Source of the DNA: Natronosalvus caseinilyticus
GTDB taxonomy: Archaea; Halobacteriota; Halobacteria; Halobacteriales; Natrialbaceae
Assembly (NCBI RefSeq): GCF_017357105.1
Contig: NZ_CP071596.1
Span: 1,116,001-1,180,000, forward strand
DNA: 64,000 nt
Direction of reading: 5' to 3'
Under the pieces are notes generated by a model that was not told the DNA's origin, ran no database searches, and saw nothing but the letters and a program-made list of their open reading frames with translations. Shown piece by piece: positions 1-64,000 of this stretch (the first letter of the stretch is position 1; the number at the start of each line of letters is the position of its first letter). The position numbers were made by a program, and so were the translations under genes.

Positions 1-2
1 TT

Positions 3-854
3 CTCTTGCTCGCCACGGTCGTCTCGACACTGTTCGCCGGGACGATGTGGTACGGTATCGACCCGATCGCCGACCCGACCGAGATGTGGCGCGCCTGGCC
101 GTTCACCGTCGCGATCCTCGGCGTCCTCGGCGTCCACGAGATGGGCCACTACGTGCTGAGTCGCTACCACCGGGTGGACGCCTCCCTGCCGTACTTCCTG
201 CCGGTGCCGACGCTCATCGGGACGATGGGCGCCGTGATCAAGATGAAAGGGCAAATGCCCGACCGCAAGGCGCTGTTCGACATCGGCGTCGCGGGTCCGA
301 TCGCCGGGCTCGTCGCGACGGTCGTCGTCACCGTCGTCGGTCTCCACCTCCCGCCGGTTCCGGTCCCCGAGGGGGCGACCGACCCGAATGCGACCCAGAT
401 TCGACTGGGGTTCCCGCCGATGCTCGAGTTGATCGCGGTCGCCGTCGATCAGCCGCTGTACGCCGACGATCAGACGCGAAACGTCAACCCGGTCGTCATC
501 GGCGGCTGGGTCGGGATGTTCATCACGTTCCTGAACCTGATTCCGGTGGGCCAACTCGACGGCGGCCACATCCTCCGGGCGATGGCCGGCGACCTCCAGG
601 AGACCATCGCAGCGCTGGTGCCCGGGGTCCTGTTCGCGCTCGCGGGCTACCTCTACTACGTGGGCGACTACAGCGGAAACTCGGTGTTCATCTGGGTGTT
701 CTGGGGGCTGTTTACCGGGTTGCTCGCGGCCGTGGGTCCAGCGGTTCCGATCGACGACGACCGGCTGGACCGCAAACGGTTCGCACTCGGGGTCGTCACG
801 TTCGGGCTGGGATTGCTGTGTTTTATGCCCGCGCCGATCGCCGTGATCAACTGA
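3..854 (+). CDS. Site-2-protease-type M50 membrane metalloprotease, 5' partial
   Basis: This reading frame is open to the first base of the window, so the start lies outside. The visible ~283 residues hold the zinc motif HEMGH near residue 43 of the visible part and the second M50 motif NLIPVGQLDGGH further on. Several hydrophobic segments surround both. Family knowledge: these integral membrane proteases cleave substrate proteins within the membrane, with two His and one Asp as zinc ligands; all three are present here. The length fits the C-terminal three quarters of a haloarchaeal M50 protein. The natural substrate cannot be told from the sequence. It faces thiL in a convergent arrangement. 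Confidence 0.9.
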   Translation, partial: LLLATVVSTLFAGTMWYGIDPIADPTEMWRAWPFTVAILGVLGVHEMGHYVLSRYHRVDASLPYFLPVPTLIGTMGAVIKMKGQMPDRKALFDIGVAGPIAGLVATVVVTVVGLHLPPVPVPEGATDPNATQIRLGFPPMLELIAVAVDQPLYADDQTRNVNPVVIGGWVGMFITFLNLIPVGQLDGGHILRAMAGDLQETIAALVPGVLFALAGYLYYVGDYSGNSVFIWVFWGLFTGLLAAVGPAVPIDDDRLDRKRFALGVVTFGLGLLCFMPAPIAVIN

Positions 855-926
855 CGGCTCGAGACTGCCGGAGACGGCCGTGTGCACTCGCTGTGCATTT
901 ATTCGCTTCACTCGCTGTGCGTGGGG

Positions 927-1874
927 TCACTCGCCGTGCGTGTAGCCCCGATCGGCCAGCGCTTCGCCGTCGAGTGTGATCTTCGCGTCGGCGTTGACGA
1001 CCCGTCCGACGACCGAGAGCGAACACTCGAGGTCGTCCCGGACACGTTCGACGGCTGCCTCGGGCGCGGTGCAGACGAGTTCGAAGTCCTCGCCGGTCGT
1101 GATCGCTCGCTCGAGGGCGGTTTCGTGATCGTCGACGACGGCCTCGAGCTCGGGCGCGACGGGGATCGACTCGCGCTCGATGGCGAACCCGCAGTCGCTG
1201 GCCTCGGCCAGCTGGTGGAGCGATCGGGCGAGGCCGTCGCTCGAGTCCATCATCGCGCTCGCGTGGGGGGCGAGGGCGCGACCCGCGCGGACGCGGGGCT
1301 CGAACTGGAAGAGGTCGTTGGCTCGCTCGAGGACGCTGTTTCCCTCTTCGTCGCCTCCGTCTCTGCTGTCTCTACCCTCGTTTCCGTCTCTCCCATCTTT
1401 ACCGACCTCGAACAACTCGAGAGCTGCCGCGGTCCGTCCGAGCGTCCCCGTCACGCAGACGACATCCCCAGGAGAGGCCCCGTCGCGAAACACCGGCTCG
1501 TCGGCCCGTCCGACGGCGGTCGTCGCCACCGTCAACTCCCGGTGAGTATCGAGATCGCCACCGACGTACGTCGCGTTCACGAGGTCACAGACCGCGCTCG
1601 CGCCGTCGACGAACGCCTCGAGGTCCGCGGCGTCGAACTCGGGGGCCGCGTAGGCGGCGACGGCCGCCGTCGCCTCGGCGCCCATGGCCGCCACGTCCGA
1701 GAGCGAGGCGCCGACGGCCCGCCAGCCGACGGTGTACCGGGTCGTCCCCGGCGGAAAGTCGGTCGTCTCGTGGAGCATGTCCGTCGTGATGACGAGGTCG
1801 TCCACGACGGCGGCGTCGTCACCTACCGGGTCGAGCCGGTTCTCGAGCAACGCCAGCGCGGCCCGTTCGTCCAT
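927..1874 (-). CDS. thiL: Thiamine-monophosphate kinase
   Basis: ThiL phosphorylates thiamine monophosphate to thiamine pyrophosphate using ATP. The protein has the AIR-synthase/ThiL layout: an N-terminal GDDAAVV motif, VGGD in the middle (metal and phosphate binding), MMDSSDGLARSL, and GEDFELV near the C-terminus. I start it at the ATG giving MDERAALALLENRL, because ThiL proteins begin just before this helix and the upstream extension (to 1907) looks non-coding. An odd low-complexity insert rich in Gly, Asp, Arg and Glu sits between residues ~170 and 195, a loop in the family. It converges with the M50 gene; rps19e lies behind it on the other strand. Confidence 0.93.
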   Translation of the reverse strand: MDERAALALLENRLDPVGDDAAVVDDLVITTDMLHETTDFPPGTTRYTVGWRAVGASLSDVAAMGAEATAAVAAYAAPEFDAADLEAFVDGASAVCDLVNATYVGGDLDTHRELTVATTAVGRADEPVFRDGASPGDVVCVTGTLGRTAAALELFEVGKDGRDGNEGRDSRDGGDEEGNSVLERANDLFQFEPRVRAGRALAPHASAMMDSSDGLARSLHQLAEASDCGFAIERESIPVAPELEAVVDDHETALERAITTGEDFELVCTAPEAAVERVRDDLECSLSVVGRVVNADAKITLDGEALADRGYTHGE

Positions 1875-1993
1875 ACCGGTCCTTTCGACGGCGGGGCGAA
1901 AAACCATCCGGATCCCTGGCTCGACCCGTGCGGGGCTCTCACATCCGAAACCGGCGAGGCTGGCCGGTCAACAGCCGAAGGGACAACGATGCG

Positions 1994-2000
1994 CTTAAAT
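1994..2000 (+). promoter_or_regulatory. TATA box of the rps19e transcript
   Basis: The sequence CTTAAAT is centred 28 bases before the rps19e start codon. This is the spacing expected for a haloarchaeal TATA box feeding a leaderless or nearly leaderless mRNA. Confidence 0.6.
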
Positions 2001-2024
2001 GGCGCAAGCGGGAACCAGAACCCA

Positions 2025-2480
2025 ATGGCTACGATGTACGACGTCCCGGCGGAAGCGCTCATCGAGGCGCTCGCCGACGACCTCGAAGACGACCTCGAGC
2101 AACCGGAGTGGGCAGCGTTCGCGAAAAACGGCGTCAACCGAGACCTTCCCCCAGAGCAGGAGAACTTCTGGGCGGTCCGCGCGGCGAGTCTCCTTCGAAA
2201 AATCGCCGACAACGGTCCCATCGGCGTCGAGCGCCTGGCGACCGAGTACGGCGGCGCCAAACGCGGCTCGAACCGCTACCAGGTCGCCCCCGACAAGCGC
2301 GCCGACGGCTCTCGAAACGTCATTCGAACGATCCTCCAGCAACTCGAGGAGCTCGACCTCGTCGAGACCGCCGAGGGCGAGGGTCGCCGTATCACCGCCG
2401 AGGGACGCAGCCGCCTGGACGAGACCGCTGGGGAGGTCCTCTCGGAGCTCGACCGTCCGGAACTCGAGCGCTACGCCTGA
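2025..2480 (+). CDS. rps19e: 30S ribosomal protein S19e
   Basis: A 151-residue protein recognisable along its whole length as archaeal/eukaryotic S19e: the N-terminal MATMYDVPAEALIEALA, then PEWAAFAKNG, the strongly conserved FWAVRAASLLRKI, the GAKRGSNRY loop and a C-terminal winged-helix with IRTILQQLEELDLV. S19e binds 16S rRNA in the head of the small subunit and has no bacterial counterpart. The ATG at 2025 gives the canonical N-terminus, and a TATA box lies at leaderless spacing. In haloarchaea it commonly precedes the PDCD5-like gene found 230 bases downstream here. Confidence 0.97.
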   Translation: MATMYDVPAEALIEALADDLEDDLEQPEWAAFAKNGVNRDLPPEQENFWAVRAASLLRKIADNGPIGVERLATEYGGAKRGSNRYQVAPDKRADGSRNVIRTILQQLEELDLVETAEGEGRRITAEGRSRLDETAGEVLSELDRPELERYA

Positions 2481-2711
2481 GAGGGTCCGTTGTCGTTCGG
2501 TATCAGCAATCTCTGCTTCGTTTGAGCGATTGGCGGGAACCCAACGAAACGATCCGTCAGATCGGTTTTCGACGGGCTTCGATTCGCAGCCGAACGGTGA
2601 GCGACGGCTCGATTGCTCGAGAACGAGTCGACGGCCCGATTCTCGACCTCCAGTTGCACGTGCCTGTACGCGTCCGTAATCATTTTCTCCGTTGCCCGAC
2701 AACATGCGTCT

Positions 2712-3089
2712 ATGAACGGCGGACAATCTGACGACGACCTCGAGGAACTGCGCCGGAAGAAACTGGAGCAGCTACAGGACCGCGCCGAGTCCCAGGGTGG
2801 ACAGGGGCAGGGACAGGGACGGGCCAACGCCGAGGCCCAGGAGGCCGCCCAGCAGCAGGCCGACGCCCAGCGCCAGGCCCTCCTGCGCCAGTACCTCACC
2901 GACGACGCGCGAAAGCGCCTGAACACCGTCAAGATGAGCAAACAGCAGTTCGGCGAGCAGGTCGAACGCCAGGTCGTCGCCCTTGCCCAGAGCGGGCGCA
3001 TCCAGGGCAAGATCGACGACCAGAAGATGGAGCAGTTGCTCAAGGAACTCCAGCCAGAGAAGAAGAGCTTCGACATCAAGCGCCGCTAG
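2712..3089 (+). CDS. PDCD5/TFAR19-family DNA-binding protein
   Basis: A 125-residue, highly charged protein with a Gln/Gly/Ala-rich N-terminal third (QGGQGQGQG and [13 protein letters not shown]) and the conserved PDCD5 core [20 protein letters not shown]..., ending in [16 protein letters not shown]. Family knowledge: archaeal members are small helical double-stranded DNA-binding proteins related to human PDCD5; their cellular role is not settled. The start at 2712 gives [21 protein letters not shown], the usual N-terminus. It ends one base before the start of the PP-loop gene, so the two are almost certainly co-transcribed and perhaps translationally coupled. Confidence 0.92.
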
Positions 3090-3090
3090 A

Positions 3091-3717
3091 ATGGACGAGT
3101 CGACGCCCGCCTCACTCCGTCTCGGGCTCCTCTACAGCGGCGGCAAGGACTCGACGCTCGCCGCACTCATGCTCGAGGACTTCTACGACGTGACGCTGAC
3201 GACAGCCACCTTCGGCGTCACCGACGACTGGACCTACGCGCGAGACACCGCCCGTTCGCTCGGCTTCACGTTCGAGAAGCTCGAACTCGATTCCGACGTC
3301 GCGACCGAGGCCGTCGAGACGATTCGCACCGACGGTTTCCCGCGAAACGGGATCCAGCGGGTCCACCAGCACGCCCTCGAGCGCCTGGCGGAGATGGACT
3401 TCGACGCCGTCGCCGACGGAACGCGACGCGACGACCGGGTTCCGACGGTCTCGCGCGCCCAGGCCCAGAGCCTCGAGGATCGCCACGACGTCGACTACAT
3501 CGCACCGCTGTCGGGGTTCGGCCGCCAGGCGGTCGATCGGCTGGTCGAGTCGACGCTGGATGTGACGGTCGGACCGAGCGAGGAGATCACGCGGGCGGAT
3601 TACGAGGCCGAGTTGCGAGCGCTCATCGCCGAGCGCGACGGCGAGGCGGCGCTCGGGTCGATCTTCCCGGCTCACGAACAGACGCACGTCACGGGCGTAC
3701 AGGAACGGAATCGCTGA
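3091..3717 (+). CDS. PP-loop ATP pyrophosphatase (asparagine-synthase-like, DUF7411 type)
   Basis: A 208-residue protein with the PP-loop SGGKDST near residue 17, the signature of the N-type ATP pyrophosphatase fold that adenylates a carbonyl or amide oxygen. Further motifs are DGTRRDDRVP and, after it, YIAPLSGFGRQAV. The substrate is unknown; haloarchaeal annotation usually calls this asparagine synthase-like, but no glutaminase domain is present. It starts one base after the PDCD5-like stop codon, giving an rps19e/PDCD5/PP-loop neighbourhood often seen in haloarchaea and hinting at a translation- or RNA-linked role (inference). Confidence 0.85.
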   Translation: MDESTPASLRLGLLYSGGKDSTLAALMLEDFYDVTLTTATFGVTDDWTYARDTARSLGFTFEKLELDSDVATEAVETIRTDGFPRNGIQRVHQHALERLAEMDFDAVADGTRRDDRVPTVSRAQAQSLEDRHDVDYIAPLSGFGRQAVDRLVESTLDVTVGPSEEITRADYEAELRALIAERDGEAALGSIFPAHEQTHVTGVQERNR

Positions 3718-3770
3718 CACTCGCGTCACTCGAGCAGCGGTTTCGTATCGACGCTACAGACGTTTCGTCG

Positions 3771-4586
3771 CTACAGGAGGATCGAGCCCGTCTCGAGAAG
3801 GGTTACGACGATCGAGGTCGCCTCCTCGATCAGTTCTTCGTTACCGTACTTGAGCGCGAGGTAGAGGAGCCCGAACTGGAACGCGTTGTATCCGGCGTGG
3901 GCGGCGATCGGCACGAAGAGATTGTCGGTGATCGCATACAGGTAGCCGAAGATGACTGCCGCACCGGCGACGATCAGTATCGAGGCGAACGTCCCCACGA
4001 GTGGCTGTCCACTGACGAGGTAGATGGGAACGTGGACCAGGCCGAAGATGGCACTCGTCACGACGATCGCCTGTGGTTTCGTGAACGCTTCGTAGAGTCG
4101 CTTCTGTATAATTCCCCGGAAGAGGAACTCCTCGGCGGGTGCGTTGAACAGGAAGACGATGACGATCATGATGAGTACCATCGTCGGATCTTCGCCGACG
4201 AACTGGAGAATTTGATTCGACGTCGCTTCGATCCCGATGACCTGGATGACGACGCCCGCGACCATCACGAACGCGATGCTCCCGACCACGCCGACGATGC
4301 CGATGATCGATTGGCGAAGACTCGGAATCGAGAGGTCGACGAACCCCAGCCCGCGGCCAGTCCACTGTAGATACGCGCCACCAACGACGACGAATCCGAT
4401 GAATTGTGGGATCAGGTAAAGCGCCCTGACCTCGTAGGAGGTCTCGAGCGGCGCTTCGGCTACCTGTGGGTCGACGAGTACCGCCGGTAGAGAAGCGAAC
4501 GTTTGTGCTATAAATCCGGCAATTATCAGCCCAACGGCGACGAGTATGGATCGGGTGTATCCGCTGGTCCGATTCACGGTGTCCAT
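3771..4586 (-). CDS. CPBP-family intramembrane glutamic endopeptidase
   Basis: A 271-residue protein with about eight hydrophobic segments. The CPBP (CAAX protease/bacteriocin-processing, Abi) signature is complete: EEFLFRG with E152-E153 and R157, FGLVHVP with H185, and AHAGYNAF with H230. These residues form the intramembrane active site in the family. In haloarchaea these proteases are abundant and their substrates mostly unknown. The gene converges with the PP-loop gene and is followed upstream by oapC, 45 bases away on the same strand, but it is probably a separate unit. Confidence 0.88.
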   Translation of the reverse strand: MDTVNRTSGYTRSILVAVGLIIAGFIAQTFASLPAVLVDPQVAEAPLETSYEVRALYLIPQFIGFVVVGGAYLQWTGRGLGFVDLSIPSLRQSIIGIVGVVGSIAFVMVAGVVIQVIGIEATSNQILQFVGEDPTMVLIMIVIVFLFNAPAEEFLFRGIIQKRLYEAFTKPQAIVVTSAIFGLVHVPIYLVSGQPLVGTFASILIVAGAAVIFGYLYAITDNLFVPIAAHAGYNAFQFGLLYLALKYGNEELIEEATSIVVTLLETGSILL

Positions 4587-4631
4587 AGTACCGTGTCAGC
4601 GTCCCGCCTCTTTGGCGTTGCCTTCCTGGAT

Positions 4632-5483
4632 TCACTCGCTGTCGCGCCAGGAGTCCGGCACGTCGATCACGTACCGGCCGTCTTCCTGCAGGGAGACGAT
4701 GTACTCCTCGCGGTCGTAGAGTTCCATCAGGTTGAGTTCGTACTGGCCGGGCTTGAGGATCTTGATGCTCTCGAACTGCTCGTTGAGTTCCTCGCGGAGG
4801 TCCTCGAGCGACGGACGCTCGTCGTCCGTCGGTTCGCTGACGACGCGGCCGTTTTCGACGTCGGGACCTGCCTGCTCTTCGGCCGGGCCGGTCGCACTCG
4901 AAGTGGGGAGTTCGTCGCTCGAGACGACGTCGCTCCGGGCGCTCGCCTGGGCGGCGTCCTCGTCCCCCTCACTTCCTTCGGGTTCGGTGTGGGTGTCACC
5001 TGCTTCGACGGTCGAGTCGTCCGCTCGAGGTGCGGACCGCTCGGTGTGTTTTTCCGCTCGACCGCGATCGTCGGGCCGTCGTGCCGACTCGGGCCACTCG
5101 GTGAACTCCGCTGGCGCGTCGTCCTGCTCGGTCGAGGCGGGTTCGCTCGCAGTTTGGGGCCAGGTGCGGCTCGTCGCCGTTGATTCCGACGTCGAGGTGG
5201 ATCCGGACGTCGAACCCGACTGCGTAATCCCGCGCCCGTCACCGTCACCGACACCCTCACTCGAGGACGCCGACTCGGACTTGGACTCGGACGCTCGCGT
5301 GATACCGCCGGACTGACCGCCGGTGGCTGCCTTGGTGTCGGTGTCGGTCCCACTCGAGGTCGCGCTGCCGGACGACGCCGGCGCAAACTGGAACTTGTTG
5401 CCGCCACAGTTCGGACACCCCGAGAGCATCTCTTTGGATCCGTCGGGAAACGTCCGGCCGCAGGTGGTACACTGGTGTGGCAT
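4632..5483 (-). CDS. oapC: Origin-associated zinc-ribbon protein OapC
   Basis: A 283-residue protein in three parts. Residues 1-32 form a zinc ribbon (MPHQCTTCGRTF, then CPNCGGNKF). Residues ~35-205 are a Ser/Thr/Glu/Asp-rich, low-complexity linker. The last ~75 residues are a conserved globular tail with LREELNEQFESIKILKPGQY and a closing VIDVPDSW. This architecture and its place after the DUF2073 and GTPase genes match haloarchaeal OapC. The cellular role is unproven; the name reflects the common location next to the main replication origin. No Orc1/Cdc6 gene is present here, so origin proximity cannot be claimed. Its ATG lies nine bases past the oapB stop. Confidence 0.85.
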   Translation of the reverse strand: MPHQCTTCGRTFPDGSKEMLSGCPNCGGNKFQFAPASSGSATSSGTDTDTKAATGGQSGGITRASESKSESASSSEGVGDGDGRGITQSGSTSGSTSTSESTATSRTWPQTASEPASTEQDDAPAEFTEWPESARRPDDRGRAEKHTERSAPRADDSTVEAGDTHTEPEGSEGDEDAAQASARSDVVSSDELPTSSATGPAEEQAGPDVENGRVVSEPTDDERPSLEDLREELNEQFESIKILKPGQYELNLMELYDREEYIVSLQEDGRYVIDVPDSWRDSE

Positions 5484-5492
5484 TCGTCGTCG

Positions 5493-5891
5493 TTAGCTCC
5501 GGGAGACGAGCGCGCTGATGAGCGTCTCGTCCTTGTGCAGGGTCTCGATCTGGTTCGCCGGCCCGATGACGGTGAGTTTCTTCGGCGACTCGTCGTTGCC
5601 CATGATCCGGCCGAGCAGCGAGGAGTCGCGGGTGCCGGACTTCGGATAGGTTTCGATCTCGATGCCGTTGAACTCGTCGGGGCTGATCTCGGCCATCGTC
5701 ACCTCGATCAGGCGACTCTCCTCGTCCGGGGTGAGCCCCTCCTCGAGGATGACGATGTTTCCGTCGTGGACGCCGTCGAGGATCATCCGGATCTTCTCCA
5801 TGCTCGCCAGACCCTCCATGCGTTCCCCGCTGATGAGGTCGATCTGGACGCCGTCGTGGCGGTTGTCGTCGGCTTTGGTTGCTTCAGGCAT
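5493..5891 (-). CDS. oapB: DUF2073-family protein OapB
   Basis: A 132-residue protein with the DUF2073 signature: VQIDLISGERMEGLASMEKIRMILDG near the start, NIVILEEGLTPDEE, IEIETYP, and a C-terminal KLTVIGPANQIETLHKDETLISAL. The family is small, soluble and archaeal, of unknown biochemical function, and is always found with the Era-like GTPase encoded just upstream. The gene sits two bases after oapA and nine bases before oapC, so all three form one operon. Confidence 0.88.
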   Translation of the reverse strand: MPEATKADDNRHDGVQIDLISGERMEGLASMEKIRMILDGVHDGNIVILEEGLTPDEESRLIEVTMAEISPDEFNGIEIETYPKSGTRDSSLLGRIMGNDESPKKLTVIGPANQIETLHKDETLISALVSRS

Positions 5892-5893
5892 GG

Positions 5894-6532
5894 TTATCCA
5901 AAGTACTCCGCGATGTTCTCGTACACTTCGTCCATGTTCTCTCCTTCCTTCGCCGACAGCGGGACCGTCTTGTGCTGGGGGAAGGCGTCCTCGATCCGCT
6001 TGACGCTCGATTCGGGGAGGTCGATCTTGTTCGCGAAGATGAGCACGGGCAGGTCGCGCGATTCGATGATGCCGATCAGCATCGTGTTGACCTGCGTGAT
6101 CGGGTCTTCGGCGCTGTCGAGTACGTAGATGACGCCGTCGACGTCCTCGCGAAGCCAGTGCATGGCCTCGGCGACGCCTTCCGTGGCCTCTCGAGAGCGC
6201 CTGATCGCGTCGTCTTTCTCCATTTCGTCGGTGAACTCCTCGTAATCGACTTTCGTCGTCACGCCGGGGGTGTCGACGATGTCGATGGTCACCGACTTGC
6301 CGTTTCGCTCGATTTCGACGTCTTCTTTCCGGCGAGCGCGCCGGGTTTCGTGGGGAATGTGGCTTTCGGTACCGATGGCGTCACCGGTCCAATCACGGGC
6401 GATACGATTCGCGAGGGTCGTCTTCCCGGCGTTTGGGGGGCCATAGATGCCGATCCGCTTTGGCTCCTGCTCGGAGAAGAGCCGATCCGTCGCGCGAGAG
6501 ATGCTATCTTTGAGTCCTGTAAACAATCCCAT
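5894..6532 (-). CDS. oapA: Era/Obg-like GTPase OapA
   Basis: A ~212-residue GTP-binding protein. The G1 P-loop GPPNAGKTT lies near residue 33, DTPG (G3) follows at about 95, and NKID (G4) near 170. I start at the ATG giving MGLFTGLKDSISRATDRLF, the usual N-terminus, rather than six codons upstream at 6550. It heads the operon oapA-oapB-oapC. The short linker between motifs and the absence of a KH domain separate it from true Era. In many haloarchaea this gene lies beside oriC1 and orc1/cdc6, but here azlC lies upstream instead. Confidence 0.88.
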   Translation of the reverse strand: MGLFTGLKDSISRATDRLFSEQEPKRIGIYGPPNAGKTTLANRIARDWTGDAIGTESHIPHETRRARRKEDVEIERNGKSVTIDIVDTPGVTTKVDYEEFTDEMEKDDAIRRSREATEGVAEAMHWLREDVDGVIYVLDSAEDPITQVNTMLIGIIESRDLPVLIFANKIDLPESSVKRIEDAFPQHKTVPLSAKEGENMDEVYENIAEYFG

Positions 6533-6849
6533 CCTGGAGATCCTCCACACTTGCGAGTGTGTCTGAACGTACTACAGAACCGAATTCACTTAAGTCTACG
6601 TCAGACAGAGGGATTGTCACACACGGGCGACGGTTTCGACCGCGAGACCGTATCCCCTCCCGCGATTTTGGCGGTGGGCGACTCGAGTTCGGAACGGATC
6701 GAGCTGCTCGAGGGCGTATGGGTGCTTCGGGAATCGCTGTAGTGTAGTCGGTTCGAACTCCCGATTCACAGAAAGCGGTCAGTTGTTGGGGGAACCGAGA
6801 CGGTTTTCGCGCTCACCACCCTCTACGCGAGTAAACAGTACACCGCTCA
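6533..6849. other. Divergent gene-free interval between oapA and azlC
   Basis: This 317-base interval separates divergent transcripts. I looked for haloarchaeal origin-recognition boxes (a GTTTC...GAAAC core with a G-rich tail), long AT-rich unwinding stretches and orc1 remnants, and saw none. A CTTAAG at about 6589 is the only TATA-like candidate for oapA. I see no gene. Confidence 0.5.
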
Positions 6850-7584
6850 ATGGCTCCATCCCACGACTACTCCTCATCGGCAGATGCCGCCCCCGATTCC
6901 GCTGTCAGTTTCTCCCTCGAGGGCGTCCGAACCGGCTTTCTAACCTGTATCCCGGTCGCGCTCGGCGTCGCCGGCTACGGCGTCGCCTTCGGCGTCGTCG
7001 CGAACCAGGCCGGTCTCAGCGTCGCGGAAGCCGCGTTGATGAGCACGACGGTCGTCGCCGGTGCCTCACAGCTCATCGCGGTCGAGCTCTGGGCCGACCC
7101 GCTTCCGGTCACCGCGATCCTCGTGACGACCGTCGCCGTCAACCTCCGGTACTCGCTCATGGGCGCCGCCCTCGAGCGCTGGTTTCGCCACCTCTCGCCC
7201 GCCCAGGTCTACGGCAGCCTCTTCCTGATGGCCGACGAGAACTGGGCGCTCACCGTTCGCGACCTGAAAACCGGGAGCGGCCGCGGCGCCTTCCTCCTCG
7301 GCAGCGGCATCGCGATCTGGACCTTCTGGGTCGCCTCGACGGTCGTCGGCGTCCTCGCCGGTGGCGTCATCGGTGATCCGGCCAGGTACGGATTCGACTT
7401 CATCCTCGCCGCCGTCTTCCTCGCGCTCGCGGCCGACCTGTGGGACGGCCGGTCGACGCTCGTCCCCTGGCTCGTCGCCCTCGCCACGGCGCTGGCCGCC
7501 TCGTCGATGCTTCCCGGCCGCTGGTACATCCTCCTCGGCGGACTCGCCGCGGCGGTCCTCGAGGTGATCCGCTACGATGCGTGA
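6850..7584 (+). CDS. azlC: AzlC-family branched-chain amino acid exporter subunit
   Basis: A 244-residue membrane protein with five to six hydrophobic segments, carrying the AzlC hallmarks: GFLTCIPVALGVAGYGVAFGV, GASQLIAVELW, VNLRYSLMGA and LMADENWAL. The large AzlC subunit pairs with the small AzlD subunit to export branched-chain amino acids or analogues. Its last eight bases overlap the azlD start, so the two are translationally coupled. The ATG at 6850 gives a short acidic cytoplasmic tail before the first membrane segment. Confidence 0.9.
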   Translation: MAPSHDYSSSADAAPDSAVSFSLEGVRTGFLTCIPVALGVAGYGVAFGVVANQAGLSVAEAALMSTTVVAGASQLIAVELWADPLPVTAILVTTVAVNLRYSLMGAALERWFRHLSPAQVYGSLFLMADENWALTVRDLKTGSGRGAFLLGSGIAIWTFWVASTVVGVLAGGVIGDPARYGFDFILAAVFLALAADLWDGRSTLVPWLVALATALAASSMLPGRWYILLGGLAAAVLEVIRYDA

Positions 7585-7894
7585 GGGATGGCTCTCGCTC
7601 GATCCGTTCGTCGTCGCCGTCGTCCTCGCGATGGCCGTCCTCACCTACCTCACGAAGGTCGGCGGACTATGGGTCCTGAGCCGACTCGAGGTGAGCGACC
7701 GCCTCGAGGCCGGCCTGTCGGTGCTCCCGGGGGCGATCGTGATCGCCATCCTGGGGCCGGAACTGGCGTCGGGCGGGCCGGTCGAGTGGGCCGCCGGAGC
7801 CGTCGTCCTGGCAATCGCGTGGCGAACGGAGAACATCCTCCTGGCGCTTTGTGGCGGCGTCCTCGCGGTCGTAGCGTTTCGTGGTCTCGTCTGA
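7577..7894 (+). CDS. azlD: AzlD-family transporter subunit
   Basis: A 105-residue protein with three to four membrane segments and the AzlD pattern: VVLAMAVLTYLTKVGGLWVL at the start, LSVLPGAIVIAILGPEL in the middle and a hydrophobic C-terminus. The protein is the obligate small partner of AzlC. The start overlaps the azlC stop by eight bases, as is typical for this pair. Confidence 0.88.
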   Translation: MREGWLSLDPFVVAVVLAMAVLTYLTKVGGLWVLSRLEVSDRLEAGLSVLPGAIVIAILGPELASGGPVEWAAGAVVLAIAWRTENILLALCGGVLAVVAFRGLV

Positions 7895-7950
7895 TCGTGG
7901 GGCGTGGCCGAGGTTGTGCTGGCTCGGTGCTCGAGGGGGGCCTGGGTCGG

Positions 7951-9146
7951 TCAGGGTGACGATTCGCTGGCGGTCACGTCTCGAAACTCAAATTGCGCTC
8001 CACCGGCGTCGCTCTCGGTCAACTGCAGGTCCCAGTCGTAGATGCCGGCCAGTCGGTCGACGAACGCCAGTCCGAGTCCGGTCCCGTCTTTGTCGGCGGC
8101 CGTCGTGAACCCCGGCTCGAACACCAGCTCCCTGTCTTCGGGCGGGATGCCGCTCCCGTCGTCGGCCACGTAGAACCCGTCCGCCACCGCTCCGACCTCG
8201 ATCGCCACGTCCGATCCGCCGTGTCGAATCGCGTTCTCGAACAGGTTCCTGAACAGGTGTCGCACGTACACCTCGTCCGCTTCGATCACGAGGTCGCCAT
8301 CGACCGCCAGGGTCGCCTCACGGGTCTCCACGTCGTCCCAGACGTCTCGAGCCATCTCGGCGAGTGACACGGGTGCCGTTCCCCGACGGCGTCCCCACGC
8401 CGCGTCAACACGAGCATCACGTCGATCATGTTCTCGATCCGGTCGAACGACTCCACGACGTTTTCGACCGCCTTCGGCGCGGCCTCCTCCGGCAGGTGCT
8501 GGGCGTAGATCTGGCCGATCGTCACCGGGTTCCGGAGTTCGTGGGCGAGCATGCTGGCGAACTTCTCGAGGCGCGTGTTCAACTTCTGGAGTTCCGCGAC
8601 CGTCTCCTCGAGTTCGTCCTGGTAGGTGTGGCGCTCAATCGCCGCGGCGAGGAGGTTGGCGACGCTCTGGACGAAGTCGACGTCGTGGTCGGTGAACGAG
8701 GCCTGGTCCGTCGTGTGGACGCCCAGGATCCCCCACGGATCGTCGATGGTGCCGATGATGACGCTAATGCCGCTCACCACGTCGTGATCGGTGAGGAGGT
8801 CCGGTCCACTGAATCGCTCTTCGGTCCGCAGGTCGTCGACGACGACCGGTTCCTCCGAGAGGAGCGTGTACCCAGCCTGCGAGTTCGTATCCGTCGGCAC
8901 CTCCGCCTCCCCGACGATCCCCTCCTGCCAGCCCACCCCCTGTCGCAGGAAGACGTTCCCGGAGGGGACCAACTCGAGCACCTTGCAGTACTCACAGTCG
9001 AGCGTCTCCGCGACTGTCGCCGCTGCGTCGTGCATGAGTCGATCGATGTCGTCCGTCTCGAGCGCCCGTCTTCCCAGCGAAGAAACGACTTTTTGCTGAT
9101 GAATGCGGGTGTAAAGCTCCGTCTCCGAGTCGGACGATGAACTCAT
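7951..9146 (-). pseudogene. GAF-domain sensor histidine kinase, split by a frameshift
   Basis: Two adjacent frames together make one haloarchaeal histidine kinase of ~398 residues. The first (9146 to ~8385) has an N-terminal helix, a GAF domain (LMHDAAATVAETLDCEYCKVLEL... to LAAAIERH), a coiled coil and the HisKA dimerisation helix with the phosphoacceptor in LAHELRNPV. It then runs out of frame. The second (~8378 to 7951) supplies the ATPase domain: FRNLFENAIRHGG (N box), DDGSGIP (G1) and GTGLGLAFVDRLAGIYDWDL (G2). The switch lies at about 8375-8390, where one missing base in GGGGAACGGCACCC would restore a Val-Leu-Thr-Arg...Val-Ser-Leu-Ala path. Either a real recent inactivation or a sequencing error; the rest looks intact. 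Confidence 0.85.
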
Positions 9147-9508
9147 CGTGGCAGCCAATATTCCGAAGTCGCATAAGTTTCTGTCCAATACACATTGGTT
9201 CGTGACTCGAGACCGGTGGTGAGTTGGGACAGCCGGCTCCAGAGGCCATTGGTTATAACGAATTACACGATGGTGGCCGCTGGAACGCGAACTGTGACGG
9301 TCTCCAGTAGGGCTGGCGGCAGTAGGTTTATAACACCATGCCGCTGGCTGGTGGATTCGAACTGTGACGAAACGTAGCGAGCGCGACGGGGTTACACCGT
9401 ATCGGGGGAATTAATGGTAATTCAGCCCGGATTTCGGCGTTTCAGGGATTTCGAGTTATTTCCCACCATTTGGTCGCCGTCATCGTGTGGTTCGCGACCC
9501 AACGAACC
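9147..9508. other. Left flank of the recombinase-bounded block
   Basis: No gene is seen in this interval. It holds two AT-rich TATA-like boxes, GGTTATAACG near 9250 and GTTTATAACA near 9326, a palindrome-like GAATTAATGGTAATTC around 9409-9424, and the candidate att remnant at 9381. The chromosome-like histidine kinase ends to the left, and the recombinase gene begins to the right. Confidence 0.45.
9381..9390 (+). repeat. Candidate left attachment remnant (copy of tRNA-Arg 3' end)
   Basis: The ten bases GCGCGACGGG, followed by NTT, recur at 36923-36932 inside the 3' end of tRNA-Arg(CCG), in the same orientation. The accessory region lies exactly between the two. Ten GC-rich bases can recur by chance in this genome, so this is a weak candidate. 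Confidence 0.25.
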
Positions 9509-10519
9509 ATGACACTCGAACCGATCGATCCCGAAACCGCGTTAGAACTGTACCTAGCTGAACGAGAAACCGAGTGCTCGGAGGCGACCATCTACTCCCA
9601 CCGGATGCGGCTCGGCTTCTTCCTCCGCTGGTGTGGCAAGCGAGACATCGAGAACCTGAACACCCTTACCGGCCGTCGACTGCACGAGTACCGGCTGTGG
9701 CGGCGGAACGTCGGCGACCTCTCGAAGACCAGCGAAAAGACACAGATGGACACTTTGCGGGTGTTTATCCGGTGGCTCGAGAGCATCGACGGCGTCGAAC
9801 AGGATCTCCACCTCAAGGTCCTGTCGCCAAACGTCACGCCGGACGAGAATACGCGAGACGTGATGCTCGACGCCGAGGACGCGGAGCCGATGCTCGAGTA
9901 CCTCGAGCGGTACGAGTACGCTTCTCTCGAGCACGTGACGCTGTCGCTGTTCTGGCACACGATGATGCGCGTCGGAGCCGCCCGCGCACTCGACCTTGAG
10001 GACTACGACCCGGAGGGGCAGTGTCTCGAGGTCAGGCACCGCCCCGAGTCGGGAACGCCGATCAAGAATCAGCGGCGTGGCGAGCGCATGGTCGCGCTCT
10101 CGGGCGGCACGTGCATCCTGCTGGACGACTGGATCAGGGATCGGCGACCCGACGTGACCGACGACCACGGTCGTCGACCGTTGCTCGCGACGGTCCAGGG
10201 TCGGGCAGCGATCAGTACGCTACGCAAGTACTGCTACCAGCACACGCGTCCATGCGTCTACTCGGGCAAATGTCCACACGACCGCGATCTCGAGGCGTGT
10301 GAGGCGACGGGCGAGACCGGATCGTCTTCGTGTCCCTCGAGCGTCAGTCCACACGCCTTTCGGCGAGGGTCTATAACTCACCACCTCAACAGCGACGTGC
10401 CGGAGACGGCGGTCGGTGATAGAGCGAACGTGAGTCAGGAGGTACTCGCACAGCACTACGATCAACGATCAGAGCGAGAGAAGATGGAGCAGCGACGACA
10501 GTATTTGAACAACATCTGA
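9509..10519 (+). CDS. Tyrosine recombinase A, left boundary of the repeat array
   Basis: A 336-residue tyrosine recombinase. An N-terminal SAM-like arm-binding domain (EPIDPETALELYL...SHRMRLGFFLRWC) precedes the catalytic domain, with R154 (MRVGAARAL), the H282-x2-R285 pair (HAFRRG) and nucleophile Tyr317 (QHYDQR). A Cys cluster between the conserved Arg and His (C249, C255, one more and CPSS) may bind zinc. I start at the ATG giving MTLEPID because the longer frame adds an unlikely hydrophobic leader. A diverged homologue sits inverted at 26023, and the two genes point toward each other across the repeat array. Family members integrate or excise DNA at short sites; that they act on the array repeats is inference. 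Confidence 0.93.
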   Translation: MTLEPIDPETALELYLAERETECSEATIYSHRMRLGFFLRWCGKRDIENLNTLTGRRLHEYRLWRRNVGDLSKTSEKTQMDTLRVFIRWLESIDGVEQDLHLKVLSPNVTPDENTRDVMLDAEDAEPMLEYLERYEYASLEHVTLSLFWHTMMRVGAARALDLEDYDPEGQCLEVRHRPESGTPIKNQRRGERMVALSGGTCILLDDWIRDRRPDVTDDHGRRPLLATVQGRAAISTLRKYCYQHTRPCVYSGKCPHDRDLEACEATGETGSSSCPSSVSPHAFRRGSITHHLNSDVPETAVGDRANVSQEVLAQHYDQRSEREKMEQRRQYLNNI

Positions 10520-10584
10520 TTCTCCAATCACAAGTTCGGAAGACAATATTTTCGTATCTATTGGTATTTATATGTAATTTATCT

Positions 10585-10786
10585 ATACTAATTGATCACC
10601 CCTTCGCAAATTGGGCCAGATCGCGTGCTACATTCGCGCCCTGTATTCAGCAGATTGTGATCGAACTACCGAGGCGCTGTCAAAAGTGGCGTGCTGAATA
10701 CAGAGCATGAGTGCAGCACGACGACTTCGTTTGTTTCACGTCGAAACCGGTGAACCACCCGCATACTACACGTACTGATTGAGCAC
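10585..10786 (+). repeat. Array repeat, copy a
   Basis: The upstream box TACTAATTGATCACC begins the copy. The core is 10641-10703 with perfect 12-base arms CTGTATTCAGCA and TGCTGAATACAG. A third motif, TGCAGCA, follows at about 10712, then CTTCGTTTGTTTC. A second TACTGATTGAGCAC at about 10773 echoes the upstream box. Confidence 0.9.
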
Positions 10787-10854
10787 TTCCGTATTAGACC
10801 TCCCCACAAAAGCAGGAGAATCCATACGAGTGTAGCGCGTGTATAGTCACGGTA

Positions 10855-11517
10855 ATGAGCGTCATCGTAGAGTTCACAATTGAGGCAGAGGCGTTTACAC
10901 TCGGTAGGGTGCTGTCAGGGCCACCGGTGATGCGTATTGAACTTGAACGAATTGTCCCGACAGGGACATTGGAAATGCCGTTCGTGTGGGCGACCGGAAC
11001 CGACTTCAACGCGTTCGAAACGAAGGTACGTGATAGTCCCTACGTGAAAGAACTCCGCGCCCTCGACAGAATCGGGGACAGCGGTCTGTATCGGGTCGAA
11101 TGGAACGTTCCCCGCGAGGACAACCTCATGGAAGGGATTGCACAGACGAACGCAACCGTCCTCGAAGCGCGCGGGGGCGACACGTGGGAGTTTCGACTTC
11201 GCTTTAACAATCACCATGCCCTCTCACAATTTCACAACTATTGCGTCGCTCATGACTTCCCACTCTTCATCGAACGCACCTACACGTTGCAAGAGACGAC
11301 CGGCAGTGGCCACCAGCTCAACCTCTCGCAGAAACAACGCGAAGCGCTCGTCCTCGCCCTCCAACGGGGATATTTCGGCACGCCACGAGAAACCTCCCTC
11401 GACGAGTTGGCGGACGAACTTAGCCTCTCAAAGCAGGCACTATCAGACCGCATTCGTCGGGGCAACGAGAAGGTACTTCGCTCTGTGTTGCTCTCTTCAG
11501 TAGCCAACTCCGACTGA
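10855..11517 (+). CDS. HTH-10 (bacterio-opsin-activator type) transcriptional regulator
   Basis: A 220-residue regulator. The N-terminal ~145 residues form the sensory region of this haloarchaeal family (begins MSVIVEFTIEAEAFTLG, includes RIELERIVPTG and the WEFRLRF strand). The C-terminal ~70 residues are the HTH-10 domain: LSQKQREALVLALQRGYFGTPRETSLDELAD, then LSLSKQALSDRIRRG with the recognition helix. Three further full or partial HTH-10 genes lie in the same array (22149, 23293 and a fragment at 25000). Cargo of the a-b segment, directly after repeat a. Targets unknown; it may control the DUF7344 gene behind it. Confidence 0.9.
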   Translation: MSVIVEFTIEAEAFTLGRVLSGPPVMRIELERIVPTGTLEMPFVWATGTDFNAFETKVRDSPYVKELRALDRIGDSGLYRVEWNVPREDNLMEGIAQTNATVLEARGGDTWEFRLRFNNHHALSQFHNYCVAHDFPLFIERTYTLQETTGSGHQLNLSQKQREALVLALQRGYFGTPRETSLDELADELSLSKQALSDRIRRGNEKVLRSVLLSSVANSD

Positions 11518-11530
11518 CTGGGAGTGGACG

Positions 11531-11541
11531 GTATAAAAATA
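11531..11541 (+). promoter_or_regulatory. TATA box before the DUF7344 gene
   Basis: GTATAAAAATA is a strong archaeal TATA-like sequence. It lies 52-62 bases before the ATG at 11593, so a short leader is predicted, and it gives the DUF7344 gene its own promoter. Confidence 0.55.
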
Positions 11542-11592
11542 ACCGGATTGATCAAGACACACACTCTCCCACCTAAGACTGGTACGTGTCGT

Positions 11593-11946
11593 ATGCCACC
11601 TGCCACTAATGACGATGAGTCCGCTTCCTTACAGGCAGATATCGCAGTTGGTGACGTGTGTTCTGTGCTTGCAAATGAGTGGTGCCGTTCGGTCCTCTAC
11701 TACTTTCAGGAATCAACGCCCACTGTGGCGTCGTACGAAGCCCTCATCACGCACAGATGCAAGCATGACGATACCATCGACACTCGGGAGCAGGCAGCCA
11801 TCGCTCTCCAGCATGTTACACTGCCAAAATTGGAAGAAGCCGGAATTATCGAGTATGATGGACGCAGTTCCTCCGTTCGGTATCGGGGGTTTCCGCAGTT
11901 GGAGACGATGGTCCGTCTTGTAGCCGAAATGGAAGATGAACTATAG
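11593..11946 (+). CDS. DUF7344-type winged-helix protein
   Basis: A 117-residue protein with the haloarchaeal DUF7344 pattern: VCSVLANEWCRSVLYYFQES, a basic middle part, then ALQHVTLPKLEEAGIIEYDGRSSSVRYRG. This reads as a small winged-helix DNA-binding fold. The family has no assigned function and often sits next to HTH-10 or HalOD1 genes. The first ATG giving an acidic N-terminus is used. Two relatives occur in other array segments (12954 and 25134). Confidence 0.75.
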   Translation: MPPATNDDESASLQADIAVGDVCSVLANEWCRSVLYYFQESTPTVASYEALITHRCKHDDTIDTREQAAIALQHVTLPKLEEAGIIEYDGRSSSVRYRGFPQLETMVRLVAEMEDEL

Positions 11947-12002
11947 CACGGGTCCTCCTTTTTCACCTTGATATTATCTGAATAGCCCGCTACATGTATT
12001 CG

Positions 12003-12156
12003 CTGTACTGAGCGATCACCGTCTTCGCTGATCGAGCCAAATGTCGTGCATCATTCGCGCCCTGTATTCAGCAGAGACTGAACGTTCTGCTCAGATTTTG
12101 TCAGATAGGCTGCTGAATACAGAGGATCAGTTCAGCAATCTGGTTTAATTTGTTCC
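12003..12156 (+). repeat. Array repeat, copy b
   Basis: Upstream box TGTACTGAGCGATCACC; core 12062-12122 (61 bases) with perfect 12-base arms CTGTATTCAGCA / TGCTGAATACAG; third motif TTCAGCA at 12131; then TTTAATTTGTTCC. The loop differs from copy a throughout, so the arms are what is conserved. Confidence 0.9.
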
Positions 12157-12254
12157 AGTCGAAGTTTGTTGAATATATTGATTGGCAGATTTTCGAACGT
12201 ACCCACTGAGGTCTCTATCGTTTCTGGTGGTAGTCGCTGTTTGGCTCTGATTCC

Positions 12255-12686
12255 TTACGAATAGGACGGCATCCGAACCTTCTCAATCCAAAACTCCCCC
12301 AGAGACTGAATTAGATCGACAAACGACCCAGGATTGGTAGGCTTCGTCAAGTAAGCGTTCGCGTGTTGTTCATAACTCAAAATAACATCATCACTGCTTG
12401 CCGAACTGGTCAGCACAATCACTGGAAGCTGCCTCAGTTCAGAATCGCTCTTAATCTCCTCTAACACGTCAAATCCGTTTTTGCGGGGCAAATTCAAATC
12501 CAGCAATATCAAATCAGGGCATGGTGCTTCTTCGTCTTCTAAGAACTCGATTGCCTCAACTCCATCTAAGGCGACATGGGTTCTTACGTCAAATCCAGCA
12601 TCTTGAAAGGCTATCTGAGTTAACCGAACGTCGCCAGGATTATCCTCTACAAGCAATATAAGGGGAGTTGAATCGTTTTCAGTCAC
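12255..12686 (-). CDS. CheY-like single-domain response regulator
   Basis: A 143-residue receiver domain with no output domain. The acidic pocket is seen in ILLVEDNPGD, the phosphoacceptor Asp in DLILLDLNLPRKNG, the conserved Thr/Ser in VIVLTSSASSDD and the Lys in AYLTKPTNPGS. This is the haloarchaeal stand-alone receiver type, phosphorylated by hybrid or PAS/GAF kinases. I use the GTG at 12686 (VTENDSTPLILLVEDN); a TTG three codons upstream is also open. It is transcribed against the neighbours in the b-c segment and is more AT-rich than the chromosome. Confidence 0.92.
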   Translation of the reverse strand: MTENDSTPLILLVEDNPGDVRLTQIAFQDAGFDVRTHVALDGVEAIEFLEDEEAPCPDLILLDLNLPRKNGFDVLEEIKSDSELRQLPVIVLTSSASSDDVILSYEQHANAYLTKPTNPGSFVDLIQSLGEFWIEKVRMPSYS

Positions 12687-12953
12687 GTATATCAATGGGT
12701 TTCCGTCGTATATTCGAAGTCGCCTGAATAATTGAATCCATCATTGTTAAATCTACTCGCCAATTACTTTAGTAGCTGATCGGAGAGATTGTCCCTCGCC
12801 CCAGCAACGACTTGTCTTCTACTGAGTAATCGCTACTCATTAGCTCGACGGACTGACGCCGACTTTATACCCTCCGCTTTTCTTGAGTTCTAAGAGGCTT
12901 TACCCAAAATAATTTGGCAATTTCTTTTTTGTAGTCCCGTCAGAAGAAAGGCC

Positions 12954-13268
12954 ATGGACCTAATCTTCACGGCATTGTCCGCTGGCCCGCGTCGCCGAGT
13001 CCTGGCCGAATTGTACGACCAACCAGTAGATGGCGTACAGGTCCCCGAGGCCATTCTCAATGACGGGGAGGAACGAAGAGATCTCGAAATCGCGTTGTAC
13101 CATAAACATCTTCCCCTGCTGGATGATTACGGTTTCATCGACTGGGACCCAAAGACGAACAGAGTAGCGAAGGGGCGCAGATTTGACGACCTCCAACCGG
13201 TTCTTGAATCATTCAACGACCAGGCTGACGAAGTCAGCATTCCGTGCCCCCGAGAGGCCCAGTCGTAG
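12954..13268 (+). CDS. DUF7344-like winged-helix protein
   Basis: A 104-residue protein starting MDLIFTALSAGPRRRVLAELYDQ, the classic opening of haloarchaeal small winged-helix regulators. It continues with ALYHKHLPLLDDYGFIDWDPKTNRVAKG, which matches the wing of DUF7344 proteins. No sensor domain is present. The divergent response-regulator gene lies 270 bases to the left. Function unknown, likely DNA binding (inference from fold). Confidence 0.7.
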   Translation: MDLIFTALSAGPRRRVLAELYDQPVDGVQVPEAILNDGEERRDLEIALYHKHLPLLDDYGFIDWDPKTNRVAKGRRFDDLQPVLESFNDQADEVSIPCPREAQS

Positions 13269-13382
13269 GCGTACACCTGAGGTCATGATCTCCGTGGGGC
13301 GTATTGAGTAACGGATCACTGGCTCCAGGGGTGGCGTCGTCGATCAGCAATCATTTCTCCCTGGTAAATTGGCTTTGAAGCC

Positions 13383-13497
13383 GTGACACATTCGCGCTCT
13401 GTATGCAGCAGGCAAGATCGGAACTGGCGAGTTGTTGGCAAAAGCGCCCTGCTGAATAGAGAGGTCCTATGCAGCACGACTCCTTCAGCTATTTCGA
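13383..13497 (+). repeat. Array repeat, copy c
   Basis: Core 13399-13461 (63 bases) with arms CTGTATGCAGCA and TGCTGAATAGAG (two mismatched pairs). Third motif ATGCAGCA at 13469, then a diverged CAGCTATTTC. The upstream box is not recognisable in this copy. Confidence 0.85.
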
Positions 13498-13734
13498 GCG
13501 GTCGTAGCCGAACCAACCGAAATAGAAGCTGCGAATCTATCACTGTAGCCCTATTTGAGCGGGGTCGAATCGGCTCGGGAAATGGAACCGCACACAGGCT
13601 TCTCTGGTACGAGCTCCGACCCGGCTACAGACGACCGCCGATACAGTTGCTCGTAGTTTCCGACCCCGCTTCTTGTGAGAACGTCTCCTACTATCTTATG
13701 CACGTGCGGAACCTAATGATAGATGGTGACAGAC

Positions 13735-14169
13735 ATGGCCGCCACAACCACGACGGAGGAGAACAAGCAAATTGCACGTCGCTTCCCGGAAGAAGTAGCG
13801 ACGAAGGGAAACACCGACGTTCTCGAGGAGATATGCGCCGAGGACGTAATTGACCACAGCCCGCTCGGGGAGGCACGAGGCCTCGAGGAACTCGAGGATC
13901 AGATGGAATTCCTTCGCAGCGCGTTCGGGGACTTCTCGGCCACCGTCGAGGACATCGTCGCCGAAGGAGATACCGTCGCGATGCGGGTTACCCTTCGAGG
14001 GACCCACAAGGGCGAATTCATGGGTGTCGAGCCAACTGGCCGAGATTTCGAGGTCGGAAATATGGTCTTCACCCGCATCGAAGATGGCAAAATCGCCGAA
14101 CGATGGGTTCAGCCCGATACTCTCGGATTGATGCAACAGCTCGGGGCCGTCGACCGACCCGAAAAATAA
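13735..14169 (+). CDS. SnoaL-like ester cyclase family (NTF2 fold) protein
   Basis: A 144-residue protein with the SnoaL/ester-cyclase pattern: an N-terminal helix (ENKQIARRFPEEVATKGNTDVLEEI), FADDVIDHSP-like ICAEDVIDHSPLGEARGLE, then strands VRVTLRGTHKGEFMGVEPTGR and VFTRIEDGKIAERWVQPD. Family members bind small molecules in a cone-shaped pocket; most haloarchaeal ones have no known substrate. I start at MAATTTTEENK; a GTG four codons upstream is also open. Sole gene of segment c-d. Confidence 0.85.
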   Translation: MAATTTTEENKQIARRFPEEVATKGNTDVLEEICAEDVIDHSPLGEARGLEELEDQMEFLRSAFGDFSATVEDIVAEGDTVAMRVTLRGTHKGEFMGVEPTGRDFEVGNMVFTRIEDGKIAERWVQPDTLGLMQQLGAVDRPEK

Positions 14170-14240
14170 CCTGACCCCCGTTCTTTCAGCGCAAGCGGGA
14201 AAATGCCTCACCGATCGCGCCAATTTGGTGAATACGTGCT

Positions 14241-14486
14241 CTGTACGCATCGCGTCCGTTTAGAACTCCCCAGCAGCTGTCAGAAGCTGTATGCTGAATA
14301 CAGAGGATGGGCCTTGTTTAGACGCGACCGAGATCGGCACTAACGCTTCGCTCTCATAGTATGAAACCGTACTGTGAGGTGCTTACCATCGGATTCTGTT
14401 TAGTCAAATAACTCCTAACCCGTTCATCCAGGAGCGTCTAAACAGGGCTCAGAGGATGGATTCAGCAAACTGATTTCGTTTGTTCC
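14241..14486 (+). repeat. Array repeat, copy d, interrupted by a MITE
   Basis: Core 14241-14303 (63 bases): a diverged left arm CTGTACGCATCG and a standard right arm TGCTGAATACAG. The copy is cut after GAGGATGG by a 139-base insertion and resumes at 14460 with ATTCAGCA and TTTCGTTTGTTCC. Confidence 0.85.
14311..14449 (+). mobile_element. 139-bp MITE with 10-bp target-site duplication
   Basis: The element begins GCCTTGTTTAGACGC and ends GCGTCTAAACAGGGCT, near-perfect terminal inverted repeats of about 15 bases. It is flanked on both sides by the identical ten bases CAGAGGATGG (14301-14310 and 14450-14459), a target-site duplication. It contains no gene. Its mobilising transposase is not in this window, and removing it restores a normal repeat copy. 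Confidence 0.85.
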
Positions 14487-14666
14487 GAATGATCTGTACC
14501 GAATGAACCGTTCAATAGCTCTGCAGAAGTACCTTTTTCTCGTCGGGTTCGCTTGCGTCGCTCGCTCACCGCTCCTCCAAAAATCTACGCTAAAAAGGCC
14601 GCTCGCTCCCGGTGGTCGCTCGCGGGTGCAGCGCTTGCTGCTCGACCGCTGCGGTAACGCCTCGGC

Positions 14667-14742
14667 CTGTACTGACCGATTACTACCCTATGCAGATCGA
14701 CTCTCAGCCGTTTCATATTCGCGCTATCTCGCATCCAATTAC
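14667..14742 (+). repeat. Half copy of the array repeat (d')
   Basis: Upstream box CTGTACTGACCGATTACTACC is followed at the right spacing by ATATTCGCGCTATCTCGCATC, which resembles the left arm type TTGTATCTTGCA. No right arm follows, so the copy is truncated. Confidence 0.6.
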
Positions 14743-14769
14743 GACCGGGGATAGGGGGTTTGGAGTTTT

Positions 14770-15060
14770 TCACCGGACGGCGCGCTCGGCCTCGCCAAAC
14801 GAGACGACGGGCGCGATGTGGGCATCGTGGTCGGTGAGCAAGGGTGGTCCGAGGAACGTAGAGACTCCTTCGAAGGAATCGGCTTCCAGGACGAAGTAGA
14901 ACGTGTGTTCGTTCGGGCAGACGTACGCCCCGTGTATTTCAACGCCAGCTTCCTCGGCCTTCTCAGCCATGCCGTCGATCCACTCGCCAGCTTTTTCTTC
15001 GTTCTCTTCCCGTGCCCAGCAGTTCTCCGTGCTGTGTTCCATGGTAACTACATAGCGCAT
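14770..15060 (-). CDS. DUF3303-like small protein
   Basis: A ~96-residue protein, MRYVVTMEHSTENCWAREEN at the start, then VEIHGAYVCPNEHTFYFVLEADSFEGV and a tail with APVVSFGEAERAV. This pattern (ferredoxin-like alpha-beta with a final Pro-Val) is that of DUF3303-like or DUF4242-like monomers. A GTG at 15069 overlapping the upstream gene as GTGA is an alternative start and would couple translation. Function unknown; paired with the DUF4242 gene. Confidence 0.65.
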   Translation of the reverse strand: MRYVVTMEHSTENCWAREENEEKAGEWIDGMAEKAEEAGVEIHGAYVCPNEHTFYFVLEADSFEGVSTFLGPPLLTDHDAHIAPVVSFGEAERAVR

Positions 15061-15065
15061 TTGTC

Positions 15066-15371
15066 TCACCGAGATCCACTTTCCAGGGTCGCACCACGGA
15101 GATCGATCCGGGTCACCGGAAGTCCCGCACGGTCGGCGTGTTCGTATAGCGCCTCCTCGTTCTCAGCCTGATAGTGACAGAACGTGCCAGTGACCGCTCC
15201 GTCCTCCCGAGTCCGCACATCCGATTTCATCCACCGAATGCCAACACCCTCGTCGGTGAGGTACTCCAGAACCTCCATGGCCTTTCCGGCGGCGGCTTCG
15301 AACGTGTCTTCAGGGATCGGTTCATCAAGGTTTCGAAGGATTAGAAAATCCTCCAGTTCGGTTTCAGTCAT
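15066..15371 (-). CDS. DUF4242-family (SCO4226 nickel-binding-like) protein
   Basis: A 101-residue protein. It includes GVGIRWMKSDVRTREDGAVTGTFCHYQAENEEALYEHADRAGLPVTRI in overlapping pieces, which is the DUF4242 pattern (Ser-Tyr/Asp, then CxYxA, then HA-x2-AG-xP). Family knowledge: SCO4226 from Streptomyces binds nickel at a dimer interface; haloarchaeal roles are unknown. The conserved Cys and His are present. The gene lies first in a two-gene minus-strand unit with the DUF3303-like gene. Confidence 0.75.
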   Translation of the reverse strand: MTETELEDFLILRNLDEPIPEDTFEAAAGKAMEVLEYLTDEGVGIRWMKSDVRTREDGAVTGTFCHYQAENEEALYEHADRAGLPVTRIDLRGATLESGSR

Positions 15372-15584
15372 GTTCGGTCATCTCTCCGCACGAGATGCTA
15401 CAAGCGCCACTTAAATGTAAATGCCTAGTGAAATATTTCACGGAGTGAAAGTAATGTGACGACGTGCCCAACACGGGATTTCGTTAGGCTAATCACCAAC
15501 TCTCACTAGCGGGCTACCAATTTCGGTGCTAAGCAGTCCGTCAGGATACCGCCGAGCGCACTCCATACTGGCTGTCGGGTCGCA

Positions 15585-16412
15585 TCATGGGACCGTAAGC
15601 TCCTCCGGGACGGGTGCATCCATATCGGTCTCGTCTGCTGGCCGCGCCCCCCGGCGGTAGTGCTCAAAGACCGAAAGGGCCCACTCCCGAGCCTTGGGTG
15701 CATCCGTATCGATCCACGCCCGCAGCGCTCTGGTATCGGCGTCGTGACAGCAGATGCCGACGCGATCGTCAAAGATGCCAATGCCACACCGCTCTCTGTC
15801 GGGGAGGTCGTCGTGGACCAGGACGGTGCAGTGATCACGGGTAGCCGCCCGTTCGACCATCTCTGGGTCCCAGGCGACGGTTGCCGCGAGGATGTCCGGC
15901 GGATACACGTACTCGAACTCCATGCCGTCGAGGACCGCCAGACAGACTGTCTCATTGGCGATCGACTTGAACACCGTCGTCCCTAATCCACGCATTGAGG
16001 TACTTCCCTCGACCAGCTGGATGACTCGTGCTACGGGTTCGTACGGGTAGCCTGGCCCCGGGTAGGCGACAACGGCATCCGCGAACAGGTCCACGGTGAA
16101 GCCCTCCATCTCGCGCGGGAGCCACCGCCAGACGTCGCGCAGCCTGCGCTCGGTGTCCATCGCTTCGCGCAGGTCCACGAACCGCTCGGCAACGAAGGTT
16201 CCAAGCGGTGTCAACTGGTACATTCGCCCGATCCGTTCGATCCAGTGCCGCTCCTCGAAGTCGCCGAGAACGCGTCCCATGGTCGGGGACGACGCGCCCG
16301 TCGCCGATCGCAGGTCGTCCCGGTCACAGCGTCCATCAGCGAGTGCGTCAAGCACCCCGACGCGGTGATTCGAACTGGCGATGAATTCGATATCGTTGAT
16401 GGACGAGCCCAT
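15585..16412 (-). CDS. FilR1-domain winged-helix transcriptional regulator
   Basis: A 275-residue regulator. Residues 1-75 are a winged helix of the haloarchaeal ArsR/MarR type (FIASSNHRVGVLDALADGRCDRDDL..., IERIGRMYQLTPLGTFVAERF). The rest is the FilR1/methanogenesis-regulator-like effector domain (VIQLVEGSTSMRGLGTTVFKSI, VHDDLPDRERCGIGIFDDRVGICCHD). The ATG at 16412 gives MGSSINDIEFIASSNHR, the usual opening; the longer frame is not needed. Ligand unknown. It belongs to segment d-e and is transcribed away from repeat e. Confidence 0.85.
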   Translation of the reverse strand: MGSSINDIEFIASSNHRVGVLDALADGRCDRDDLRSATGASSPTMGRVLGDFEERHWIERIGRMYQLTPLGTFVAERFVDLREAMDTERRLRDVWRWLPREMEGFTVDLFADAVVAYPGPGYPYEPVARVIQLVEGSTSMRGLGTTVFKSIANETVCLAVLDGMEFEYVYPPDILAATVAWDPEMVERAATRDHCTVLVHDDLPDRERCGIGIFDDRVGICCHDADTRALRAWIDTDAPKAREWALSVFEHYRRGARPADETDMDAPVPEELTVP

Positions 16413-16529
16413 GTCACGGATACGCACGGCCGCTATAATACGTTGTCTAGTGAGCCCATCGACACTGTGAAACACCCCTCTTCAGACACTACCCCCGGAA
16501 ATACACGAAGGGGCATTAATCAATCCAAG

Positions 16530-16668
16530 TATACTGATTGATCTGTATCACTACACTAAGCGGCTCTCTCACTGCTGCATTTGCGCTGTGTATCTTGCAC
16601 GACCCGAATCATCTACCGAGAATCTGTCAAAGAGAGAGATTACTGAATACAGAGGACGAGTTCAGGAT
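16530..16668 (+). repeat. Array repeat, copy e (mosaic arms)
   Basis: Upstream box TATACTGATTGATC; core 16588-16652 (65 bases). The left arm GTGTATCTTGCA is of the CTTGCA type, but the right arm TACTGAATACAG is of the TGCTGAATACAG type, so the arms pair poorly. A GAGTTCAGGA stands where the third motif is expected. Confidence 0.8.
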
Positions 16669-16728
16669 CGCTCCACGTTCCCTTCATCGCGCCGACAGGG
16701 GTATCTCCTCGGGGAGCATACCGTGCCT

Positions 16729-17658
16729 ATGTCTGCCCAGAGAGCTGCTGGGCTCTTTCTGTTCATGGGAGTGGCGTTCGGCGCCGCCTTCCCGGCGATC
16801 AAGGCTGGATTAGCCGACGCGCCGCCGCTGTTGTTCGCGGCTCTGCGGTACGACCTGGCGGCGCTGCTGTTGGTCGCCTACGCCGCGTTCGTCCTGCGGG
16901 ATTGGCGTCCGCATCGGCGCGCCGACTGGCTGGCCGTTCTCGCGGGAGGTCTGCTGTTCTTCGGGTCCACAGGCTTCCTCTACCTCGGTCAGCAGTACAC
17001 GACCGCCGGCGTCGCGGCGATCATCTACAGTCTCGGCCCCATCCTGACGGTCGTCCTCGCGTGGGTGCTATTGCCCGCCGAGCGTCTCTCCCGACGGGCG
17101 CTGGTCGGCGTCCTCATCGGCCTAGTGGGGGTCGTCCTCGTCGTTCGCCCGACACCTGAAGCGCTGTTCAGCGACGGCTTCCGGGGCAAGCTGCTGGTGT
17201 TGACGGCCATCACGGGCGTCACGCTCGGATCGATCGGGATCCGCAAGAGCGGGTCGCACATGCCCGCAGCGACGACTACGGGCCTCTCGCTGGCGCTGGG
17301 CGGGGCAGTGCTCCACGTCGGGAGTCTCCTGTCGGGCGAACCCCAGGCCGTCGCCCTCACCCCGACGTTCATCGGATCGTACCTCTACCTCGCGATAGTC
17401 GCAACCACGATGGGTTTCGTGGCGTACTTCTCGCTGCTAGACCGGGTCGGGCCCCACCAGGCGAACCTCGTAGTCTATGTCGTCCCCGTCGTCGCCACCA
17501 TCGTCGGGTGGGCCTGGCTGGGCGAGCACCTGCCTGCGGTCACGTTAGCCGGGTTCTTGGTGATCTTCGGGGGCTTCCTCGTGGTCAAGTGGTCCGAACT
17601 GTCCCGGAGCGTCCAGTCCGCCTGGATCAGAGCGCGGGCCCAGCACGCCTGGCGCTGA
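16729..17658 (+). CDS. EamA/DMT-family exporter
   Basis: A 309-residue membrane protein with ten hydrophobic helices arranged as two EamA repeats. The first begins AAGLFLFMGVAFGAAFPAIKAGL and includes ALRYDLAALLLV and GVAAIIYSLGPILTVVLAWVLL; the second includes VTLGSIGIRKSG and YVVPVVATIVGWAWLGEHL. Family members export amino acids, purines or drugs. The start at 16729 leaves a short cytoplasmic tail; the longer open frame runs into repeat e and is not coding. GC content is higher than in other array genes. It is the only gene in segment e-f. Confidence 0.9.
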   Translation: MSAQRAAGLFLFMGVAFGAAFPAIKAGLADAPPLLFAALRYDLAALLLVAYAAFVLRDWRPHRRADWLAVLAGGLLFFGSTGFLYLGQQYTTAGVAAIIYSLGPILTVVLAWVLLPAERLSRRALVGVLIGLVGVVLVVRPTPEALFSDGFRGKLLVLTAITGVTLGSIGIRKSGSHMPAATTTGLSLALGGAVLHVGSLLSGEPQAVALTPTFIGSYLYLAIVATTMGFVAYFSLLDRVGPHQANLVVYVVPVVATIVGWAWLGEHLPAVTLAGFLVIFGGFLVVKWSELSRSVQSAWIRARAQHAWR

Positions 17659-17708
17659 TCCGGCCATTCGATAGAGTACCAGTATGTAGGTGATAATGCG
17701 GCGGATGA

Positions 17709-17820
17709 GTGCTGGATACGCGCCCTGAGTTCAGCACACACCAAATGAATTGCCCGGCTCCTTTCAGAAACGACGTGAGCGACTCAGAGGATGTATGCAG
17801 CACAGCCAGTTCAATTATTT
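17709..17820 (+). repeat. Array repeat, copy f (covariant arms)
   Basis: Core 17725-17787 (63 bases). The outer arm bases changed on both sides: CTGAGT on the left and ACTCAG on the right, so pairing is kept although the sequence differs from CTGTAT/ATACAG. Third motif ATGCAGCA at 17795. Its tail GGAACCAACCGATACATACGG is shared with copy i. Confidence 0.85.
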
Positions 17821-17999
17821 CGCCATCTCTGGGAGGAACCAACCGATACATACGGATGCTTACTTTCGACGCAACCCCTGCTCCCGTATACGATAATTGT
17901 AAGGAATTTCGCCCTTTAAAGAGCGTGTATGTAGACTTTTCCAACGGGAGAGTATACATGCATCTGTAGTTTCATATTCGGACCCCGCGTGTGTCTCCT

Positions 18000-19178
18000 A
18001 TGGATCGAACACGGGTACTAACCACAGGGTTCATCGTACTACTCGCTGTCTGCCTAATCGTCACCCCAGTACTCGCGCAGGAACAGGGCGAAGACGCAGA
18101 AGAAGAGGGCGGTATTGAAGGGCTCATCGAGGGCTTCGTCGAAGGTCAAGGACTACTGGGTGCATTACTCGTCCTCGCTGGCGGTGGGATCTTGCTGACG
18201 GTTTGCGTTGAGAAACTCATCAGCTATCTCACGCGCACGGCGTTCGGCTTGAAAATCTCGTTGTTCGCCCTCGCGATTCTTTTCACGGGATTCGAATTCG
18301 ACGATACGATTCTCGCGCTTGTTCTGTCTGGCGGTGGTCTCGAGGGAGCGGCGCTCGGGACGGCGCTCGGAACCGGCTTAGCGATTATCGGCGTAACGCT
18401 CGCGCTCGCGGCGATCATCAAGCCGTTCCCGGTCGATCTCCCGCCTGATTACGTCGCCCTCTTTGCACTGGCACCCCTTCTGTTACTTCCGTTCGTCCTT
18501 GCCGGGACACTGACCCTCGTTCACGGACTCTTACTACTCAGCGCGTTTGTCGCGGTCTTCGGCTATATCATCGTCCGCGAATATCAGCGCGACATGCCCG
18601 TGTTCCGGAACACCGAACTGGGCAAGGAGATACAGGCCGATGGTGGCATAGCCCTCCCGTCAGCAGTCTCGACAATCCCCGAGGATCGCCTCATTGGCGG
18701 TCGATCTGCCGCGGGCTGGATCTGGCTTGCTCTTTCTATCCTCGCATTGGCGGGCATCGTAGTGGCGTCGATGATGCTGGAGGCGGGATCGGAAGTCGTG
18801 ATTGACGGATTCGGCATCGAAGAGACCGTTTTCGGAGCGACCATGCTAACGGTGATCCTCACCTTCGAGGACGTAATGCTGACGGTCGAACCGGTTCGTC
18901 GAGGGGTCCCCGAGATCGGCGTCGGGAACGTTATCGGGAGCGTTCTCTTCTCGGTGACCGCCAACGTGGGGGTGATCATGTTAGTGAGCGATCTCGAAAT
19001 CTCCCGGTCGGTGCTGACGTTCCACCTGCCGTCGGTAATTCTCATGACGGCACTCGCCGCGTACTTCCTCTATGCGGGCGAACTGAAGCGGTGGCACGGG
19101 TATCTACTCGGCGGGCTTTACGTCGCCTACTGGCTGATCGCGATCCTCATATTTGGTGGCGTACCAATTAGCGGGTAG
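18000..19178 (+). CDS. Sodium/calcium exchanger (CaCA) family membrane protein
   Basis: A 392-residue membrane protein. Residues 1-26 form a signal-like segment (VLLAVCLIVTPVLAQEQ), followed by an acidic stretch. About ten transmembrane helices follow. The two pseudo-repeats resemble CaCA alpha repeats: GFEFDDTILALVLSGGGLEGAALGTALG and, in the second half, TFEDVMLTVEPVRRGVPEIGVGNVIGSVLFSVTANVGVIML. The acidic residues in both halves (DD and ED) fit cation transport; the ion is not predictable. Sole gene in segment f-g. The ATG at 18000 is preferred to a GTG three codons upstream. Confidence 0.8.
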   Translation: MDRTRVLTTGFIVLLAVCLIVTPVLAQEQGEDAEEEGGIEGLIEGFVEGQGLLGALLVLAGGGILLTVCVEKLISYLTRTAFGLKISLFALAILFTGFEFDDTILALVLSGGGLEGAALGTALGTGLAIIGVTLALAAIIKPFPVDLPPDYVALFALAPLLLLPFVLAGTLTLVHGLLLLSAFVAVFGYIIVREYQRDMPVFRNTELGKEIQADGGIALPSAVSTIPEDRLIGGRSAAGWIWLALSILALAGIVVASMMLEAGSEVVIDGFGIEETVFGATMLTVILTFEDVMLTVEPVRRGVPEIGVGNVIGSVLFSVTANVGVIMLVSDLEISRSVLTFHLPSVILMTALAAYFLYAGELKRWHGYLLGGLYVAYWLIAILIFGGVPISG

Positions 19179-19330
19179 GGTACTATCTTCGGTGTTCAGC
19201 GGTCGAAGTCAACGCTTCCCATGCTATTCTAGCCACCCTCTTCGAGAACCCTAAGGCGACTCGATATAGATTGTGAGGCTTCGTTTTATTCGAGGTCACC
19301 GCGGTTGATCGCCACGATCACTACTTCGCC

Positions 19331-19463
19331 TGTACTGATCGATTACCTCTTCGGAGATCGAGTTAAATCTCGTGCTGCATTCGCCCTCTGTATTCAGCAA
19401 ATCGTGATCGAATTATCGGGGCGCTGTCAAAAATAGCGTGCTGAATACAGAGGATGTATGTAC
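19331..19463 (+). repeat. Array repeat, copy g
   Basis: Upstream box TGTACTGATCGATTACC; core 19388-19450 (63 bases) with arms extended to 14 perfect pairs (CTCTGTATTCAGCA / TGCTGAATACAGAG). The loop is close to that of copy a. The third motif is degenerate (ATGTACCA). Confidence 0.9.
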
Positions 19464-19548
19464 CAGTAGTGTTCGCATCTCGACTGCTTCCTCAATTCGC
19501 GCCGAAATTGAAGTGGCTATCAGGAAAGTCAGGCAAATCTCGATTTGC

Positions 19549-20001
19549 TTATAGATACGGGGGAACGCGTCGACGGTACGCACGATATTCCTCACCGAAT
19601 TCCTGTTCTAACCACTGCTCCTCCCGATGAGTAGCCCAGTGAGTTATGGCAATCACCGCTGGAAGAAAAAGAGCAATCCACCCGTTGTTCTTGAGCAACG
19701 CGAAGCCTGCGTAGAGCATCGTCCACCCAACGTAGATGGGATTTCGGCTGAATGAGTACGGGCCAGTCGTGACGAGCTGTCGCTCCCCACGACCGATAGT
19801 CTTGGCGACCGAATAGAAGGCCCACCCATTGACGAACACCCCCCATCCGATCAGTGCGAGTCCACAAATCCGGGTAATTGACCGATAACGAGTTATTCGC
19901 CACGGCCGGCGAGCATGCAGCGCACTCCCCACAACGATCCCAGCAACGTGAGGCTCCGGCAACGGAGTGTACTCCCAATATTGCCGAATAATTTGGTACA
20001 T
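19549..20001 (-). CDS. Isoprenylcysteine carboxyl methyltransferase-like (ICMT/PEMT fold) membrane protein
   Basis: A ~150-residue protein with four membrane segments and the ICMT/NnrU-like core: VTTGPYSFSRNPIYVGWTMLYAGFALL, then a final HREEQWLEQEFGEEYRAYRRRVPPYL. The RNP-x-Y and EE-x5-F-x3-Y-x3-Y motifs bind S-adenosylmethionine in the family. The substrate is unknown (a lipid or a thiol). A longer start at 20085 is open but adds a basic tail next to repeat h; the ATG at 20001 is preferred. Minus strand in segment g-h. Confidence 0.8.
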   Translation of the reverse strand: MYQIIRQYWEYTPLPEPHVAGIVVGSALHARRPWRITRYRSITRICGLALIGWGVFVNGWAFYSVAKTIGRGERQLVTTGPYSFSRNPIYVGWTMLYAGFALLKNNGWIALFLPAVIAITHWATHREEQWLEQEFGEEYRAYRRRVPPYL

Positions 20002-20130
20002 CAATCGGTATCCACGTATTCGGTCCGCAAGTCGCTTCCGCCTGCCAGGCCATACGACCCGATATTGGTCACCGGTACTATGCAACTGGAGTAGGTTGAG
20101 TTCGACCTTTTCGACGATTCGACGTGAAAG

Positions 20131-20218
20131 ATTCGCGCCTTGTATCTTGCAGAGACTCGACTAACTACTGGACTGTTGTCAGAAGCGACATGCAAGATAT
20201 AGAGGCTGTATTCATCAT
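20131..20218 (+). repeat. Array repeat, copy h (covariant arms)
   Basis: Core 20140-20202 (63 bases). Left arm TTGTATCTTGCA and right arm TGCAAGATATAG pair through compensatory changes relative to copy a. Third motif degenerate (TATTCATCA). No clear upstream box. Confidence 0.85.
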
Positions 20219-20413
20219 TGACTTATTGAGAAAACACAGCGAAAACACTCGGTCATTCGCTGTGGGAAGAAAGGGTTCAACAGGAATACCTGCCCAATCC
20301 CTCATATAATATTATCAGTAGTATGAGGCTTTATACGTGCGAGTCATAGTAGTTGTACGCAATTTTACCCAACCTGGCAGGGGGTGAGAAAGCGCAAAGA
20401 GAGATACTTCAAA

Positions 20414-20968
20414 ATGTCAATCAATAATGGCGTAGATGTAGAGCAACTCGGCCAAGCAGTCGAAGCAATTACAGCGGAATCAGCGACCGGCCAATTCAGA
20501 TTTCGAGCGGAAACCGAATGGACTGATGGCCTGCAGTGTGTCACGTCGATCAACGATTTCGATCAGGCGGGCGAGCAAATTCATACCCAGGAATTCAAAA
20601 TCGAGGGTGACGAGCCGGAACAAATCCTCGGGAAGCGAGCGGCACCCAACGCGGTGGAACTCCTGCTCGCCGCTCTCGGATCGTGCCTGAGCGTCGGGTA
20701 TGCAGCGAATGCCGCAGCCATGGGTATCGAACTCAATGAACTCCGGTTCGAGCTTGAAGGAGACGTTGACCTTCGGGGATTCCTCGGTATCTCCGACGAT
20801 GTCCGTGCCGGGTACAACACAGTGACCTACACCGCGTACATCGACGCTGACGCATCGGATGAGGAACTCGCCGAGCTGCGTGACCGGGTCGAAACCACGT
20901 CACCGTTGATGGACAACCTCATGAACGCTGTCCAGGTCGAAACTGATCTGGTCTCGGTACAGGGATGA
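20414..20968 (+). CDS. OsmC/Ohr-family protein
   Basis: A 184-residue OsmC-fold protein. It contains AAPNAVELLLAALGSCLSVGYAANA, where the Cys of GSC is the conserved peroxidatic position, and a C-terminal strand-helix part ending VQVETDLVSVQG. OsmC proteins reduce organic peroxides or act as thiol carriers; the second reactive Cys of classical Ohr/OsmC is not visible, so peroxidase activity is uncertain. The ATG at 20414 gives MSINNGVDVEQLGQ; the frame upstream is not conserved-looking. The stop overlaps the ATG of the methyltransferase gene (ATGA). Confidence 0.85.
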   Translation: MSINNGVDVEQLGQAVEAITAESATGQFRFRAETEWTDGLQCVTSINDFDQAGEQIHTQEFKIEGDEPEQILGKRAAPNAVELLLAALGSCLSVGYAANAAAMGIELNELRFELEGDVDLRGFLGISDDVRAGYNTVTYTAYIDADASDEELAELRDRVETTSPLMDNLMNAVQVETDLVSVQG

Positions 20969-21744
20969 ATATCATGTCAAAATCACTTGATGTTAGCAAA
21001 CTCGAACGAGAGGTTAAATCCGTCTATCGAGATGTCGCAGAGGCGCCGACCGAAAGGTATCATTTCGAGATGGGCCGCCCATTGGCGGAACGACTCGGCT
21101 ATTCATCGGAGGATCTCGATGGCATCCCTGAGGAAGCCGTCGAGTCCTTCGCGGGTGTGGGATACCACTTCGATCTCGCAGACCTGCAACCGGGCGACGA
21201 TGTCCTCGACCTTGGTAGTGGGTCCGGAACGGACGCGTTTGTCGCGGCACTCCATGTCGGCGAGACCGGGAGCGTGACCGGGGTAGACATGACCGATGAA
21301 CAACTGGAGAAGGCACGACGGCTCCGTGACGAGGCCGGAATGGATACTGTCTCCTTCGAGAAAGCGTACATCGAGGACCTCCCGTTCGAGGACACAACCT
21401 TCGATGTCGTGATCTCCAACGGGGTCGTCAACCTCTCCGCGGAGAAGGAAGACGTGTTCAGTGAGGTCAATCGCGTCCTCGAACCGAATGGCCGATTGGC
21501 GCTTTCGGACATCATCAGCGAGGAACACATGTCTGAGAGCATCAAGACCGATGCGGATCTCTGGGCGGCGTGTATCGGTGGGGCTGAACAGGTCGATGAT
21601 TATACGATGATGATTGAGACGCCAGGGTTCGACGCCATCGAGATCAGGGAGAATCCACAATACGAGTTTGCCTCTGACCAGGCAGTGAACGCGTGTCAGA
21701 AGTACGGTGTCAAGAGTATCTCGCTCAGCGCCAGCAAACGCTGA
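20965..21744 (+). CDS. ArsM-like SAM-dependent methyltransferase
   Basis: A 259-residue class I methyltransferase with motif I VLDLGSGSGTDAF, the acidic loop GVDMTDEQLEKARR, and the post-motif DVVISNGVVNLSAEKEDVFSEVNRVLEPNGRLALSDI. The tail WAACIGGAEQVDDYTMMIETPGF is the arsenite-methyltransferase region. Of the ArsM arsenic-binding cysteines only the C-terminal one (ACIGGA) remains: the N-terminal Cys pair and the Cys of SFGCG (here SFAGVG) are missing. It may therefore not methylate arsenic. Coupled to osmC by ATGA; an internal ATG at 20974 is an alternative start. Confidence 0.85.
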   Translation: MNIMSKSLDVSKLEREVKSVYRDVAEAPTERYHFEMGRPLAERLGYSSEDLDGIPEEAVESFAGVGYHFDLADLQPGDDVLDLGSGSGTDAFVAALHVGETGSVTGVDMTDEQLEKARRLRDEAGMDTVSFEKAYIEDLPFEDTTFDVVISNGVVNLSAEKEDVFSEVNRVLEPNGRLALSDIISEEHMSESIKTDADLWAACIGGAEQVDDYTMMIETPGFDAIEIRENPQYEFASDQAVNACQKYGVKSISLSASKR

Positions 21745-21903
21745 ATCGAGCGTCGTTTGTTATCCTACCAATGGATACTCTTGATGAATAAAACCCCACA
21801 TTCACCGCGCTATTCGTGGCAAACCCAAAGTAGATCAATCCACAGCCTGACGCTATCTTCTCCGTGGGCAATGCCAACCAGCCCAGCTGAATTACAACCA
21901 TGC

Positions 21904-22012
21904 CGAATATGCGCCTTCTATTCAGCAACAGCTGATCGAACTACCGGGGTGCTGCCAGGAACGTAGTGCGAGATACAGAGAATGGATGCAGCACAGCAAA
22001 TTCGTTTGTTTC
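21904..22012 (+). repeat. Array repeat, copy i (mosaic arms)
   Basis: Core 21916-21978 (63 bases). Left arm TTCTATTCAGCA is of the CAGCA type, right arm TGCGAGATACAG of the CTTGCA partner type, so they pair badly. Third motif ATGCAGCA at 21986, then ATTCGTTTGTTTC. The tail AATCAACCGATACATACGGATGC matches copy f. Confidence 0.85.
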
Positions 22013-22148
22013 ACAATCTTAGGCCGGAATCAACCGATACATACGGATGCAGATTGATCGCTGCTTCAGAGGCAATTGGTGAGAGACATGCGGTCTCGTG
22101 TCAATAGTCGGTGGTACGATACAGGAGATATAGTCTTGTTCAATCTTT

Positions 22149-22796
22149 CTATGGGATGATTTCAGAAAGCGTTATTCCAAGAATCTGTTTGATCCCGCGC
22201 CGGAGTCGAGATGCAATAGCCTGCTGTGTGATTCCGAGTTCGTCGCCAAGTTCTTCCATCGTCACTTCGTGAGGTGATTCGAAGTACCCGTGGTTGAAGG
22301 CGAGTACAAGCGCCTCTTGTTGTGCATCAGTTAATGCAGACTGAGTCTCTGAATTGACCGGCGTGAGCGCATGTAGTTCCGTCAATGTGATTGAAATGCC
22401 CAACTCTAAACAGCGGGCCTGAAAATGCGAGATTTCTTTTTGAGTGTCTCCACGGATTTCGAACGTCCACTGCTGGTTCATACCGCTAGCGTTGATGATC
22501 GAGCAATTCGTTTCTGTTAGCGTGCTGAGAACGCCGTTAGAGTCAATGCCTAACTCAGCACGCAACAGGTGCTCGTCTTTGATATCATCAACGAGTTGGA
22601 TATTCTCTACCGCGGAATGTTTGGTTAATGTACTCTCAATATTACCAACGGCAATACCTTGGATCCACAAGTAGATCGTCATGTCTTGGCTGGGAATAAT
22701 CCGTTCTAATTCGACCATCACTTCTGGTCGGTGCTCGAACAGATTGCCCAGAAGAAATTGATTGGGCGGAACGGTAAACGTCGCTTCAACAGTCAT
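22149..22796 (-). CDS. HTH-10 transcriptional regulator
   Basis: A 215-residue HTH-10 protein: N-terminal sensory region MTVEATFTVPPNQFLLGNLFE with VMVELERIIPSQ, then WTFEIRGDTQKEISHFQ, and a C-terminal HTH (LTDAQQEALVLAFNHGYFESPHEVTMEELGD, GITQQAIASRLRRGIKQILG). It is the last gene of a minus-strand group, and its ATG overlaps the stop of the zinc-ribbon ORF upstream (ATGA), so the two proteins are made together. It is a paralogue of 23293-23943. Confidence 0.9.
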   Translation of the reverse strand: MTVEATFTVPPNQFLLGNLFEHRPEVMVELERIIPSQDMTIYLWIQGIAVGNIESTLTKHSAVENIQLVDDIKDEHLLRAELGIDSNGVLSTLTETNCSIINASGMNQQWTFEIRGDTQKEISHFQARCLELGISITLTELHALTPVNSETQSALTDAQQEALVLAFNHGYFESPHEVTMEELGDELGITQQAIASRLRRGIKQILGITLSEIIP

Positions 22797-22951
22797 CGGC
22801 AGTCATCCGTGTTCTTTCTCCAGATATCGGTGTCTTCGCAGCCACACTCCGAATACGTCTTTTTGTATGGAGTGATCTTACCGTCAGGTGTTCGTTTTCG
22901 CCCTAGTCGCAGTGTTCCACAGTTGGAACACATCATTCGATACGGAACCAT
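22793..22951 (-). CDS. Small zinc-ribbon protein coupled to the HTH-10 regulator
   Basis: A 52-residue ORF below usual annotation size. It starts MVPYRMMCSNCGTLRLGRKR and has a second Cys pair in YSECGCEDTDIW, giving a CxxC...CxC zinc ligand set. The stop shares bases with the ATG of the HTH-10 gene. Translational coupling, four spaced cysteines and lack of stop codons make it a likely real gene. Haloarchaea encode many one-domain zinc-finger proteins of this size, several involved in regulation; function here is unknown. Confidence 0.65.
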   Translation of the reverse strand: MVPYRMMCSNCGTLRLGRKRTPDGKITPYKKTYSECGCEDTDIWRKNTDDCR

Positions 22952-23019
22952 ACTGCTGACTGTGCGCCGGTTATTGGGTCGGCATCAATTCTTCCTTCGC
23001 TGAATACTGTCAGTTCAAA

Positions 23020-23169
23020 TCACTCATCATCGAAGGAAGTACTGCCATGCTTCATCGTACCGTTGGTTGAATCGATCACGGCAACTACTGCTAGAGTTGC
23101 CAATTCAGAATTCTCATCGTACGTCGCCTGAAAGAACTCCTCCTCGATATCGTATTCAACAGCGGTCAT
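23020..23169 (-). CDS. Truncated HalOD1-like small ORF
   Basis: A 49-residue ORF, MTAVEYDIEEEFFQATYDEN... to ...AVVAVIDSTNG, ending GSTSFDDE. The segment Tyr-x2-Tyr-Asp...Thr-x-Ala-Val-Val-x-Val matches the opening of haloarchaeal HalOD1 output-domain proteins, but the second half of that domain is missing. The frame is open ~30 codons further upstream without an ATG. It may be a remnant or a short functional partner of the HTH-10 genes on each side. Confidence 0.4.
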   Translation of the reverse strand: MTAVEYDIEEEFFQATYDENSELATLAVVAVIDSTNGTMKHGSTSFDDE

Positions 23170-23292
23170 AGAGTCAACGACATCAATGCTTTCGGGTGTT
23201 TCTCGAGAGGTGTCATCATAACTAACGACGTGCGCCAGTGGGTTGACAATGGCTTTTGCTCGCGCAACATTCTTTTAAGTGCTGTTTAAGTA

Positions 23293-23943
23293 TTATTCTT
23301 GAGACGTTATCAGCGTGCTCGCTACGAGCCGTCGAAGACCACGCTGTAACCGTGATGAAACCGCTTGCCTAGTGATCTCGAGTTCCTCTGCGAGATCGTC
23401 CTGCGTCGCATCACGTGGCGAATCGAAGTACCCGCGAGAATACGCCATCACCAACGCTGTCCGTTGCCCCCCTGTCAGATCGTACTCTCGATCCGATTTG
23501 AGTGATGAGAGCGCATGAAGCTGGGTGAGCTCGATAGGGATGTTGTGTTCTCGGCAGTACGTTTGAAAATTCGATATTTCTCGTTGTTCATCAGCGCGAA
23601 TTTCAAATGTCCACTTTTCTTCATCTCCTATCCCGGAAAGGAGATTGACCTCCGTGTTGGTGATCGCCGTGAGAACACTTTCATGATCGAGGTTCCACTC
23701 AATCCGGACAAACATCTGTCCCTCTACTTCATCAATTATCTTCACCCGGTCAATCCCGATGTCGTCACTCAAATCGGTCGTGAGGTCGTCGGTGGTATCG
23801 GCATAAATCCAGAAGTAGGGGATTATAGCATCGTTCGTGGGAACAATTCGATCCAGTTCGATAGTGGCATCGGCCAATTGATTAAAAACGGCACTCAGCG
23901 GGAAGTCTTCTTGGTCGATGGTGAATGAGGCTTCAATGGCCAT
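23293..23943 (-). CDS. HTH-10 transcriptional regulator
   Basis: A 216-residue protein collinear with the 22149 gene: MAIEASFTIDQEDFPLSAVFN, IELDRIVPTNDAIIPYFWIYA, KWTFEIRADEQREISNFQTYC, and the HTH LTGGQRTALVMAYSRGYFDSPRDATQDDLAEEL followed by EITRQAVSSRLQRGLRRLV. The ATG at 23943 gives the family N-terminus; the longer frame upstream is unlikely. Two similar regulators in one segment suggest duplication or stacking of cassettes. Confidence 0.9.
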   Translation of the reverse strand: MAIEASFTIDQEDFPLSAVFNQLADATIELDRIVPTNDAIIPYFWIYADTTDDLTTDLSDDIGIDRVKIIDEVEGQMFVRIEWNLDHESVLTAITNTEVNLLSGIGDEEKWTFEIRADEQREISNFQTYCREHNIPIELTQLHALSSLKSDREYDLTGGQRTALVMAYSRGYFDSPRDATQDDLAEELEITRQAVSSRLQRGLRRLVASTLITSQE

Positions 23944-24190
23944 AGATACGACTAGCGGGACGTCCCCTTGAGTTAGTCGCTGCTGCCGGAGCGCTCTGCG
24001 GAAAGACTCTTTGGTCAAACAGTTATACCAGCGAGAGAATCGATCTGAAAATCGGCTGCAAAGAAGAATAACGGTCTGCTATGTGGATCTGCGTATATCG
24101 GCCTGATCACATCGGTCTGGTGATGTACGGTCATTTCTGAAAATCCGCCATTACAACCGTCATTTCTACTAATAAAGGCTGGTATCTGGT

Positions 24191-24724
24191 TTACTTACAC
24201 CGCTGAACAGCCGTTATGAGTTGGCTTTTTGGAAGCCACTCGTCAGAAAGGGTGGGAAGGTTATCTCGGTTGTGGAACTGTTGGTAGTGGTCTCGAAGAC
24301 GATTCTCTGACCGCTCGTGGCGGTCGGTATCGGCACCTGTCTTTTCACCCCATTCTAGAGTGAATGAATCCTGTGAGCGAGTCCCATCAGTGGCTGGGCC
24401 GCTGCGGACTCTTTGAAAAGAATTGCGTCCTCGGTCTCTCTGGAGATGCATCCAACGAACATTGTGGGTGGGGCTCTGTCCGTGACTCCACCCTTCTCGT
24501 CGGCCAACCAATCTGGCAGTTGAATGAAAATCTCATCGGTGCCAAGGAGTCCCAACAATTGCCACAGTTGCCGGGTTTTCTGTTCGTTGAGAAGCCCCGT
24601 TCCCGGTTTCTTCGAGAGAGACATCGTAGTCAGCGAGGGTATCTGAATGCCACGTACGGGCAAATGAGTCGTAGTCGGCGTATTCGGTAATCAGGTCAGT
24701 CACTCCGACACAAAGGGGGTACAC
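24191..24724 (-). pseudogene. Frameshifted remnant of an unknown accessory gene
   Basis: Three minus-strand frames join end to end: MYPLCVGVTDLITEYADYDSF... to about 24610, then LLNEQKTRQLWQLLGLLGTDEIF... through FKESAAAQPLMGLAHRIHSL to about 24360, then EWGEKTGADTDRHERSENRL... to 24191. Each piece has protein-like composition and hands over within about 20 bases to the next, so one ~175-residue protein with two frameshifts is the simplest reading. I do not recognise the family. Confidence 0.5.
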
Positions 24725-24805
24725 ACATTAATATTACACTGATCCTGACAGCTGTTTTGATCAGAGACTGCGAAATACCCGGAGTCGTCGTGCTACATGC
24801 ATGCT

Positions 24806-24962
24806 CTGTACTGATCGATCACCCCATCCAGATTGGCTCTCACTTCGTGCGACATTCGCGCTTTGTATCTTGCAGAGGCATAACGAACTACCGAACTGCT
24901 GTCAGAAATGGCGTGCGAGATACAGAGGGCCCATTCAGCACGACGACTTCGTTTGTTTCACG
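24806..24962 (+). repeat. Array repeat, copy j
   Basis: Upstream box CTGTACTGATCGATCACC; core 24863-24925 (63 bases) with arms TTGTATCTTGCA / TGCGAGATACAG, all twelve positions paired if two G-T wobbles are allowed. Third motif ATTCAGCA at 24933, then CTTCGTTTGTTTC. The tail (to about 25005) is nearly identical to that of copy a. Confidence 0.9.
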
Positions 24963-24999
24963 CCGAAGCCCGAGAACCACCCGCTCACTACACGTACGT

Positions 25000-25099
25000 A
25001 CAAGCAGGAACCGGTATCTCACAGCAGGCAATTGCCTCTCAACTCCAGCGAGAGACGCGGAGAATCCTCGGCAATACCCTCACTGTGCTGGAGACCTGA
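25000..25099 (+). pseudogene. C-terminal fragment of an HTH-10 regulator
   Basis: The frame reads GTGISQQAIASQLQRETRRI and ends LGNTLTVLET stop. This matches the last helix of the HTH-10 genes in the array (GITQQAIASRLRRGIKQILG). Nothing of the N-terminal 85% is left, and the fragment begins right where the tail of repeat j ends. It is a scar of a deletion or cassette exchange at the repeat. Confidence 0.7.
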
Positions 25100-25133
25100 A
25101 CTCGAATCTATATAAGGAAGTTGTATAGACAAA

Positions 25134-25526
25134 ATGAAGTCTCACGTGGAGCGGTCTCTTCAAGTCGAGTATACAATGTTCACGGAAACCGACTCCTCGC
25201 CAATGATCCCCGGAAGAGATACGCTCCTTCTCGCGCTCGCCAATCGGCACTGTCGTTTTGTCATCGAATACTTCAAAAACGCGCCCGAAGACCACGCTAC
25301 CGTCGACGACATTGCAACCGCGTTCGCCCGACGTGACCACGCAGACGAGACCCGGGTTGCAATCCGGCTCCACCACGCTGCACTCCCCAAACTGGACGAC
25401 GCTGGACTCGTTGACTACGACAGGCGGACCAAAACGGTCCGATATCACGGTCACTCGCAACTCGAACAGATAGCGGAGCGCTTCTCCGAGTCCCCCAACT
25501 GCCATGGAGGAGTGAGTAGTCCATGA
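25134..25526 (+). CDS. DUF7344-type winged-helix protein
   Basis: A 130-residue protein with the DUF7344 core: LLLALANRHCRFVIEYFKNAPEDHATVDDIA, then AIRLHHAALPKLDDAGLVDYDRRTKTVRYHG. A TATATAAGG box lies 20-25 bases before the ATG, supporting a leaderless mRNA. An internal ATG at 25176 is a possible alternative. The stop overlaps the start of the HalOD1 gene (ATGA), so the two are translationally coupled, an arrangement common in haloarchaea. Confidence 0.8.
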   Translation: MKSHVERSLQVEYTMFTETDSSPMIPGRDTLLLALANRHCRFVIEYFKNAPEDHATVDDIATAFARRDHADETRVAIRLHHAALPKLDDAGLVDYDRRTKTVRYHGHSQLEQIAERFSESPNCHGGVSSP

Positions 25527-25816
25527 CGCAAGACAGGTCCAGGCAAGCGAGCAAGACACGGGGATGGTACACCCCTGATCAGGACCGCTCGTTAACCGAA
25601 GCGGTGCTTGACGCTATCGAGGACTATAAGGGGGAAGATCTCCTGCGAGCAGATTTCGTCCTCTACGAGGACGTAAACCCTGACGCTCTCAATTCCCTCT
25701 TTCGCCCCGATGCACAGTCGAGAACGACCGTGACGTTCGACACCGACGGGGTCACGGTCGAACTCCGGGGGAATGGCGGGGTCGAGATCCGCGTCACGGA
25801 CCGATCAGTCGACTAA
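25523..25816 (+). CDS. HalOD1 output-domain protein
   Basis: A 97-residue HalOD1 protein: SLTEAVLDAIEDYKGEDLLRADFVLYEDVNPDALNSLF is the signature first half, and TTVTFDTDGVTVELRGNGGVEI is the beta-hairpin end. HalOD1 domains are haloarchaeal output modules of signalling proteins or stand alone, with unknown activity. Translationally coupled to the DUF7344 gene; together they fill segment j-k. No sensor domain is present. Confidence 0.85.
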   Translation: MTQDRSRQASKTRGWYTPDQDRSLTEAVLDAIEDYKGEDLLRADFVLYEDVNPDALNSLFRPDAQSRTTVTFDTDGVTVELRGNGGVEIRVTDRSVD

Positions 25817-25890
25817 GTGGCCGAAGATGGTCCAGAACGCGCTCTGGAGCCAGTATCGGATAGACGACCACTGCCGCGATGAGTGCTTCA

Positions 25891-25960
25891 CTGTACTGAG
25901 TGCTCACCACTTCGGAGATCGATCTAAATCTCGTACTGCTTTCACGCCTTGTATTTAGCA
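25891..25960 (+). repeat. Array repeat, copy k (left half, right end of the array)
   Basis: Upstream box CTGTACTGAGTGCTCACC, then TTCGGAGATCGATCTAAATCTCG as in copy g, and left arm TTGTATTTAGCA at 25949-25960. No right arm follows before the recombinase B stop codon at 26023. Confidence 0.75.
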
Positions 25961-26022
25961 CGACTTCTGAAATATGCCACTGACCAAGCGTTTCAACAGA
26001 GCCGTTCTTCCTCAATCCTCGA

Positions 26023-27138
26023 TTACTCCTCTAGAAGCGACCGACGCAATACCTCCTGGCGCTGGCGCATTTTGTCCTCCTCCGACCGAACATCGTAATG
26101 CTCGTCGATGATCGCCGGTGAGACGTTACATCGCTCGCTCACGACCTGTACGTCGACGCCAGACCGGAGGAGCTGCGTGATGTACCCTCGACGGATCGGG
26201 TGGGGCGTCACGCTCGAGGGACACTTCGACGCAAGATCGAGATCGGTGGCCGCGCTGCATTCATCTGGATCTCGATCGTGCGGACACTCAAGACCGATGA
26301 GGCATGGTCGGGACCACTTGTAGACGTACTTTCGAATCGTCGACTTGGCGATTCGACCCTGTGTGGTAGCGAGTAGCGGCACCCGGTCGTGCTGGTCGGT
26401 CACGTCGGGCCGCTGGTGCTCGAGGTAGTCGTCGAGTACCTCGCACGCCTCGTCGGAGAGTCCGACTCGACGCTCGCCTCGAGTACCGTTCTTAATCGGT
26501 GTGTCGGTCTCCGGTCGGTGGACGACGGTCAGGTGGGGGACCTCGGCGTCGCATCGGTAGTCATCGATGTCGAGCGCCCGAGCGGCTCCCATTCGCATCC
26601 CCGTCTCAGACAGGACGAGCCAGACGACGTGCTCGGTCGAGGCGTACTCGTACTTCCTGAGGTGCTCGAGGATCGTTCGGGCACGGTCGGCGTGGATGAC
26701 CGTCTCGCGGGCGTTTTCGCCGTCGGGGATCGCCGGCGACTTGACTTTCTTGAAGAGGCCGGACTCGACCGAGTTGATCGTCTCACACCACTCGACGAAG
26801 ACGCGTAACGTGTCCATCTGCGTCTTCTCGCTTACGACGTTGAGGTCCTCGCGTCGCCAGACGCGATACTCGTGGAGGTCGCGGGCGGTCAGGTCGTTGA
26901 GGTTCTCGAGGTCGCGCTCGCGACACCAGTCGACGAAGAAGCCGAGCCGGGATCGGTGCGCGTCGACCGTCGACTGTCGACAGTCGCGCGCCTTGTCTTC
27001 GAGGTAGAGTCCGAGAGCTTTCTCCGGTTCGATTGGCTCGAGGCTTGTCTCCGTCGCTTCGTGGAGCTGTCGGAGCAACCGCTCGGCATCCGACTCCTCG
27101 ACGATCGTGGGGACGTGATTTGTCTGACTCATTGGCAT
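26023..27138 (-). CDS. Tyrosine recombinase B, right boundary of the repeat array
   Basis: A 371-residue tyrosine recombinase homologous over its length to recombinase A (shared LGFFVDWCRERDLENLNDL, SEKTQMDTLRVF, RMGAARALDIDDY, HRPETDTPIKNGTRGERR). The catalytic Arg, HPIRRG and Tyr (EHYDVR) are intact, and the same Cys cluster is kept (RPCLIGLECPHDRDPDEC...KCPSS). It carries ~35 extra N-terminal residues. Its ATG overlaps the CopG-type gene by ten bases, so a small DNA-binding protein is co-expressed with it. It points into the array from the right. Confidence 0.93.
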   Translation of the reverse strand: MPMSQTNHVPTIVEESDAERLLRQLHEATETSLEPIEPEKALGLYLEDKARDCRQSTVDAHRSRLGFFVDWCRERDLENLNDLTARDLHEYRVWRREDLNVVSEKTQMDTLRVFVEWCETINSVESGLFKKVKSPAIPDGENARETVIHADRARTILEHLRKYEYASTEHVVWLVLSETGMRMGAARALDIDDYRCDAEVPHLTVVHRPETDTPIKNGTRGERRVGLSDEACEVLDDYLEHQRPDVTDQHDRVPLLATTQGRIAKSTIRKYVYKWSRPCLIGLECPHDRDPDECSAATDLDLASKCPSSVTPHPIRRGYITQLLRSGVDVQVVSERCNVSPAIIDEHYDVRSEEDKMRQRQEVLRRSLLEE

Positions 27139-27338
27139 AATTCCTCGACGAACGCGGCGAGCGATCCGTCCGGATAGAACTCCATGATTCGATCCGGATT
27201 TTCGTCAACGTAGTACTCTACTGCCCGGGCGACAAGCTTCGATTTCGTAAGACCAGTCTCGTCGGCGGCCCGCTCGAGTCGCTGGGCGACGTCGGTCGGG
27301 ACCCGGCCGGAGACGGGCTTCGTTTGGGGCTTTCCCAT
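27129..27338 (-). CDS. CopG/ribbon-helix-helix protein co-expressed with recombinase B
   Basis: A 69-residue protein: MGKPQTKPVSGRVPTDVAQRLERAADETGLTKSKLVARAVEYYVDEN in overlapping parts is a ribbon-helix-helix domain (a basic strand followed by two helices). These proteins bind operators as dimers. It lies directly upstream of recombinase B and overlaps its start by ten bases, so it is a plausible regulator or accessory (directionality) factor; the role is inference. The start at 27338 is preferred to a codon five residues upstream. Confidence 0.8.
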   Translation of the reverse strand: MGKPQTKPVSGRVPTDVAQRLERAADETGLTKSKLVARAVEYYVDENPDRIMEFYPDGSLAAFVEELCQ

Positions 27339-27353
27339 GCACCCGACGTTCAA

Positions 27354-28522
27354 CTCGTACTATATAAGCGGACCATTTAATTGGTGGGTTGGTGAAAACC
27401 GCTAGGTGACGGAGGGGTAATGGTGATTCTAATGGTGAACGCAAAATTTGACAAACTAGCGAAATCGGATTGTTTCCCCACGCTACATTTTAGATAATGT
27501 GTTTGGGGAAGAATATTATATCGCGCGCGGTCGATCAGACTGATTCATGGTCTCCTGTACCATTAGTTGGTGGAGTTCGGCCAATCCAATGGTGAAATTC
27601 GACTGTTTAGCGATTCCACGACGATCACATCGGACTGGATGCAACACATTACCCTGGAGCTGCGATTGCGTCGGATCGATCATATCCAAATGGAAGATGG
27701 ACCGCTCTCGAGAATAATCGAAAGCTCACGAACAGCAACGCCCAACCGTTACGTGGGGGTTACACCCCGCTTTGGCCAATTGAGTCGGTTCTAGTTACCG
27801 GTCCCGGCGATCGGCCTCGAGCCCCGGTTGAGCCACTGGTCATCGAGTCGGATTTACCGTTAGCGGGGCGAATAGGGCCAACGGTCGGGTTCAGTAGTCG
27901 GGTTTGTGGGCCGTATGCGACAACTACGAATCGGCTCAATTAGGGCCTTCTCGTCGGTCGATCTGGCGGAATTCGGATTGTGATTCAAACGGGTTAGCCG
28001 GGGACGTCAACGGGTCGGTCGCCTCCCCCGGTTTTCGGTCAGTTGGTGAGTCATTATTTGATGGGATTCTCTGCTCTTTCGAGTCATCGGGCCAATTCGC
28101 TAGATGAAGCGGCGGAATTGGCGACGGGTGCTATCGACGGCTCACCAGCAAAACCGACATCTTCGTCAGCTGAGATGGCGATATTCGGATATCGGGAATG
28201 GCGGGAGGATTCGGATACTATCTCGTCAGTCACTTCGGATTGAGGACCGGTGTCACCAAACGGCGCATGGTCGGTTGTGGAGTAGGCTGAATTCCTCTAT
28301 TTTGGCACGTAACATGAGGGTAACGTACGGATTGTACTCCTCAAGGTTGATGACCTCGATAATCCGTCTCCGATACGAGTAGTGACCCACTGTCTGTTGC
28401 CCATATATTCCCAATAGAAATCATATGCCTAATAGGAAAGAGTCCACAGCGATCGTGCTGGAATTCAGTTCCTCCGAGAACGGTTCTTCCGTTACCAGGG
28501 GGTATAGGGCGTTCTCTCTGTC
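27354..28522. other. 1.2-kb gene-poor stretch
   Basis: I see no convincing gene here. Short frames exist on both strands but have poor codon bias and no recognisable domain. The stretch is rich in CCAAT/ATTGG and GGTTAG/GGTCGG-like words and starts with the TATA region of the CopG-recombinase operon. It may be decayed element DNA. Confidence 0.4.
27474..27510 (+). repeat. Imperfect hairpin upstream of the recombinase B operon
   Basis: TTCCCCA, ACATT, AATGT and TGGGGAA form a nested 37-base inverted repeat about 135 bases before the CopG start. It could be an operator, an att core or a terminator; none can be chosen from sequence alone. Confidence 0.4.
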
Positions 28523-29133
28523 TTGATCGACCAACCCTCTTCCGTGCATACTGTGACCGTGCCGATTTATTCGCGATGGAGCGATGGCGTCGAGGAAATC
28601 ATCTGTAGTCACCGACGACTCTACCAGCAGAGCGCCCAGGCCGGGCTCTACGACGATCGGTTTGGTGAGGAACTCGCCCACCTGTGGGACCACAACCGGA
28701 CGAAGACGTATTACCGGCTCGGGATCGGACCGAGGAGCAAGCCGAGGCGATGCACGATTCGCCACCAATTTCCACCAAGGTCTCGGTTCTACGAGTCGGA
28801 TTAAACACGAGTACATCCGCGATTGGTGACCTCGAGAAGATCCGTGGAACGGTTGGGTGGGTTCGCGCTGGCGTGAGTACCGAGACGACGGCGACCACGT
28901 ACAGTGATGGGCAGCCGGGGAATTTCAAGATCTACAAGGCGTATCATGACCGACTCCGGCGAGTGGGCGGTTGGTACTGCTTCGTGGTGTACTGGTCACA
29001 TGGCCGCTCTGGATTGACGATCGTCAAAGACCAGATGTGTAAGGCTTCAAGCCTCCTGTTACTTCGTTGGCATGGTGGAGGAAATCACCGTGGGACCCAA
29101 CAGGCGAAAATTGGTATTAGCGAGGTGTTATAA
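28523..29133 (+). pseudogene. Frameshifted accessory gene (haloarchaeal uncharacterised family)
   Basis: Two plus-strand frames join near 28725-28735. The first reads SDGVEEIICSHRRLYQQSAQ and WDHNRTKTYYRLGIGPR; the second continues with EEQAEAMHDSPPI and ends KAYHDRLRRVGGWYCFVVYW and WHGGGNHRGTQQAKI. The second part resembles an uncharacterised family common in haloarchaeal accessory DNA (the GWYCFVVY and WHGGGxHRGTxQAKI motifs). One frameshift separates the halves. Function unknown. Confidence 0.55.
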
Positions 29134-29173
29134 TCGAGTGGTGGTTGGATAAGAATTCCGTCCAAAAATCCAT

Positions 29174-29890
29174 TTATCGCTTGAAATACGTTCTCTCAAA
29201 CAATTGGGTAGAAAGAATCCGTTCCCCAGCCCGATCTACGTAAATCATAGAAGTTCCAATGACGATACTGGTAAAAAAATGAACCAAAGCTAAACCGATC
29301 ACCACACCAAACATTACTTCATCTTGGGCTGCACGAATACTTTCATCGAATACACCAGTTTGCAAGTGCCAGACGCTAAGCAAAGCTGCTGCCAAATATG
29401 GGGAATAGGGAATTAAGTTTTCAAGAAGAGATCCCCCATCATATTTAATTACCGCCCCATCTTTCTGGACGAACGAAATGTATGATATCGAGAAACCAAA
29501 TGTCATACTGTAGTCAATGAGCGGAACGGTACCCTCTGAATATCGATTCATGACACTCACAACTGATAATATAAGACTTCCTAAGCAAAACATGATGACA
29601 ATATATGCGCTGAATCGAAGAAATTGACCTTGAGCGAGTGCGTAGGAAGCGCAGTTGGAAGCCTTATTTATGACAACAAACGCAATGATCACGAAGATGA
29701 TTAGGCTTCCTCCAATGCCTGCTTGGACTTCAATGCTCATCTCATCCGGTAGCTGGGTAAGGTAAACAGAGAGAGCAGCGAAGAGACCTAGTATCGCAAA
29801 TAATTCATAATTCGTAGCGAAAAAGAAATCTAGTGAAGGGGATTCTACTTGTTCCGTTTTTTGATCCCTGCTAGATGGGGCCCCGGGCAT
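29174..29890 (-). CDS. Uncharacterised membrane protein
   Basis: A 238-residue protein with five or six hydrophobic segments (around residues 28-46, 55-76, 90-112, 160-180 and 198-220) and no motif I recognise. Its codons are AT-rich compared with the chromosome, consistent with acquired DNA. The neighbours are pseudogenes and the candidate defence operon, so a role as membrane effector or immunity protein is possible but unsupported. Confidence 0.6.
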   Translation of the reverse strand: MPGAPSSRDQKTEQVESPSLDFFFATNYELFAILGLFAALSVYLTQLPDEMSIEVQAGIGGSLIIFVIIAFVVINKASNCASYALAQGQFLRFSAYIVIMFCLGSLILSVVSVMNRYSEGTVPLIDYSMTFGFSISYISFVQKDGAVIKYDGGSLLENLIPYSPYLAAALLSVWHLQTGVFDESIRAAQDEVMFGVVIGLALVHFFTSIVIGTSMIYVDRAGERILSTQLFERTYFKR

Positions 29891-30145
29891 TACGCTAATA
29901 TTTCACCTCACAATCAAAAGGAAACCGATATTGTCTGAGGAAATGATCAAAACAAATTTGGATTCATTGAGGCTATTACTGGGTAAGATATTTTCCCAAT
30001 TATTGTGTTCTCTTCTTACTTTTGAATGCCATTGTGAAATTTAAGCAAACTGTTCTCGGTGATGGCCAGCGCAATAGGAGGTCGTGTTCGTAACAGCGCG
30101 CGTTCTGCGCGCCGCAAGATTACCTTGCCCCCTTAGGGGCAGTGT

Positions 30146-30361
30146 TCAACCCCAATGGTCAGGTTTGCTACGCTCCTCGAGTTGGGCTGGTACTTCACAT
30201 GGTGCGAGACCGTGTTGGTTGGCGATCTCGTTGGCTAATTCAATCGCATGGTTTTCAGTGGGAGTCCTTCCATTTTCTTGAGCCAGTTGAACCAGGGCGT
30301 GAACAATGAGCAAGTCATCCTGGGGATGTCGCATTGTGACCGCTGTTCGCTGCCCCTTCAT
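30146..30361 (-). CDS. Small hypothetical protein
   Basis: A ~71-residue frame, including MRHPQDDLLIVHALVQLAQENG and ELANEIANQHGLAPCEVPAQL. It has protein-like composition and predicted helices but no recognisable family. The frame stays open upstream into a remnant of the array repeat, which is not coding. It may be a late fragment of a larger gene. Confidence 0.35.
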   Translation of the reverse strand: MKGQRTAVTMRHPQDDLLIVHALVQLAQENGRTPTENHAIELANEIANQHGLAPCEVPAQLEERSKPDHWG

Positions 30362-30424
30362 TGATAAACCCTCGTAGGTGGCTCTGTTGAACCCCTTTCT
30401 CTCGATGATAGGTTTCAAGGGTCG

Positions 30425-30455
30425 TGCTGAATACAGAGCGTGTATCTTACACATA
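30425..30455 (+). repeat. Remnant of the array repeat outside recombinase B (copy l)
   Basis: The right arm TGCTGAATACAG and the following AGAG are exact, then CGTGTATCTTACAC. No left arm is present. It lies 3.3 kb outside the recombinase-bounded block, so the block was once larger or the repeat moves independently. Confidence 0.7.
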
Positions 30456-30564
30456 TAAACAGATTGAAAACAGTATTACCGATAAGCGCGTGGATATTAC
30501 CGGTCAAATCAATCGAGATACTATCGATCCACAGCTCCTGTCGCCTCTACAAGAGCCGTTCCGC

Positions 30565-31266
30565 TCAGATTTTCCCGGCCCGAACGAGATCATTGTACCT
30601 GTCGTCCACAATATATCCTGTCAAGCCGAGGAAGAACAGGGCTGTGAGCGCCAGATTCGCGTCAAAATGAGCATCGGGGTGGCCGTGCATGATCCAGTGC
30701 CGGTGCTTGAAGAATTTCTCCCATTTGTCCTTGAACGCCGAACTATCCCCTTCTTCTAGGTTCATCGGGGCATACTGGCCAAACCAGCGTTTCACCGCTT
30801 CCTCCTTGTCACCGCCCCAATAGACGTCCTCTCCGATATTGTTGGGATCCGATCCAGTCAGGTTCGGATCTTTTTCGCATAGCCAGCTGATGAGGGCGTC
30901 ATGCGTTGAGATGGCCAGATAGAGTGTCTCGTAATAGTTAGATGCCCCCGTATCATCCCACTCGTCGACGAATGCCAGCTCACATTCCTCCATCCGACTC
31001 GCCAACTTTTCCAGATCGTCGTCGTTTGCGGACTCAAGACCTTCCCGAGCTTCTACCGCCCACGTGATCGCGACCTGAACCGCCTCTTTCTGAATCTGAT
31101 GATTCGCCGGATCGTAGTTCCACGGATACTCGATATCGATCTGTGCCTCTGCCAACGCCCGTGCTGCATCAAAGTAGTCCTTGGCGTTATTTGCGGCAAC
31201 AACCGCTTTTGCGAGCGCTTCATTGTCGATATCAATCGACGGAGGCGTGAATTCGAAGTCGATCAT
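30565..31266 (-). CDS. HEPN-type predicted ribonuclease
   Basis: A 233-residue, mostly helical acidic protein. Near the C-terminus WEKFFKHRHWIMHGHPDAHF holds Arg189 and His194, the R-x4-H motif of HEPN ribonucleases, and is followed by a helix ALTALFFLGLTGYI. HEPN domains are RNases of toxin-antitoxin, CRISPR and abortive-infection systems. It lies downstream of the ABC ATPase operon on the same strand, 200 bases away, with a degenerate stretch between. Membership in the same system is inference. Confidence 0.65.
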   Translation of the reverse strand: MIDFEFTPPSIDIDNEALAKAVVAANNAKDYFDAARALAEAQIDIEYPWNYDPANHQIQKEAVQVAITWAVEAREGLESANDDDLEKLASRMEECELAFVDEWDDTGASNYYETLYLAISTHDALISWLCEKDPNLTGSDPNNIGEDVYWGGDKEEAVKRWFGQYAPMNLEEGDSSAFKDKWEKFFKHRHWIMHGHPDAHFDANLALTALFFLGLTGYIVDDRYNDLVRAGKI

Positions 31267-31467
31267 TACCTGTGGTCACTCGTCAAACCCTTGATAGACT
31301 TTCTGCATTTCCTTACAAAGCATTCCGCTCACCCGATTGAACGAGTGAACTGCACCTCTCCCGCCCGCGGTAGATACGCCACATCAACCTCAGCACCCAG
31401 GTCAGCCGCGTTGTCTCACAATCGATCGATATCCGCCGAAACAGGTGAGGTTGAGATATTGAAGGGA
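31267..31467 (-). pseudogene. Degenerate coding remnant between the HEPN and ABC ATPase genes
   Basis: Minus-strand fragments such as DLGAEVDVAYLPRAGEVQFT and, in another frame, MLCKEMQKVYQGFDE stop look like pieces of a small broken gene next to the HEPN gene. A nucleotidyltransferase (HEPN/MNT) partner is one possibility, but no catalytic motif survives. Confidence 0.35.
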
Positions 31468-33504
31468 TTAGAAATCTTTAATCTGATATGCTTCATTAAA
31501 TTCATCCCTATCTGACAATGCAGAATCAGTCACTGTAAGGAGGATCTGGTAATCTGGGAGTTCTTCTGGTAATGCTAATAGGAAGTTTGTGATGTCGGGT
31601 GTATTTCCTTCGTCAGGGATTTCAGAATATGGAGCGTCTAATAGGAACATACGGATTGGTAACGTGTTCGACTGTTCTGCTAACAACTTCAACACTGCTG
31701 TATGGAAAAGTAAAGCCAAAATTTTTCCTTCATTTGAGAATTCGTTATGGCGATCCGAGGGTATATCATCGCCATTGTCAATCATAACGGTAAAATCGTA
31801 TCCACCTTGTGAATTGAATTCTACATTTCTGGCACTAGCGAACCGTCCGTGCTCGAAGTACGAGAGAAGCGAACTCATCTCATCTTCGAAATCAGCCTTT
31901 AGGCTGGTCCGTTCTTCCTCAATATGCCTCCGTACGATTCTTTCGAAGGCCTGTAGAGCCTTCCATTTCCGCATCTTTTCAGTGCGGCGTTCGTACGCTT
32001 CCTCAAGACTCTCAAGACGGTCTGCGACATCCTCAAGCTCATCCTGTTTCGCATTGATCTCGACTTGAGTCGATGTCGCCTCACGCTCTAATTCAGATAT
32101 TTCTGTCTCTAACTCGTTTCGCCGATCGACCAGTTGGTTGGCATCACTTTCCTCAATTTGAGCTACAACCCTGTCCAGTTGATCTTGGTGGTCCTGAATC
32201 CGCGAATCAAGTAGGTTTAATTCTCCTTCTAGTTCACGTTCTCGAGATTGAAACTGCCCTATTTTCTCCTCAAGTTGGTCCTGCTCTGCGATTGTCTCTC
32301 TAACATCCTGTTCTGTCCCAGTCTCGATCCGCTTATCAGGGACATCTTTGCTACAAAGCGGACAGGCTGCGTCATTCAAGAGACGCTGGCGCTGATCATC
32401 ATCTACATCATTTGTACAGATTGGGCATCTGTCCGGGACAGTCATTAGTTGCTGGAGATCCTGCGCGGTTGAGTGAAGCTCCTCGCCCATCTCCATCTCC
32501 TCGTACCGTTTGATATTCAAACGAGCCTCACGCAGATCACCGCGCGTCTCTCGTCTCTCTGATTCCAGGTTGTTTATCTGTCTCTGTAGCCTGAGCTTCT
32601 CCGATTCTAAACGCTCAAGATCACTATTCTGATCAAGCGTCTCATTGATTGACCGCAACTCCGACCTTCTATCCGCCAGTATCGTCTCTGTCTCTTCTTT
32701 GACCTCTAGTAATTCCTCTAGCCGATCTCGAAGATTATTCTCTCGCCCCTCAGCTCTAGCAAGGTTTTCTGGTGAGGTTTCCTCTTCATCGGTGAGTTCA
32801 TAGACCTCTTTCCGTCGTTTCTTGCTCTCATTGATCGGAGCCGCTAGATCAATTCCGAACAACAGATCAATAAAGCCTGCTTTGTTTTGCCAATTGATGA
32901 ATTTCTTATAATTAGGCGACATCAGGCAGAACATCGAGAATATATTGTACCGGCCAAATTCACGGGATTCAACCGGCCAAATCCCGAACGCCTCGGAGAC
33001 ATCCTGCTGCGTGTTTCGAGCATGGAAAGGGATTTCGTCCTCCGATGACGGATCAGTATTTAGTTTTGGCCGATCATCGTCAGCGTATCCTGGACCATCC
33101 CAGCTCATCGTCCGATATACAAGATAGTGGTTAGCGTCAACCGACCAATTACCAGTTGTTTCTAACGTACTTTGTTCGTCCTGGATTGGATCAGTAAGAG
33201 TGATCCGTTGCTTTTCCTGACGCCCAAACAGGTTGAACCGGATCGCTTCAAAGATGGTGGTCTTCCCACTTTCATTTTCGCCATAGAGAGCCGTATTTGT
33301 GTCGTCCATTCGGACTATCCGGTCATCTAGATTCCTGAAGTTCTTCGCTTGAATTCGCCGAATCGTTACTCTGTCGGCGGGGAAATTGAGATCGCGATAG
33401 TTCTCTTCAAGTAAGCGTCTGCACTCGTTGATGTCCTCCTCCACCAAGTCTTCTATTTCTAGTTCATCTATAATACTCTCAATAATCTCTTGACGATCAG
33501 GCAT
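31468..33504 (-). CDS. Rad50/SMC-like ABC ATPase with two CxxC motifs
   Basis: A 678-residue protein. Residues ~45-200 form the N-terminal ATPase lobe (IRRIQAKNFRNLDD, Walker A GENESGKT at 75-82). A long coiled coil follows (~215-545), broken near its middle by CPIC (C359/C362) and CPLC (C380/C383), a zinc-hook-like site. The C-terminal lobe has a degenerate signature (FSNEGKILALLF instead of LSGGE) and Walker B FLLDAPYSEIPD. The layout matches ABC ATPases of defence systems such as the ABC-three-component type rather than housekeeping Rad50, which has a single CxxC. The ATG at 33504 overlaps the preceding gene by eight bases. Confidence 0.85.
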   Translation of the reverse strand: MPDRQEIIESIIDELEIEDLVEEDINECRRLLEENYRDLNFPADRVTIRRIQAKNFRNLDDRIVRMDDTNTALYGENESGKTTIFEAIRFNLFGRQEKQRITLTDPIQDEQSTLETTGNWSVDANHYLVYRTMSWDGPGYADDDRPKLNTDPSSEDEIPFHARNTQQDVSEAFGIWPVESREFGRYNIFSMFCLMSPNYKKFINWQNKAGFIDLLFGIDLAAPINESKKRRKEVYELTDEEETSPENLARAEGRENNLRDRLEELLEVKEETETILADRRSELRSINETLDQNSDLERLESEKLRLQRQINNLESERRETRGDLREARLNIKRYEEMEMGEELHSTAQDLQQLMTVPDRCPICTNDVDDDQRQRLLNDAACPLCSKDVPDKRIETGTEQDVRETIAEQDQLEEKIGQFQSRERELEGELNLLDSRIQDHQDQLDRVVAQIEESDANQLVDRRNELETEISELEREATSTQVEINAKQDELEDVADRLESLEEAYERRTEKMRKWKALQAFERIVRRHIEEERTSLKADFEDEMSSLLSYFEHGRFASARNVEFNSQGGYDFTVMIDNGDDIPSDRHNEFSNEGKILALLFHTAVLKLLAEQSNTLPIRMFLLDAPYSEIPDEGNTPDITNFLLALPEELPDYQILLTVTDSALSDRDEFNEAYQIKDF

Positions 33505-34432
33505 GAGCAAATTCCCCCTGTAATTCTCCTAGGAACTCGATTTCACTGGCTTTGAATTTTTTCATCGGTCCTACAAGTAGTTCAGAACCGGTTGGAGTTT
33601 GGTGTATTCTATCATCTTCGTTGATGTGACTGACAACCTCTTCATGTGTCATGATTGCTACTTCGTCGATAACGGTTTGCTGGGCATAGTTCCAAGATGA
33701 GAGCATGATGCTGTCGGCCTGTTCGATTCGATCATCAAACTGGTCCACCATCATTTCTCCTGCGGGTGTGAGTTCAATCCCATAACTGCGGTTGCGTTCC
33801 GCGACTTCACCGGTGCCGTCTTCACTTGCTACTGGTTCTTCAATGAGTGCCCACGCAAAGAGGCGGTTTTTGTCCTCATAAACGTCGGAAGAGAAGGGGC
33901 CCGAACTTCGTTTTGTGAACCGATAGCGGTAGCCAGTATGATCAAGCATCCCGAGATCACCTTGTAGCTCCCCGGTTGCTGAGTAATCCTCTTGCTTCGA
34001 AATCTGGCGGTTTACGAGGTAAATCAGCTTTTGCAGGCGGTACCGCGACTCAATCATTCCGTTGTCCGATTGGGCCGAGTAATCTTTTATCAATTTCAAC
34101 ATCATCGCGAAGTCGATAAGCTCATCAATCCTGAACCGAAGCTCGTTCCAGTCCTTGACCAGATTGTCACAAGAGACAGTACCATTCCGAAACTCAGCCA
34201 ATTGATCATCAGTAAGCCCGAAGCTATTGAGAGTAGAAATGACTCGCTCATCTGAGAATACTTCCCGGTTTAAGAAATTATAGTACTCTTCGTTGAACTC
34301 CTCAAACTCAGCGGAGGTCGCCATTGCCTCACTGTAGACCTTAGTGACGACCATGACATATTCCTCGTGTTCTGTATCGTTTAGGTCAAACTGGTCAACC
34401 ACACGTTCAATGACCTTCCATTCATTAGGCAT
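33497..34432 (-). CDS. YwgA/SocA-like protein of the ABC ATPase operon
   Basis: A 311-residue protein. The middle third (RYRLQKLIYLVNRQ..., YRFTKRSSGPFSSDVYEDKNRLFAWALIEE) resembles the YwgA/Panacea (SocA) fold: a helix with LQKLxYL, then an F-x-K-x2-SGP-S element. The flanking helices are unfamiliar. Its ATG shares one base with the stop of the upstream gene, and its end overlaps the ABC ATPase start, so the three are coupled. It could be the middle component linking ATPase and effector (inference). I use MPNEWKV, 13 codons into the longest frame. Confidence 0.6.
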   Translation of the reverse strand: MPNEWKVIERVVDQFDLNDTEHEEYVMVVTKVYSEAMATSAEFEEFNEEYYNFLNREVFSDERVISTLNSFGLTDDQLAEFRNGTVSCDNLVKDWNELRFRIDELIDFAMMLKLIKDYSAQSDNGMIESRYRLQKLIYLVNRQISKQEDYSATGELQGDLGMLDHTGYRYRFTKRSSGPFSSDVYEDKNRLFAWALIEEPVASEDGTGEVAERNRSYGIELTPAGEMMVDQFDDRIEQADSIMLSSWNYAQQTVIDEVAIMTHEEVVSHINEDDRIHQTPTGSELLVGPMKKFKASEIEFLGELQGEFAHA

Positions 34433-34938
34433 TATGGCACCTCCAGTGTGTCGCAAACATCGTTGTTCCACTCCATTACCTTCTTGAGACCACCGGGGTG
34501 AGCCGGATTCGCTGTGTTTAGATGACCGTGAGCATAAGCGACGAGATATTCTTTCGTGGGTGCTACTGATACACCTGGGTACTTAGATTCAATACTCGAT
34601 GCTTCAGGTGCATCATCAATGCAGAGGATAATCTCACTTTCATTTGGATAACTACGTGTATCGAGATAGAACTTAAGTTCGGGATAGGGTTCGTTCTGTA
34701 AACATTCGTCCCAGTGAATGATCCAAACACTATTTTGGATTAACGTATCACGGTCTGCAAGTTCGGAGAGGGAATGAAAGTATTCCTCGACTAGGAGCTT
34801 ATCGCCTTGGATGCCATCCCGGATTTCTCGGACAATATCGGTGAAGTCATGGCCATAGCATTTGCCACTGGTGGTGAGAATCAGCAGATTTTCTTCGTGA
34901 GGGACAGCATCTTCCGGTATCTTGTATCGTGTAATCAT
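34432..34938 (-). CDS. Unknown 168-residue protein of the ABC ATPase operon
   Basis: A 168-residue alpha-beta protein: LLILTTSGKCYGHDFTDIV, SVWIIHWDECLQN, SEIILCIDDAPEASSIE, then LVAYAHGHLNTANPAHPGGL. No family recognised; the VWIIHW and IILCIDD strands suggest a Rossmann-like core. Its ATG and the upstream stop, and its stop and the downstream ATG, each share one base (TAATG). Such strict coupling argues for a fixed stoichiometry with its neighbours. Confidence 0.7.
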   Translation of the reverse strand: MITRYKIPEDAVPHEENLLILTTSGKCYGHDFTDIVREIRDGIQGDKLLVEEYFHSLSELADRDTLIQNSVWIIHWDECLQNEPYPELKFYLDTRSYPNESEIILCIDDAPEASSIESKYPGVSVAPTKEYLVAYAHGHLNTANPAHPGGLKKVMEWNNDVCDTLEVP

Positions 34939-35741
34939 TACTGTTTTCCAGCGATAATCCGGAGTCTGTGGCGGATTGATGCTAGTTTCTGGTGCTCTTG
35001 TTCCAAACGTTCATTCTTCTTCTCTCGCTGTCCTTTGATAATGGTTTCCTTTGACAATTCACTGTGGGATTCAAAATCGTCTCGCCAACCCTCAAAATCC
35101 TCCCTTAATAGCTTCCCTTCAACCGTTTTTGCGGAATATAATATGCTGGAAAGGTCGTCCATTCGGTCGACGAATTCACCATAGGCTTCTTGCTTAGCGT
35201 TACTCCGATCATCCTCATTAATCCAAGAGTGCGAATCATCCCACCCAGTAATCGTTTCGACCATAGTGTCGCGGTTCGGCCGATCATCGGCAATACGTGC
35301 GTGATAACCTACAGCGAGCAGTGCTGCGAACAGTGTCGTGAGCATCCCCGAGAATACATAATCAAGTTGACCAATTCTAGTTTCGCCCATTAATACGAAT
35401 ATGAGGAGAATGTATCCGAACAAAATGACCAAACCAGACGCAATAAGGTATCCAAGTACGGATACGGCTAGCCGAGTACGGGAATAGAGGCTTGGTGAGA
35501 AGGTACGCTTCCGCATCTTCGCCGTGAAGAGTACAAGAACACCGAAGAAGACGATTGAAACACCAGTATATGCATATATGAAGAGATCGGGTTTCGAGAT
35601 CTCAATAAGGAGTGAACTTGAGAACTGGAATGTGAGAAATACTGAGGCAAATTGCAAGAGTAGGACTTCCAATAGGAAGTGTGCACCCTGCCCGAAAGTG
35701 ATGTGATCAAGGAGTATTTGACCCCTTCTCTGAACATCCAT
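34938..35741 (-). CDS. Four-helix membrane protein with cytoplasmic tail, first gene of the ABC ATPase operon
   Basis: A 267-residue protein with four hydrophobic segments (about residues 20-42, 50-72, 90-112 and 125-147) and a ~120-residue charged, helical C-terminal tail ending RLEQEHQKLASIRHRLRII. The helix pattern with a coiled tail recalls SLATT-like or pore-forming effectors of defence operons, but no diagnostic motif is visible. It starts the operon with an ATG at 35741, and its stop shares one base with the next ATG. Confidence 0.65.
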   Translation of the reverse strand: MDVQRRGQILLDHITFGQGAHFLLEVLLLQFASVFLTFQFSSSLLIEISKPDLFIYAYTGVSIVFFGVLVLFTAKMRKRTFSPSLYSRTRLAVSVLGYLIASGLVILFGYILLIFVLMGETRIGQLDYVFSGMLTTLFAALLAVGYHARIADDRPNRDTMVETITGWDDSHSWINEDDRSNAKQEAYGEFVDRMDDLSSILYSAKTVEGKLLREDFEGWRDDFESHSELSKETIIKGQREKKNERLEQEHQKLASIRHRLRIIAGKQ

Positions 35742-36224
35742 AGATCACTCATGAGCGACGTATCCTATAAAATGTAAGCCTCCAGAAACGCTCAGGTCCT
35801 TTGATCGCCATATTGGAGTTGTGGACTATCGGTGTAAGCTCGTTATCTGCGAACTACCGAGACTGATTGTTACATTGACTGTAGTGGCACCAAAGGATCG
35901 GACACCAAATAAGCGACACACGGCGGTTTCAAAAATCCGATCGCGGCCTAACTAACCACCGTTTCATGTGTTTCAACTGGAAATCCCCGCGCGGAGGCGG
36001 GGTGGGGACGTTGTAATTTTTTGGCTTCATCCCCTTGGGGACACGCCTCAAGGGGGCGTTCGCGCGCAGCGCGAATCGCCACCGCCGAGGCTCCGGCCCG
36101 ATCGCGGCGGAGCCCAACCCCTCGAGGATCAGGACACAACCGAAGTTGTACACTCACGGCTTGAATACAATCTTAATTGCTGAGAAGAAGGTGCGAAAGA
36201 GTGTCGCCACTCACGAGGGCCGCT
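35742..36224. other. Gene-free stretch with a possible IS200/IS605 end
   Basis: The stretch has the operon promoter region at its left and, at about 35980-36000, CCCCGC...GCGGGG followed by TGGGGACGTTGTAA, which resembles the right-end hairpin of haloarchaeal IS200/IS605 elements. A second hairpin, TTCGCGC-GCA-GCGCGAA, lies near 36058. No gene seen. Confidence 0.35.
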
Positions 36225-36768
36225 CTACCAGTCGGGCACGAGTCGTCCGACCGGTCGCGTTTCCGTGTCGCCTCCAGGCGTCCGCCACAGCATCGGTACT
36301 CTCGAGAAGAGCGCTGGGTCGTTCCCTGAGTGGCGCCACTTCTCGATCGCCTCGCGGGCGACTTCGTGGGCGCTCTCGAAGCTTGAGGCTTTCAGCGTCG
36401 ACAGGATCGTGTCGATTCGGAGCCGCTTCGGTTCGCCTTCCTGGTCGAACTCGAGTTCGGCGCCGTGTTCGGCCAGCCACTTCTGGAATGGCGAGCACTC
36501 GGCGACGTGATCCGCCAGACCCATGATGTGCTGGATGCGGTCGGCATAGCTCTCGATGCCATACTCGGCGCTCTCCAACAGGGCTCGAATCATCGCGGTA
36601 CTTCCGGACCCGATACGAGACGCGGCCGACCTCGAGGTAACCTTCGAACGGTGGGACGAGCATCACGCTCGAGAAGGGGTAGTAGGGGTCACCGTATCGC
36701 GGAAGGGAGAAAACCCAGAACGGAATTTGAACCCGAGCTTTCGTCTTTCCCAAGGTCACCCGGAACAA
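36225..36768 (-). pseudogene. Frameshifted accessory gene next to tRNA-Arg
   Basis: Two minus-strand frames meet near 36600: YLEVGRVSYRVRKYRD runs straight into MIRALLESAEYGIESYADRIQ one frame over, and the second frame continues through AECSPFQKWLAEHGAELEFD to the stop at 36225. The combined product is about 175 residues. I do not recognise the family. It is the last accessory feature before the tRNA gene. Confidence 0.45.
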
Positions 36769-36919
36769 TTATGACCAACCCTTGTGATTTAGCTCCTAGC
36801 GAATCGCACGATGACGCCGACCCCCGTTCGAAAAACGAACGAACTCTTTCGCGCGGACAGCGCTTGGCTTATAAACGCCTCGACGCCGTCTATCGAATCT
36901 GCACCGTTCAGAACTCGAA

Positions 36920-36992
36920 CGGGCGCGACGGGATTTGAACCCGCGACATCCTGGTCCGGAACCAGGGACTCTGTCCACTGAGCTACGCGCCC
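36920..36992 (-). tRNA. tRNA-Arg (anticodon CCG)
   Basis: On the minus strand the 73 bases fold as a cloverleaf: acceptor GGGCGCG/CGCGCCC, D-arm GCTC...GAGT, anticodon stem CCTGG/CCAGG with loop TTCCGGA (anticodon CCG, reading CGG), and T-arm with GGTTCAAATCC. No intron and no encoded CCA. Its 3' end faces the accessory region, as expected if it is the integration target. Confidence 0.95.
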
Positions 36993-37038
36993 CCGTCGGT
37001 ACAGATTGACTACGGCCGTATAACGTTTCTGTCGTGGG

Positions 37039-38721
37039 CTAGTCTTCGCCTCGAGCGGTCGGCGCCTCGACTTTGGCCTCATCCTCGAGGTCCTCTTCGA
37101 TCACGTTCGCGTCGTCCACAACCTCTGCGTCGTCGATGTACTTCTCCTTCCAGGTACCGCGGGTGAACCAGGCGACCCCCACGGTGGCGCCGAGGACGTT
37201 CCCCAGGGCCATCCCGACCCAGACGCCGGTTTCGCCCCAGCCGAGAGCGGCCAGGGTAATCCCGGCGCCGGGAACCGTGACTGACCAGGAGAACGCCAGC
37301 ACGAGGACGCTCGCGACGCGACCGACCCAGAGGGTGAGCATCGAGATGACCATCGCAGTCTTCGTGTTGCCGGCCCCGCGGAAGGCGCCGAGGATCACCT
37401 GGGAGACGCCGATAAAGGCGAACTCGACGGAGCGGATGCGGACGTACTCGACGCCGTAGGCGATGGTCGCGGGGGCGTCGGGGACGTCCCCGAGGAAGAC
37501 GCTGACGATGGGTTCGGTGAAGGCGACGGCGATTACGGCGACGATGAGCATTACCCCAGCGCCGGTCGAGGCGGCGAGCCAGACCGAGCGCTCGGCGCGG
37601 TCGCTCCGGTCGGCGCCGAGGTTCTGGCCGACCATGGTGTCGATGGCGCGACCGAGCCCCATCGCGGGCAGGAAGACGAGCGAGATCAGCCGGTTGCCCA
37701 GGCCGTAGGCGGCGACCACCGGCGGCGAGAACGTGACGATCATGGCGGTGAGCGTGATCATCGCCATCGCGCTCGTGGTCTGTTCGACCGTGCTCGGCAC
37801 GCCGAGGCGGACGATGTCCTCGATGATCTCGCGGTCGAGCGGGAGGTGTTCGACGCGCACGGCCGGCCCGCTCGCGGTGGTGAAGAGGATCCACAGGCCC
37901 ATCGCGGTCGCGACGCCGCGGGCGGCAATCGTGGCGAGCGCGGCGCCCTGGATCCCGAGTCCAGAAAAGCCGGTAAGGCCGTAGAGAGCGGCCTCGAGGC
38001 CCTCGAGGTTGAGCCAGACGAACAGGGGGTTGTCGGCGAACCCGAAGATGAAGAACGGGTCGAGCAGGACGTTGAGGAAGACGGAGACGACCATCACGAG
38101 CATCGGGGTTCGGGTGTCTCCGTAGCCGCGCATGAGCGCCGAGAAGACGAAGAAGCCAAACATGAGCGGGATGCCGAGGAAGATGACCTCCATGTAGTCG
38201 GCGGCCAGCGGAATCACCGTTGCGGCGGTCTCCTGGTCGCTCGGGAGGAGCTCGAGAGCGGGGCGGGTGTAGAAGTAGCCGGCGATGCCGATGAACACCG
38301 AGAGGAGGCCGACGAACGAGAGGGTCTGGCCGGCGACGAGGCCGGCCGACCGGTCGCCCTGGGCGCCCGTATACTGGGCGACGAGAATCGCGCCCGCGGT
38401 GGTGAAGCCGCCGGCGATAGCGATGAGCAAGAAGATCAGTGGAAAGGCGAGGCTGATCGCGCCGACGGCCTCGGCGGAGAGGCGTCCGAGGTAGAGTGTG
38501 TCGACGACGTTGTAGGTGACCTGCAGCAGCTGGATGACGACGATGGGCCAGGCGAGGCGAAAGAGCGGTCGGACGAGGCTGCCCTCGGTAATCGAGGCGC
38601 TGGTGTCGGCGGGGGTGGGGTCGGCTGGGGCGTCGTCAGGGTTGCTATCGTCGTCGACGTCCACGCCACCGTCGTCGTCCGGGGCTGGCCGGTCGCTCGA
38701 GGCGTCTGACTCGTCGCTCAC
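37039..38721 (-). CDS. MATE-family efflux transporter
   Basis: A 560-residue protein with twelve transmembrane helices in two six-helix halves: LVRPLFRLAWPIVVIQLLQVTYNVVDTLYLGRL opens the first half and VRLGVPSTVEQTTSAMAMITLTAMI the second, both with the MATE P-x2-hydrophobic pattern. MATE proteins export drugs or metabolites using sodium or proton gradients. Both ends are acidic and Asp/Glu-rich: about 45 residues before the first helix and about 40 after the last. Single transcription unit, leaving 46 bases to the tRNA-Arg. Confidence 0.93.
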   Translation of the reverse strand: MSDESDASSDRPAPDDDGGVDVDDDSNPDDAPADPTPADTSASITEGSLVRPLFRLAWPIVVIQLLQVTYNVVDTLYLGRLSAEAVGAISLAFPLIFLLIAIAGGFTTAGAILVAQYTGAQGDRSAGLVAGQTLSFVGLLSVFIGIAGYFYTRPALELLPSDQETAATVIPLAADYMEVIFLGIPLMFGFFVFSALMRGYGDTRTPMLVMVVSVFLNVLLDPFFIFGFADNPLFVWLNLEGLEAALYGLTGFSGLGIQGAALATIAARGVATAMGLWILFTTASGPAVRVEHLPLDREIIEDIVRLGVPSTVEQTTSAMAMITLTAMIVTFSPPVVAAYGLGNRLISLVFLPAMGLGRAIDTMVGQNLGADRSDRAERSVWLAASTGAGVMLIVAVIAVAFTEPIVSVFLGDVPDAPATIAYGVEYVRIRSVEFAFIGVSQVILGAFRGAGNTKTAMVISMLTLWVGRVASVLVLAFSWSVTVPGAGITLAALGWGETGVWVGMALGNVLGATVGVAWFTRGTWKEKYIDDAEVVDDANVIEEDLEDEAKVEAPTARGED

Positions 38722-38798
38722 TGGTAGCGAATGTGTCGGCGGGACAATGAACGTTCTGAACCCGCCGCGTCGTCGCTATTTCGTGACCACGTTCGAGC

Positions 38799-38812
38799 GG
38801 GGGGGGGGGGGG
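38799..38812. repeat. Run of 14 guanines
   Basis: A homopolymer of 14 G lies in the gap between the hisG stop codon and the MATE start. Such runs are length-unstable. Confidence 0.9.
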
Positions 38813-38833
38813 TTCTCGTTCCTCGAGCGAGCC

Positions 38834-39688
38834 CTACTCGACCAGTCGCTCGATCTCGGTGACCAGGATGTCGCTCGCGCCAGCCTTCTTGACCTCCGTA
38901 ATCGTCTCGAACACTTCGCGTTCGTCGACGACGGCGTGGACGGCAACTGATTCGCCGCCGCCATTGGCGATGTCCATGATCGTTGGGCCGCCCATGCCGG
39001 GGATGACTTCGCGGACGTCCTCGAGCCGGTCTCTGGGCACGTTCATCATCAGGTAGCGCTTCCCGTCGGCGGCCAGCACCGAGGAGAGTGCGGTTCGTAT
39101 CTCCTGCACTTTGGGGTCCTCGAGGACGTCCTCGCGGGCGAACAGGCGGACGGAACTCGAGAGGACCTCCTCGATGACGGCGAGGCGGTTCATCTTCAGG
39201 GTCGTCCCCGTGCTCGTGATGTCGACGATGGCGTCGGCCATTTCGACGTGCGGCGTCAACTCGGTCGCGCCCGTGACCTCGACGATTGCGGGCTCGAGAC
39301 CGCGCTCGTCGAAGAACTGCCGGGTGACGGTTGGGAACTCAGTGGCGACGGTCTTCCCCGCTAGGTCCTCGACCGCGTTGATGTCGCCATCCTCGGGTGA
39401 CGCGAGTACGAGTCGACAGCGGCCGAACTCGAGGTCGAGCAGCTCGGCGACGGTGCCGACGTCGGCTTCCCGGTACTGGTCGTAGCCGGTGATCCCCAGG
39501 TCGGCCGCCCCGTCGGCGACGTACTCAGGGATGTCGGCCGCGCGGGCGAAGAGGATGGTGACCTCGGGGTCGACGGTGTCGGCGTAGAGCTTCCTGGCGG
39601 CGCCGTTCTCGAGGTGGAGGCCGGCCCGCTCGAGGAGGTCGATCGTCGGGTCGTGCAGGCGGCCCTTGTTGGGGACGGCGAGACGCAT
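38834..39688 (-). CDS. hisG: ATP phosphoribosyltransferase (long form)
   Basis: A 284-residue protein catalysing the first step of histidine synthesis, condensing ATP and PRPP. The start [23 protein letters not shown] is canonical. [10 protein letters not shown], the PRPP-binding region [21 protein letters not shown] and a C-terminal PII-like regulatory domain ([57 protein letters not shown]) show the long, histidine-inhibited HisG form, which needs no HisZ. The frame is open upstream to 40012, but that part is not conserved-looking. Confidence 0.96.
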
Positions 39689-40159
39689 TGACGGGCTATT
39701 GGGATCGCGTCGGGAACTGTCTTTCCATCGCAACTGCTCCACGTTTGCTCGATCCCGGTGAGGTCGCTTCGTCTTGAGCCGATCGAAAAGTCGCCAGCCC
39801 GAGTAGTCCGATTCCGGGAATCGGCTCTCGAGTTCACTGATTACTGGAGGTAACCGTGAACTGAACAGGAAGCGAGACGACGGCGTACAAACTCCGTCGA
39901 CGACCCGTAAGCTGGTCACGGTCGAGATTTCGCTGGGCCATTGGAAATACTCGCGTGGAGCGGGTGACCGAGGATCCATCGGTTTCAAAGCGAGAACCGA
40001 CACGACCGCCAAGCGACGCCATCTCCCAGTTCCAGATCGGTAAGCGTACTTTTACCCGTTCGTGGCCGATTGCGCCCACCGGTTACCACTTTCTAATATC
40101 GATCTGCGAGCGAAACGATCCGTCCCAATTTACGTCCGACCGTGCATCTCGAAGGTGTT
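39689..40159. other. Divergent interval between hisG and the repeat-containing protein gene
   Basis: No gene is supported in these 471 bases. The hisG frame stays open to 40012, but its codon composition and lack of motifs argue against coding. TACTTTTACC near 40047 is the best TATA-like box for the rightward gene. Confidence 0.5.
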
Positions 40160-41596
40160 ATGGACGAACCCACAGACCAACCTGGAGAGAGTCGATTGTC
40201 GGCAGACCGAGAGACGATCCGCCGCTGGGCGGACGAACACGCTGCGACGCCCGCTCGCCACGAGGACGAACCGGATCGCTACCGCATCCTCCCGGAGTCC
40301 GAGACGATGGGATCCCACGAGACGGTCGAGTGGGACGAGTTCTTCGGCCGACTCGAGGAAGGCGACCAGGTGGTAATCTACCACGGTGCGGAGGCGTCCG
40401 AGCCATTCGAAGTAACCCGTCGCGAGGAGGCCCTCACGCGAAGCAACGTCGATCGAGAGGACCTGAAAGAGCGCCTCCTCGAGGGCGAGACGGTGACGAC
40501 GGAAGTTACCGAGACCACCGTCGTCGAGAGCGTCGTCGTCGAGGAGACGAGTATCGAGAGCGAACTCGTCGACACCGAGGTGATCGACGAAAGCGTAGTC
40601 GACGTCGAACTCCTGCAACGTGAGTGTACGGGCTGTACGCTCGTCGAGGAGGGAGCGGGTGAGCACGATCACGTGGACTGGTTCGACGAGGACCGCTACT
40701 ACGACGCGGTCGGTCGCATGGAGTCAGAGTCCGCGCCTGCAGACACCGAGGTAGGTGCCATCGAGTCCACTACTGACGTCCCGTACTCCGCCGAACTCGA
40801 CGTCGAGGAGATGTGGTCGGTCACGCGCGAGTTCACCGAACGATTCACCGTCGAGAGCCACGTCGCGGGCACCGACGTGGTCGAAACCGACACCGTCGAG
40901 GACCGTGACATCGACATCGAGGGGCTCCAGCGCACCATCGCCGAGAGCGACCTTCTGGACGTCGACGTTTCGACCGAGAACGTGCTCACGGAGTACGAGG
41001 TCGAATCCGAGGTGAGCGAAGACGATCGAATTCACACCTACTTCACCCGCGAACACGTCGTCGAGGACGAAGTGGTCGACCGGAAGCGCCTGTACGCCGA
41101 CGTGACCGGGGGCGAACTCCTGGCGATGGAGACCGTTCACACCGAGGACGTCGTTACCGAGGAATCCGGAACGATGCCGACCGGCACGACCGAGGGTGAC
41201 GCTGTCGAGGGCGCCGAAGGGGAATCGATGGGCTCTACCGAGGGGGAACCGGTAGGTGCTACCGAAGCGGAACCGATGGAAGCCACCGGAGAGGAGCCAA
41301 TGGAGGCCACGGAAGGGGCCGGACGGGTAACGCTCTCCGAGGACGAAATCGGAAAGACGGTCGTCGACACCGCGGGCGAGGAACTCGGGATGGTTACCGA
41401 CGTCGAAGAGGGCGGCGAAACGATGTACGTCGATGCCCACCCGGGGATCACCGAGAAGATCAAAGCTGCGCTCGACTGGGGCGACGTCAACGACGACGAC
41501 TTCCCCGTCGAGGCTACCGAAATCGAGCGCGTGACCGACGACCAGGTAGTACTCAAAGGAGCCGAGGAACTCGGATCGGACGAGAAATCGATGTAG
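40160..41596 (+). CDS. Acidic protein with three internal repeats and a C-terminal PRC-barrel-like domain
   Basis: A 478-residue, very acidic soluble protein. An N-terminal domain has MDEPTDQPGESRLSADRETI and WDEFFGRLEEGDQVVIYHG. Three repeats of 45-55 residues follow, each a run of alternating Val/Glu/Thr strands closed by a helix with Asp-x3-Leu...Leu-Leu: around VVDVELLQRECTGCTLVEE, DIDIEGLQRTIAESDLLDV and VVDRKRLYADVTGGELLAM. After a low-complexity Glu-Gly-Glu-Pro-Met linker comes GKTVVDTAGEELGMVTDVEE...YVDAHPG, a PRC-barrel-like domain. Function unknown; stress or surface association has been proposed for such haloarchaeal proteins. Confidence 0.8.
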   Translation: MDEPTDQPGESRLSADRETIRRWADEHAATPARHEDEPDRYRILPESETMGSHETVEWDEFFGRLEEGDQVVIYHGAEASEPFEVTRREEALTRSNVDREDLKERLLEGETVTTEVTETTVVESVVVEETSIESELVDTEVIDESVVDVELLQRECTGCTLVEEGAGEHDHVDWFDEDRYYDAVGRMESESAPADTEVGAIESTTDVPYSAELDVEEMWSVTREFTERFTVESHVAGTDVVETDTVEDRDIDIEGLQRTIAESDLLDVDVSTENVLTEYEVESEVSEDDRIHTYFTREHVVEDEVVDRKRLYADVTGGELLAMETVHTEDVVTEESGTMPTGTTEGDAVEGAEGESMGSTEGEPVGATEAEPMEATGEEPMEATEGAGRVTLSEDEIGKTVVDTAGEELGMVTDVEEGGETMYVDAHPGITEKIKAALDWGDVNDDDFPVEATEIERVTDDQVVLKGAEELGSDEKSM

Positions 41597-41785
41597 CCCG
41601 GTCGCAGTAATTTCGCCCGCTGTGTTCTTCGAGCGAAGGGTTCTTTTTCGAGACGACGAACGGCTCGTCAACTTTCACTTCATCAATCCACAGGATGTGG
41701 TGGTTTACAATCAAAATTCAGATGGCAGGATAACCTCCTTTTGAAAGGCACAACTCGCTTGAACCCGTAGCCCGTAGTCTCTACC

Positions 41786-44443
41786 ATGACGAAACGACGC
41801 GCCCACCTCGAGATAACCGGGATGTCCTGTGCGACGTGTTCGGGGACCGTCGAGGACGCTCTGGCTGGTCTCGAGGGGGTCGAGGAGGCGAGCGCGAACT
41901 TCGCGACCGACGAGGGGGTCGTCGCCTACGACGACGAGGAAGTCACCCTCGAGGAGGTCGTCGAGGCGGTGTCGAACGCGGGCTACGAGGTCGCGACCGA
42001 GACCACCTCGATTCCCGTGATGGGGATGTCCTGTGCGACCTGCTCGGGAACCGTCCAGGAGGCGACGGAGTCCCTACCCGGCGTCGTCTCGGCGGACGTG
42101 AACTTCGCCTCGGACGAGGCCCGGATCCGGTACAATCCGTCGGACGTCTCACTGGCCGAAATCCGACGCGCGATCGAGGAGGTGGGGTACGAACCCGCGG
42201 GCAGCGAGGACGAGGAAGACGAGGGCCAGCGCGAGCGCGCCGTCGAGCGCGAACTGTCCCGGCAGCGACGGCTGGTGATCGGGGGCGGCCTGCTCACGCT
42301 GCCGTTCGTGCCGATCATGCTCGCGATGCTCGGACTCGTACCGCCGCTCCACGAGCTACTCGGCGTCGACCACGCGGCCGTCGACTGGACCGAGTTTGCC
42401 ATCGCGACGGTCATGATGGCGACCCTCGGCCGCGAGTTCCTCGTCGGCGCCTACCGCGCGTTCGCGCACAACCGGCGGGCGAACATGGACACCCTCGTCG
42501 CCGTCGGCACCCTCGCGGGCTACGTCTACTCGACGGCCGTGCTCACGGTCGGGCTGACCGGCAACCTCTACTTCGAGGCCGTCGCGTTCATCCTCTGGTT
42601 CATCACGCTGGGCAACTGGCTCGAGGTCCGCTCGAAGGCGCGAGCGGGCAACGCCCTGCGGGAACTCCTCGAGATGGAGGCCGAGGACGCCACGGTCGTG
42701 CGGGACGGGACTGAAGTGCAGGTCCCCCTCGAGGACGTCCAGGTCGGCGACGTACTCAAGGTTCGCCCTGGCGAGCGAATCCCGACCGACGGCGTCGTCC
42801 TCGAGGGCCAGAGCGCCGTCGACGAGTCGATGCTGACCGGCGAATCGGTCCCCGTCGAGAAGAGCGAAGGTGACGACGTGGTGGGCAGTACGATCAACGA
42901 GAACGGCGTCCTGCTGGTCGAGGCGACCAAAGTCGGCTCCGAGACGGCGCTCCAGCAGATCGTCGACCGGGTCAAGGAGGCCCAGTCGCGCCAGCCCGAT
43001 ATCCAGCGGGTGGTCGACACGGTGAGCGCCTACTTCGTCCCCGCGGTGATCGTCAACGCCGTGGTCTGGGCCGTCCTCTGGTCGCTGTTCCCCGACGCCC
43101 TCTACGGCGCCTCGGCCTGGCTCGGTTCGTGGATCCCCGTGCTCGAGCCGGTCGGTGGCGGCCCGGTCGCGGGCGGCGTACCCGTCCTCGAGTTCTCGGT
43201 CGTCGTGCTCGCCTCCGCGCTGCTGATCGCCTGCCCCTGCGCGCTCGGGCTGGCCACGCCCGCGGCGACGATGGTCGGGTCCACGCTGAGCGCGACCAAC
43301 GGCGTCCTCTTCAAGGGCGGCGACGTCCTCGAGCAGGTTCGGGGGGTCGACACCGTCGTCTTCGACAAGACCGGGACCCTGACCCACGGCGAGATGACGC
43401 TGACCGACGTGGTCGTCCTGGACGGTAGCGACGAAGCGAGCGGGGTCGCGGCCGACGGCGGGAGCGAGGCGGACCCCCGCGCCGACGGCGGCGTCCTCGA
43501 GACGCGCGAGGAGTCCCTCGAGTCGTTCGTCCTGGGGGCTGCGGCGGCCGCCGAATCGGGTTCGGAACACCCCATCGGGCGCGCCGTCGTCGAGGGTGCC
43601 GCGGATCGCGGTATCGAGATAGGCGACCTCGAGGACTTCGAGAACGTCCCTGGTCACGGGATTCGCGCGGAGACGGCCCGCGGGACGGTCGTGGTCGGCC
43701 GGCGAAAGCTGCTCGAGGACGAGGGGATCGACCCCGGGCCAGCCGAAGAAACCCTCGAGCGCCTCGAGCGCGAGGGGAAGACCGCGATTCCGGTCGCCGT
43801 CGACGGCACGTTGCTGGGCGTCGTCGCGGTGGCCGACGAGGTCCGCGAGAGCGCGACGGAGACCGTGGCTGCCCTGCGCGAGCGGGGCATCGAGGTCGTC
43901 ATGCTGACCGGGGACAACGAGCGGACCGCTCGAGCGGTCGCGGAGCGAGTGGGCATCGATCCCGAGAACGTCCGGGCGGGCGTCCTGCCGGAGGACAAGG
44001 CGGACCACGTCGAGGATCTGCAGTCGGCCCGCGGCGACGGCAGCGACGGCACGCGAGTGATGATGGTCGGCGACGGCGTCAACGACGCCCCTGCGCTCAC
44101 GACGGCCCACGTCGGCGTCGCGATCGGGTCCGGGACCGACGTGGCCATCGAATCGGCCGACGTGACGCTGATGCGCGACGACCCCGCCGACGTGCTCAAG
44201 GCGATCCGCATCTCGGAGGCCACCCTGCGGAAGGTCCGACAGAACCTCTTCTGGGCGTTGATCTACAACACCACGCTGGTCCCGATCGCCTCGCTCGGGT
44301 TGCTCAATCCCGCCCTGGCCGGTCTGGCGATGGCGACCTCGAGCGTGAGCGTGATGACGAACAGCCTCTCGTTCGCCGCCTACGATCCTCACGAGGACTA
44401 CCGGCCGCTGGTCACGCGGCCGCTCGAGTGGATTCGGCGGTAG
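41786..44443 (+). CDS. copA: Copper-type P1B heavy-metal-translocating ATPase
   Basis: An 885-residue P-type ATPase. Two N-terminal metal-binding domains each carry MSCATCSG (Cys15/18 and Cys83/86). Then come eight transmembrane helices with CPC near residue 483 ([14 protein letters not shown]), the DKTGT phosphorylation motif near 528, SEHPIG, and [13 protein letters not shown] plus two HMA domains indicate Cu(I) export. A ~35-residue acidic insert follows [19 protein letters not shown]. Monocistronic, with no CopR/CopZ beside it. Confidence 0.95.
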
Positions 44444-44554
44444 CGACTGGCCAGAGGTCGAATATATTTTTGGATTCCCCAGTCTCGATGAACGACGTTC
44501 TGTATTCTTCCCCATGAAAGAACAAAACTCGAGAATCGAGTGCTATTCACAGAC

Positions 44555-44562
44555 ATAATATA
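44555..44562 (+). promoter_or_regulatory. TATA box of the aldehyde dehydrogenase gene
   Basis: ATAATATA lies 22-29 bases before the ATG at 44584, a spacing that predicts a leaderless mRNA. Confidence 0.55.
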
Positions 44563-44583
44563 GTTGGGGCGTCAGTGACACGC

Positions 44584-46065
44584 ATGGGCCAGTTCACGCA
44601 CGCCGACCTCGAGATCGCGTCGGCGTACGACGCCTACATCGACGGCGAACGGACCCCGCCGGCCGGGGGAGACTACAGCGACCTGATCGATCCGGCGAGC
44701 GAGGAATCCTTCACCCGGGTCGCCAGCTGCACCGAGGCCGACATCGACGACGCCGTGCGAGCGGCGCGGCGAGCCTTCGCGGAGTGGCGAGAGACGCCCC
44801 CGGACGAACGAGGTCGACGGATCTACGAGATGGGGCGCGTCATTCGCGAGCACGTCGACGAACTCGCCGCCCTCGAGAGTCTTGACCAGGGGAAGCCGCT
44901 ATCGCAGGCGCAAAGTGACGTCGAGAGCGCGGCCTGCTACTTCGAGTACTACGCCGGGTTCACCGACAAACTCGAGGGCAAGAGCATCCCGCTCGGCTCC
45001 GACACGCTCGATTTCACGATCCGGGAGCCTTACGGCGTGAGCGCGCAGATCACGCCGTGGAACTTCCCCGGAAATCTCTTCGCGCGCGGGACCGCCCCCG
45101 CGCTGGTCGGCGGGAACGCGGTCGTCGTCAAACCGGCGCCGAACACGCCGTTGAGCACGCTCCGGCTAGCCGAACTGTGTGCGGAGGTGGGCGTTCCCGA
45201 CGGTCTCATCAACGTCGTTCCCGGCGGCGGGGAGACGGGGGCCGCGCTCACCGGTCACGAGGATGTCGACACGATCACCTTCACGGGCAGCGTCCCGACG
45301 GGTCAGGCTATCATGCGATCGGCTGCCGAGTCGATCACGCCCGTCACGCTCGAGCTCGGGGGGAAGAACCCCGCCATCGTGTTTCCAGACGCTGACCTCG
45401 AGGCTGCGACGGAAACGATTTCGACGGCCATCTTCACGAACGCCGGGCAGGTCTGTTCGGCCGCCGACCGGGCGCTCGTTCACGAGTCGGTCTACGACGA
45501 GTTCGTCGAACGAATCGTCGACCTGGCCGAGGAGTACGACCTCGCTCCCGGAGCCGAGGACGCCGACATGGGGCCGCTCGCCTCCGAGGACCAGTTCGAG
45601 AAGGTCACGAGCTACGTCGACCTCGGGCAACGCGAGGGGGCGACGCTCGCGGCCGGCGGCGGGACGCCGGATCGGCCCGGTTACTACGTCGAACCGACCG
45701 TCTTCGCCGACGTCGAACCCGGGATGCGCATCGAGCAGGAGGAAATCTTCGGCCCGGTCCTCTGCGTCGTTCCGTTCGCCGACGAGGCCGAGGCCCTCGC
45801 AATCGCCAACGACGTCGAGTACGGGCTGGTCTCCGGCGTCTTTACCCGGGACGTCTCGAGGGCGGGTCGACTGGCGAGGCGTCTCGAGGCGGGGAACGTC
45901 TACGTTAACGACTGGTTCGTCGACACCCAGCAGACGCCCTTCGGCGGGTACAAGCGGAGCGGAATCGGCCGCGAGAAGGGTCTGGAAGCGCTCGAATCCT
46001 ACGTCCAGACGAAGAACGTTGCCATCGCGCTCGAGGACGGCGGCGGCAACCTTCCGGGTGCGTGA
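44584..46065 (+). CDS. NAD(P)-dependent aldehyde dehydrogenase
   Basis: A 493-residue ALDH-superfamily enzyme. ITPWNFPGN and VVKPAPNTPLS bind the cofactor, LELGGKNP holds the general base Glu, and NAGQVCSAADR holds the catalytic Cys; EIFGPVLCVVPF and YGLVSGVFTRD follow. Closest in character to betaine/gamma-aminobutyraldehyde-type dehydrogenases (YKRSGIGREKGLEALESYVQTKNV). It oxidises an aldehyde to the acid. It heads the catabolic region and lies 190 bases before the binding-protein gene. The second ATG (MGQFTHADLEIAS) is used. Confidence 0.92.
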   Translation: MGQFTHADLEIASAYDAYIDGERTPPAGGDYSDLIDPASEESFTRVASCTEADIDDAVRAARRAFAEWRETPPDERGRRIYEMGRVIREHVDELAALESLDQGKPLSQAQSDVESAACYFEYYAGFTDKLEGKSIPLGSDTLDFTIREPYGVSAQITPWNFPGNLFARGTAPALVGGNAVVVKPAPNTPLSTLRLAELCAEVGVPDGLINVVPGGGETGAALTGHEDVDTITFTGSVPTGQAIMRSAAESITPVTLELGGKNPAIVFPDADLEAATETISTAIFTNAGQVCSAADRALVHESVYDEFVERIVDLAEEYDLAPGAEDADMGPLASEDQFEKVTSYVDLGQREGATLAAGGGTPDRPGYYVEPTVFADVEPGMRIEQEEIFGPVLCVVPFADEAEALAIANDVEYGLVSGVFTRDVSRAGRLARRLEAGNVYVNDWFVDTQQTPFGGYKRSGIGREKGLEALESYVQTKNVAIALEDGGGNLPGA

Positions 46066-46253
46066 CCGTCCGGTCCCCGTACCTGGGAGAACACCGTTCG
46101 GCAACTCCACGCCGAAGGCAGTTTTGATCGGTCTCCGGTCGAATGTGGTGTAATAAATCCGGATATTTCCTCCGCGAGAGAAAAATTTCCACATTTATCA
46201 CGATGGTTATGGAAACTGTTTTATCATCGAGCGATAATAGTGATACGAGCGTC

Positions 46254-47828
46254 ATGACTGACATTTCCACACAGGGTGCGATCGACGCGTCGCGGCGACG
46301 GCTCCTCACGGCGATCGCAGCGGCTGGCGGGGTGAGTCTCGCGGGGTGTACCAGCGACGACGGGAACGGCGACGGCGGGAACGGTGGCAGCGGGAACGGT
46401 GGCGGCGGAACCAGCGTCTCGCTCGGCATCGGGCGGGGCGCCTGGGACCTGATTCCTGCGCGCGACACCGACTTCGACTCCAACAAAGTGTACTCGCTGA
46501 TCTACAACAACCTCGTGGACATCACCCCCGAGGGAGAGTACGTCCCGCAGCTGGCCAGCGACTGGGAACTCGAGAGCGACACCCAGTACGTGTTCGAACT
46601 CGAGGAGGGCGTCACGTTCCACAACGGCGAGGACTTCACCGCTTCGGACGTCCAGTACACCTACGAGTGGATCGAGACCGAGGAGAACCCCCGGAAGAAC
46701 TACGTCAGCGCGATCGAGGACGTCGTCGTCGAGGACGACTACACGGTTCGTTTCGACCTCGCACACCCCCACGCCCCGTTCCTCGACAACGTCGAGAAGG
46801 TGATGTGGCCGCTCTCGGAGGCGGCCGTCACCGAACACGGCGAGGACTACAACTCGAACCCGGTCGGGACCGGGCCGTACGAACTGGTCGAGTGGAACTC
46901 GGGGCAGAACGCGATCCTTCGGAAGTACGACGACTACTGGCAGGCCGACCTGCCGAACATCGACGAGATCGAGTTCCGCATCCTCCCCGACGAGTCCTCG
47001 ATGGTCTCCCAGCTCGAGACGGGATCGATCCAGGCCGTCGACCAGCTGTCGCCTCAGTACGTCGACCAGGTCGAGAGCGCCGACGGCATCTCGGTCATGC
47101 GAACCGAGGACGTCAGTTCCGGTCGCGTCGACTTCAACACGGACGTCGAACCGCTCGACGACCGTCGGGTCCGTCGGGCCATCGCGTGGGCGATCGACAA
47201 GGAACAGATCGTCCAGACGGTTCTGCAGGGGTACGGCGAGGCCGGGAAGTCGATTCTCCCGAGTTCGTTCGCGGCCTACAACGGCGACCTCTCGGACTTC
47301 AATCACCCGAACGGGGACCCACAACAGGCCCAGGACCTGCTCGCAGAGGCCGGTCACGAGGACCTCTCGCTCGAAATCATCAGTTCGACGACGACCCAGC
47401 ACGAGCAAGCGGCGACGCTCGTCCAGAGCATGCTCGAGGACATCGGCGTCGAGGCGAGCGTGCAGACGCTGGACGGTTCGACGTTCTGGACCCGCGAGCA
47501 GGAGGGTGACTTCGAGATTGCCGTCTCCAACTGGGAGTCGTTCGCCGATCCGGACGAGTTGCTCTACCTCCATCACACCGACGGCCTCAACGTCTGGAAC
47601 ATCAGCAACGAGGACCTCGACGCGCTGCTCGAGGAGCAACGCGAGACACCGGACCAGGAAGACCGCCAGGAACTCCTCGACGAGATTCAGCAGATTATCT
47701 ACGAGGAGGCGTACTCGGTCTACACCTATTACCCAGAACGGATCCAGGGCGTCTCGGACGGTTTCGAGGGTTTCGAGCAGTATCCCCACGGGTCGTTCCG
47801 GTCGCTCCACGAAGCGACCTACGAGTGA
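46254..47828 (+). CDS. Peptide/nickel-type ABC transporter substrate-binding lipoprotein
   Basis: A 524-residue extracellular binding protein (SBP_bac_5). The N-terminus has a Tat motif SRRRLLTAIAAAGG followed by the lipobox-like SLAGCT, so it is exported folded and lipid-anchored at Cys. A Gly/Asn/Asp linker follows, then YVPQLASDWELESDTQYVFELEEGVTFHNGEDFTASDVQYTYEW (family signature, overlapping pieces) and PVGTGPYELVEW. The permeases and ATPase are 8-12 kb downstream, unusually distant. The ATG at 46254 gives a normal Tat signal; upstream frame is ignored. Confidence 0.92.
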   Translation: MTDISTQGAIDASRRRLLTAIAAAGGVSLAGCTSDDGNGDGGNGGSGNGGGGTSVSLGIGRGAWDLIPARDTDFDSNKVYSLIYNNLVDITPEGEYVPQLASDWELESDTQYVFELEEGVTFHNGEDFTASDVQYTYEWIETEENPRKNYVSAIEDVVVEDDYTVRFDLAHPHAPFLDNVEKVMWPLSEAAVTEHGEDYNSNPVGTGPYELVEWNSGQNAILRKYDDYWQADLPNIDEIEFRILPDESSMVSQLETGSIQAVDQLSPQYVDQVESADGISVMRTEDVSSGRVDFNTDVEPLDDRRVRRAIAWAIDKEQIVQTVLQGYGEAGKSILPSSFAAYNGDLSDFNHPNGDPQQAQDLLAEAGHEDLSLEIISSTTTQHEQAATLVQSMLEDIGVEASVQTLDGSTFWTREQEGDFEIAVSNWESFADPDELLYLHHTDGLNVWNISNEDLDALLEEQRETPDQEDRQELLDEIQQIIYEEAYSVYTYYPERIQGVSDGFEGFEQYPHGSFRSLHEATYE

Positions 47829-47966
47829 GCCGAAGATACTGAAAGAAATGTCTTCTCTCGGAATATAGTCGAATATTGTTCTATAATTCGTCTATAGGCG
47901 GAACAAAGTCCCGATATCGGCCCCCGCATCCCAAAACTTCATGTCCGTTCGAACTGACCCTCGAGT

Positions 47967-48716
47967 ATGTCTGACAGTGACAGAAGCGTCCTCGTGACCG
48001 GGGCCGGGTCGGGGATGGGCGAAGCCACCGCCCGGCGGTTCGCGGCGACGGGCGCGAACGTGCTGGTCGTCGACCTCGACGAGGACGGGGCCGCGGCGAC
48101 GGTCGAGACGATCGAGTCCGACGGGGGGACCGCCCGGAGCCACGTCGCCGATGTATCCGATCCAGCGGCCGTCGAGGGGATGATCGATCGCGCGGTCGAG
48201 GCGTTCGGCGGGCTGGACGTGCTCCACAACAACGCGGGCGTGCCCCAGGAGTCGACGCCCGTCGAGGACGTGACCGAGGAGACGTGGGACGCCACCGTCG
48301 ACGTAAACCTCAAGAGCGCGTTTCTCGGGGCGAAGTACGCGGTGCCCGAACTCAGGGAGAGCGAGGCGGGCGTGATCCTCAACACCGCCTCGACCGCCGC
48401 GATTCGTCCGCGGACCGGGCTCTCGGCGTACGTCGCCTCCAAGGCCGGGATGGTCGGCCTCACGAAGCAACTGGCCTACGAGCTGGCCGATGACGGGATC
48501 CGCGTCAACGCCATCTGCCCCGTCGCGACGGACACGCCGATGCTGCAGGACTTCGCCGCCGGCGACCTGAGCGTCGAATCGATGCACGACACCATCCCGC
48601 TCGGCCGGCTCTGCGAACCGGAGGACGTCGCCGGCGCGGCCGTCTTCCTCGCCAGCGAGGACGCCTCGATGATCACCGGCACCGCCCTCGAGGTCGACGG
48701 GGGGCGCGACATCTGA
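47967..48716 (+). CDS. Short-chain dehydrogenase/reductase
   Basis: A 249-residue classical SDR: TGAGSGMGEATAR (cofactor loop), DVSDPAAVEGM, NNAGVPQES, Ser in NTASTAAI and the catalytic Tyr-x3-Lys in YVASKAG. Ends with GTALEVDGGRDI. The Asp after strand 2 (VVDLDEDG) predicts NAD preference. First gene of a four-gene unit, three bases before the M20 gene. Substrate unknown, probably a hydroxy acid or alcohol of the pathway served by the cluster. Confidence 0.93.
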   Translation: MSDSDRSVLVTGAGSGMGEATARRFAATGANVLVVDLDEDGAAATVETIESDGGTARSHVADVSDPAAVEGMIDRAVEAFGGLDVLHNNAGVPQESTPVEDVTEETWDATVDVNLKSAFLGAKYAVPELRESEAGVILNTASTAAIRPRTGLSAYVASKAGMVGLTKQLAYELADDGIRVNAICPVATDTPMLQDFAAGDLSVESMHDTIPLGRLCEPEDVAGAAVFLASEDASMITGTALEVDGGRDI

Positions 48717-48718
48717 CC

Positions 48719-49984
48719 ATGGTAACCCGAACTGCCATCGCGGACGCCGTCGAGTCGCGCCGGGCGGACGGCCTCGAGTTCCTGACGGAGTTCCTCCGGA
48801 TCGACACCGAGAACCCGCCGGGGCGAAACTACCGCGAGGGAGCCGAGTTCCTCCGGGAGCAACTCGAGGCCCGCGAGTACGACGTGGACGTGATCGAGGT
48901 CCCCGACGAGGTCGTCGAGGAGCACTACCCGGACCGGACCGACCACGACCGGATGAACGTCCTCGCTCGACTGGACGAGGGCCGAGAGGGCCCCGACGTC
49001 CACTTCACGGGCCACTACGACGTGGTCCCCGCGGGCGAGGACTGGACCACCGACCCCTACGAGCCGACCCTCGAGGACGGGAACCTCTACGCTCGCGGGG
49101 CCAGCGACATGAAATCCGGCATCGCCGCGAGCGTGCTGGCCGTCGACGCGCTTCGCGAGCTGGGTATGCCGATCGAGGGGTCGATCACCCAGAGCATGAC
49201 CGTCGACGAGGAGACCGGTGGCTTCACCGGCCTCGGCGAACTGGTCCGGGAGGGCCACCTCTCCCGTGAGAACACGGATTACTGCGTCTACACCGAGTGC
49301 TTCGACTCCTCGCGGATCTGTCTGGGCCACCGCGGCGTGTTGAAGTTCCGCGTCGTCACCCACGGCGAGAAGGCCCACGGCTGCATGGCCCATGGCGGGG
49401 AGAACGCGGTGATGGCGATGAACGACTTCCTCTCGCGGATCGGCGAGTACCGCGAGACCCTCCACGAACGGACGACGGACGAACCAGTGGTCCCCGCGGC
49501 GTCGGCCCGGGCAGACGTCTCTGCGACGATGATCGACGCGGGTTACTCCGAGAACGTGGTCCCCGACCGCTGTACGGCAACGTTCTACCGCGTGCTCGTC
49601 CCCGAAGAGAGCGTTGACGGCGCTCGCGAGGAAATCGAGGCGCTGATGGCCGAGACCGAGGCCGCGACGGGTGCGCGGGTCGGCTACGAGGAGATTATGT
49701 TCGCCGAACCCGCGCTCGTCTCGCGGGACTGTACCGTCGCCCAGACGTTCGCGCGGGAGATCGAACCCCACCACGGGCCGCCGGAGTACGTCGTTTCGCC
49801 GGGGTCGGACGACCAGCGCTTCGTCGTCAACGACGCCGGCATCGAGGAGTGCATCGTCTACGGGCCGGGCCTGCTCGAGCAGGCCCACGTCGAGGACGAG
49901 TACGTGCCCGTCGAGGAGGTCGTCACGGCTGCGACGGTGATGGCCGCCGCGATGGCGGATCTGATGGGCCACCTCGATGACTGA
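48719..49984 (+). CDS. M20-family deacylase/peptidase (ArgE/DapE type)
   Basis: A 421-residue metallohydrolase with GHYDVVPAG (zinc His-Asp), ASDMKSG (bridging Asp) and DEETGG (catalytic Glu and zinc ligand). A dimerisation domain follows (KAHGCMAHGGENAVMAMNDFL), and PEYVVSPGSDDQRFV completes the site. The family removes acyl or carbamoyl groups from amino acids or cleaves dipeptides. Context with MmsA and an omega-aminotransferase makes an N-acyl or N-carbamoyl amino acid a plausible substrate. It overlaps the next gene by eight bases. Confidence 0.92.
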   Translation: MVTRTAIADAVESRRADGLEFLTEFLRIDTENPPGRNYREGAEFLREQLEAREYDVDVIEVPDEVVEEHYPDRTDHDRMNVLARLDEGREGPDVHFTGHYDVVPAGEDWTTDPYEPTLEDGNLYARGASDMKSGIAASVLAVDALRELGMPIEGSITQSMTVDEETGGFTGLGELVREGHLSRENTDYCVYTECFDSSRICLGHRGVLKFRVVTHGEKAHGCMAHGGENAVMAMNDFLSRIGEYRETLHERTTDEPVVPAASARADVSATMIDAGYSENVVPDRCTATFYRVLVPEESVDGAREEIEALMAETEAATGARVGYEEIMFAEPALVSRDCTVAQTFAREIEPHHGPPEYVVSPGSDDQRFVVNDAGIEECIVYGPGLLEQAHVEDEYVPVEEVVTAATVMAAAMADLMGHLDD

Positions 49985-50972
49985 GTTACCGTCGCCGGAA
50001 ACGATTCGAGAGCGAGCGCTCGAGGCGGTCGAACGCGGTTCGGGTGCCGCCAGCGACCGTGCGGACCACGGCGGACGGAGCGAGCCCGTCAACCTGCTCG
50101 TCGGCCCGCTCGACGGCACCGACCCGCTGGCCGACCTCGAGGTCGCGACCGACGCCGAAACCGGCGAATCCGTCTATCGCGGACCACGGGCGGCCCGAGC
50201 GGGGCTGCTCGCCGTCGCGGCGACGGTCGCCGGGAGCGAGGAGGCGGACGGGGAGTCGAGCGCGGCCGCGGACACGAACGCGCGACTGCACTTCCCGGAT
50301 GCGAACCTCACCGCGGCGGGTCCGTGGCTCGTCCTCGAGCCCCTCGACGGGCGGCTGTCGACCGTCGTGCGGGGACGAGCGAGGGTGTCGGTCGACCTCG
50401 AGCGTGCGCCGGAGGCGAGCGCTACTTACCAGCGACTCGAGATCGACGAGGACCGGCTGTCGGCCGTCCTCGAGGCCGCGAAGCCGTCTCATCCCCACTA
50501 TCCGGTCGAGGACGACCGAGACGGGGTCTTCACGACTGGAATGACCACCTTCTCGCTGGCCGGCGTCGAGGCCGGTGACGACCGGCTGACCACCGGAGGT
50601 GAGGCCAGCAGCGAACGGCTGACGGTCGTCCTCGAGGCGGCCACGACCCCGACGACCGTGTACGCCGAGGTCGAATCCCGGTTCGAATCCTGTCCGGGCG
50701 TCGAGGCGGTTCGACTCGAGCGCGTCGCGGGCGTCGACCGCGCCCGACCGTCTCGAGCGACGCGGACGGCCGTCGAGGGCGCCCACCGGGCGGTGCTCGG
50801 GGACTGCACGTACGACTGGCTGCCGCCCGGATCGATCCTCGAGGCCGTACCGACTCCCGAGAAAGTGGCGCTCGGAACCGGCGAGCCGGGTGAACCGTTC
50901 GACGCGGACGCGTTCGCTACCGGGACGCGACTCCTCGAGGAGGCGCTCGCCCGCATGGAGGGATCGCCGTGA
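49977..50972 (+). CDS. Unknown protein coupled to the M20 deacylase
   Basis: A 331-residue, acidic soluble protein without a recognised domain. FTTGMTTFSLAGVEAGDDRLTTGG in its second half and the tail TPEKVALGTGEPGEPFDADAF vaguely recall the outer domain of M20 enzymes, but no metal-binding motif is present. It overlaps the M20 gene by eight bases and the next gene by four (GTGA), so all three are translated together. It may be a non-catalytic partner of the deacylase (inference). Confidence 0.75.
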   Translation: MTELPSPETIRERALEAVERGSGAASDRADHGGRSEPVNLLVGPLDGTDPLADLEVATDAETGESVYRGPRAARAGLLAVAATVAGSEEADGESSAAADTNARLHFPDANLTAAGPWLVLEPLDGRLSTVVRGRARVSVDLERAPEASATYQRLEIDEDRLSAVLEAAKPSHPHYPVEDDRDGVFTTGMTTFSLAGVEAGDDRLTTGGEASSERLTVVLEAATTPTTVYAEVESRFESCPGVEAVRLERVAGVDRARPSRATRTAVEGAHRAVLGDCTYDWLPPGSILEAVPTPEKVALGTGEPGEPFDADAFATGTRLLEEALARMEGSP

Positions 50973-51754
50973 GGACGGTCGCCGAACCCGTCGAGGGCGA
51001 GTACGTTCGCGTCGAACCCCGGTGGGAACCGGGCATCGAGGTCAACGGCATCCCGGCGAGCCTCGAGTGTGTCCGCAAGGCGGACGTGCGCGTTGACCTC
51101 GTCGAGCCGGACGCCGACTATACCGGCGACGGCCGCGCGTTCGTGGTCGAACACGTCCTCGGCCCGCTGCGGCTCTGTGGCGTTACCGCCGCATCCGTCA
51201 CCGGAATCGCCAGCGAGTGGGACTTCTCCCGGCCGGAACACCGCTTCTGTTACGCGACGACGCTCGGCCCCGACGCGGTCGTGAGCCACCCCGCGGGACT
51301 CCCGAATCCCGCGATCGCGAGGGCCGTACGCGAGGTCGGCACGGAACCGGTCGACGGTGAGACCCGCGCGACGCTCTCGGCGGCCGTGACCCGCGAGACC
51401 GACAACGGCTCGATCACCGTCTCGCCCGCCGAGACGGGATCGGGTGTCTCCCTCGCCCTCGAGTACGACGGCGCGCGCTTCGAGGCGGCGGTACCCCACG
51501 ACGGCGCTCGAGGCGACGTGATCGAGGCGATCACCACCGCGACGACGCCGTACCTCGCGCCCGACGCCGAGGTGGCCGTCACGCACGCCGCCGCCGACGT
51601 GCTCTCGGACATCGTGGTGCTCGGCGGCCTCGAGGACGTCTGCATCGAGGCGAGCCTGGGCGGAGCCTACCACGCCGAGACGATCGGGGTCGCGCGACGC
51701 GCCCGCGAGCAGGGGGCCGTCAGCGGGCTCGAACGCCCGGCGGCGGACCGGTGA
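50969..51754 (+). CDS. Unknown protein, last gene of the SDR/M20 operon
   Basis: A 261-residue protein beginning at a GTG that overlaps the previous stop. Segment GRAFVVEHVLGPLRLCGVTAA weakly recalls the EH-x-L motif of LpxC-type deacetylases, and AEVAVTHAAADVLSDIVVLGG follows later, but the metal ligands of that family are not evident. No confident family. The four-gene linkage (SDR, M20, 49977 gene, this gene) ties it to the same pathway. Confidence 0.75.
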   Translation: MRTVAEPVEGEYVRVEPRWEPGIEVNGIPASLECVRKADVRVDLVEPDADYTGDGRAFVVEHVLGPLRLCGVTAASVTGIASEWDFSRPEHRFCYATTLGPDAVVSHPAGLPNPAIARAVREVGTEPVDGETRATLSAAVTRETDNGSITVSPAETGSGVSLALEYDGARFEAAVPHDGARGDVIEAITTATTPYLAPDAEVAVTHAAADVLSDIVVLGGLEDVCIEASLGGAYHAETIGVARRAREQGAVSGLERPAADR

Positions 51755-51781
51755 CCTATCAAATACCCGTGAAGACACACG

Positions 51782-51788
51782 TTTTTAT
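51782..51788 (+). promoter_or_regulatory. TATA box of the Lrp/AsnC gene
   Basis: TTTTTAT lies 25-31 bases before the ATG at 51813 and sits inside an imperfect palindrome, ACACACGTTTTTATGTGAGA, which could also be an autoregulatory Lrp site. Confidence 0.5.
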
Positions 51789-51812
51789 GTGAGACGGCGC
51801 TCTACGTGAAGT

Positions 51813-52334
51813 ATGTCGAACACGCGCCCTCGCGGCGAGACCTTCGATCAGACGGACGTCGACCTCCTCGAGTACGTCGAGAACGACTTCGACGTCAACC
51901 TCAACGTCCTCTCGGAGGAACTCGGCCTGTCGAAATCCGCGATCCACTACCGACTCGAGAAACTCAAGGACCGGGGCGTCATCCGGGGGATCACGGCCGA
52001 TCTCGATCCGGTGCCCTTCGGACTGGACATGGTGGCGCTGACGGAGATTTCGGTCACCCACGAGCAGGGGTACTCCGAGGACATTGGAACCGAACTCGCG
52101 GCGATCGATGGCATCGAACAGGTCTACTACACGATGGGCGACGTGGACTTCGTGACGATCGTGCGCGTCCAGGACCGCGAGCAAATGAACGAGGTCATCG
52201 ACGAAATCGTCGGCATCGAGGGAGTGAAGGAAACGTCCTCGCGATTCGTCATGGACGAGATCAAGAGCACTCCGCGGGTCGTTTCGGTGATGTCTGAGGA
52301 GATGAAACAGGTCGTCCAGGACGGGGATCGCTGA
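51813..52334 (+). CDS. Lrp/AsnC-family transcriptional regulator
   Basis: A 173-residue regulator. The N-terminal HTH (LLEYVENDFDVNLNVLSEELGLSKSAIHYRLEKLKDRGVI) is followed by a RAM ligand-binding domain (VALTEISVTHEQGYSEDIGTELAAIDGIEQVYYTMGDVDFVTIVRVQD). Lrp proteins sense amino acids. Its place between the deacylase operon and mmsA suggests local control of the catabolic genes by their amino acid product. The first ~12 residues are slightly longer than usual. Confidence 0.92.
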   Translation: MSNTRPRGETFDQTDVDLLEYVENDFDVNLNVLSEELGLSKSAIHYRLEKLKDRGVIRGITADLDPVPFGLDMVALTEISVTHEQGYSEDIGTELAAIDGIEQVYYTMGDVDFVTIVRVQDREQMNEVIDEIVGIEGVKETSSRFVMDEIKSTPRVVSVMSEEMKQVVQDGDR

Positions 52335-52374
52335 TCGGCGTCTCGACTCGAGCGTTTCGAACGGAGGATAGGGC

Positions 52375-53844
52375 CTACGCGTTCGGCCAGCGTTCGATGT
52401 ACACCGTCTCGTCGGTGTAGAACCGGACGACGTCCTCCGCCTGGGCGTGGAGATCGCCGAAGAACGAGTCTTTCTGCCCGCCGAAGTGGAAGAAGGCCAT
52501 CGGCGCGGCCGTTCCGGCGTTGACCGCGAGGTTGCCCGCCTCCGCCCGGTGGCGGAACTGGCGGGCCTCCGAGCCACTTTCGGTGAAGAGGCTCGCGGCG
52601 TTGCCGAAGTCGCTGCGGTTCATGACCTCGATTCCCTCCGCGACGCTCTCGACCGACATCGCGGCGAGGACGGGGCCGAATATTTCCTCTCGGCAGATGG
52701 TCATCTCCGGGGTCACGTCCCGGAAGAGACAGGGACCGAGGAAGTTGCCCTCGCCGTCGCGACCGACGTCCCGGCCGTCGACGACCAGTTCGGCTCCCTC
52801 CTCGAGACCGGTTTCGACGTGCTCCCGGACTCGCTCCTCGTGTTCGGGCGTGATCAGCGGGCCGACGGTAGTCTCGGGGTCGAGGCCGTCGCCGACGACC
52901 TGTGCCTCGGTTTCGGCGGCGAGGAGGTCGACGAACTCCTCGTACACCGGTTCCTCGACCAGCACGACGTCGTTGGCGAGACAGCGCTCGCCCGAGCACG
53001 CCAGCGCGGAACTCACCGTCTTCTCGGCGGCGAACTCGAGGTCGGCGGTCGCGGAGACGACGACGTGGTTCTTCGCCCCACCCTGGGCCTGGACGCGCTT
53101 GCCGTGGGCGGCCGCCTTCTCGTAGACGTGTTTCGCGACGGGGGTGGAGCCGACGAAGGAGATGCCGGCGACGTCGGGGTGCTCGAGCAGGGCGTCGACG
53201 GTGTCGACGCTCCCGTTGACGAGCTGGACGACGCCGTCGGGGAAGCCGGCCTGCTCGATGAGTTCGAACAGCCGCTGGGTCACGAGCGGGTCCCGTTCGC
53301 TCGGTTTCAGAATGAAGCTGTTCCCGGTCGCGACCGCGTACGGGAGGAACCACAGCGGGATCATGCCGGGGAAGTTGAACGGGGTGACGGCGGCGAACAC
53401 GCCGAGAGGCTCCCTGACGGCCGTTTCGTCGATGTCGGGGGCGGCGTGCTGGACGTGTCCCGCCTGCATGAGCGTCGGGATGCCGCAGGCGACTTCGACG
53501 TTCTCGATGCCTCGTCGGAGTTCCCCTCGAGCCTCGCCCATCGTCTTTCCGTGCTCGCGGACGAGGATCTCCGTGAGTTCGTCCAGGTGGTCCTCGAGGA
53601 GGCGCTTCAGCTCGAACAGCGGCTGGATGCGCGCCTCGACGGGGGTCTCTCGCCAGTCCTCGAAGGCGGCCAGCCCCGCCTCAACTGCCGCGTCCACGTC
53701 CTCGTCGGTGCTGAAGCCGACGTATCCGAGGGCGTCGCCGGTCGCCGGGTTCACCACGTCCTGGCCGTCCGCACCCGGGGCGACCCATCCTCCGTCGACG
53801 TAGTTTTTCACCGTCCCGAACTGTTCGGTGGTATCGTGTGGCAT
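52375..53844 (-). CDS. mmsA: CoA-acylating methylmalonate-semialdehyde dehydrogenase
   Basis: A 489-residue ALDH-superfamily protein of the MmsA type: N-terminal NYVDGGWVAPGADGQDVVNPATGDAL, FNFPGMIPLWFLPYAVATGN, the catalytic Cys in SGERCLANDVV, and the MmsA-specific QGGAKNHVVV in place of the ELGGK of ordinary ALDH (no general base Glu). It oxidises malonate or methylmalonate semialdehyde to acetyl- or propionyl-CoA. Faces the Lrp gene convergently; divergent from the aminotransferase gene. Confidence 0.95.
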   Translation of the reverse strand: MPHDTTEQFGTVKNYVDGGWVAPGADGQDVVNPATGDALGYVGFSTDEDVDAAVEAGLAAFEDWRETPVEARIQPLFELKRLLEDHLDELTEILVREHGKTMGEARGELRRGIENVEVACGIPTLMQAGHVQHAAPDIDETAVREPLGVFAAVTPFNFPGMIPLWFLPYAVATGNSFILKPSERDPLVTQRLFELIEQAGFPDGVVQLVNGSVDTVDALLEHPDVAGISFVGSTPVAKHVYEKAAAHGKRVQAQGGAKNHVVVSATADLEFAAEKTVSSALACSGERCLANDVVLVEEPVYEEFVDLLAAETEAQVVGDGLDPETTVGPLITPEHEERVREHVETGLEEGAELVVDGRDVGRDGEGNFLGPCLFRDVTPEMTICREEIFGPVLAAMSVESVAEGIEVMNRSDFGNAASLFTESGSEARQFRHRAEAGNLAVNAGTAAPMAFFHFGGQKDSFFGDLHAQAEDVVRFYTDETVYIERWPNA

Positions 53845-53868
53845 TCGTCTAGGGCTGTCCGCCGGCCA

Positions 53869-53876
53869 CTATAAGG
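53869..53876 (-). promoter_or_regulatory. TATA box of mmsA
   Basis: On the minus strand CCTTATAG lies 25-32 bases before the mmsA ATG, predicting a leaderless transcript. Confidence 0.5.
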
Positions 53877-53980
53877 CTTCTGAAATTATGAATATTGTAC
53901 CCCATACTGGTTGAAAACATGGACTGAATGCTGTACCACCGTGAATTGTAGAATTTTGTCCGAGAAATCTGATTGAGGGA

Positions 53981-53990
53981 TAAATATTAA
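53981..53990 (+). promoter_or_regulatory. TATA box of the aminotransferase gene
   Basis: TAAATATTAA lies 31-40 bases before the ATG at 54021. The 176-base divergent interval with mmsA allows shared regulation. Confidence 0.5.
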
Positions 53991-54020
53991 TCAATAGAGT
54001 CCGATAGCCGTGATAGGGAT

Positions 54021-55355
54021 ATGGTAACGGATAACTCGAGCGACGGGCTGAACGCCGTCGAGGCGATGGACAGAGAGTACGTGTTCGGGACGTGGGCCTA
54101 CCAGAGCGAGGTCTCGCCGACCCAGATCGTCGGCGGCGACGGCGCCCGGTTCATCGACGCCGACGGCAACGAGTACGTCGACTTCTCCGGGCAACTCATG
54201 TGTTCGAACCTCGGCCACTCGGCCACGGCGGTCGAGGAAGCTATCGCCGACCAGACTCGAGCGGGGGCGTACTTCGCGCCGGGCTTCGCCACCGAGGCGC
54301 GGGCCGAACTCGGGAAGAAACTCGCCGAGGTGACGCCGGGAAACCTCTCGAAGACGTTCTTCTCGACCAGCGGCACCGAGGCCATCGAGGCTGCGATCAA
54401 GATCGCGAAATTCTACACGGGCAAGGACAAAATCGTCTCCCGGTATCGCTCCTACCACGGCGCGACCGCGGGGTCGATCAGCGTCACCGGCGACCCCCGC
54501 CGACTTGCCGCCGAACCCGGCATTCCGGGCGCGATCAAGGCGCCCGACCCCTACGCCTACGGGTCGACGCTCGACCCGATGGAGAGCCTCGAGTACATCG
54601 ACGAGATGCTGATGCTCGAGGGCGATACCGTCGCGGCGGTACTGGTCGAACCGGTCGTCGGCTCGAACGGCATCCTAGTCCCGCCCGCGGAGTACCTCCC
54701 GCGGCTGAAGGAGATCGCCCACGACCACGGCGCGTTGCTCGTCTGCGACGAGGTGATGACCGGGTTCGGTCGGACCGGCGAGTGGTTCGGCAGCGACCTC
54801 TTCGACGTGACCCCCGACATCATGACGATGGCGAAGGGGCTCACGGGCGCCTACCAGCCCCTCGCGGCGACGATCGTCACCGACGAGGTCGCTGCTTACT
54901 TCGAGGACAACATGTTCACGCACGGCCACACCTACGCGGGCCATCCGGTCGCCTGCGCAGCGGGGCTAGCGGCCATCGAGACCTACCAGTCCGAGGGGTT
55001 GATCGAGCGGGCGGACGAGGTCGGCTCGTACCTGGGCGACCGAATCGCCTCGCTCGCGGTCGACCACCCGAGCGTCGGCGACGTCCGCGGAACCGGGCTG
55101 TTCCACGGAATCGAACTCACGAGACGGGCCGACGAGCGGGTCCCCTTCGGAACGCGCGAGGACAAACTCTCGAAGGGGTCGACTGTCGTCGACGAGGTCG
55201 CCGCCCGCGCCCTCGAGCACGGGACCTACGTCGCCAACATGATCAACACGCTCATCGTCGCGCCGCCGCTGACGATCACCCGAGAAGAGATCGACGAGGC
55301 GATTGCAGCGATCGATGTGGCCCTCGAGGCTGCCGACGCGGCGATGGAGGCCTGA
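54021..55355 (+). CDS. Class III (omega-amino acid) aminotransferase
   Basis: A 444-residue PLP enzyme with the class III signature: VCDEVMTGFGRTGEWFGSDLF (PLP Asp) and MTMAKGLTGAYQPLAATIV (Schiff-base Lys). The opening YVFGTWAYQSEVSPTQIVGGDGARFIDADGNEYVDFSGQ (overlapping parts) is typical of omega-aminotransferases. Divergent from mmsA: a beta-amino acid could be transaminated here and its semialdehyde oxidised by MmsA. Substrate specificity is not decided by sequence alone. Confidence 0.93.
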   Translation: MVTDNSSDGLNAVEAMDREYVFGTWAYQSEVSPTQIVGGDGARFIDADGNEYVDFSGQLMCSNLGHSATAVEEAIADQTRAGAYFAPGFATEARAELGKKLAEVTPGNLSKTFFSTSGTEAIEAAIKIAKFYTGKDKIVSRYRSYHGATAGSISVTGDPRRLAAEPGIPGAIKAPDPYAYGSTLDPMESLEYIDEMLMLEGDTVAAVLVEPVVGSNGILVPPAEYLPRLKEIAHDHGALLVCDEVMTGFGRTGEWFGSDLFDVTPDIMTMAKGLTGAYQPLAATIVTDEVAAYFEDNMFTHGHTYAGHPVACAAGLAAIETYQSEGLIERADEVGSYLGDRIASLAVDHPSVGDVRGTGLFHGIELTRRADERVPFGTREDKLSKGSTVVDEVAARALEHGTYVANMINTLIVAPPLTITREEIDEAIAAIDVALEAADAAMEA

Positions 55356-55576
55356 CTCGACCGACGGTAACTCGAGCGGTTCTCGGCCCGAGGGGTCGCT
55401 CACACGCGCCCGACCAGCCAGTTCGACCAACAGAATCCAACCTACAATCGAAACAATGAACGAATTTCAGGTAACCCGGGATTCCCACGAACTCGACACA
55501 ACACTTAAGCGAGCCCGTGAAAACGACCTACCCATGATTTTACGCCTCACACCGCCGGAGGTGGCCTGATCGCTCG

Positions 55577-56527
55577 ATGAACTTCCTTCGCTACGTCGCG
55601 GTGCGGACGCTCCAGACGGTCCCCGTGCTGGCCGGTGTCTCCGCAGTCGTGTTCCTGATCGTCCACGCGGCACCCGGCGATCCGGTCGTCAACATGCTCG
55701 GTATCCAGGCGACAGATGAGAACATCGAGGCGGTCCGGGCCGCCCACGGACTGGACCAGCCGCTGTACATCCAGTACTTCTCGTGGCTCTCGAACGTGCT
55801 CCAGGGCGACTTCGGCCGCTCGCTCGTCCAGGGGCGGGCCGTCTCGGACCTGATCGTGAGCCGTCTGCCAGCGACGCTGTTCCTCGCCGTCTCCTCGATG
55901 GTCGTCGCCATACTCATCGCGATTCCGGCCGGCATGGTGAGCGCAGTCCGCAAGGGATCGAAGACCGATTTTGCGGTCACGCTCGGGGCGCTCTCGGGCA
56001 TCTCGATCCCGAACTTCTGGCTCGGCCTCCTCCTGATCCTCTTCTTCGCGACGTCGATCAATCTCTTCCCCGCGGGGAACTACGTCTCGCCGATGGACGA
56101 CCCCGTCGGTGCGCTCGAGAGCGTCTTCCTGCCGGCGGTGACGGTTGGAACCGCCTACGCTGCCTTGCTGACACGCCAGACGCGCTCGGCTGTCCTCGAG
56201 AACCTGCGCTCCGATAGCGTACGGATGGCGAAGGCGAAAGGACTCTCGACGCGCCGGATCATGACCGCCCACGTTCTGAAGGGGGCGCTCTTGCCCGTCA
56301 TCACCGTCGCGGGGTTGCAGTTCGGCTACCTCCTCTCGGCCACCGTCGTCGTCGAGCAGGTGTTCGCCTGGCCCGGCATGGGGCGGCTGATCTGGTTCGC
56401 CGTCCTCCAGCAGGACTACCCGGCGGTACAGGGAGCCGTCCTCGTCGTCGCCACCCTGTTCGTCGTGATCAATCTGCTCGTCGACCTCACGTACGGCTAC
56501 CTCGACCCGCGGGTGAGCGTCCAATGA
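55577..56527 (+). CDS. Dipeptide/oligopeptide ABC transporter permease (DppB type)
   Basis: A 316-residue permease with six membrane helices. Opening NFLRYVAVRTLQTVPVLAGVSAVVFLIVHAAPGDPV is the DppB signature, and KAKGLSTRRIMTAHVLKGALLPVITV is the EAA-like loop contacting the ATPase. It starts the operon with permease 2 and the fused ATPase, overlapping the next gene by four bases (ATGA). Confidence 0.94.
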   Translation: MNFLRYVAVRTLQTVPVLAGVSAVVFLIVHAAPGDPVVNMLGIQATDENIEAVRAAHGLDQPLYIQYFSWLSNVLQGDFGRSLVQGRAVSDLIVSRLPATLFLAVSSMVVAILIAIPAGMVSAVRKGSKTDFAVTLGALSGISIPNFWLGLLLILFFATSINLFPAGNYVSPMDDPVGALESVFLPAVTVGTAYAALLTRQTRSAVLENLRSDSVRMAKAKGLSTRRIMTAHVLKGALLPVITVAGLQFGYLLSATVVVEQVFAWPGMGRLIWFAVLQQDYPAVQGAVLVVATLFVVINLLVDLTYGYLDPRVSVQ

Positions 56528-57429
56528 GCGTCGCCTCGAGCGCCCGTTGGGAACGGTTCCGTCGCTTCGCCCGGAGTTTTGCGGCGCACAAACTGGCGGT
56601 CGCCGGGCTCGCGGTCGTGTCGGTAATCGTCGTCGTCGGCGTGCTCGCGTTCGTCGACGAGCAGTTCTTCGGCGGGGCGATCGTCGAAACCGTCCACCAC
56701 GACCCGAACGATCCCGCGTTTACCCCGCTCGAGGGACCGAGTGCCGACCACCCGTTCGGGACCGACGAACTGGGTCGCGACGTCCTGTCGCGAACGATCT
56801 ACGGCGCGAAGGTGTCGGTACAGGTCGCACTCACGGCGGTCTCGGTCGCCGCCGTGATCGGCTCGCTGCTCGGCGTGCTCGCTGGCTACGCGAAGGGGTA
56901 CACGGAGACGGTCATCATGCGCGGGGTGGACGTGCTGCTCGGCTTTCCGGCGCTCATCCTCGCGATCGGCGTCGTCGCCGCACTCGGATTTAGCCTCCAG
57001 AACGTCATCATCGCGCTGGGAATCGTCTACATCCCCCAGTTCGCACGCATCGCCCGCAGTAGCGCCCTCTCGATCACCGAGGAGGAGTACGTCGAGGCCG
57101 CCGAAGCCCTCGGCTACTCGAGGCGCCACATCGTCTTCCGGGAGGTGTTGCCCAACTGCCTCTCGCCGCTGCTGGTCCAGGCCTCCCTGCTGATGGCGTT
57201 CGCCATCATCGCGGAAGCCTCCCTCTCGTTCCTCGGCCTCGGCGTCCAGCCGCCCCAGGCCTCGTGGGGGCAGATGGTCGCCGACGGGAGTAGCTACATG
57301 AGCAACGCCCCCTGGATCTCGGTGTTCCCCGGGGTCGCCGTCTTCGTCACCGTGTTGGGCTTCAACCTGGTCGGCGACGGGCTGCGCGACGCGCTCGACC
57401 CGCACGAAAACGCCGAACGGAGGTTCTGA
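56524..57429 (+). CDS. Dipeptide/oligopeptide ABC transporter permease (DppC type)
   Basis: A 301-residue permease. A cytoplasmic amphipathic start (RFRRFARSFAAHKLAV), HPFGTDELGRDVLSRTIYGAKVSVQVAL and EALGYSRRHIVFREVLPNCLSPLLVQ are DppC hallmarks, the last being the EAA loop. Six membrane helices. ATGA overlap with the upstream permease; the ATPase starts three bases after its stop. Confidence 0.94.
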   Translation: MSVASSARWERFRRFARSFAAHKLAVAGLAVVSVIVVVGVLAFVDEQFFGGAIVETVHHDPNDPAFTPLEGPSADHPFGTDELGRDVLSRTIYGAKVSVQVALTAVSVAAVIGSLLGVLAGYAKGYTETVIMRGVDVLLGFPALILAIGVVAALGFSLQNVIIALGIVYIPQFARIARSSALSITEEEYVEAAEALGYSRRHIVFREVLPNCLSPLLVQASLLMAFAIIAEASLSFLGLGVQPPQASWGQMVADGSSYMSNAPWISVFPGVAVFVTVLGFNLVGDGLRDALDPHENAERRF

Positions 57430-57431
57430 GT

Positions 57432-59612
57432 ATGAGTACGAACACGAGCACGAATACGAGCACGAGCACGGGTGACCCACTGCTATCGGTCGACGGACTG
57501 ACGACGGAGTTCGCGACCGACGAGGGCGGCATTCGCGCCATCGAGGACGTGAGCTTCACCCTCGAGCGCGGGGAAACCCTCGGTATCGTCGGAGAGAGCG
57601 GTTCCGGCAAGAGCGTCACCGCTCACTCGATCATGCGGCTGCTCGAGGACAACGGCCGGATCGCGTCGGGCTCGGTCACGTTCGACGGCGCCGATCTGAC
57701 GACGATGTCCGACTCGACGCTGCAGTCGATCCGCGGATCGGAGATCGCCATGGTCTTCCAGGACCCGATGACCTCGCTCACGCCGGTGTTGACCGTCGGC
57801 ACGCAACTCCTCGAGACGCTCCACCAGCACCGGGAGCTGTCAGACGAGGAAGCGCGGGAGACGGCGCTCTCCCTGCTCGAGCAGGTTCGCCTGCCCGATC
57901 CCGATGACGTCTTCGAGTCCTACCCGCACGAGCTCTCCGGGGGCCAGCGCCAGCGAGTGCTCATCGCCATCGCCATCTGCTGTGATCCCGAGGTGCTGAT
58001 CGCCGACGAGCCGACGACGGCACTGGACGTGACCATCGAGGCCCAGATCCTCGAGTTGCTCGAGGACCTCCGGGACTCCCGCGACCTCAGTGTCGTCCTC
58101 ATCACCCACGACCTGGGGGTCGTCGCGGAGTCGACCGACCGCGTGGGCGTCATGTACGCCGGACGGATGGTCGAGCAGGGGCCGACCGAGCGGGTGTTCA
58201 CCGAACCCCGCCACCCCTACACGGCGGGCCTGCTCCGATCGATGCCGCGACTGACCGACCACGTGCCCGAACTGCTCGAGGGGACCGTTCCCCAGCCTGG
58301 AAACCGGCCGAGTGGCTGTAACTTTGCCCCGCGCTGTCCGTACGCGACGGCGGCTTGCGAGGCGGACGATCCGCCGCTCGAGCCGGTCGAGGGGGGCAAC
58401 CGGGTCGATGCGGAGAGCGTGCCGGAGACGGCAGGGACCCGGGCATCGACCGGCGACGGCGCCGTCCAGCGAGCAGCCTGCGTTCGAACCGACGAAATCG
58501 GCGTCCTCGAGCCCGTGCCCGCCGAGGTATCCGGGACGGCCGGGTCGCGGACAACCGACGTCGGTGACCCGATTCTCGAGATCGAGAACGTGCGAAAGGA
58601 GTTCGACACCTCGTCCTCCCTCCTCGATCGATTGCTCCCGAAGGGATCGCCGCCGGTGCAGGCCGTCGACGGCGTCTCGCTCTCGCTTCGCGCGGGCGAA
58701 ACCGTCGGGCTCGTCGGGGAGAGCGGCTCCGGCAAGACGACCCTCGGGCGCCTCTGTATCGCGCTCGAGGACCGGACCGAGGGCGACATCCTGCTCGACG
58801 GCGTCTCCCTCGCGGAGACTCCCGACGAGGAGCTCCGCCAGCGAGTCCAGTTCGTCTTCCAGGACCCCAGTTCGTCGCTCAATCCGCGCCAACGAATTGG
58901 GCGCGTTCTCGGGTTCGCGGTCGAGAAACACGCGACGCTGGGGCCCGACGAGACGGTCACCGACCGCGTGATCGATCTGCTCGAGGAGGTGGGTCTCGAC
59001 GCCGAGACCCGCCACCGCCATCCCCACGAACTATCCGGCGGGCAGAAACAGCGCGTGGGCGTCGCCCGGGCGCTCGCGGTCGATCCGGACGTCCTGATCG
59101 CGGACGAGCCGACCAGCGCGCTGGACGTAAGTGTCCAGGGCCAGATCCTGGCCCTCCTCGAGCGGATCAAGGCCGAACGCGACCTCTCGATGATCTTCAT
59201 CAGCCACGATCTCTCGGTCATCCGCCACGTCTCCGATCGCGTCGCCGTGATGTACCTCGGGAGACTCGTGGAGACCGGGCCCGTCGACGCGCTCTTCACC
59301 GATCCGAAACACCCCTACACCGAGGCACTGTTGAGCGCGATTCCCGATCCCGACCCCGACCCCGACTCACGGCACTCGAGCGAGCGGATCACCCTCGAGG
59401 GCGAGATTCCGGACCCGCGATACCCGCCGACGGGGTGTAACTTCGCCAGCCGCTGTCCGGCGGTCATGCCGAAGTGTCGCGAACACGACCCGGCACTCGT
59501 CCCGGTCGACGGCGATCAGCGTGCGGCCTGTTTCCTCCACTCGACGGCCACCAGGGGCGACGAGGAGCCGCCAGAGGACGTTCTCGAGCTGGCCGCCCGG
59601 GACGACGACTGA
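57432..59612 (+). CDS. Fused double ABC ATPase (DppD-DppF) of the peptide transporter
   Basis: A 726-residue protein joining the two ATPases that are usually separate. Domain 1 (about residues 15-330) has [19 protein letters not shown] and [12 protein letters not shown]. Domain 2 (about 375-700) has [19 protein letters not shown] and [12 protein letters not shown]. Each ends in the peptide-importer zinc/iron-sulphur-like tail [11 protein letters not shown]...C and [20 protein letters not shown]. The linker is acidic. The N-terminus is a Thr-Asn-Ser repeat ([10 protein letters not shown]). Fusion fixes the heterodimer stoichiometry. Confidence 0.94.
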
Positions 59613-59813
59613 ACCGGACACGGTCGAATCGACAGGTGCAGCCGACTCGACCGGTTTTGGTAGAACGAAGATCCGCGAACTCACTGATAAATAGAACGGA
59701 GTTCATCCAATAGTAATATAAATGAATAGCTGCATGTTACGGCTGCGAGATTTGGAACTGTTCCACCACCACCGAACCACCACAAATCTCGCACTTTTCC
59801 GGAAACGGTCGTT

Positions 59814-59859
59814 CGATCACTCGACAGTGACGCACTCTCCGATCACTCGACGGTGACGC
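59814..59859 (+). repeat. 20-base direct duplication at the 3' end of glmS
   Basis: CGATCACTCGACAGTGACGC (59814) recurs at 59840 with one mismatch (GACGG). The second copy spans the glmS stop codon; the first lies just beyond it, as if the gene end was duplicated. Confidence 0.7.
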
Positions 59860-61648
59860 TCTTCGCCAGGTGGCGGGGCTTGTCGATCGATCGACCCAGC
59901 TCGTTGGCGACCCAGTACGATACCAGTTGGAGCTGGACGTTCGCCACGACCGAACTCGCGACGGCCTCGAGCGCCGGAATCTCGAGGACGTGGTCGGCGT
60001 ATCGCTCGACGTCCGACTGGCCGTCAGTGACCGCGACGATGGGGACGCCGCGGGCCTCGACTTCCTTGACGTTGCCGATGGTCTTCTCGGCTTCCTCGCC
60101 GTCGCCGGTCACGAGCGCGAACACGGGTGTATTCGGGCCGACGAGCGCGAGCGGGCCGTGTTTCAACTCGCCTGCTGCGAAGCCCTCGGCGTGTTCGTAG
60201 GAAATCTCTTTGAGCTTCAGCGCCCCCTCGAGCGCGACCGGGTAGTGGAGGCCGCGGCCGATGAAGAAGTAGGCGTCGGCGTCGCGATAGGCGTGAGCGA
60301 CCTCCCGGGCGCTCGAGGTGTCGAGCACCTGTTGAATGGCGTCGGCGATGGATCGGAGCGACTGGATCAGTTCGCGGGACCGGTGATCGCTCAGCGCGGC
60401 GGCGACCATGGTGAGGGCGGCCTGCTGGCTCGCGAACGTCTTCGTGGCGGCGACGCCAATCTCCGGGCCGGCCCGGATGTAGAGGACGTGATCGGTCTCG
60501 CGGGCGGCCGAACTGCCGACGACGTTCGTCACGGCGAGCGTCGTCGCGCCCGCCCGGTTCGCCTCCCGGAGCGCGCGCATCGTGTCGGCCGTCTCGCCGC
60601 TCTGGGTGACGCCGACGACGAGCGAGTCGTCCGTAAGTGGCATCGTCTCGGCCGTAAACTCGCTCGCCAGGGTCGCCTGGGCGGGAACGCCCCAGCGGTT
60701 CAACAGCGAGACGCCGAACATCGCGGCGTGGTAGGAGGTTCCGCAGGCGACGAACGTCACGGGGCCGTCGAAGGCGATGTCCGCCAGTTCCTCGAGTTCG
60801 ATCCGGCCGGTGAGTTCGTTGAGTCGCCCGCGGAGACACTCCCGGATGGCGGTGGGTTGTTCGTGGATCTCCTTGAGCATGTAGTGGTCGTAGCCGCTCT
60901 TGCCGGCGTCCTCGGCGTCCCACTCGATGGTCTCGACGCTGCTCTCGACGACCTCGCCGTTCGAATCGGTGATCCGAATCGAGTCGCCGGTGAGCGTCGC
61001 GAACTCGCCGTCGTCGAGGTAGATCACGCGGTCGGTGTACTCGATAAACGCGGGGACGTCGCTCGCCAGGTAGTGGCCGTCCTCGCCCAGACCGAGCACG
61101 AGCGGCGACTCGTGGCGGGCCGCGTACACCGTCTCCGACCCCTCGAAGACGGCGGCGATGGCGTAACTCCCCTCGAGACGCTCGATGGCCGCCCGGAACG
61201 CCGTTTCGGGGTCGAGGCCGTCCTCGAGGCCCCGAGCGATCAGGTGGGGAACGACCTCGGTGTCGGTGTCACTCTGGAACGTGATCCCGGCCTCGCGCAG
61301 TTCCGTCCGGAGCGACTGGTAGTTCTCGATGATGCCGTTGTGGACGACGGCGACCCGGCCCTCCGCGTCGGTGTGTGGGTGGGCGTTCACGTCCGAGGGC
61401 GGGCCGTGGGTGCTCCAGCGGGTGTGGCCGATGCCGACGGACTCGCCGCCCGGTTCGTTCGCCGCCAGGGTCTCCTCGAGCGAGGACACCTCGCCCTGGC
61501 GCTTGTGGACGCGGAGGTTCGTATCCCCGAGGGCGACGCCGGCGGAGTCGTACCCTCGGTACTCGAGACCCGAGAGCCCGGTCATGAGGACGTCGAGCGC
61601 GTCGGCCTCGCCCTCACCGTTGCCGACGAAGCCGATGATGCCACACAT
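59843..61648 (-). CDS. glmS: Glutamine--fructose-6-phosphate aminotransferase (isomerising)
   Basis: A 601-residue enzyme making glucosamine-6-phosphate. N-terminal glutaminase domain with catalytic Cys2 (MCGIIGFVGNG), GHTRWSTHG and HNGIIENY; two SIS domains follow (CGTSYHAAMFG, GVTQSGETADTM; FIGRGLHYPVALEGALKLKEISYEHAEGF). The C-terminus DKPRHLAKSVTVE is canonical. Its ATG overlaps the glmU-like stop (ATGA), so the amino-sugar genes are coupled; products feed N-glycan and surface-layer glycosylation. Confidence 0.96.
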   Translation of the reverse strand: MCGIIGFVGNGEGEADALDVLMTGLSGLEYRGYDSAGVALGDTNLRVHKRQGEVSSLEETLAANEPGGESVGIGHTRWSTHGPPSDVNAHPHTDAEGRVAVVHNGIIENYQSLRTELREAGITFQSDTDTEVVPHLIARGLEDGLDPETAFRAAIERLEGSYAIAAVFEGSETVYAARHESPLVLGLGEDGHYLASDVPAFIEYTDRVIYLDDGEFATLTGDSIRITDSNGEVVESSVETIEWDAEDAGKSGYDHYMLKEIHEQPTAIRECLRGRLNELTGRIELEELADIAFDGPVTFVACGTSYHAAMFGVSLLNRWGVPAQATLASEFTAETMPLTDDSLVVGVTQSGETADTMRALREANRAGATTLAVTNVVGSSAARETDHVLYIRAGPEIGVAATKTFASQQAALTMVAAALSDHRSRELIQSLRSIADAIQQVLDTSSAREVAHAYRDADAYFFIGRGLHYPVALEGALKLKEISYEHAEGFAAGELKHGPLALVGPNTPVFALVTGDGEEAEKTIGNVKEVEARGVPIVAVTDGQSDVERYADHVLEIPALEAVASSVVANVQLQLVSYWVANELGRSIDKPRHLAKSVTVE

Positions 61649-62832
61649 CAGGAACGCACCTCCACGTCGTCCTCGAGCGTTCCACGGAGCGTCGACCCCG
61701 CCTGGACGTAGGCGTCGGCGCCGACGATTACGCCGGGGGCGAACGTCGATCCGCCCTCGTCGTGGGCGTGGTCGGCGAACAGCGCGCCGAAGTCGACGTC
61801 ACGGTGGACCGCGTCGTTGATCTGGACGTCGCTCGGTCCGCCGACGACGGTCGATCCAGGGCCAATTCGCGCTCCGCGGCCGGTGACGCAGTCGCGAACC
61901 GTCGCCCCGTCTTCGACCCGCGTGTCGGCGTCGACCACGGCGTGCGTGAGCGAGACGTTCGACCCGACCGTCACGTTCTCGCCGAGACAGACGTTCGGTC
62001 CCACGACCGATCCCGCCCCGACAACGCAGTCGGCGGGGACGACGACGGGGTCGACCACCGTCGCGGACTCGTGGACGTAGGCGTCGGCTGACACCTGGCT
62101 CTCGACGCCGCCGCTGGCGAGGAGGTCCTCGGCGATGGTCAGCAGGTCCCACGGGTAGGTCGCGTCGACCCAGAGGCCGTCGGAGACGACGCCACGAACG
62201 CTGGCGGTCTCGTCGTCGACCAGGCTCGAGATGCCGTCGATGAGGGACTGTTCGCCGACGCGTGGATCGACGCCGCGAATCGCCTCGAAGATCAGGTCGT
62301 CGAAGACGTAGACGCCAGCGTTGAGGTAGTACTCGCGGTCGTCGAACGGGTGCTCGACGATTTCGGTCACCTCGCCGTCGTCCGTGAGGACGCCGCCGTA
62401 CTCACCGACGTCGTCGGTCGGGATCAGGCCGAGCGTCGCGACCGAGTCCTCGTCGTGGGACTCGAGCACGTCCGCGACGATGTCGCCGTCGACGAGCTGG
62501 TCGCCGTAGACGACGAGTGTCGGCCCCTGGTGGTCCCGATGGGCGTCCTCTGCGGCCAGTAGGGCGTGGCCACTTCCCAGCAACTTCTCCTGTTTGACGT
62601 ACCTGATCGGGACGTTGCGGTGGGTCGGCCCGAAGTGTGACTGGACGCGGTTTCGCTGGTAGCCCACGACGGTCGTGATCTCGGTCACGCCCGCGTCGAT
62701 CAGCGCGTCGAAGACGTGCTCGAGGATCGGTTTCGTCGCCGCTGGCAACATCGGCTTCGGCCGATGTTTGGTCAGCGGTCTGAGACGGCTTCCCTCCCCG
62801 GCCGCGAGCACGATCGCGGAACGTTCGGTCAT
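61648..62832 (-). CDS. glmU: Bifunctional sugar-1-phosphate nucleotidyltransferase/acetyltransferase (GlmU-like)
   Basis: A 394-residue protein. Residues 1-230 are a nucleotidyltransferase (VLAAGEGSRLRPLTKHRPKPMLP, VYGDQLVDGD). The last ~145 residues are a left-handed beta-helix with hexapeptide repeats (ATVVDPVVVPADCVVGAGSVVGPNVCLGENVTVGS in overlapping pieces). Archaeal relatives make UDP-GlcNAc from glucosamine-1-phosphate, acting after GlmS and a mutase. The ATG at 62832 gives MTERSAIVLAAGEG; the open frame to 63219 is not coding. First gene of the glmU-glmS operon. Confidence 0.9.
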   Translation of the reverse strand: MTERSAIVLAAGEGSRLRPLTKHRPKPMLPAATKPILEHVFDALIDAGVTEITTVVGYQRNRVQSHFGPTHRNVPIRYVKQEKLLGSGHALLAAEDAHRDHQGPTLVVYGDQLVDGDIVADVLESHDEDSVATLGLIPTDDVGEYGGVLTDDGEVTEIVEHPFDDREYYLNAGVYVFDDLIFEAIRGVDPRVGEQSLIDGISSLVDDETASVRGVVSDGLWVDATYPWDLLTIAEDLLASGGVESQVSADAYVHESATVVDPVVVPADCVVGAGSVVGPNVCLGENVTVGSNVSLTHAVVDADTRVEDGATVRDCVTGRGARIGPGSTVVGGPSDVQINDAVHRDVDFGALFADHAHDEGGSTFAPGVIVGADAYVQAGSTLRGTLEDDVEVRS

Positions 62833-63103
62833 ACTATTCGACCCTCCGTCTGGCGACGTCAGTCTTTTGGATGGGCTCATGTACACGGGTTCTGTATCTC
62901 GGTCGATTCTCACGGCGGGTGTGGGGTTTCCCTCGAGCGTCCCCGATTCGGCGGGTCCAGTGGGCTTGAGTCGGTGGGGTGCGAGCGGGTGATCGGACGA
63001 GCGGGCAACCGGGCGGACCCGAGCGACGGACGTGAACGCGAACACCCGACGTGGACGCGAGCGCGACAGACGAGCGCCGAAACGGGGCCAGGGCGGAGCC
63101 GAC

Positions 63104-63358
63104 CTATCCCTCCCCTTCGGACTGGTACGGCTCGCCGACGGCCTCCATCGGCAGGGCGTTGTACAGCGAGTCCTCGAGTTGGTCCGCGGAGTCGTACTCC
63201 TCGCTGTGCGTGTCTTCAATGAGCGACCCGAGGTTGGCCTCGCCGTCGGCGAGCAACAGCGTCACGTCGTTCAACTCGACTGCGGCGTCCGCCCGCGTAA
63301 TCGGGTACGAGAGTTCCGAGAGTGCGTGCTCGACGCGGCTGAGTTTGACTTCCTCCAT
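63104..63358 (-). CDS. DUF5789-family small protein
   Basis: An 84-residue acidic protein, MEEVKLSRVEHALSELSYPITRADAAVELNDVTLLLADGEANLGSL (overlapping parts), the DUF5789 pattern seen across haloarchaea, often near glm or DNA-metabolism genes. Predicted alpha-helical, possibly a short winged helix; function unknown. Divergent from the methyltransferase gene at 63539. Confidence 0.85.
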   Translation of the reverse strand: MEEVKLSRVEHALSELSYPITRADAAVELNDVTLLLADGEANLGSLIEDTHSEEYDSADQLEDSLYNALPMEAVGEPYQSEGEG

Positions 63359-63402
63359 ACGCCTCGGACACCGCGGAATGGCTTGAATTTCTGTGAGGTT
63401 TC

Positions 63403-63453
63403 CCGTGAGTGTTCGCTCGAGTGATTCGAATTTTCCGTGAGTGTTCGCTCGAG
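63403..63453 (+). repeat. Pair of 19-base direct repeats in a divergent promoter region
   Basis: CCGTGAGTGTTCGCTCGAG occurs perfectly at 63403-63421 and 63435-63453, 32 bases apart start to start (three helical turns). The position between DUF5789 and the methyltransferase genes suggests an operator pair. Confidence 0.6.
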
Positions 63454-63475
63454 CGATAGAAATTCGGGCTCGATA

Positions 63476-63484
63476 CTATATAAC
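63476..63484 (+). promoter_or_regulatory. TATA-like box before the methyltransferase gene
   Basis: CTATATAAC lies 55-63 bases before the ATG; a second AT-rich box, GATATATTT, lies about 40-49 bases before it. Confidence 0.5.
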
Positions 63485-63538
63485 TGGCCGATATATTTCG
63501 TGACCAGGTACTCGGTCGACCTGGCCCAACCCACGACT

Positions 63539-64000
63539 ATGAGCGACGAATCGACGGAGTCGAGGGACGTGACGGAAGCAGACGGCGACGGTGACGTCTC
63601 GAGCGCCGAGCACGAGGCCCACCTGGAACGCAGTCGGAAGGTGTGGAATCGCTGGAGCGACTGGTACGCGATGAGCGAACGCGACTTCGAGCCGATACGC
63701 GAGGATGCGATCGACCATCTGGACCTCCGACCGGGGGACCGCGTGCTCGACGTCGGCTGCGGTCCGGGGGTAAACTTCGAGCCGATTCGACGGGCGATCG
63801 GGAAGGACGGACGCCTCGTCGCCGTCGATTACAGCCCAGCGATGGTCGCGAAGGCTCGAGAGCGGATCGACCGGTACGGGTGGAAAAACGTCGAGGTTCA
63901 CCGTGTCGACGCGACGACCGTCGCGTTCGACGACTGGTTCGACGCCGCCGTCGCGACCCTCTCGATGAGCGTCATGCCCGACGTGCGTCGGGCGGTGGAG
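63539..64000 (+). CDS. Class I SAM-dependent methyltransferase, 3' partial
   Basis: The first 154 residues of a methyltransferase that runs past the window end. After an acidic N-terminus, SRKVWNRWSDWYAMSERDFEPI leads to motif I VLDVGCGPGVNFEPI and the acidic loop VAVDYSPAMVAKARERI. This resembles haloarchaeal UbiE/type-11 methyltransferases. Start ATG at 63539 follows a TATA box. Substrate unknown. Confidence 0.9.
   Translation, partial: MSDESTESRDVTEADGDGDVSSAEHEAHLERSRKVWNRWSDWYAMSERDFEPIREDAIDHLDLRPGDRVLDVGCGPGVNFEPIRRAIGKDGRLVAVDYSPAMVAKARERIDRYGWKNVEVHRVDATTVAFDDWFDAAVATLSMSVMPDVRRAVE

Follow-up and report, generated by a model that had tools for sequence, protein, structure and literature searches.

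The 140-bp MITE described here lies in a 64,000-bp stretch of the Natronosalvus caseinilyticus genome (the window). It is very probably a trans-mobilized element of the IS5 family that landed, by a 9-bp staggered cut centered on a 27-bp palindrome, in one copy (copy d) of an arrayed repeat. The IS/MITE family to which it is assigned prefers this palindrome, since 39 of 66 elements sit in it in one register, where chance is about 3e-5 per site. MITEs and IS elements have their ends, duplication length, insertion register and target consensus in common, and IS copies are present in the same genome. We infer that the palindrome is recognized by the transposase itself and not via a host protein or a cruciform. 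The features are listed in Table 1.

Table 1. Coordinates of the MITE, repeat d, the repeat array and associated genes and elements. Positions are those of the window unless a contig (C) or locus (L) is given.
Feature	Coordinates	Strand	Remarks
Tyrosine recombinase gene, left end of array	9470..10519	+	ends 107 bp before first repeat; candidate link to repeat
Repeat doublets, array copies	10626..10718; 12047..12137; 13384..13476	+	
Repeat d, first 27-bp palindrome (site 1)	14226..14252	+	
Repeat d, 39-nt spacer	14253..14291	+	
Repeat d, left half TGCTGAATA of interrupted second palindrome	14292..14300	+	
Target site duplication, 9 bp, left copy CAGAGGATG	14301..14309	.	ends fixed by relatives
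MITE, 140 bp, without coding capacity	14310..14449	+	relatives' alignment
Left terminal inverted repeat GGCCTTGTTTAGACGC	14310..14325	+	
Right terminal inverted repeat AGCCCTGTTTAGACGC	14434..14449	-	14/16 positions match left end
Target site duplication, 9 bp, right copy	14450..14458	.	ends fixed by relatives
Repeat d, right half GATTCAGCA of interrupted second palindrome	14459..14467	+	
Repeat doublets, array copies	16573..16667; 17710..17802; 19373..19465	+	
Repeat doublets, array copies	20125..20217; 21901..21993; 24848..24940	+	
Single 27-bp site, 5 mismatches	25934..25960	+	63 bp from 3' end of right-hand recombinase gene
Tyrosine recombinase gene, right end of array	26023..27138	-	candidate link to repeat
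Single 27-bp sites beyond recombinase genes	L281:13483-13509; L290:5259-5285; window 25934-25960		
IS elements with MITE-like ends, own genome	C1:1659607-1660579; C1:3018793-3019723; C2:97766-98742; C2:121540-123489		

The ten bases CAGAGGATGG at 14301-14310 recur at 14450-14459 with 139 bases between them, and the element's ends are inverted repeats. The first-pass annotation had described a 139-bp MITE with a perfect 10-bp duplication. Its identification as a MITE is borne out: the element is short and non-coding, with inverted-repeat ends like those of full-length IS elements. The repeated bases do stand on both sides, but since relatives end in GGCC...GGCC and mostly have 9-bp duplications, the element is best read as 140 bp and its duplication as the 9 bp CAGAGGATG, the tenth repeated base probably being a coincidence. 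Once the ends are fixed from the relatives, a 10-bp duplication is disfavored. With ends fixed in this way, 66 elements show duplications of exactly 9 bp (51), 9 bp with one mismatch (nine) or 8 bp (six), as scored by a script that tested 9 bp before other lengths. The length is common to MITEs and IS elements, 9 bp in 60/66 and 8 bp in 6/66. Six of the 51 exact cases, the window MITE among them, look like 10 bp on account of an extra base identical to the one at the end of the element itself; for four copies, a fit with free boundaries gives 10 or 11 bp.

At E 0.001 or better, 27 matches to the MITE were found in 15 of 125 genomes of the family, the own genome included. Beyond the window copy there are 26 matches with 67-91% identity in 14 other genomes. 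Most relatives are about 141 bp long, with GGCC or a close variant at the start and the complement at the end. The own genome (4.235 Mb, two contigs) contains one full copy and otherwise short weak matches. Three of 72,556 plasmid records, all haloarchaeal, carry the MITE, and none was found in phage records. As single-stranded DNA, 14311-14449 folds by end-to-end pairing (z -3.1; 1 of 200 shuffles equally stable).

The first-pass annotation had proposed searching the genome for a transposase with the same ends, of IS4/ISH8-like size. IS elements sharing the ends do exist, but their transposases belong to the IS5 family. The sequence GCCYTGTTTAGACGC occurs 13 times in the own genome with up to two mismatches (reversed control, nine); its five exact matches are two in the window MITE and three in IS elements. 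Four IS elements were recovered from paired ends with no more than two mismatches to the MITE's 16-bp ends, and in two of the four the frame is open over 287 and 306 codons, counted stop to stop. Full-length relatives cluster at two lengths, about 934 and about 979 bp. All five transposases tested, covering both length classes and including one from the own genome, match DDE_Tnp_1 (PF01609), and 4/4 tested pass the IS5 model NF033579 (179-240 bits; cut-off 140 bits). IS4/ISH8 parentage was rejected, as IS5 is the best model in all four and the IS4 model was matched once only, scoring 20.9 bits where 115 are required. The elements may belong to the ISH1 group of the IS5 family, for which 8-bp duplications are characteristic; the duplications here are mainly 9 bp.

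Compared with IS or 240-bp MITE copies, the MITE has its 40 best matches all at the ends (15-18 bases), and its parent is therefore assigned by the ends alone. The MITE is very probably a non-autonomous member of a haloarchaeal IS5-family group with the 16-bp ends GGCCNTGTTTAGACGC, and the common ends and duplication length indicate movement in trans. Full-length IS copies of about 934 and 979 bp would most likely supply the transposase, which would bind the MITE ends, excise the MITE and join it to a 9-bp staggered cut. Centered on TGCTGAATA-N9-TATTCAGCA, such a cut would duplicate 9 bp and leave a half-palindrome on each side. The 27-bp palindrome is the unit from which the arrayed 93-nt doublet is built, and the MITE entered the second palindrome of copy d.

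The target preference of the group was derived from a family-wide search with the exact end sequence, which is present in 57/125 genomes. The 150 matched ends listed, reaching genome G090, gave 119 regions, 100 of which were examined; genomes after G090, the own genus among them, are represented only via MITE matches. Elements were detected by their ends only, and the flanks were not used. The 66 duplication-bearing elements come from 30 genomes. Their target is a palindrome of 27 bp, TGCTGAATA-(9-bp duplication)-TATTCAGCA, entered in one register: the flanks match it at 13 or more of 18 positions in 39 elements (20 genomes) and at 15 or more in 27/66, where a match of at least 13/18 has a chance of 3.4e-5 per site if all four bases are equally frequent. 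A single genome, G017, accounts for 14 of the 66 elements and 12 of the 39 matching ones; with it excluded, 27/52 match. MITEs and IS copies are alike in this preference, which was found in MITEs of about 140 bp (12/19) and about 240 bp (6/11), in IS copies of about 934 bp (13/19) and about 979 bp (5/10), and in 3/7 others. The window MITE scores 17/18. Among 28 plausible end pairs that have no duplication, 18 have a half-site in register at 7/9 or better (chance 0.0027 each). The first-pass annotation had overlooked the site as a target preferred across the IS/MITE family.

Allowing three mismatches, the own genome has 24 matches to the palindrome and none to its reversed control. A partner palindrome about 66 bp away (at least 18/27 positions) accompanies only 10 of the 39 matching targets, so the target is a single 27-bp palindrome and not the whole doublet; judging from these sequences, a single palindrome seems sufficient. 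A separate search for half-site junctions found Natronococcus, Natrialba, Halorubrum, Haloferax, Halogranum and Haloquadratum among the named genomes; the half-site was itself the query, and this result therefore shows distribution, not preference. The pattern of half-site plus end also occurred once in the bacterium Leucothrix pacifica (L365:711-742), with the partner end absent and about 0.1 chance matches expected by our own estimate. Six IS/MITE copies (L131, L205, L136, L155, L141 and L209) have fair to perfect half-palindromes on both sides and similar but unequal 9-mers, a pattern that an exchange of flanks between repeats following insertion could have produced.

Not all elements home. 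Of the 66, 27 fall below 13/18. Among the own-genome IS copies one scores 12/18, the 1950-bp one is poor, and two without duplication each have one half-site at 8/9; the window MITE is the only strong homing case there. A tree of 30 transposases, labeled with a cut at 11/18 and with seven rows unlabeled, places homing copies in three clades. One well-supported clade (L193, L194, L195 and the unscored L170) has no scorable copy in the palindrome, although its ends are the same as those of its homing kin; L158 is a non-homing exception inside a mostly homing clade. Since L193-L195 and L158 insert elsewhere, homing is a preference that differs between lineages. This argues that the transposase itself may set the preference, in a comparison whose non-homing group is small and whose scored rows (L193, L194 and L195) all come from genome G071. 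Given a related but non-homing clade of transposases that shares these ends, it could be mapped which part of the protein dictates the target.

At copy d, the MITE is preceded by TGCTGAATACAGAGGATG (14292-14309) and followed by the second copy of the duplication and then GATTCAGCA (14459-14467). The split of repeat d that the first-pass annotation had claimed is seen between the left half of the second palindrome and the last motif. Its relative dating also held: joining the flanks raises the score of copy d from 37.1 to 46.7 bits, and as the joined flanks restore a better repeat copy, the insertion is later than copy d itself. Far from being present in all copies of the repeat, the element occurs in full once in the own genome, which has 34 repeat copies. 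An uninterrupted TGCTGAATACAGAGGATGGATTCAGCA at copy d would equal the ancestral state; no empty orthologous site was found for this copy. For other insertions, too, the joined flanks can be aligned over the junction to repeats elsewhere that have no interruption; for L193, whose target is not a repeat, another genome has a matching uninterrupted site (88% over 343 bp).

Two alternatives to target choice appear very improbable. Insertion could be random, with copies in harmless extragenic repeats outlasting the others, and the intergenic position of the window repeats and the 27/66 insertions that lie elsewhere or match poorly would agree with this. Survivorship would, however, favor intergenic space generally, not a base-exact register in a palindrome with 24 places in the own genome. 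It is just as hard to credit that the IS elements spread the repeats themselves, carried along or left after excision, so that the coincidence reflects common descent. The similar but unequal 9-mers beside some copies fit such a history, but the 9-bp duplications vary among insertions, the own genome's 34 repeat copies stand against one full MITE, and several joined flanks align across the junction with uninterrupted repeats elsewhere.

A more serious contender, though still an unlikely one, leaves the target choice in place and assigns it to a palindrome-binding host protein, for example a recombinase, that recruits the transposase. The palindrome has two 9-bp arms, and recruitment by XerC has been proposed for ISAjo2 at pdif (PMC10132070). 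Three tyrosine recombinase genes of the own genome are each followed by a single 27-bp site with five mismatches, about 35, 55 and 63 bp beyond the frame end. Relatives of the window recombinases, on the other hand, were found in only 4/32 array loci, or 5/32 with two further recombinases as queries. Direct recognition by the transposase is the reading we prefer.

Homing to repeats is known from bacteria. PMC1525189 reports REP targeting for members of the IS3, IS110, IS4, IS256 and IS5 families; IS1397, ISKpn1, IS621, ISPpu9, ISPpu10, ISPa11 and ISRm22 target REP sequences, and the IS5-family ISNm1106 has a weaker association with them. Like these elements, the present group chooses an extragenic palindromic repeat as target; they are bacterial, whereas the group here is archaeal, belongs to the IS5 family, includes MITEs of two size classes and makes a 9-bp duplication centered on the palindrome. 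The IS1111-attC group (ISKpn4, ISPst6) is described as site-specific in a foldable site between gene cassettes (PMC11187229), with an RNA-guided DEDD transposase instead of the DDE-domain transposase found here. ISAjo2, of the IS1202 family, combines a DDE transposase and a duplication with a fixed position from the recombinase site at pdif/dif (PMC10132070); its insertions lie 5 bp away from the XerC site and duplicate 5 bp, while those here are at the palindrome center with 9 bp.

Small haloarchaeal elements that land in other repeats are also known from Haloquadratum walsbyi, where, according to PMC3119063, SMR-A insert in near-terminal palindromes and 30/31 MITEs lie in PATEs, which are related to IS605-type transposons, or in IS605-type elements. 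As described there, SMR-A insert without duplicating their target, and their ends resemble those of no known transposon, in contrast to the duplication and IS5-type ends found here; one of the H. walsbyi MITE families could be the present one. No report of this IS/MITE group or of the doublet repeat was found in the titles, abstracts and passages of the open-license literature. In archaea, the present group is a case of DDE IS elements and their MITEs homing to a repeat, with natural insertions numerous enough to define the target base by base.

The repeat is a doublet of 93 nt, made up of site 1 (27 nt), a conserved spacer (39 nt) and site 2 (27 nt), with a start-to-start distance of 66 in 18/21 copies from the examined stretches of the own genome. 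Across 17 aligned copies, site 1 and site 2 show covariation of the kind expected for the arms of a single hairpin (0.218; shuffles average 0.142, with 0/500 as high), a comparison in which kinship alone can exceed shuffles; slid controls are clearly lower (0.054-0.089). Covariation within the palindromes is absent (0.117 against 0.135 shuffled). A known RNA family was rejected for lack of any Rfam match at E 0.1 over window 9000-32000. With a covariance model, the own genome has 34 distinct copies at E 0.001 or better after removal of four reverse-strand duplicates, and the repeat occurs in at least 87/125 family genomes; this survey applied stricter filters and scored no more than 34 candidates in each genome, so its counts are lower bounds. 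Neighboring copies within 4 kb are co-oriented in 46/47 pairs (28/29 excluding the own genome), counted among 35 own copies, one of them weak, and 132 others listed; in an overlapping set of arrays picked for clusters the count is 106/112. The own chromosome has 14 gaps no longer than 4 kb, where a random arrangement would give 0.7. The insertions mark a widespread, co-oriented, hairpin-forming intergenic repeat of haloarchaeal islands and open the way to a search for its function and possible recombinase.

The doublet resembles a REPIN in being an inverted palindrome doublet with a spacer. REPIN doublets are described as randomly distributed, with some in ordered tandem clusters of near-identical copies or beside RAYT genes (PMC3116915); here neighbors are diverged, separated by genes and co-oriented. 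REPINs are linked to the Y1 transposase RAYT, and the four Y1_Tnp genes of the own genome are at least 29 kb from doublet copies. Two likenesses to integron attC sites are evident, namely a pair of inverted simple sites able to fold onto one another and co-orientation along arrays. The doublet differs in having neither a known sequence signature nor an IntI integrase in cis, and it presumably lacks the attC consensus. PMC9668308 reports canonical integrons from archaeal metagenome-assembled genomes belonging to nine phyla, and its main text does not contain the words haloarchaea and Natrialb.

Both tyrosine recombinase genes of the window point inward, one at each array end. For int4, one of the three recombinases of the own genome with a single site past the frame, a like site also follows relatives of 92-94% identity at L329 and, in more degenerate form, L322. 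Most relatives of the left-hand recombinase elsewhere have no site, and this type of integrase was rejected as a constant partner of the repeat: among the best relatives, a clear site lies close to the 3' end of the gene (about 110 bp or less) in only 2/29 scorable loci, L220 (the window itself) and L248, L245 being too short. The own genome has 19 integrase-domain matches, most of them away from repeat copies. Against the XerA/integron-integrase model the window recombinases score 29 and 45 bits (cut-off 220).

Homology ends inside the repeat zone at 40/151 distinct places, while the zone makes up 6.5% of the sequence; this is suggestive of cassette exchange at the repeats, in a count that the shared repeat sequence biases. 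No segment with all four ends in the repeat zone was found. The doublet could be the recombination site of an undescribed haloarchaeal cassette system, integron-like but unrelated to IntI/attC, in which a tyrosine recombinase shuffles the genes that lie between co-oriented, foldable doublets, with the IS/MITE group as its dedicated parasite; we offer this tentatively and regard it as somewhat doubtful. If true, the family would parasitize cassette sites as IS1111-attC elements do integrons.

From 10626 to 25960 of the window, one co-oriented 93-nt doublet lies in nearly every gap between transcription units. The genes between the copies encode regulators (BAT/HTH_10, DUF7344, FilR1-like), a response regulator, SnoaL and SCO4226-like proteins, EamA, a Na/Ca exchanger, OsmC and a methyltransferase. 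Between 10 kb and 36 kb the G+C content drops to 46-61%, recovering to about 64% beside a tRNA-Arg gene at 36920-36992, so that the stretch 10000-36992 looks as it might at an integrated island. Long self-similar repeats occur at L292:2230-4570, near G000:C1:970-973 kb. The segment 24093-24808 (about 716 bp) has counterparts with 82-92% conservation in genomes of its own genus and of two or more others, has a second own-genome copy at 89% (L297) and is perhaps a separate mobile unit. The DUF7344-bearing unit at about 24.87-25.89 kb of the window is duplicated at about 1963.65-1964.70 kb of G000:C1, with homology that begins inside one repeat and ends at the left flank of the next.

Follow-up and report, generated by a model that had tools for sequence, protein, structure and literature searches.

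The repeats in the 64-kb window, the whole stretch of DNA that was analysed, are probably the sites of recombination in an integron-like system of haloarchaeal gene cassettes, in which a recombinase other than IntI would act on quasi-symmetric sites. Its platform would pair a recombinase gene with a lone attI-like core site downstream, and each cassette would be a gene-sized segment closed by an attC-like double site. The cassettes would be joined through strand exchange within a spacer and could in this way be gained, lost and moved between genomes. The main enzyme is likely to be IntD, a relative of the tail-fibre invertase Int1 of phiCh1, and IntB, next to the local array, may act too. The paired changes of the inner arms would then reflect mirror symmetry, both arms binding the same recombinase specificity while the subtypes drift.

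Site anatomy and the local array

All full copies of the repeat are composed of two inverted tyrosine-recombinase core sites of ~27 bp that flank a loop of ~39 nt, in the order R''-L''-loop-L'-R'. Each core site has two 10-bp arms with a conserved 7-bp spacer between them; the R arms have the consensus sequences TGCNNCATTC and GNATNCAGCA, and the spacers read GCGCYYT and AGAGGAT. The double-site consensus lacks RYYYAAC / GTTRRRY crossover boxes. In the perfect copies a, b and g the inner arms are paired at 12/12 positions, with neither bulges nor extrahelical bases. The arms fall into the specificity subtypes TTCAGCA, CTTGCA, GCAGCA and CTCGCA, and the arm motif is found 20 times in the window, with 0.74 matches expected by chance.

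The array is bordered by two recombinase genes, intA, whose stop codon lies 104 bp before site a, and intB, which reads towards the array and whose product is 53% identical to IntA (Table 1). A second copy of cassette j-k, about 90% identical, lies elsewhere on the chromosome, at locus L146, where it is accompanied by site j. The left break of this duplicated cassette falls exactly within the left spacer. At the right end, however, similarity stops ~40 bp before the core site and not in the spacer, which counts against the proposed exchange.

Table 1. Recombinase genes, core sites and cassettes in the 64-kb window
Feature	Positions	Strand	Description
IntA	9470..10519	+	Tyrosine recombinase, 349 aa, left border; N-terminal SAM-like and catalytic domains (Pfam PF02899/PF00589)
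Double site a	10624..10720	+	Inner arms 10641-10652 / 10692-10703
Cassette a-b	10721..12044	+	HTH_10/BAT regulator (10855-11517) and DUF7344 protein
Double site b	12045..12139	+	
Double site c	13382..13478	+	
Cassette c-d	13479..14223	+	SnoaL-like protein (13723-14169)
Double site d	14224..14320	+	Degraded; right spacer split by a 140-bp element (14310-14449)
Double site e	16571..16669	+	Hybrid arms GTGTATCTTGCA/TACTGAATACAG, left CTTGC type, right TTCAG type
Double site f	17708..17804	+	Arms CTGAGT/ACTCAG at 17725-17730 / 17782-17787; other stem half broken
Cassette f-g	17805..19370	+	Na/Ca exchanger-family protein (17991-19178)
Double site g	19371..19467	+	Perfect 12-bp inner arms
Cassette g-h	19468..20122	-	Phospholipid/isoprenylcysteine methyltransferase-like protein (19549-20085)
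Double site h	20123..20219	+	Arms TTGTATCTTGCA/TGCAAGATATAG at 20140-20151 / 20191-20202; two G-T wobbles
Cassette h-i	20220..21898	+	OsmC-like protein and SAM methyltransferase
Double site i	21899..21995	+	Hybrid arms TTCTATTCAGCA/TGCGAGATACAG
Cassette i-j	21996..24845	-	Two HTH_10/BAT regulators
Double site j	24846..24942	+	Arms TTGTATCTTGCA/TGCGAGATACAG at 24863-24874 / 24914-24925; two G-T wobbles
Cassette j-k	24943..25933	+	DUF7344 and HalOD1 proteins
Site k	25934..25960	+	Single core site, attI-like, 62 bp past the IntB stop codon
IntB	26023..27138	-	Tyrosine recombinase, 371 aa, right border (Pfam PF00589/PF02899)
Site m	30425..30451	-	Solitary core site; attI-like flank (..GGTTCAACAGAGCC) as in k; no adjoining recombinase

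A first-pass annotation of this DNA had reported that both arms change together in copies f, h and j, and had concluded that structure rather than sequence is conserved, with a loop that is free to drift. The arms quoted for the three copies are indeed present at the positions given in Table 1, and apart from their wobbles h and j have no mismatches. Nevertheless, the choice of copies was favourable. In the second half of the f stem (TCAGCA/TGAGCG) only 2/6 positions pair, and copies e and i, which had been left out, are hybrids with arms from two different subtypes; together with L010, they are hybrid-arm copies that persist. Thus, the observation is partly confirmed. The loop is less conserved than the rest of the site (mean of 0.65 bits over its columns, compared with 1.0-1.4 in arms and spacers), but it contains the conserved words CTACCGA and TGTCA.

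Covariation and folding of the inner arms

A sequence-only collection from about 50 genomes of haloarchaea gave 212 unique copies. We compared the pairing of their inner arms with that of reassorted halves, thinned the copies by identity and applied offset controls. In register, 75.1% of the inner-arm positions are Watson-Crick pairs, versus 69.4% in reassorted halves (z 8.4, 212 copies), and z remains 3.1 after thinning to <70% identity. With an alignment fitted to the structure, the pair-count covariation score is 0.215, as compared with 0.121 +/- 0.006 for shuffles and 0.010-0.078 for slid partners. The in-register covariation of the inner arms is therefore real. Against a tree-based, R-scape-like null, in contrast, no pair is individually significant among the 212 copies; that null is weak, and because the tree of the 96-nt chimeric copies is poor we relied on reassorted halves and identity thinning. 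The covariation anticipated by the first-pass annotation is thus found with the former null and not with the tree. The outer arms within a site show no covariation excess. Pairing of the outer arms between the opposite ends of a single cassette, as would occur in a circular cassette, was also considered and rejected, its excess being no larger than with a wrong neighbour.

These covarying arms might be explained by the folding of one strand of the double site, with L''/L' and R''/R' paired, into the true substrate, as in bacterial attC sites, compensatory changes keeping the fold. The use of both spacers as break points is what one would predict if a site that lacks extrahelical bases can fold on either strand: a bacterial attC stripped of its extrahelical bases recombines at R' or R'' depending on the strand (PMC2727003). 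The copies also fold better than mononucleotide shuffles (-12.7 vs -9.7 kcal/mol); as the arms are conserved and palindromic, this comparison shows nothing more. We nevertheless regard such a folded substrate as unlikely, from tests that carry no calibration on bacterial attC sites. In a folded strand G-T should be better tolerated than A-C, so the flat G-T/A-C ratio (1.11 vs 1.09 in the null, with no excess) speaks against it. The top strand and the bottom strand do not differ in folding (p 0.84), and real copies have no folding advantage over chimeras built from different copies (-0.4 to -0.6 kcal/mol, p > 0.25). Moreover, it is the outer arms, the rest of an attC stem, that lack covariation.

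Alternatively, a mutational process might account for the matching arms, template switching within the palindrome copying one arm onto the other at replication without selection on fold or binding. Strict Watson-Crick matching with no wobble preference fits this idea, but conserved spacers, the linkage to recombinases and the common specificity subtypes are left unexplained, and hybrid-arm copies should not persist as they do; we consider it improbable.

Dyad symmetry for a recombinase dimer fits the data equally well as, or better than, a folded strand. The co-change of the arms points to a mirror-symmetric recombinase site and does not prove a folded hairpin. We infer that the sites are recombined, as duplexes rather than folded strands, and that one of the linked enzymes acts on the local array. 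The earlier interpretation is thus partly supported: the likeness to attC sites holds for the anatomy, the arrays and the attI-like site beside a recombinase, whereas selection for a fold is not supported, and 'structure, not sequence' is contradicted by the strong sequence conservation of arms and spacers in the double sites.

Recombinases, arrays and breakpoints

IntD represents a family of short recombinases (~235 aa) that comprise a catalytic domain only, devoid of the core-binding (N-terminal DNA-binding) domain. The catalytic R, HxxR and Y are kept, R64, R183 and Y215 being invariant and H180 present in nearly all members. In 27/30 loci, a core site lies 30-102 bp past the IntD stop codon (p <= 0.01 per locus vs shuffles), and these single sites have no hairpin. 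Seven loci have IntD genes that are 94-97% identical; there, identity amounts to 0.68-0.95 up to the spacer and drops to ~0.25 within about 20 bp beyond it, a loss of similarity that resembles what an attI would produce. Sites are found in 25/28 genomes with IntD versus 166/363 others (Fisher 5e-6). A candidate attI-like single core site also adjoins IntB and IntC, and at IntC the recombinase gene is followed in turn by the single site, an ORF and a double site. In the genome of the window, a site lies within ~110 bp of the end of 4/19 recombinase genes (binomial 1.7e-7); an IntD gene of this genome is located at C1:3020749-3021447. At the threshold used, IntD was not found in several genomes of the same genus that have sites; therefore, action in trans, loss or another enzyme would be needed there.

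IntA-like recombinases were rejected as general partners. Only about 9 of ~90 genes of this family have a core site downstream, and at 3/73 of the named loci a full site is present within 10 kb. As the family is mostly unlinked to the sites, IntA and IntB may be bystanders.

The sites are present in 191/391 Halobacteria genomes and 62/86 genera, and one genome, G386, harbours about 120, mostly in same-strand arrays. Adjacent sites are on the same strand in 140/148 pairs, with a median gap of 930 bp. Clear ORFs are lacking in 59/167 cassettes, and ORF direction appears random (60 vs 48, p 0.29), ORFs having been chosen by acidity, which makes this count approximate. All-against-all HSP ends were blurred by the similarity of the sites (38 usable ends), and we used instead site pairs that share one flank only. 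Among 13 such pairs, whose averages are noisy and of which we retained only individual clear examples, several have clear breaks in a spacer, and both spacers serve as break points.

Many sites are solitary and some IntA-like genes adjoin single core sites, as if the repeats were attachment sites of integrative elements with IntA/B/C-type recombinases, or a dispersed palindromic repeat, the gene arrays being incidental. The long same-strand arrays with gene-sized spacing, the fixed site beside one enzyme family and the single cassettes common to different genera at 95% identity make this quite improbable. Still harder to credit is that the repeats encode a structured RNA or a terminator. The hairpin does sit between genes, but there are no Rfam matches in the array, no wobble excess and no strand preference; gene orientation is random, and the hairpin is missing from the single core sites beside recombinases.

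Relationship to known systems

Like an integron, the proposed haloarchaeal system features a recombinase gene with an adjoining single site, and its arrayed cassettes each have a double site, R''-L''-loop-L'-R', that is an imperfect palindrome. Tandem cassettes with sites in one orientation, breaks next to the R arm, large arrays and arrays without a recombinase are further common traits, as is the putative attI-type site next to IntD. In contrast with integrons, the recombinase is not IntI (TIGR02249, 19.9 bits for a cut-off of 265) and has no N-terminal DNA-binding domain. IntD, IntA, IntB, IntC and the G386 recombinase all score far below the NCBIfam integron-integrase cut-offs (best 54.1 bits vs 265). 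The haloarchaeal sites also differ in their sequence-conserved arms and spacers, a consensus without a GTTRRRY box, perfect copies without extrahelical bases and the use of both spacers, and their randomly oriented cassette ORFs differ from those of integrons with a platform promoter. PMC9668308 makes no mention of haloarchaea.

Among relatives of IntD with a reported role, the nearest is Int1, the haloviral tail-fibre invertase of phiCh1, phiH1 and ChaoS9 (PMC6210493, PMC6471424). They share the catalytic-only build, the R/HxxR/Y residues and a CGYC motif, at 42-43% identity, 43% in the case of phiCh1 Int1. Int1 differs from the role proposed for IntD: it inverts a single segment, with long inverted repeats on both sides, around the int1 gene itself. 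The phiCh1 repeats were rejected as homologues of the core sites, as they contain no match to the core consensus.

XerA, XerC and XerD are the nearest solved structures and NCBIfam matches, all far below family cut-offs, and IntD differs from them in lacking the core-binding domain. The pdif modules, which are Xer recombination modules, occur in both orientations and use host XerC/XerD and asymmetric dif-like sites. In the haloarchaeal system, by contrast, two core sites combine into a composite site, and the recombinase is a dedicated one with a site of its own. By analogy only, its gene segments resemble the pdif modules of Acinetobacter plasmids in being bounded by short tyrosine-recombinase core sites (PMC12907356).

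On balance, we lean towards an independently evolved haloarchaeal counterpart of integrons in about half of the sampled genomes. Its recombinase, of the phiCh1 Int1 type and with a catalytic domain only, would capture cassettes through quasi-symmetric double core sites usable from either end, and large arrays would have been missed so far, with enzyme and site both outside integron models. If so, the system would account for the way in which regulators, transporters and stress genes are acquired and shuffled in haloarchaea, whose gene exchange is known to be heavy, and the integron design would have arisen with a second kind of recombinase. Why attC sites fold could then be asked in a similar anatomy without obvious strand polarity, in haloarchaea with good genetics for such a study, such as Haloferax volcanii.

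Site architecture and symmetry of the arms

The left half of a full copy reads, in register, TGCNNCATTC-GCGCYYT-GTATNNNGCA and the right half TGCNNNATAC-AGAGGAT-GNATNCAGCA, separated by a loop of ~39 nt that contains CTACCGA and TGTCA. Each half is an inverted repeat of ~10 bp with a 7-bp spacer in the middle, a layout typical of tyrosine-recombinase core sites. A search with a model built from 14 copies detected ~35 full copies, together with single core sites, in the genome; the arm motif has 20 matches in the window versus 0.74 expected, far above chance. The first-pass annotation held that structure rather than sequence is conserved. This view is contradicted by the mean information of the arms (1.0-1.34 bits), spacers (1.28-1.40) and loop (0.65), which shows that the sequence itself is conserved, most strongly in the spacers.

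The arms quoted for copies f, h and j of the window array are indeed present at their positions. As proof that arms change together, however, they are favourable examples: copy f has lost half of its stem, and e and i each combine two arm types. We gathered 212 unique copies with a sequence-only profile, which kept structure from influencing the selection. Covariation was borne out for the inner arms, with 75.1% Watson-Crick pairs versus 69.4% after reassortment of the right halves across copies (z 8.4). The z score was 5.5 with copies thinned to <80% identity and 3.1 at <70%, and a pair-count tool agreed. The excess is confined to 5 of 12 pairs, is absent at most register offsets and is weak at -3 and +3. 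It did not extend to the outer arms of the same copies, and under a tree-based null none of the pairs in the 212 copies was individually significant. Dyads within simple sites gave z ~2 before thinning.

The claim that a folded hairpin is under selection fared less well. G-T pairs are depleted in the inner arms like A-C pairs, with a ratio of 1.11 versus 1.09 expected in a wobble test uncalibrated on bacterial attC sites. With DNA parameters, the top and bottom strands fold alike (-12.75 and -12.73 kcal/mol, p 0.84), and real copies are a non-significant 0.4-0.6 kcal/mol better than left/right chimeras, a comparison also uncalibrated on bacterial attC. Hence, the arms are kept mirror-symmetric, and nothing in these tests shows selection for one strand's fold.

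Cassettes, break points and insertions in the spacers

Sites are present in 191 of 391 Halobacteria genomes, one of which (G386) harbours ~120. In the fetched arrays, neighbouring sites lie on the same strand in 140 of 148 cases and are separated by a median of 930 bp; cassette ORFs run both ways (60/48). The window cassettes encode HTH_10/BAT regulators, a Na/Ca exchanger, an EamA transporter, OsmC, methyltransferases, SnoaL, DUF7344 and HalOD1 proteins. Long, closely spaced minus-strand ORFs lie to the right of the array.

The cassette between site j and single core site k recurs with its site elsewhere in the genome (locus L146) at ~90% identity. The left spacer of site j is the exact place where similarity begins; at the other end the similarity fades ~40 bp short of the core site. 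Many sites, among them a, b, g, j and k, have a conserved leader, CTGTACTGANNGATCACC..CTTCGCAGATCGA, some 60 bp to the left of the core, and in the duplicated cassette the similarity ends at this leader, not at the core site. Site pairs with only one flank in common (6 left and 7 right) were compared, and several of them, such as L127/L139, L129/L145 and L121/L125, break clearly within one of the two spacers, left or right. One segment is 95% identical across genomes from different families. The use of both spacers fits a quasi-symmetric site. A folded mechanism may also operate, since the strand likewise decides where bacterial attC sites break once their extrahelical bases are removed (PMC2727003).

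Two elements that share GGCCTTGTTTAGA ends, an IS and a 140-bp MITE, are located within site spacers, recalling the elements that target attC in bacterial integrons. The insertions are flanked by 9-bp target duplications, CAGAGGATG and CGCGCCCTG. By eye, the transposase looks IS5/IS4-like, and the element seems to prefer recombination sites.

Coordinates of recombinases, single core sites and other features
Feature	Location	Remarks
GGCCTTGTTTAGA-ended elements	window 14310-14449; L144 ~6247-7180; L124 4988-5990	
Minus-strand ORF run	window 31468-35741 (-)	
IntD	own genome, C1:3020749-3021447	short recombinase; single core site just past stop; found via PF00589 scan
IntC	G000:C1:3514169	paralogue; single core site, then one ORF, then full site
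XerA-like recombinase	L124 (G386:C1) 8835-9770 (-)	311 aa; ~320 bp from single core site at array end
Single core sites with GGCTCTGTTGAAACC-like flank	window 25934-26001, 30391-30451; L011 3215-3288; L144 ~7200-7260	

Recombinases adjoining single core sites

The recombinases IntA and IntB are convergent, one on each side of the array. A single core site follows the stop codon by ~60 bp in both IntB and IntC; the majority of other IntA-like genes are unlinked to sites. The XerA-like enzyme of L124 (196 bits against the archaeal XerA model, just under its cut-off) adds a third type to the recombinases found next to these sites. Several single core sites, with or without an adjoining recombinase gene, share a flank resembling GGCTCTGTTGAAACC...GATAGG...GTCG; they are possibly orphan attI sites, or another mobile-element end.

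A homologue of IntD is carried by 89 of 391 genomes, and a core site lies 30-102 bp past the IntD stop in 27 of 30 loci examined. It comes in two types, with a spacer resembling that of the left (GCGC) or right (AGAGGAT) half of a full copy. Seven loci whose IntD genes are 94-97% identical share their sequence through the core-site spacer and are unrelated beyond, as would be expected for a candidate attI with differing first cassettes. In IntD, the tyrosine-recombinase residues are intact and a CGYC motif is invariant; the protein matches PF00589 only, without an N-terminal core-binding domain. It shares 42-43% identity with phiCh1 Int1, an enzyme whose inversions are reported to switch the tail-fibre genes, and scores 19.9 bits against the integron-integrase family (cut-off 265). 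We infer that IntD would act on the window array.

Relation to described integrons

Our search of open-access papers found no description of a haloarchaeal system of this kind. PMC9668308 describes archaeal integrons of the IntI type, with haloarchaea unmentioned there, and in the parts consulted of a review of archaeal tyrosine recombinases (PMC8371274) integrons appear only as a bacterial use. On these grounds, and since several defining integron features tested for were not found, we file the haloarchaeal cassette system, as read from sequence, as new, putatively integron-like by its way of working and outside the IntI family.
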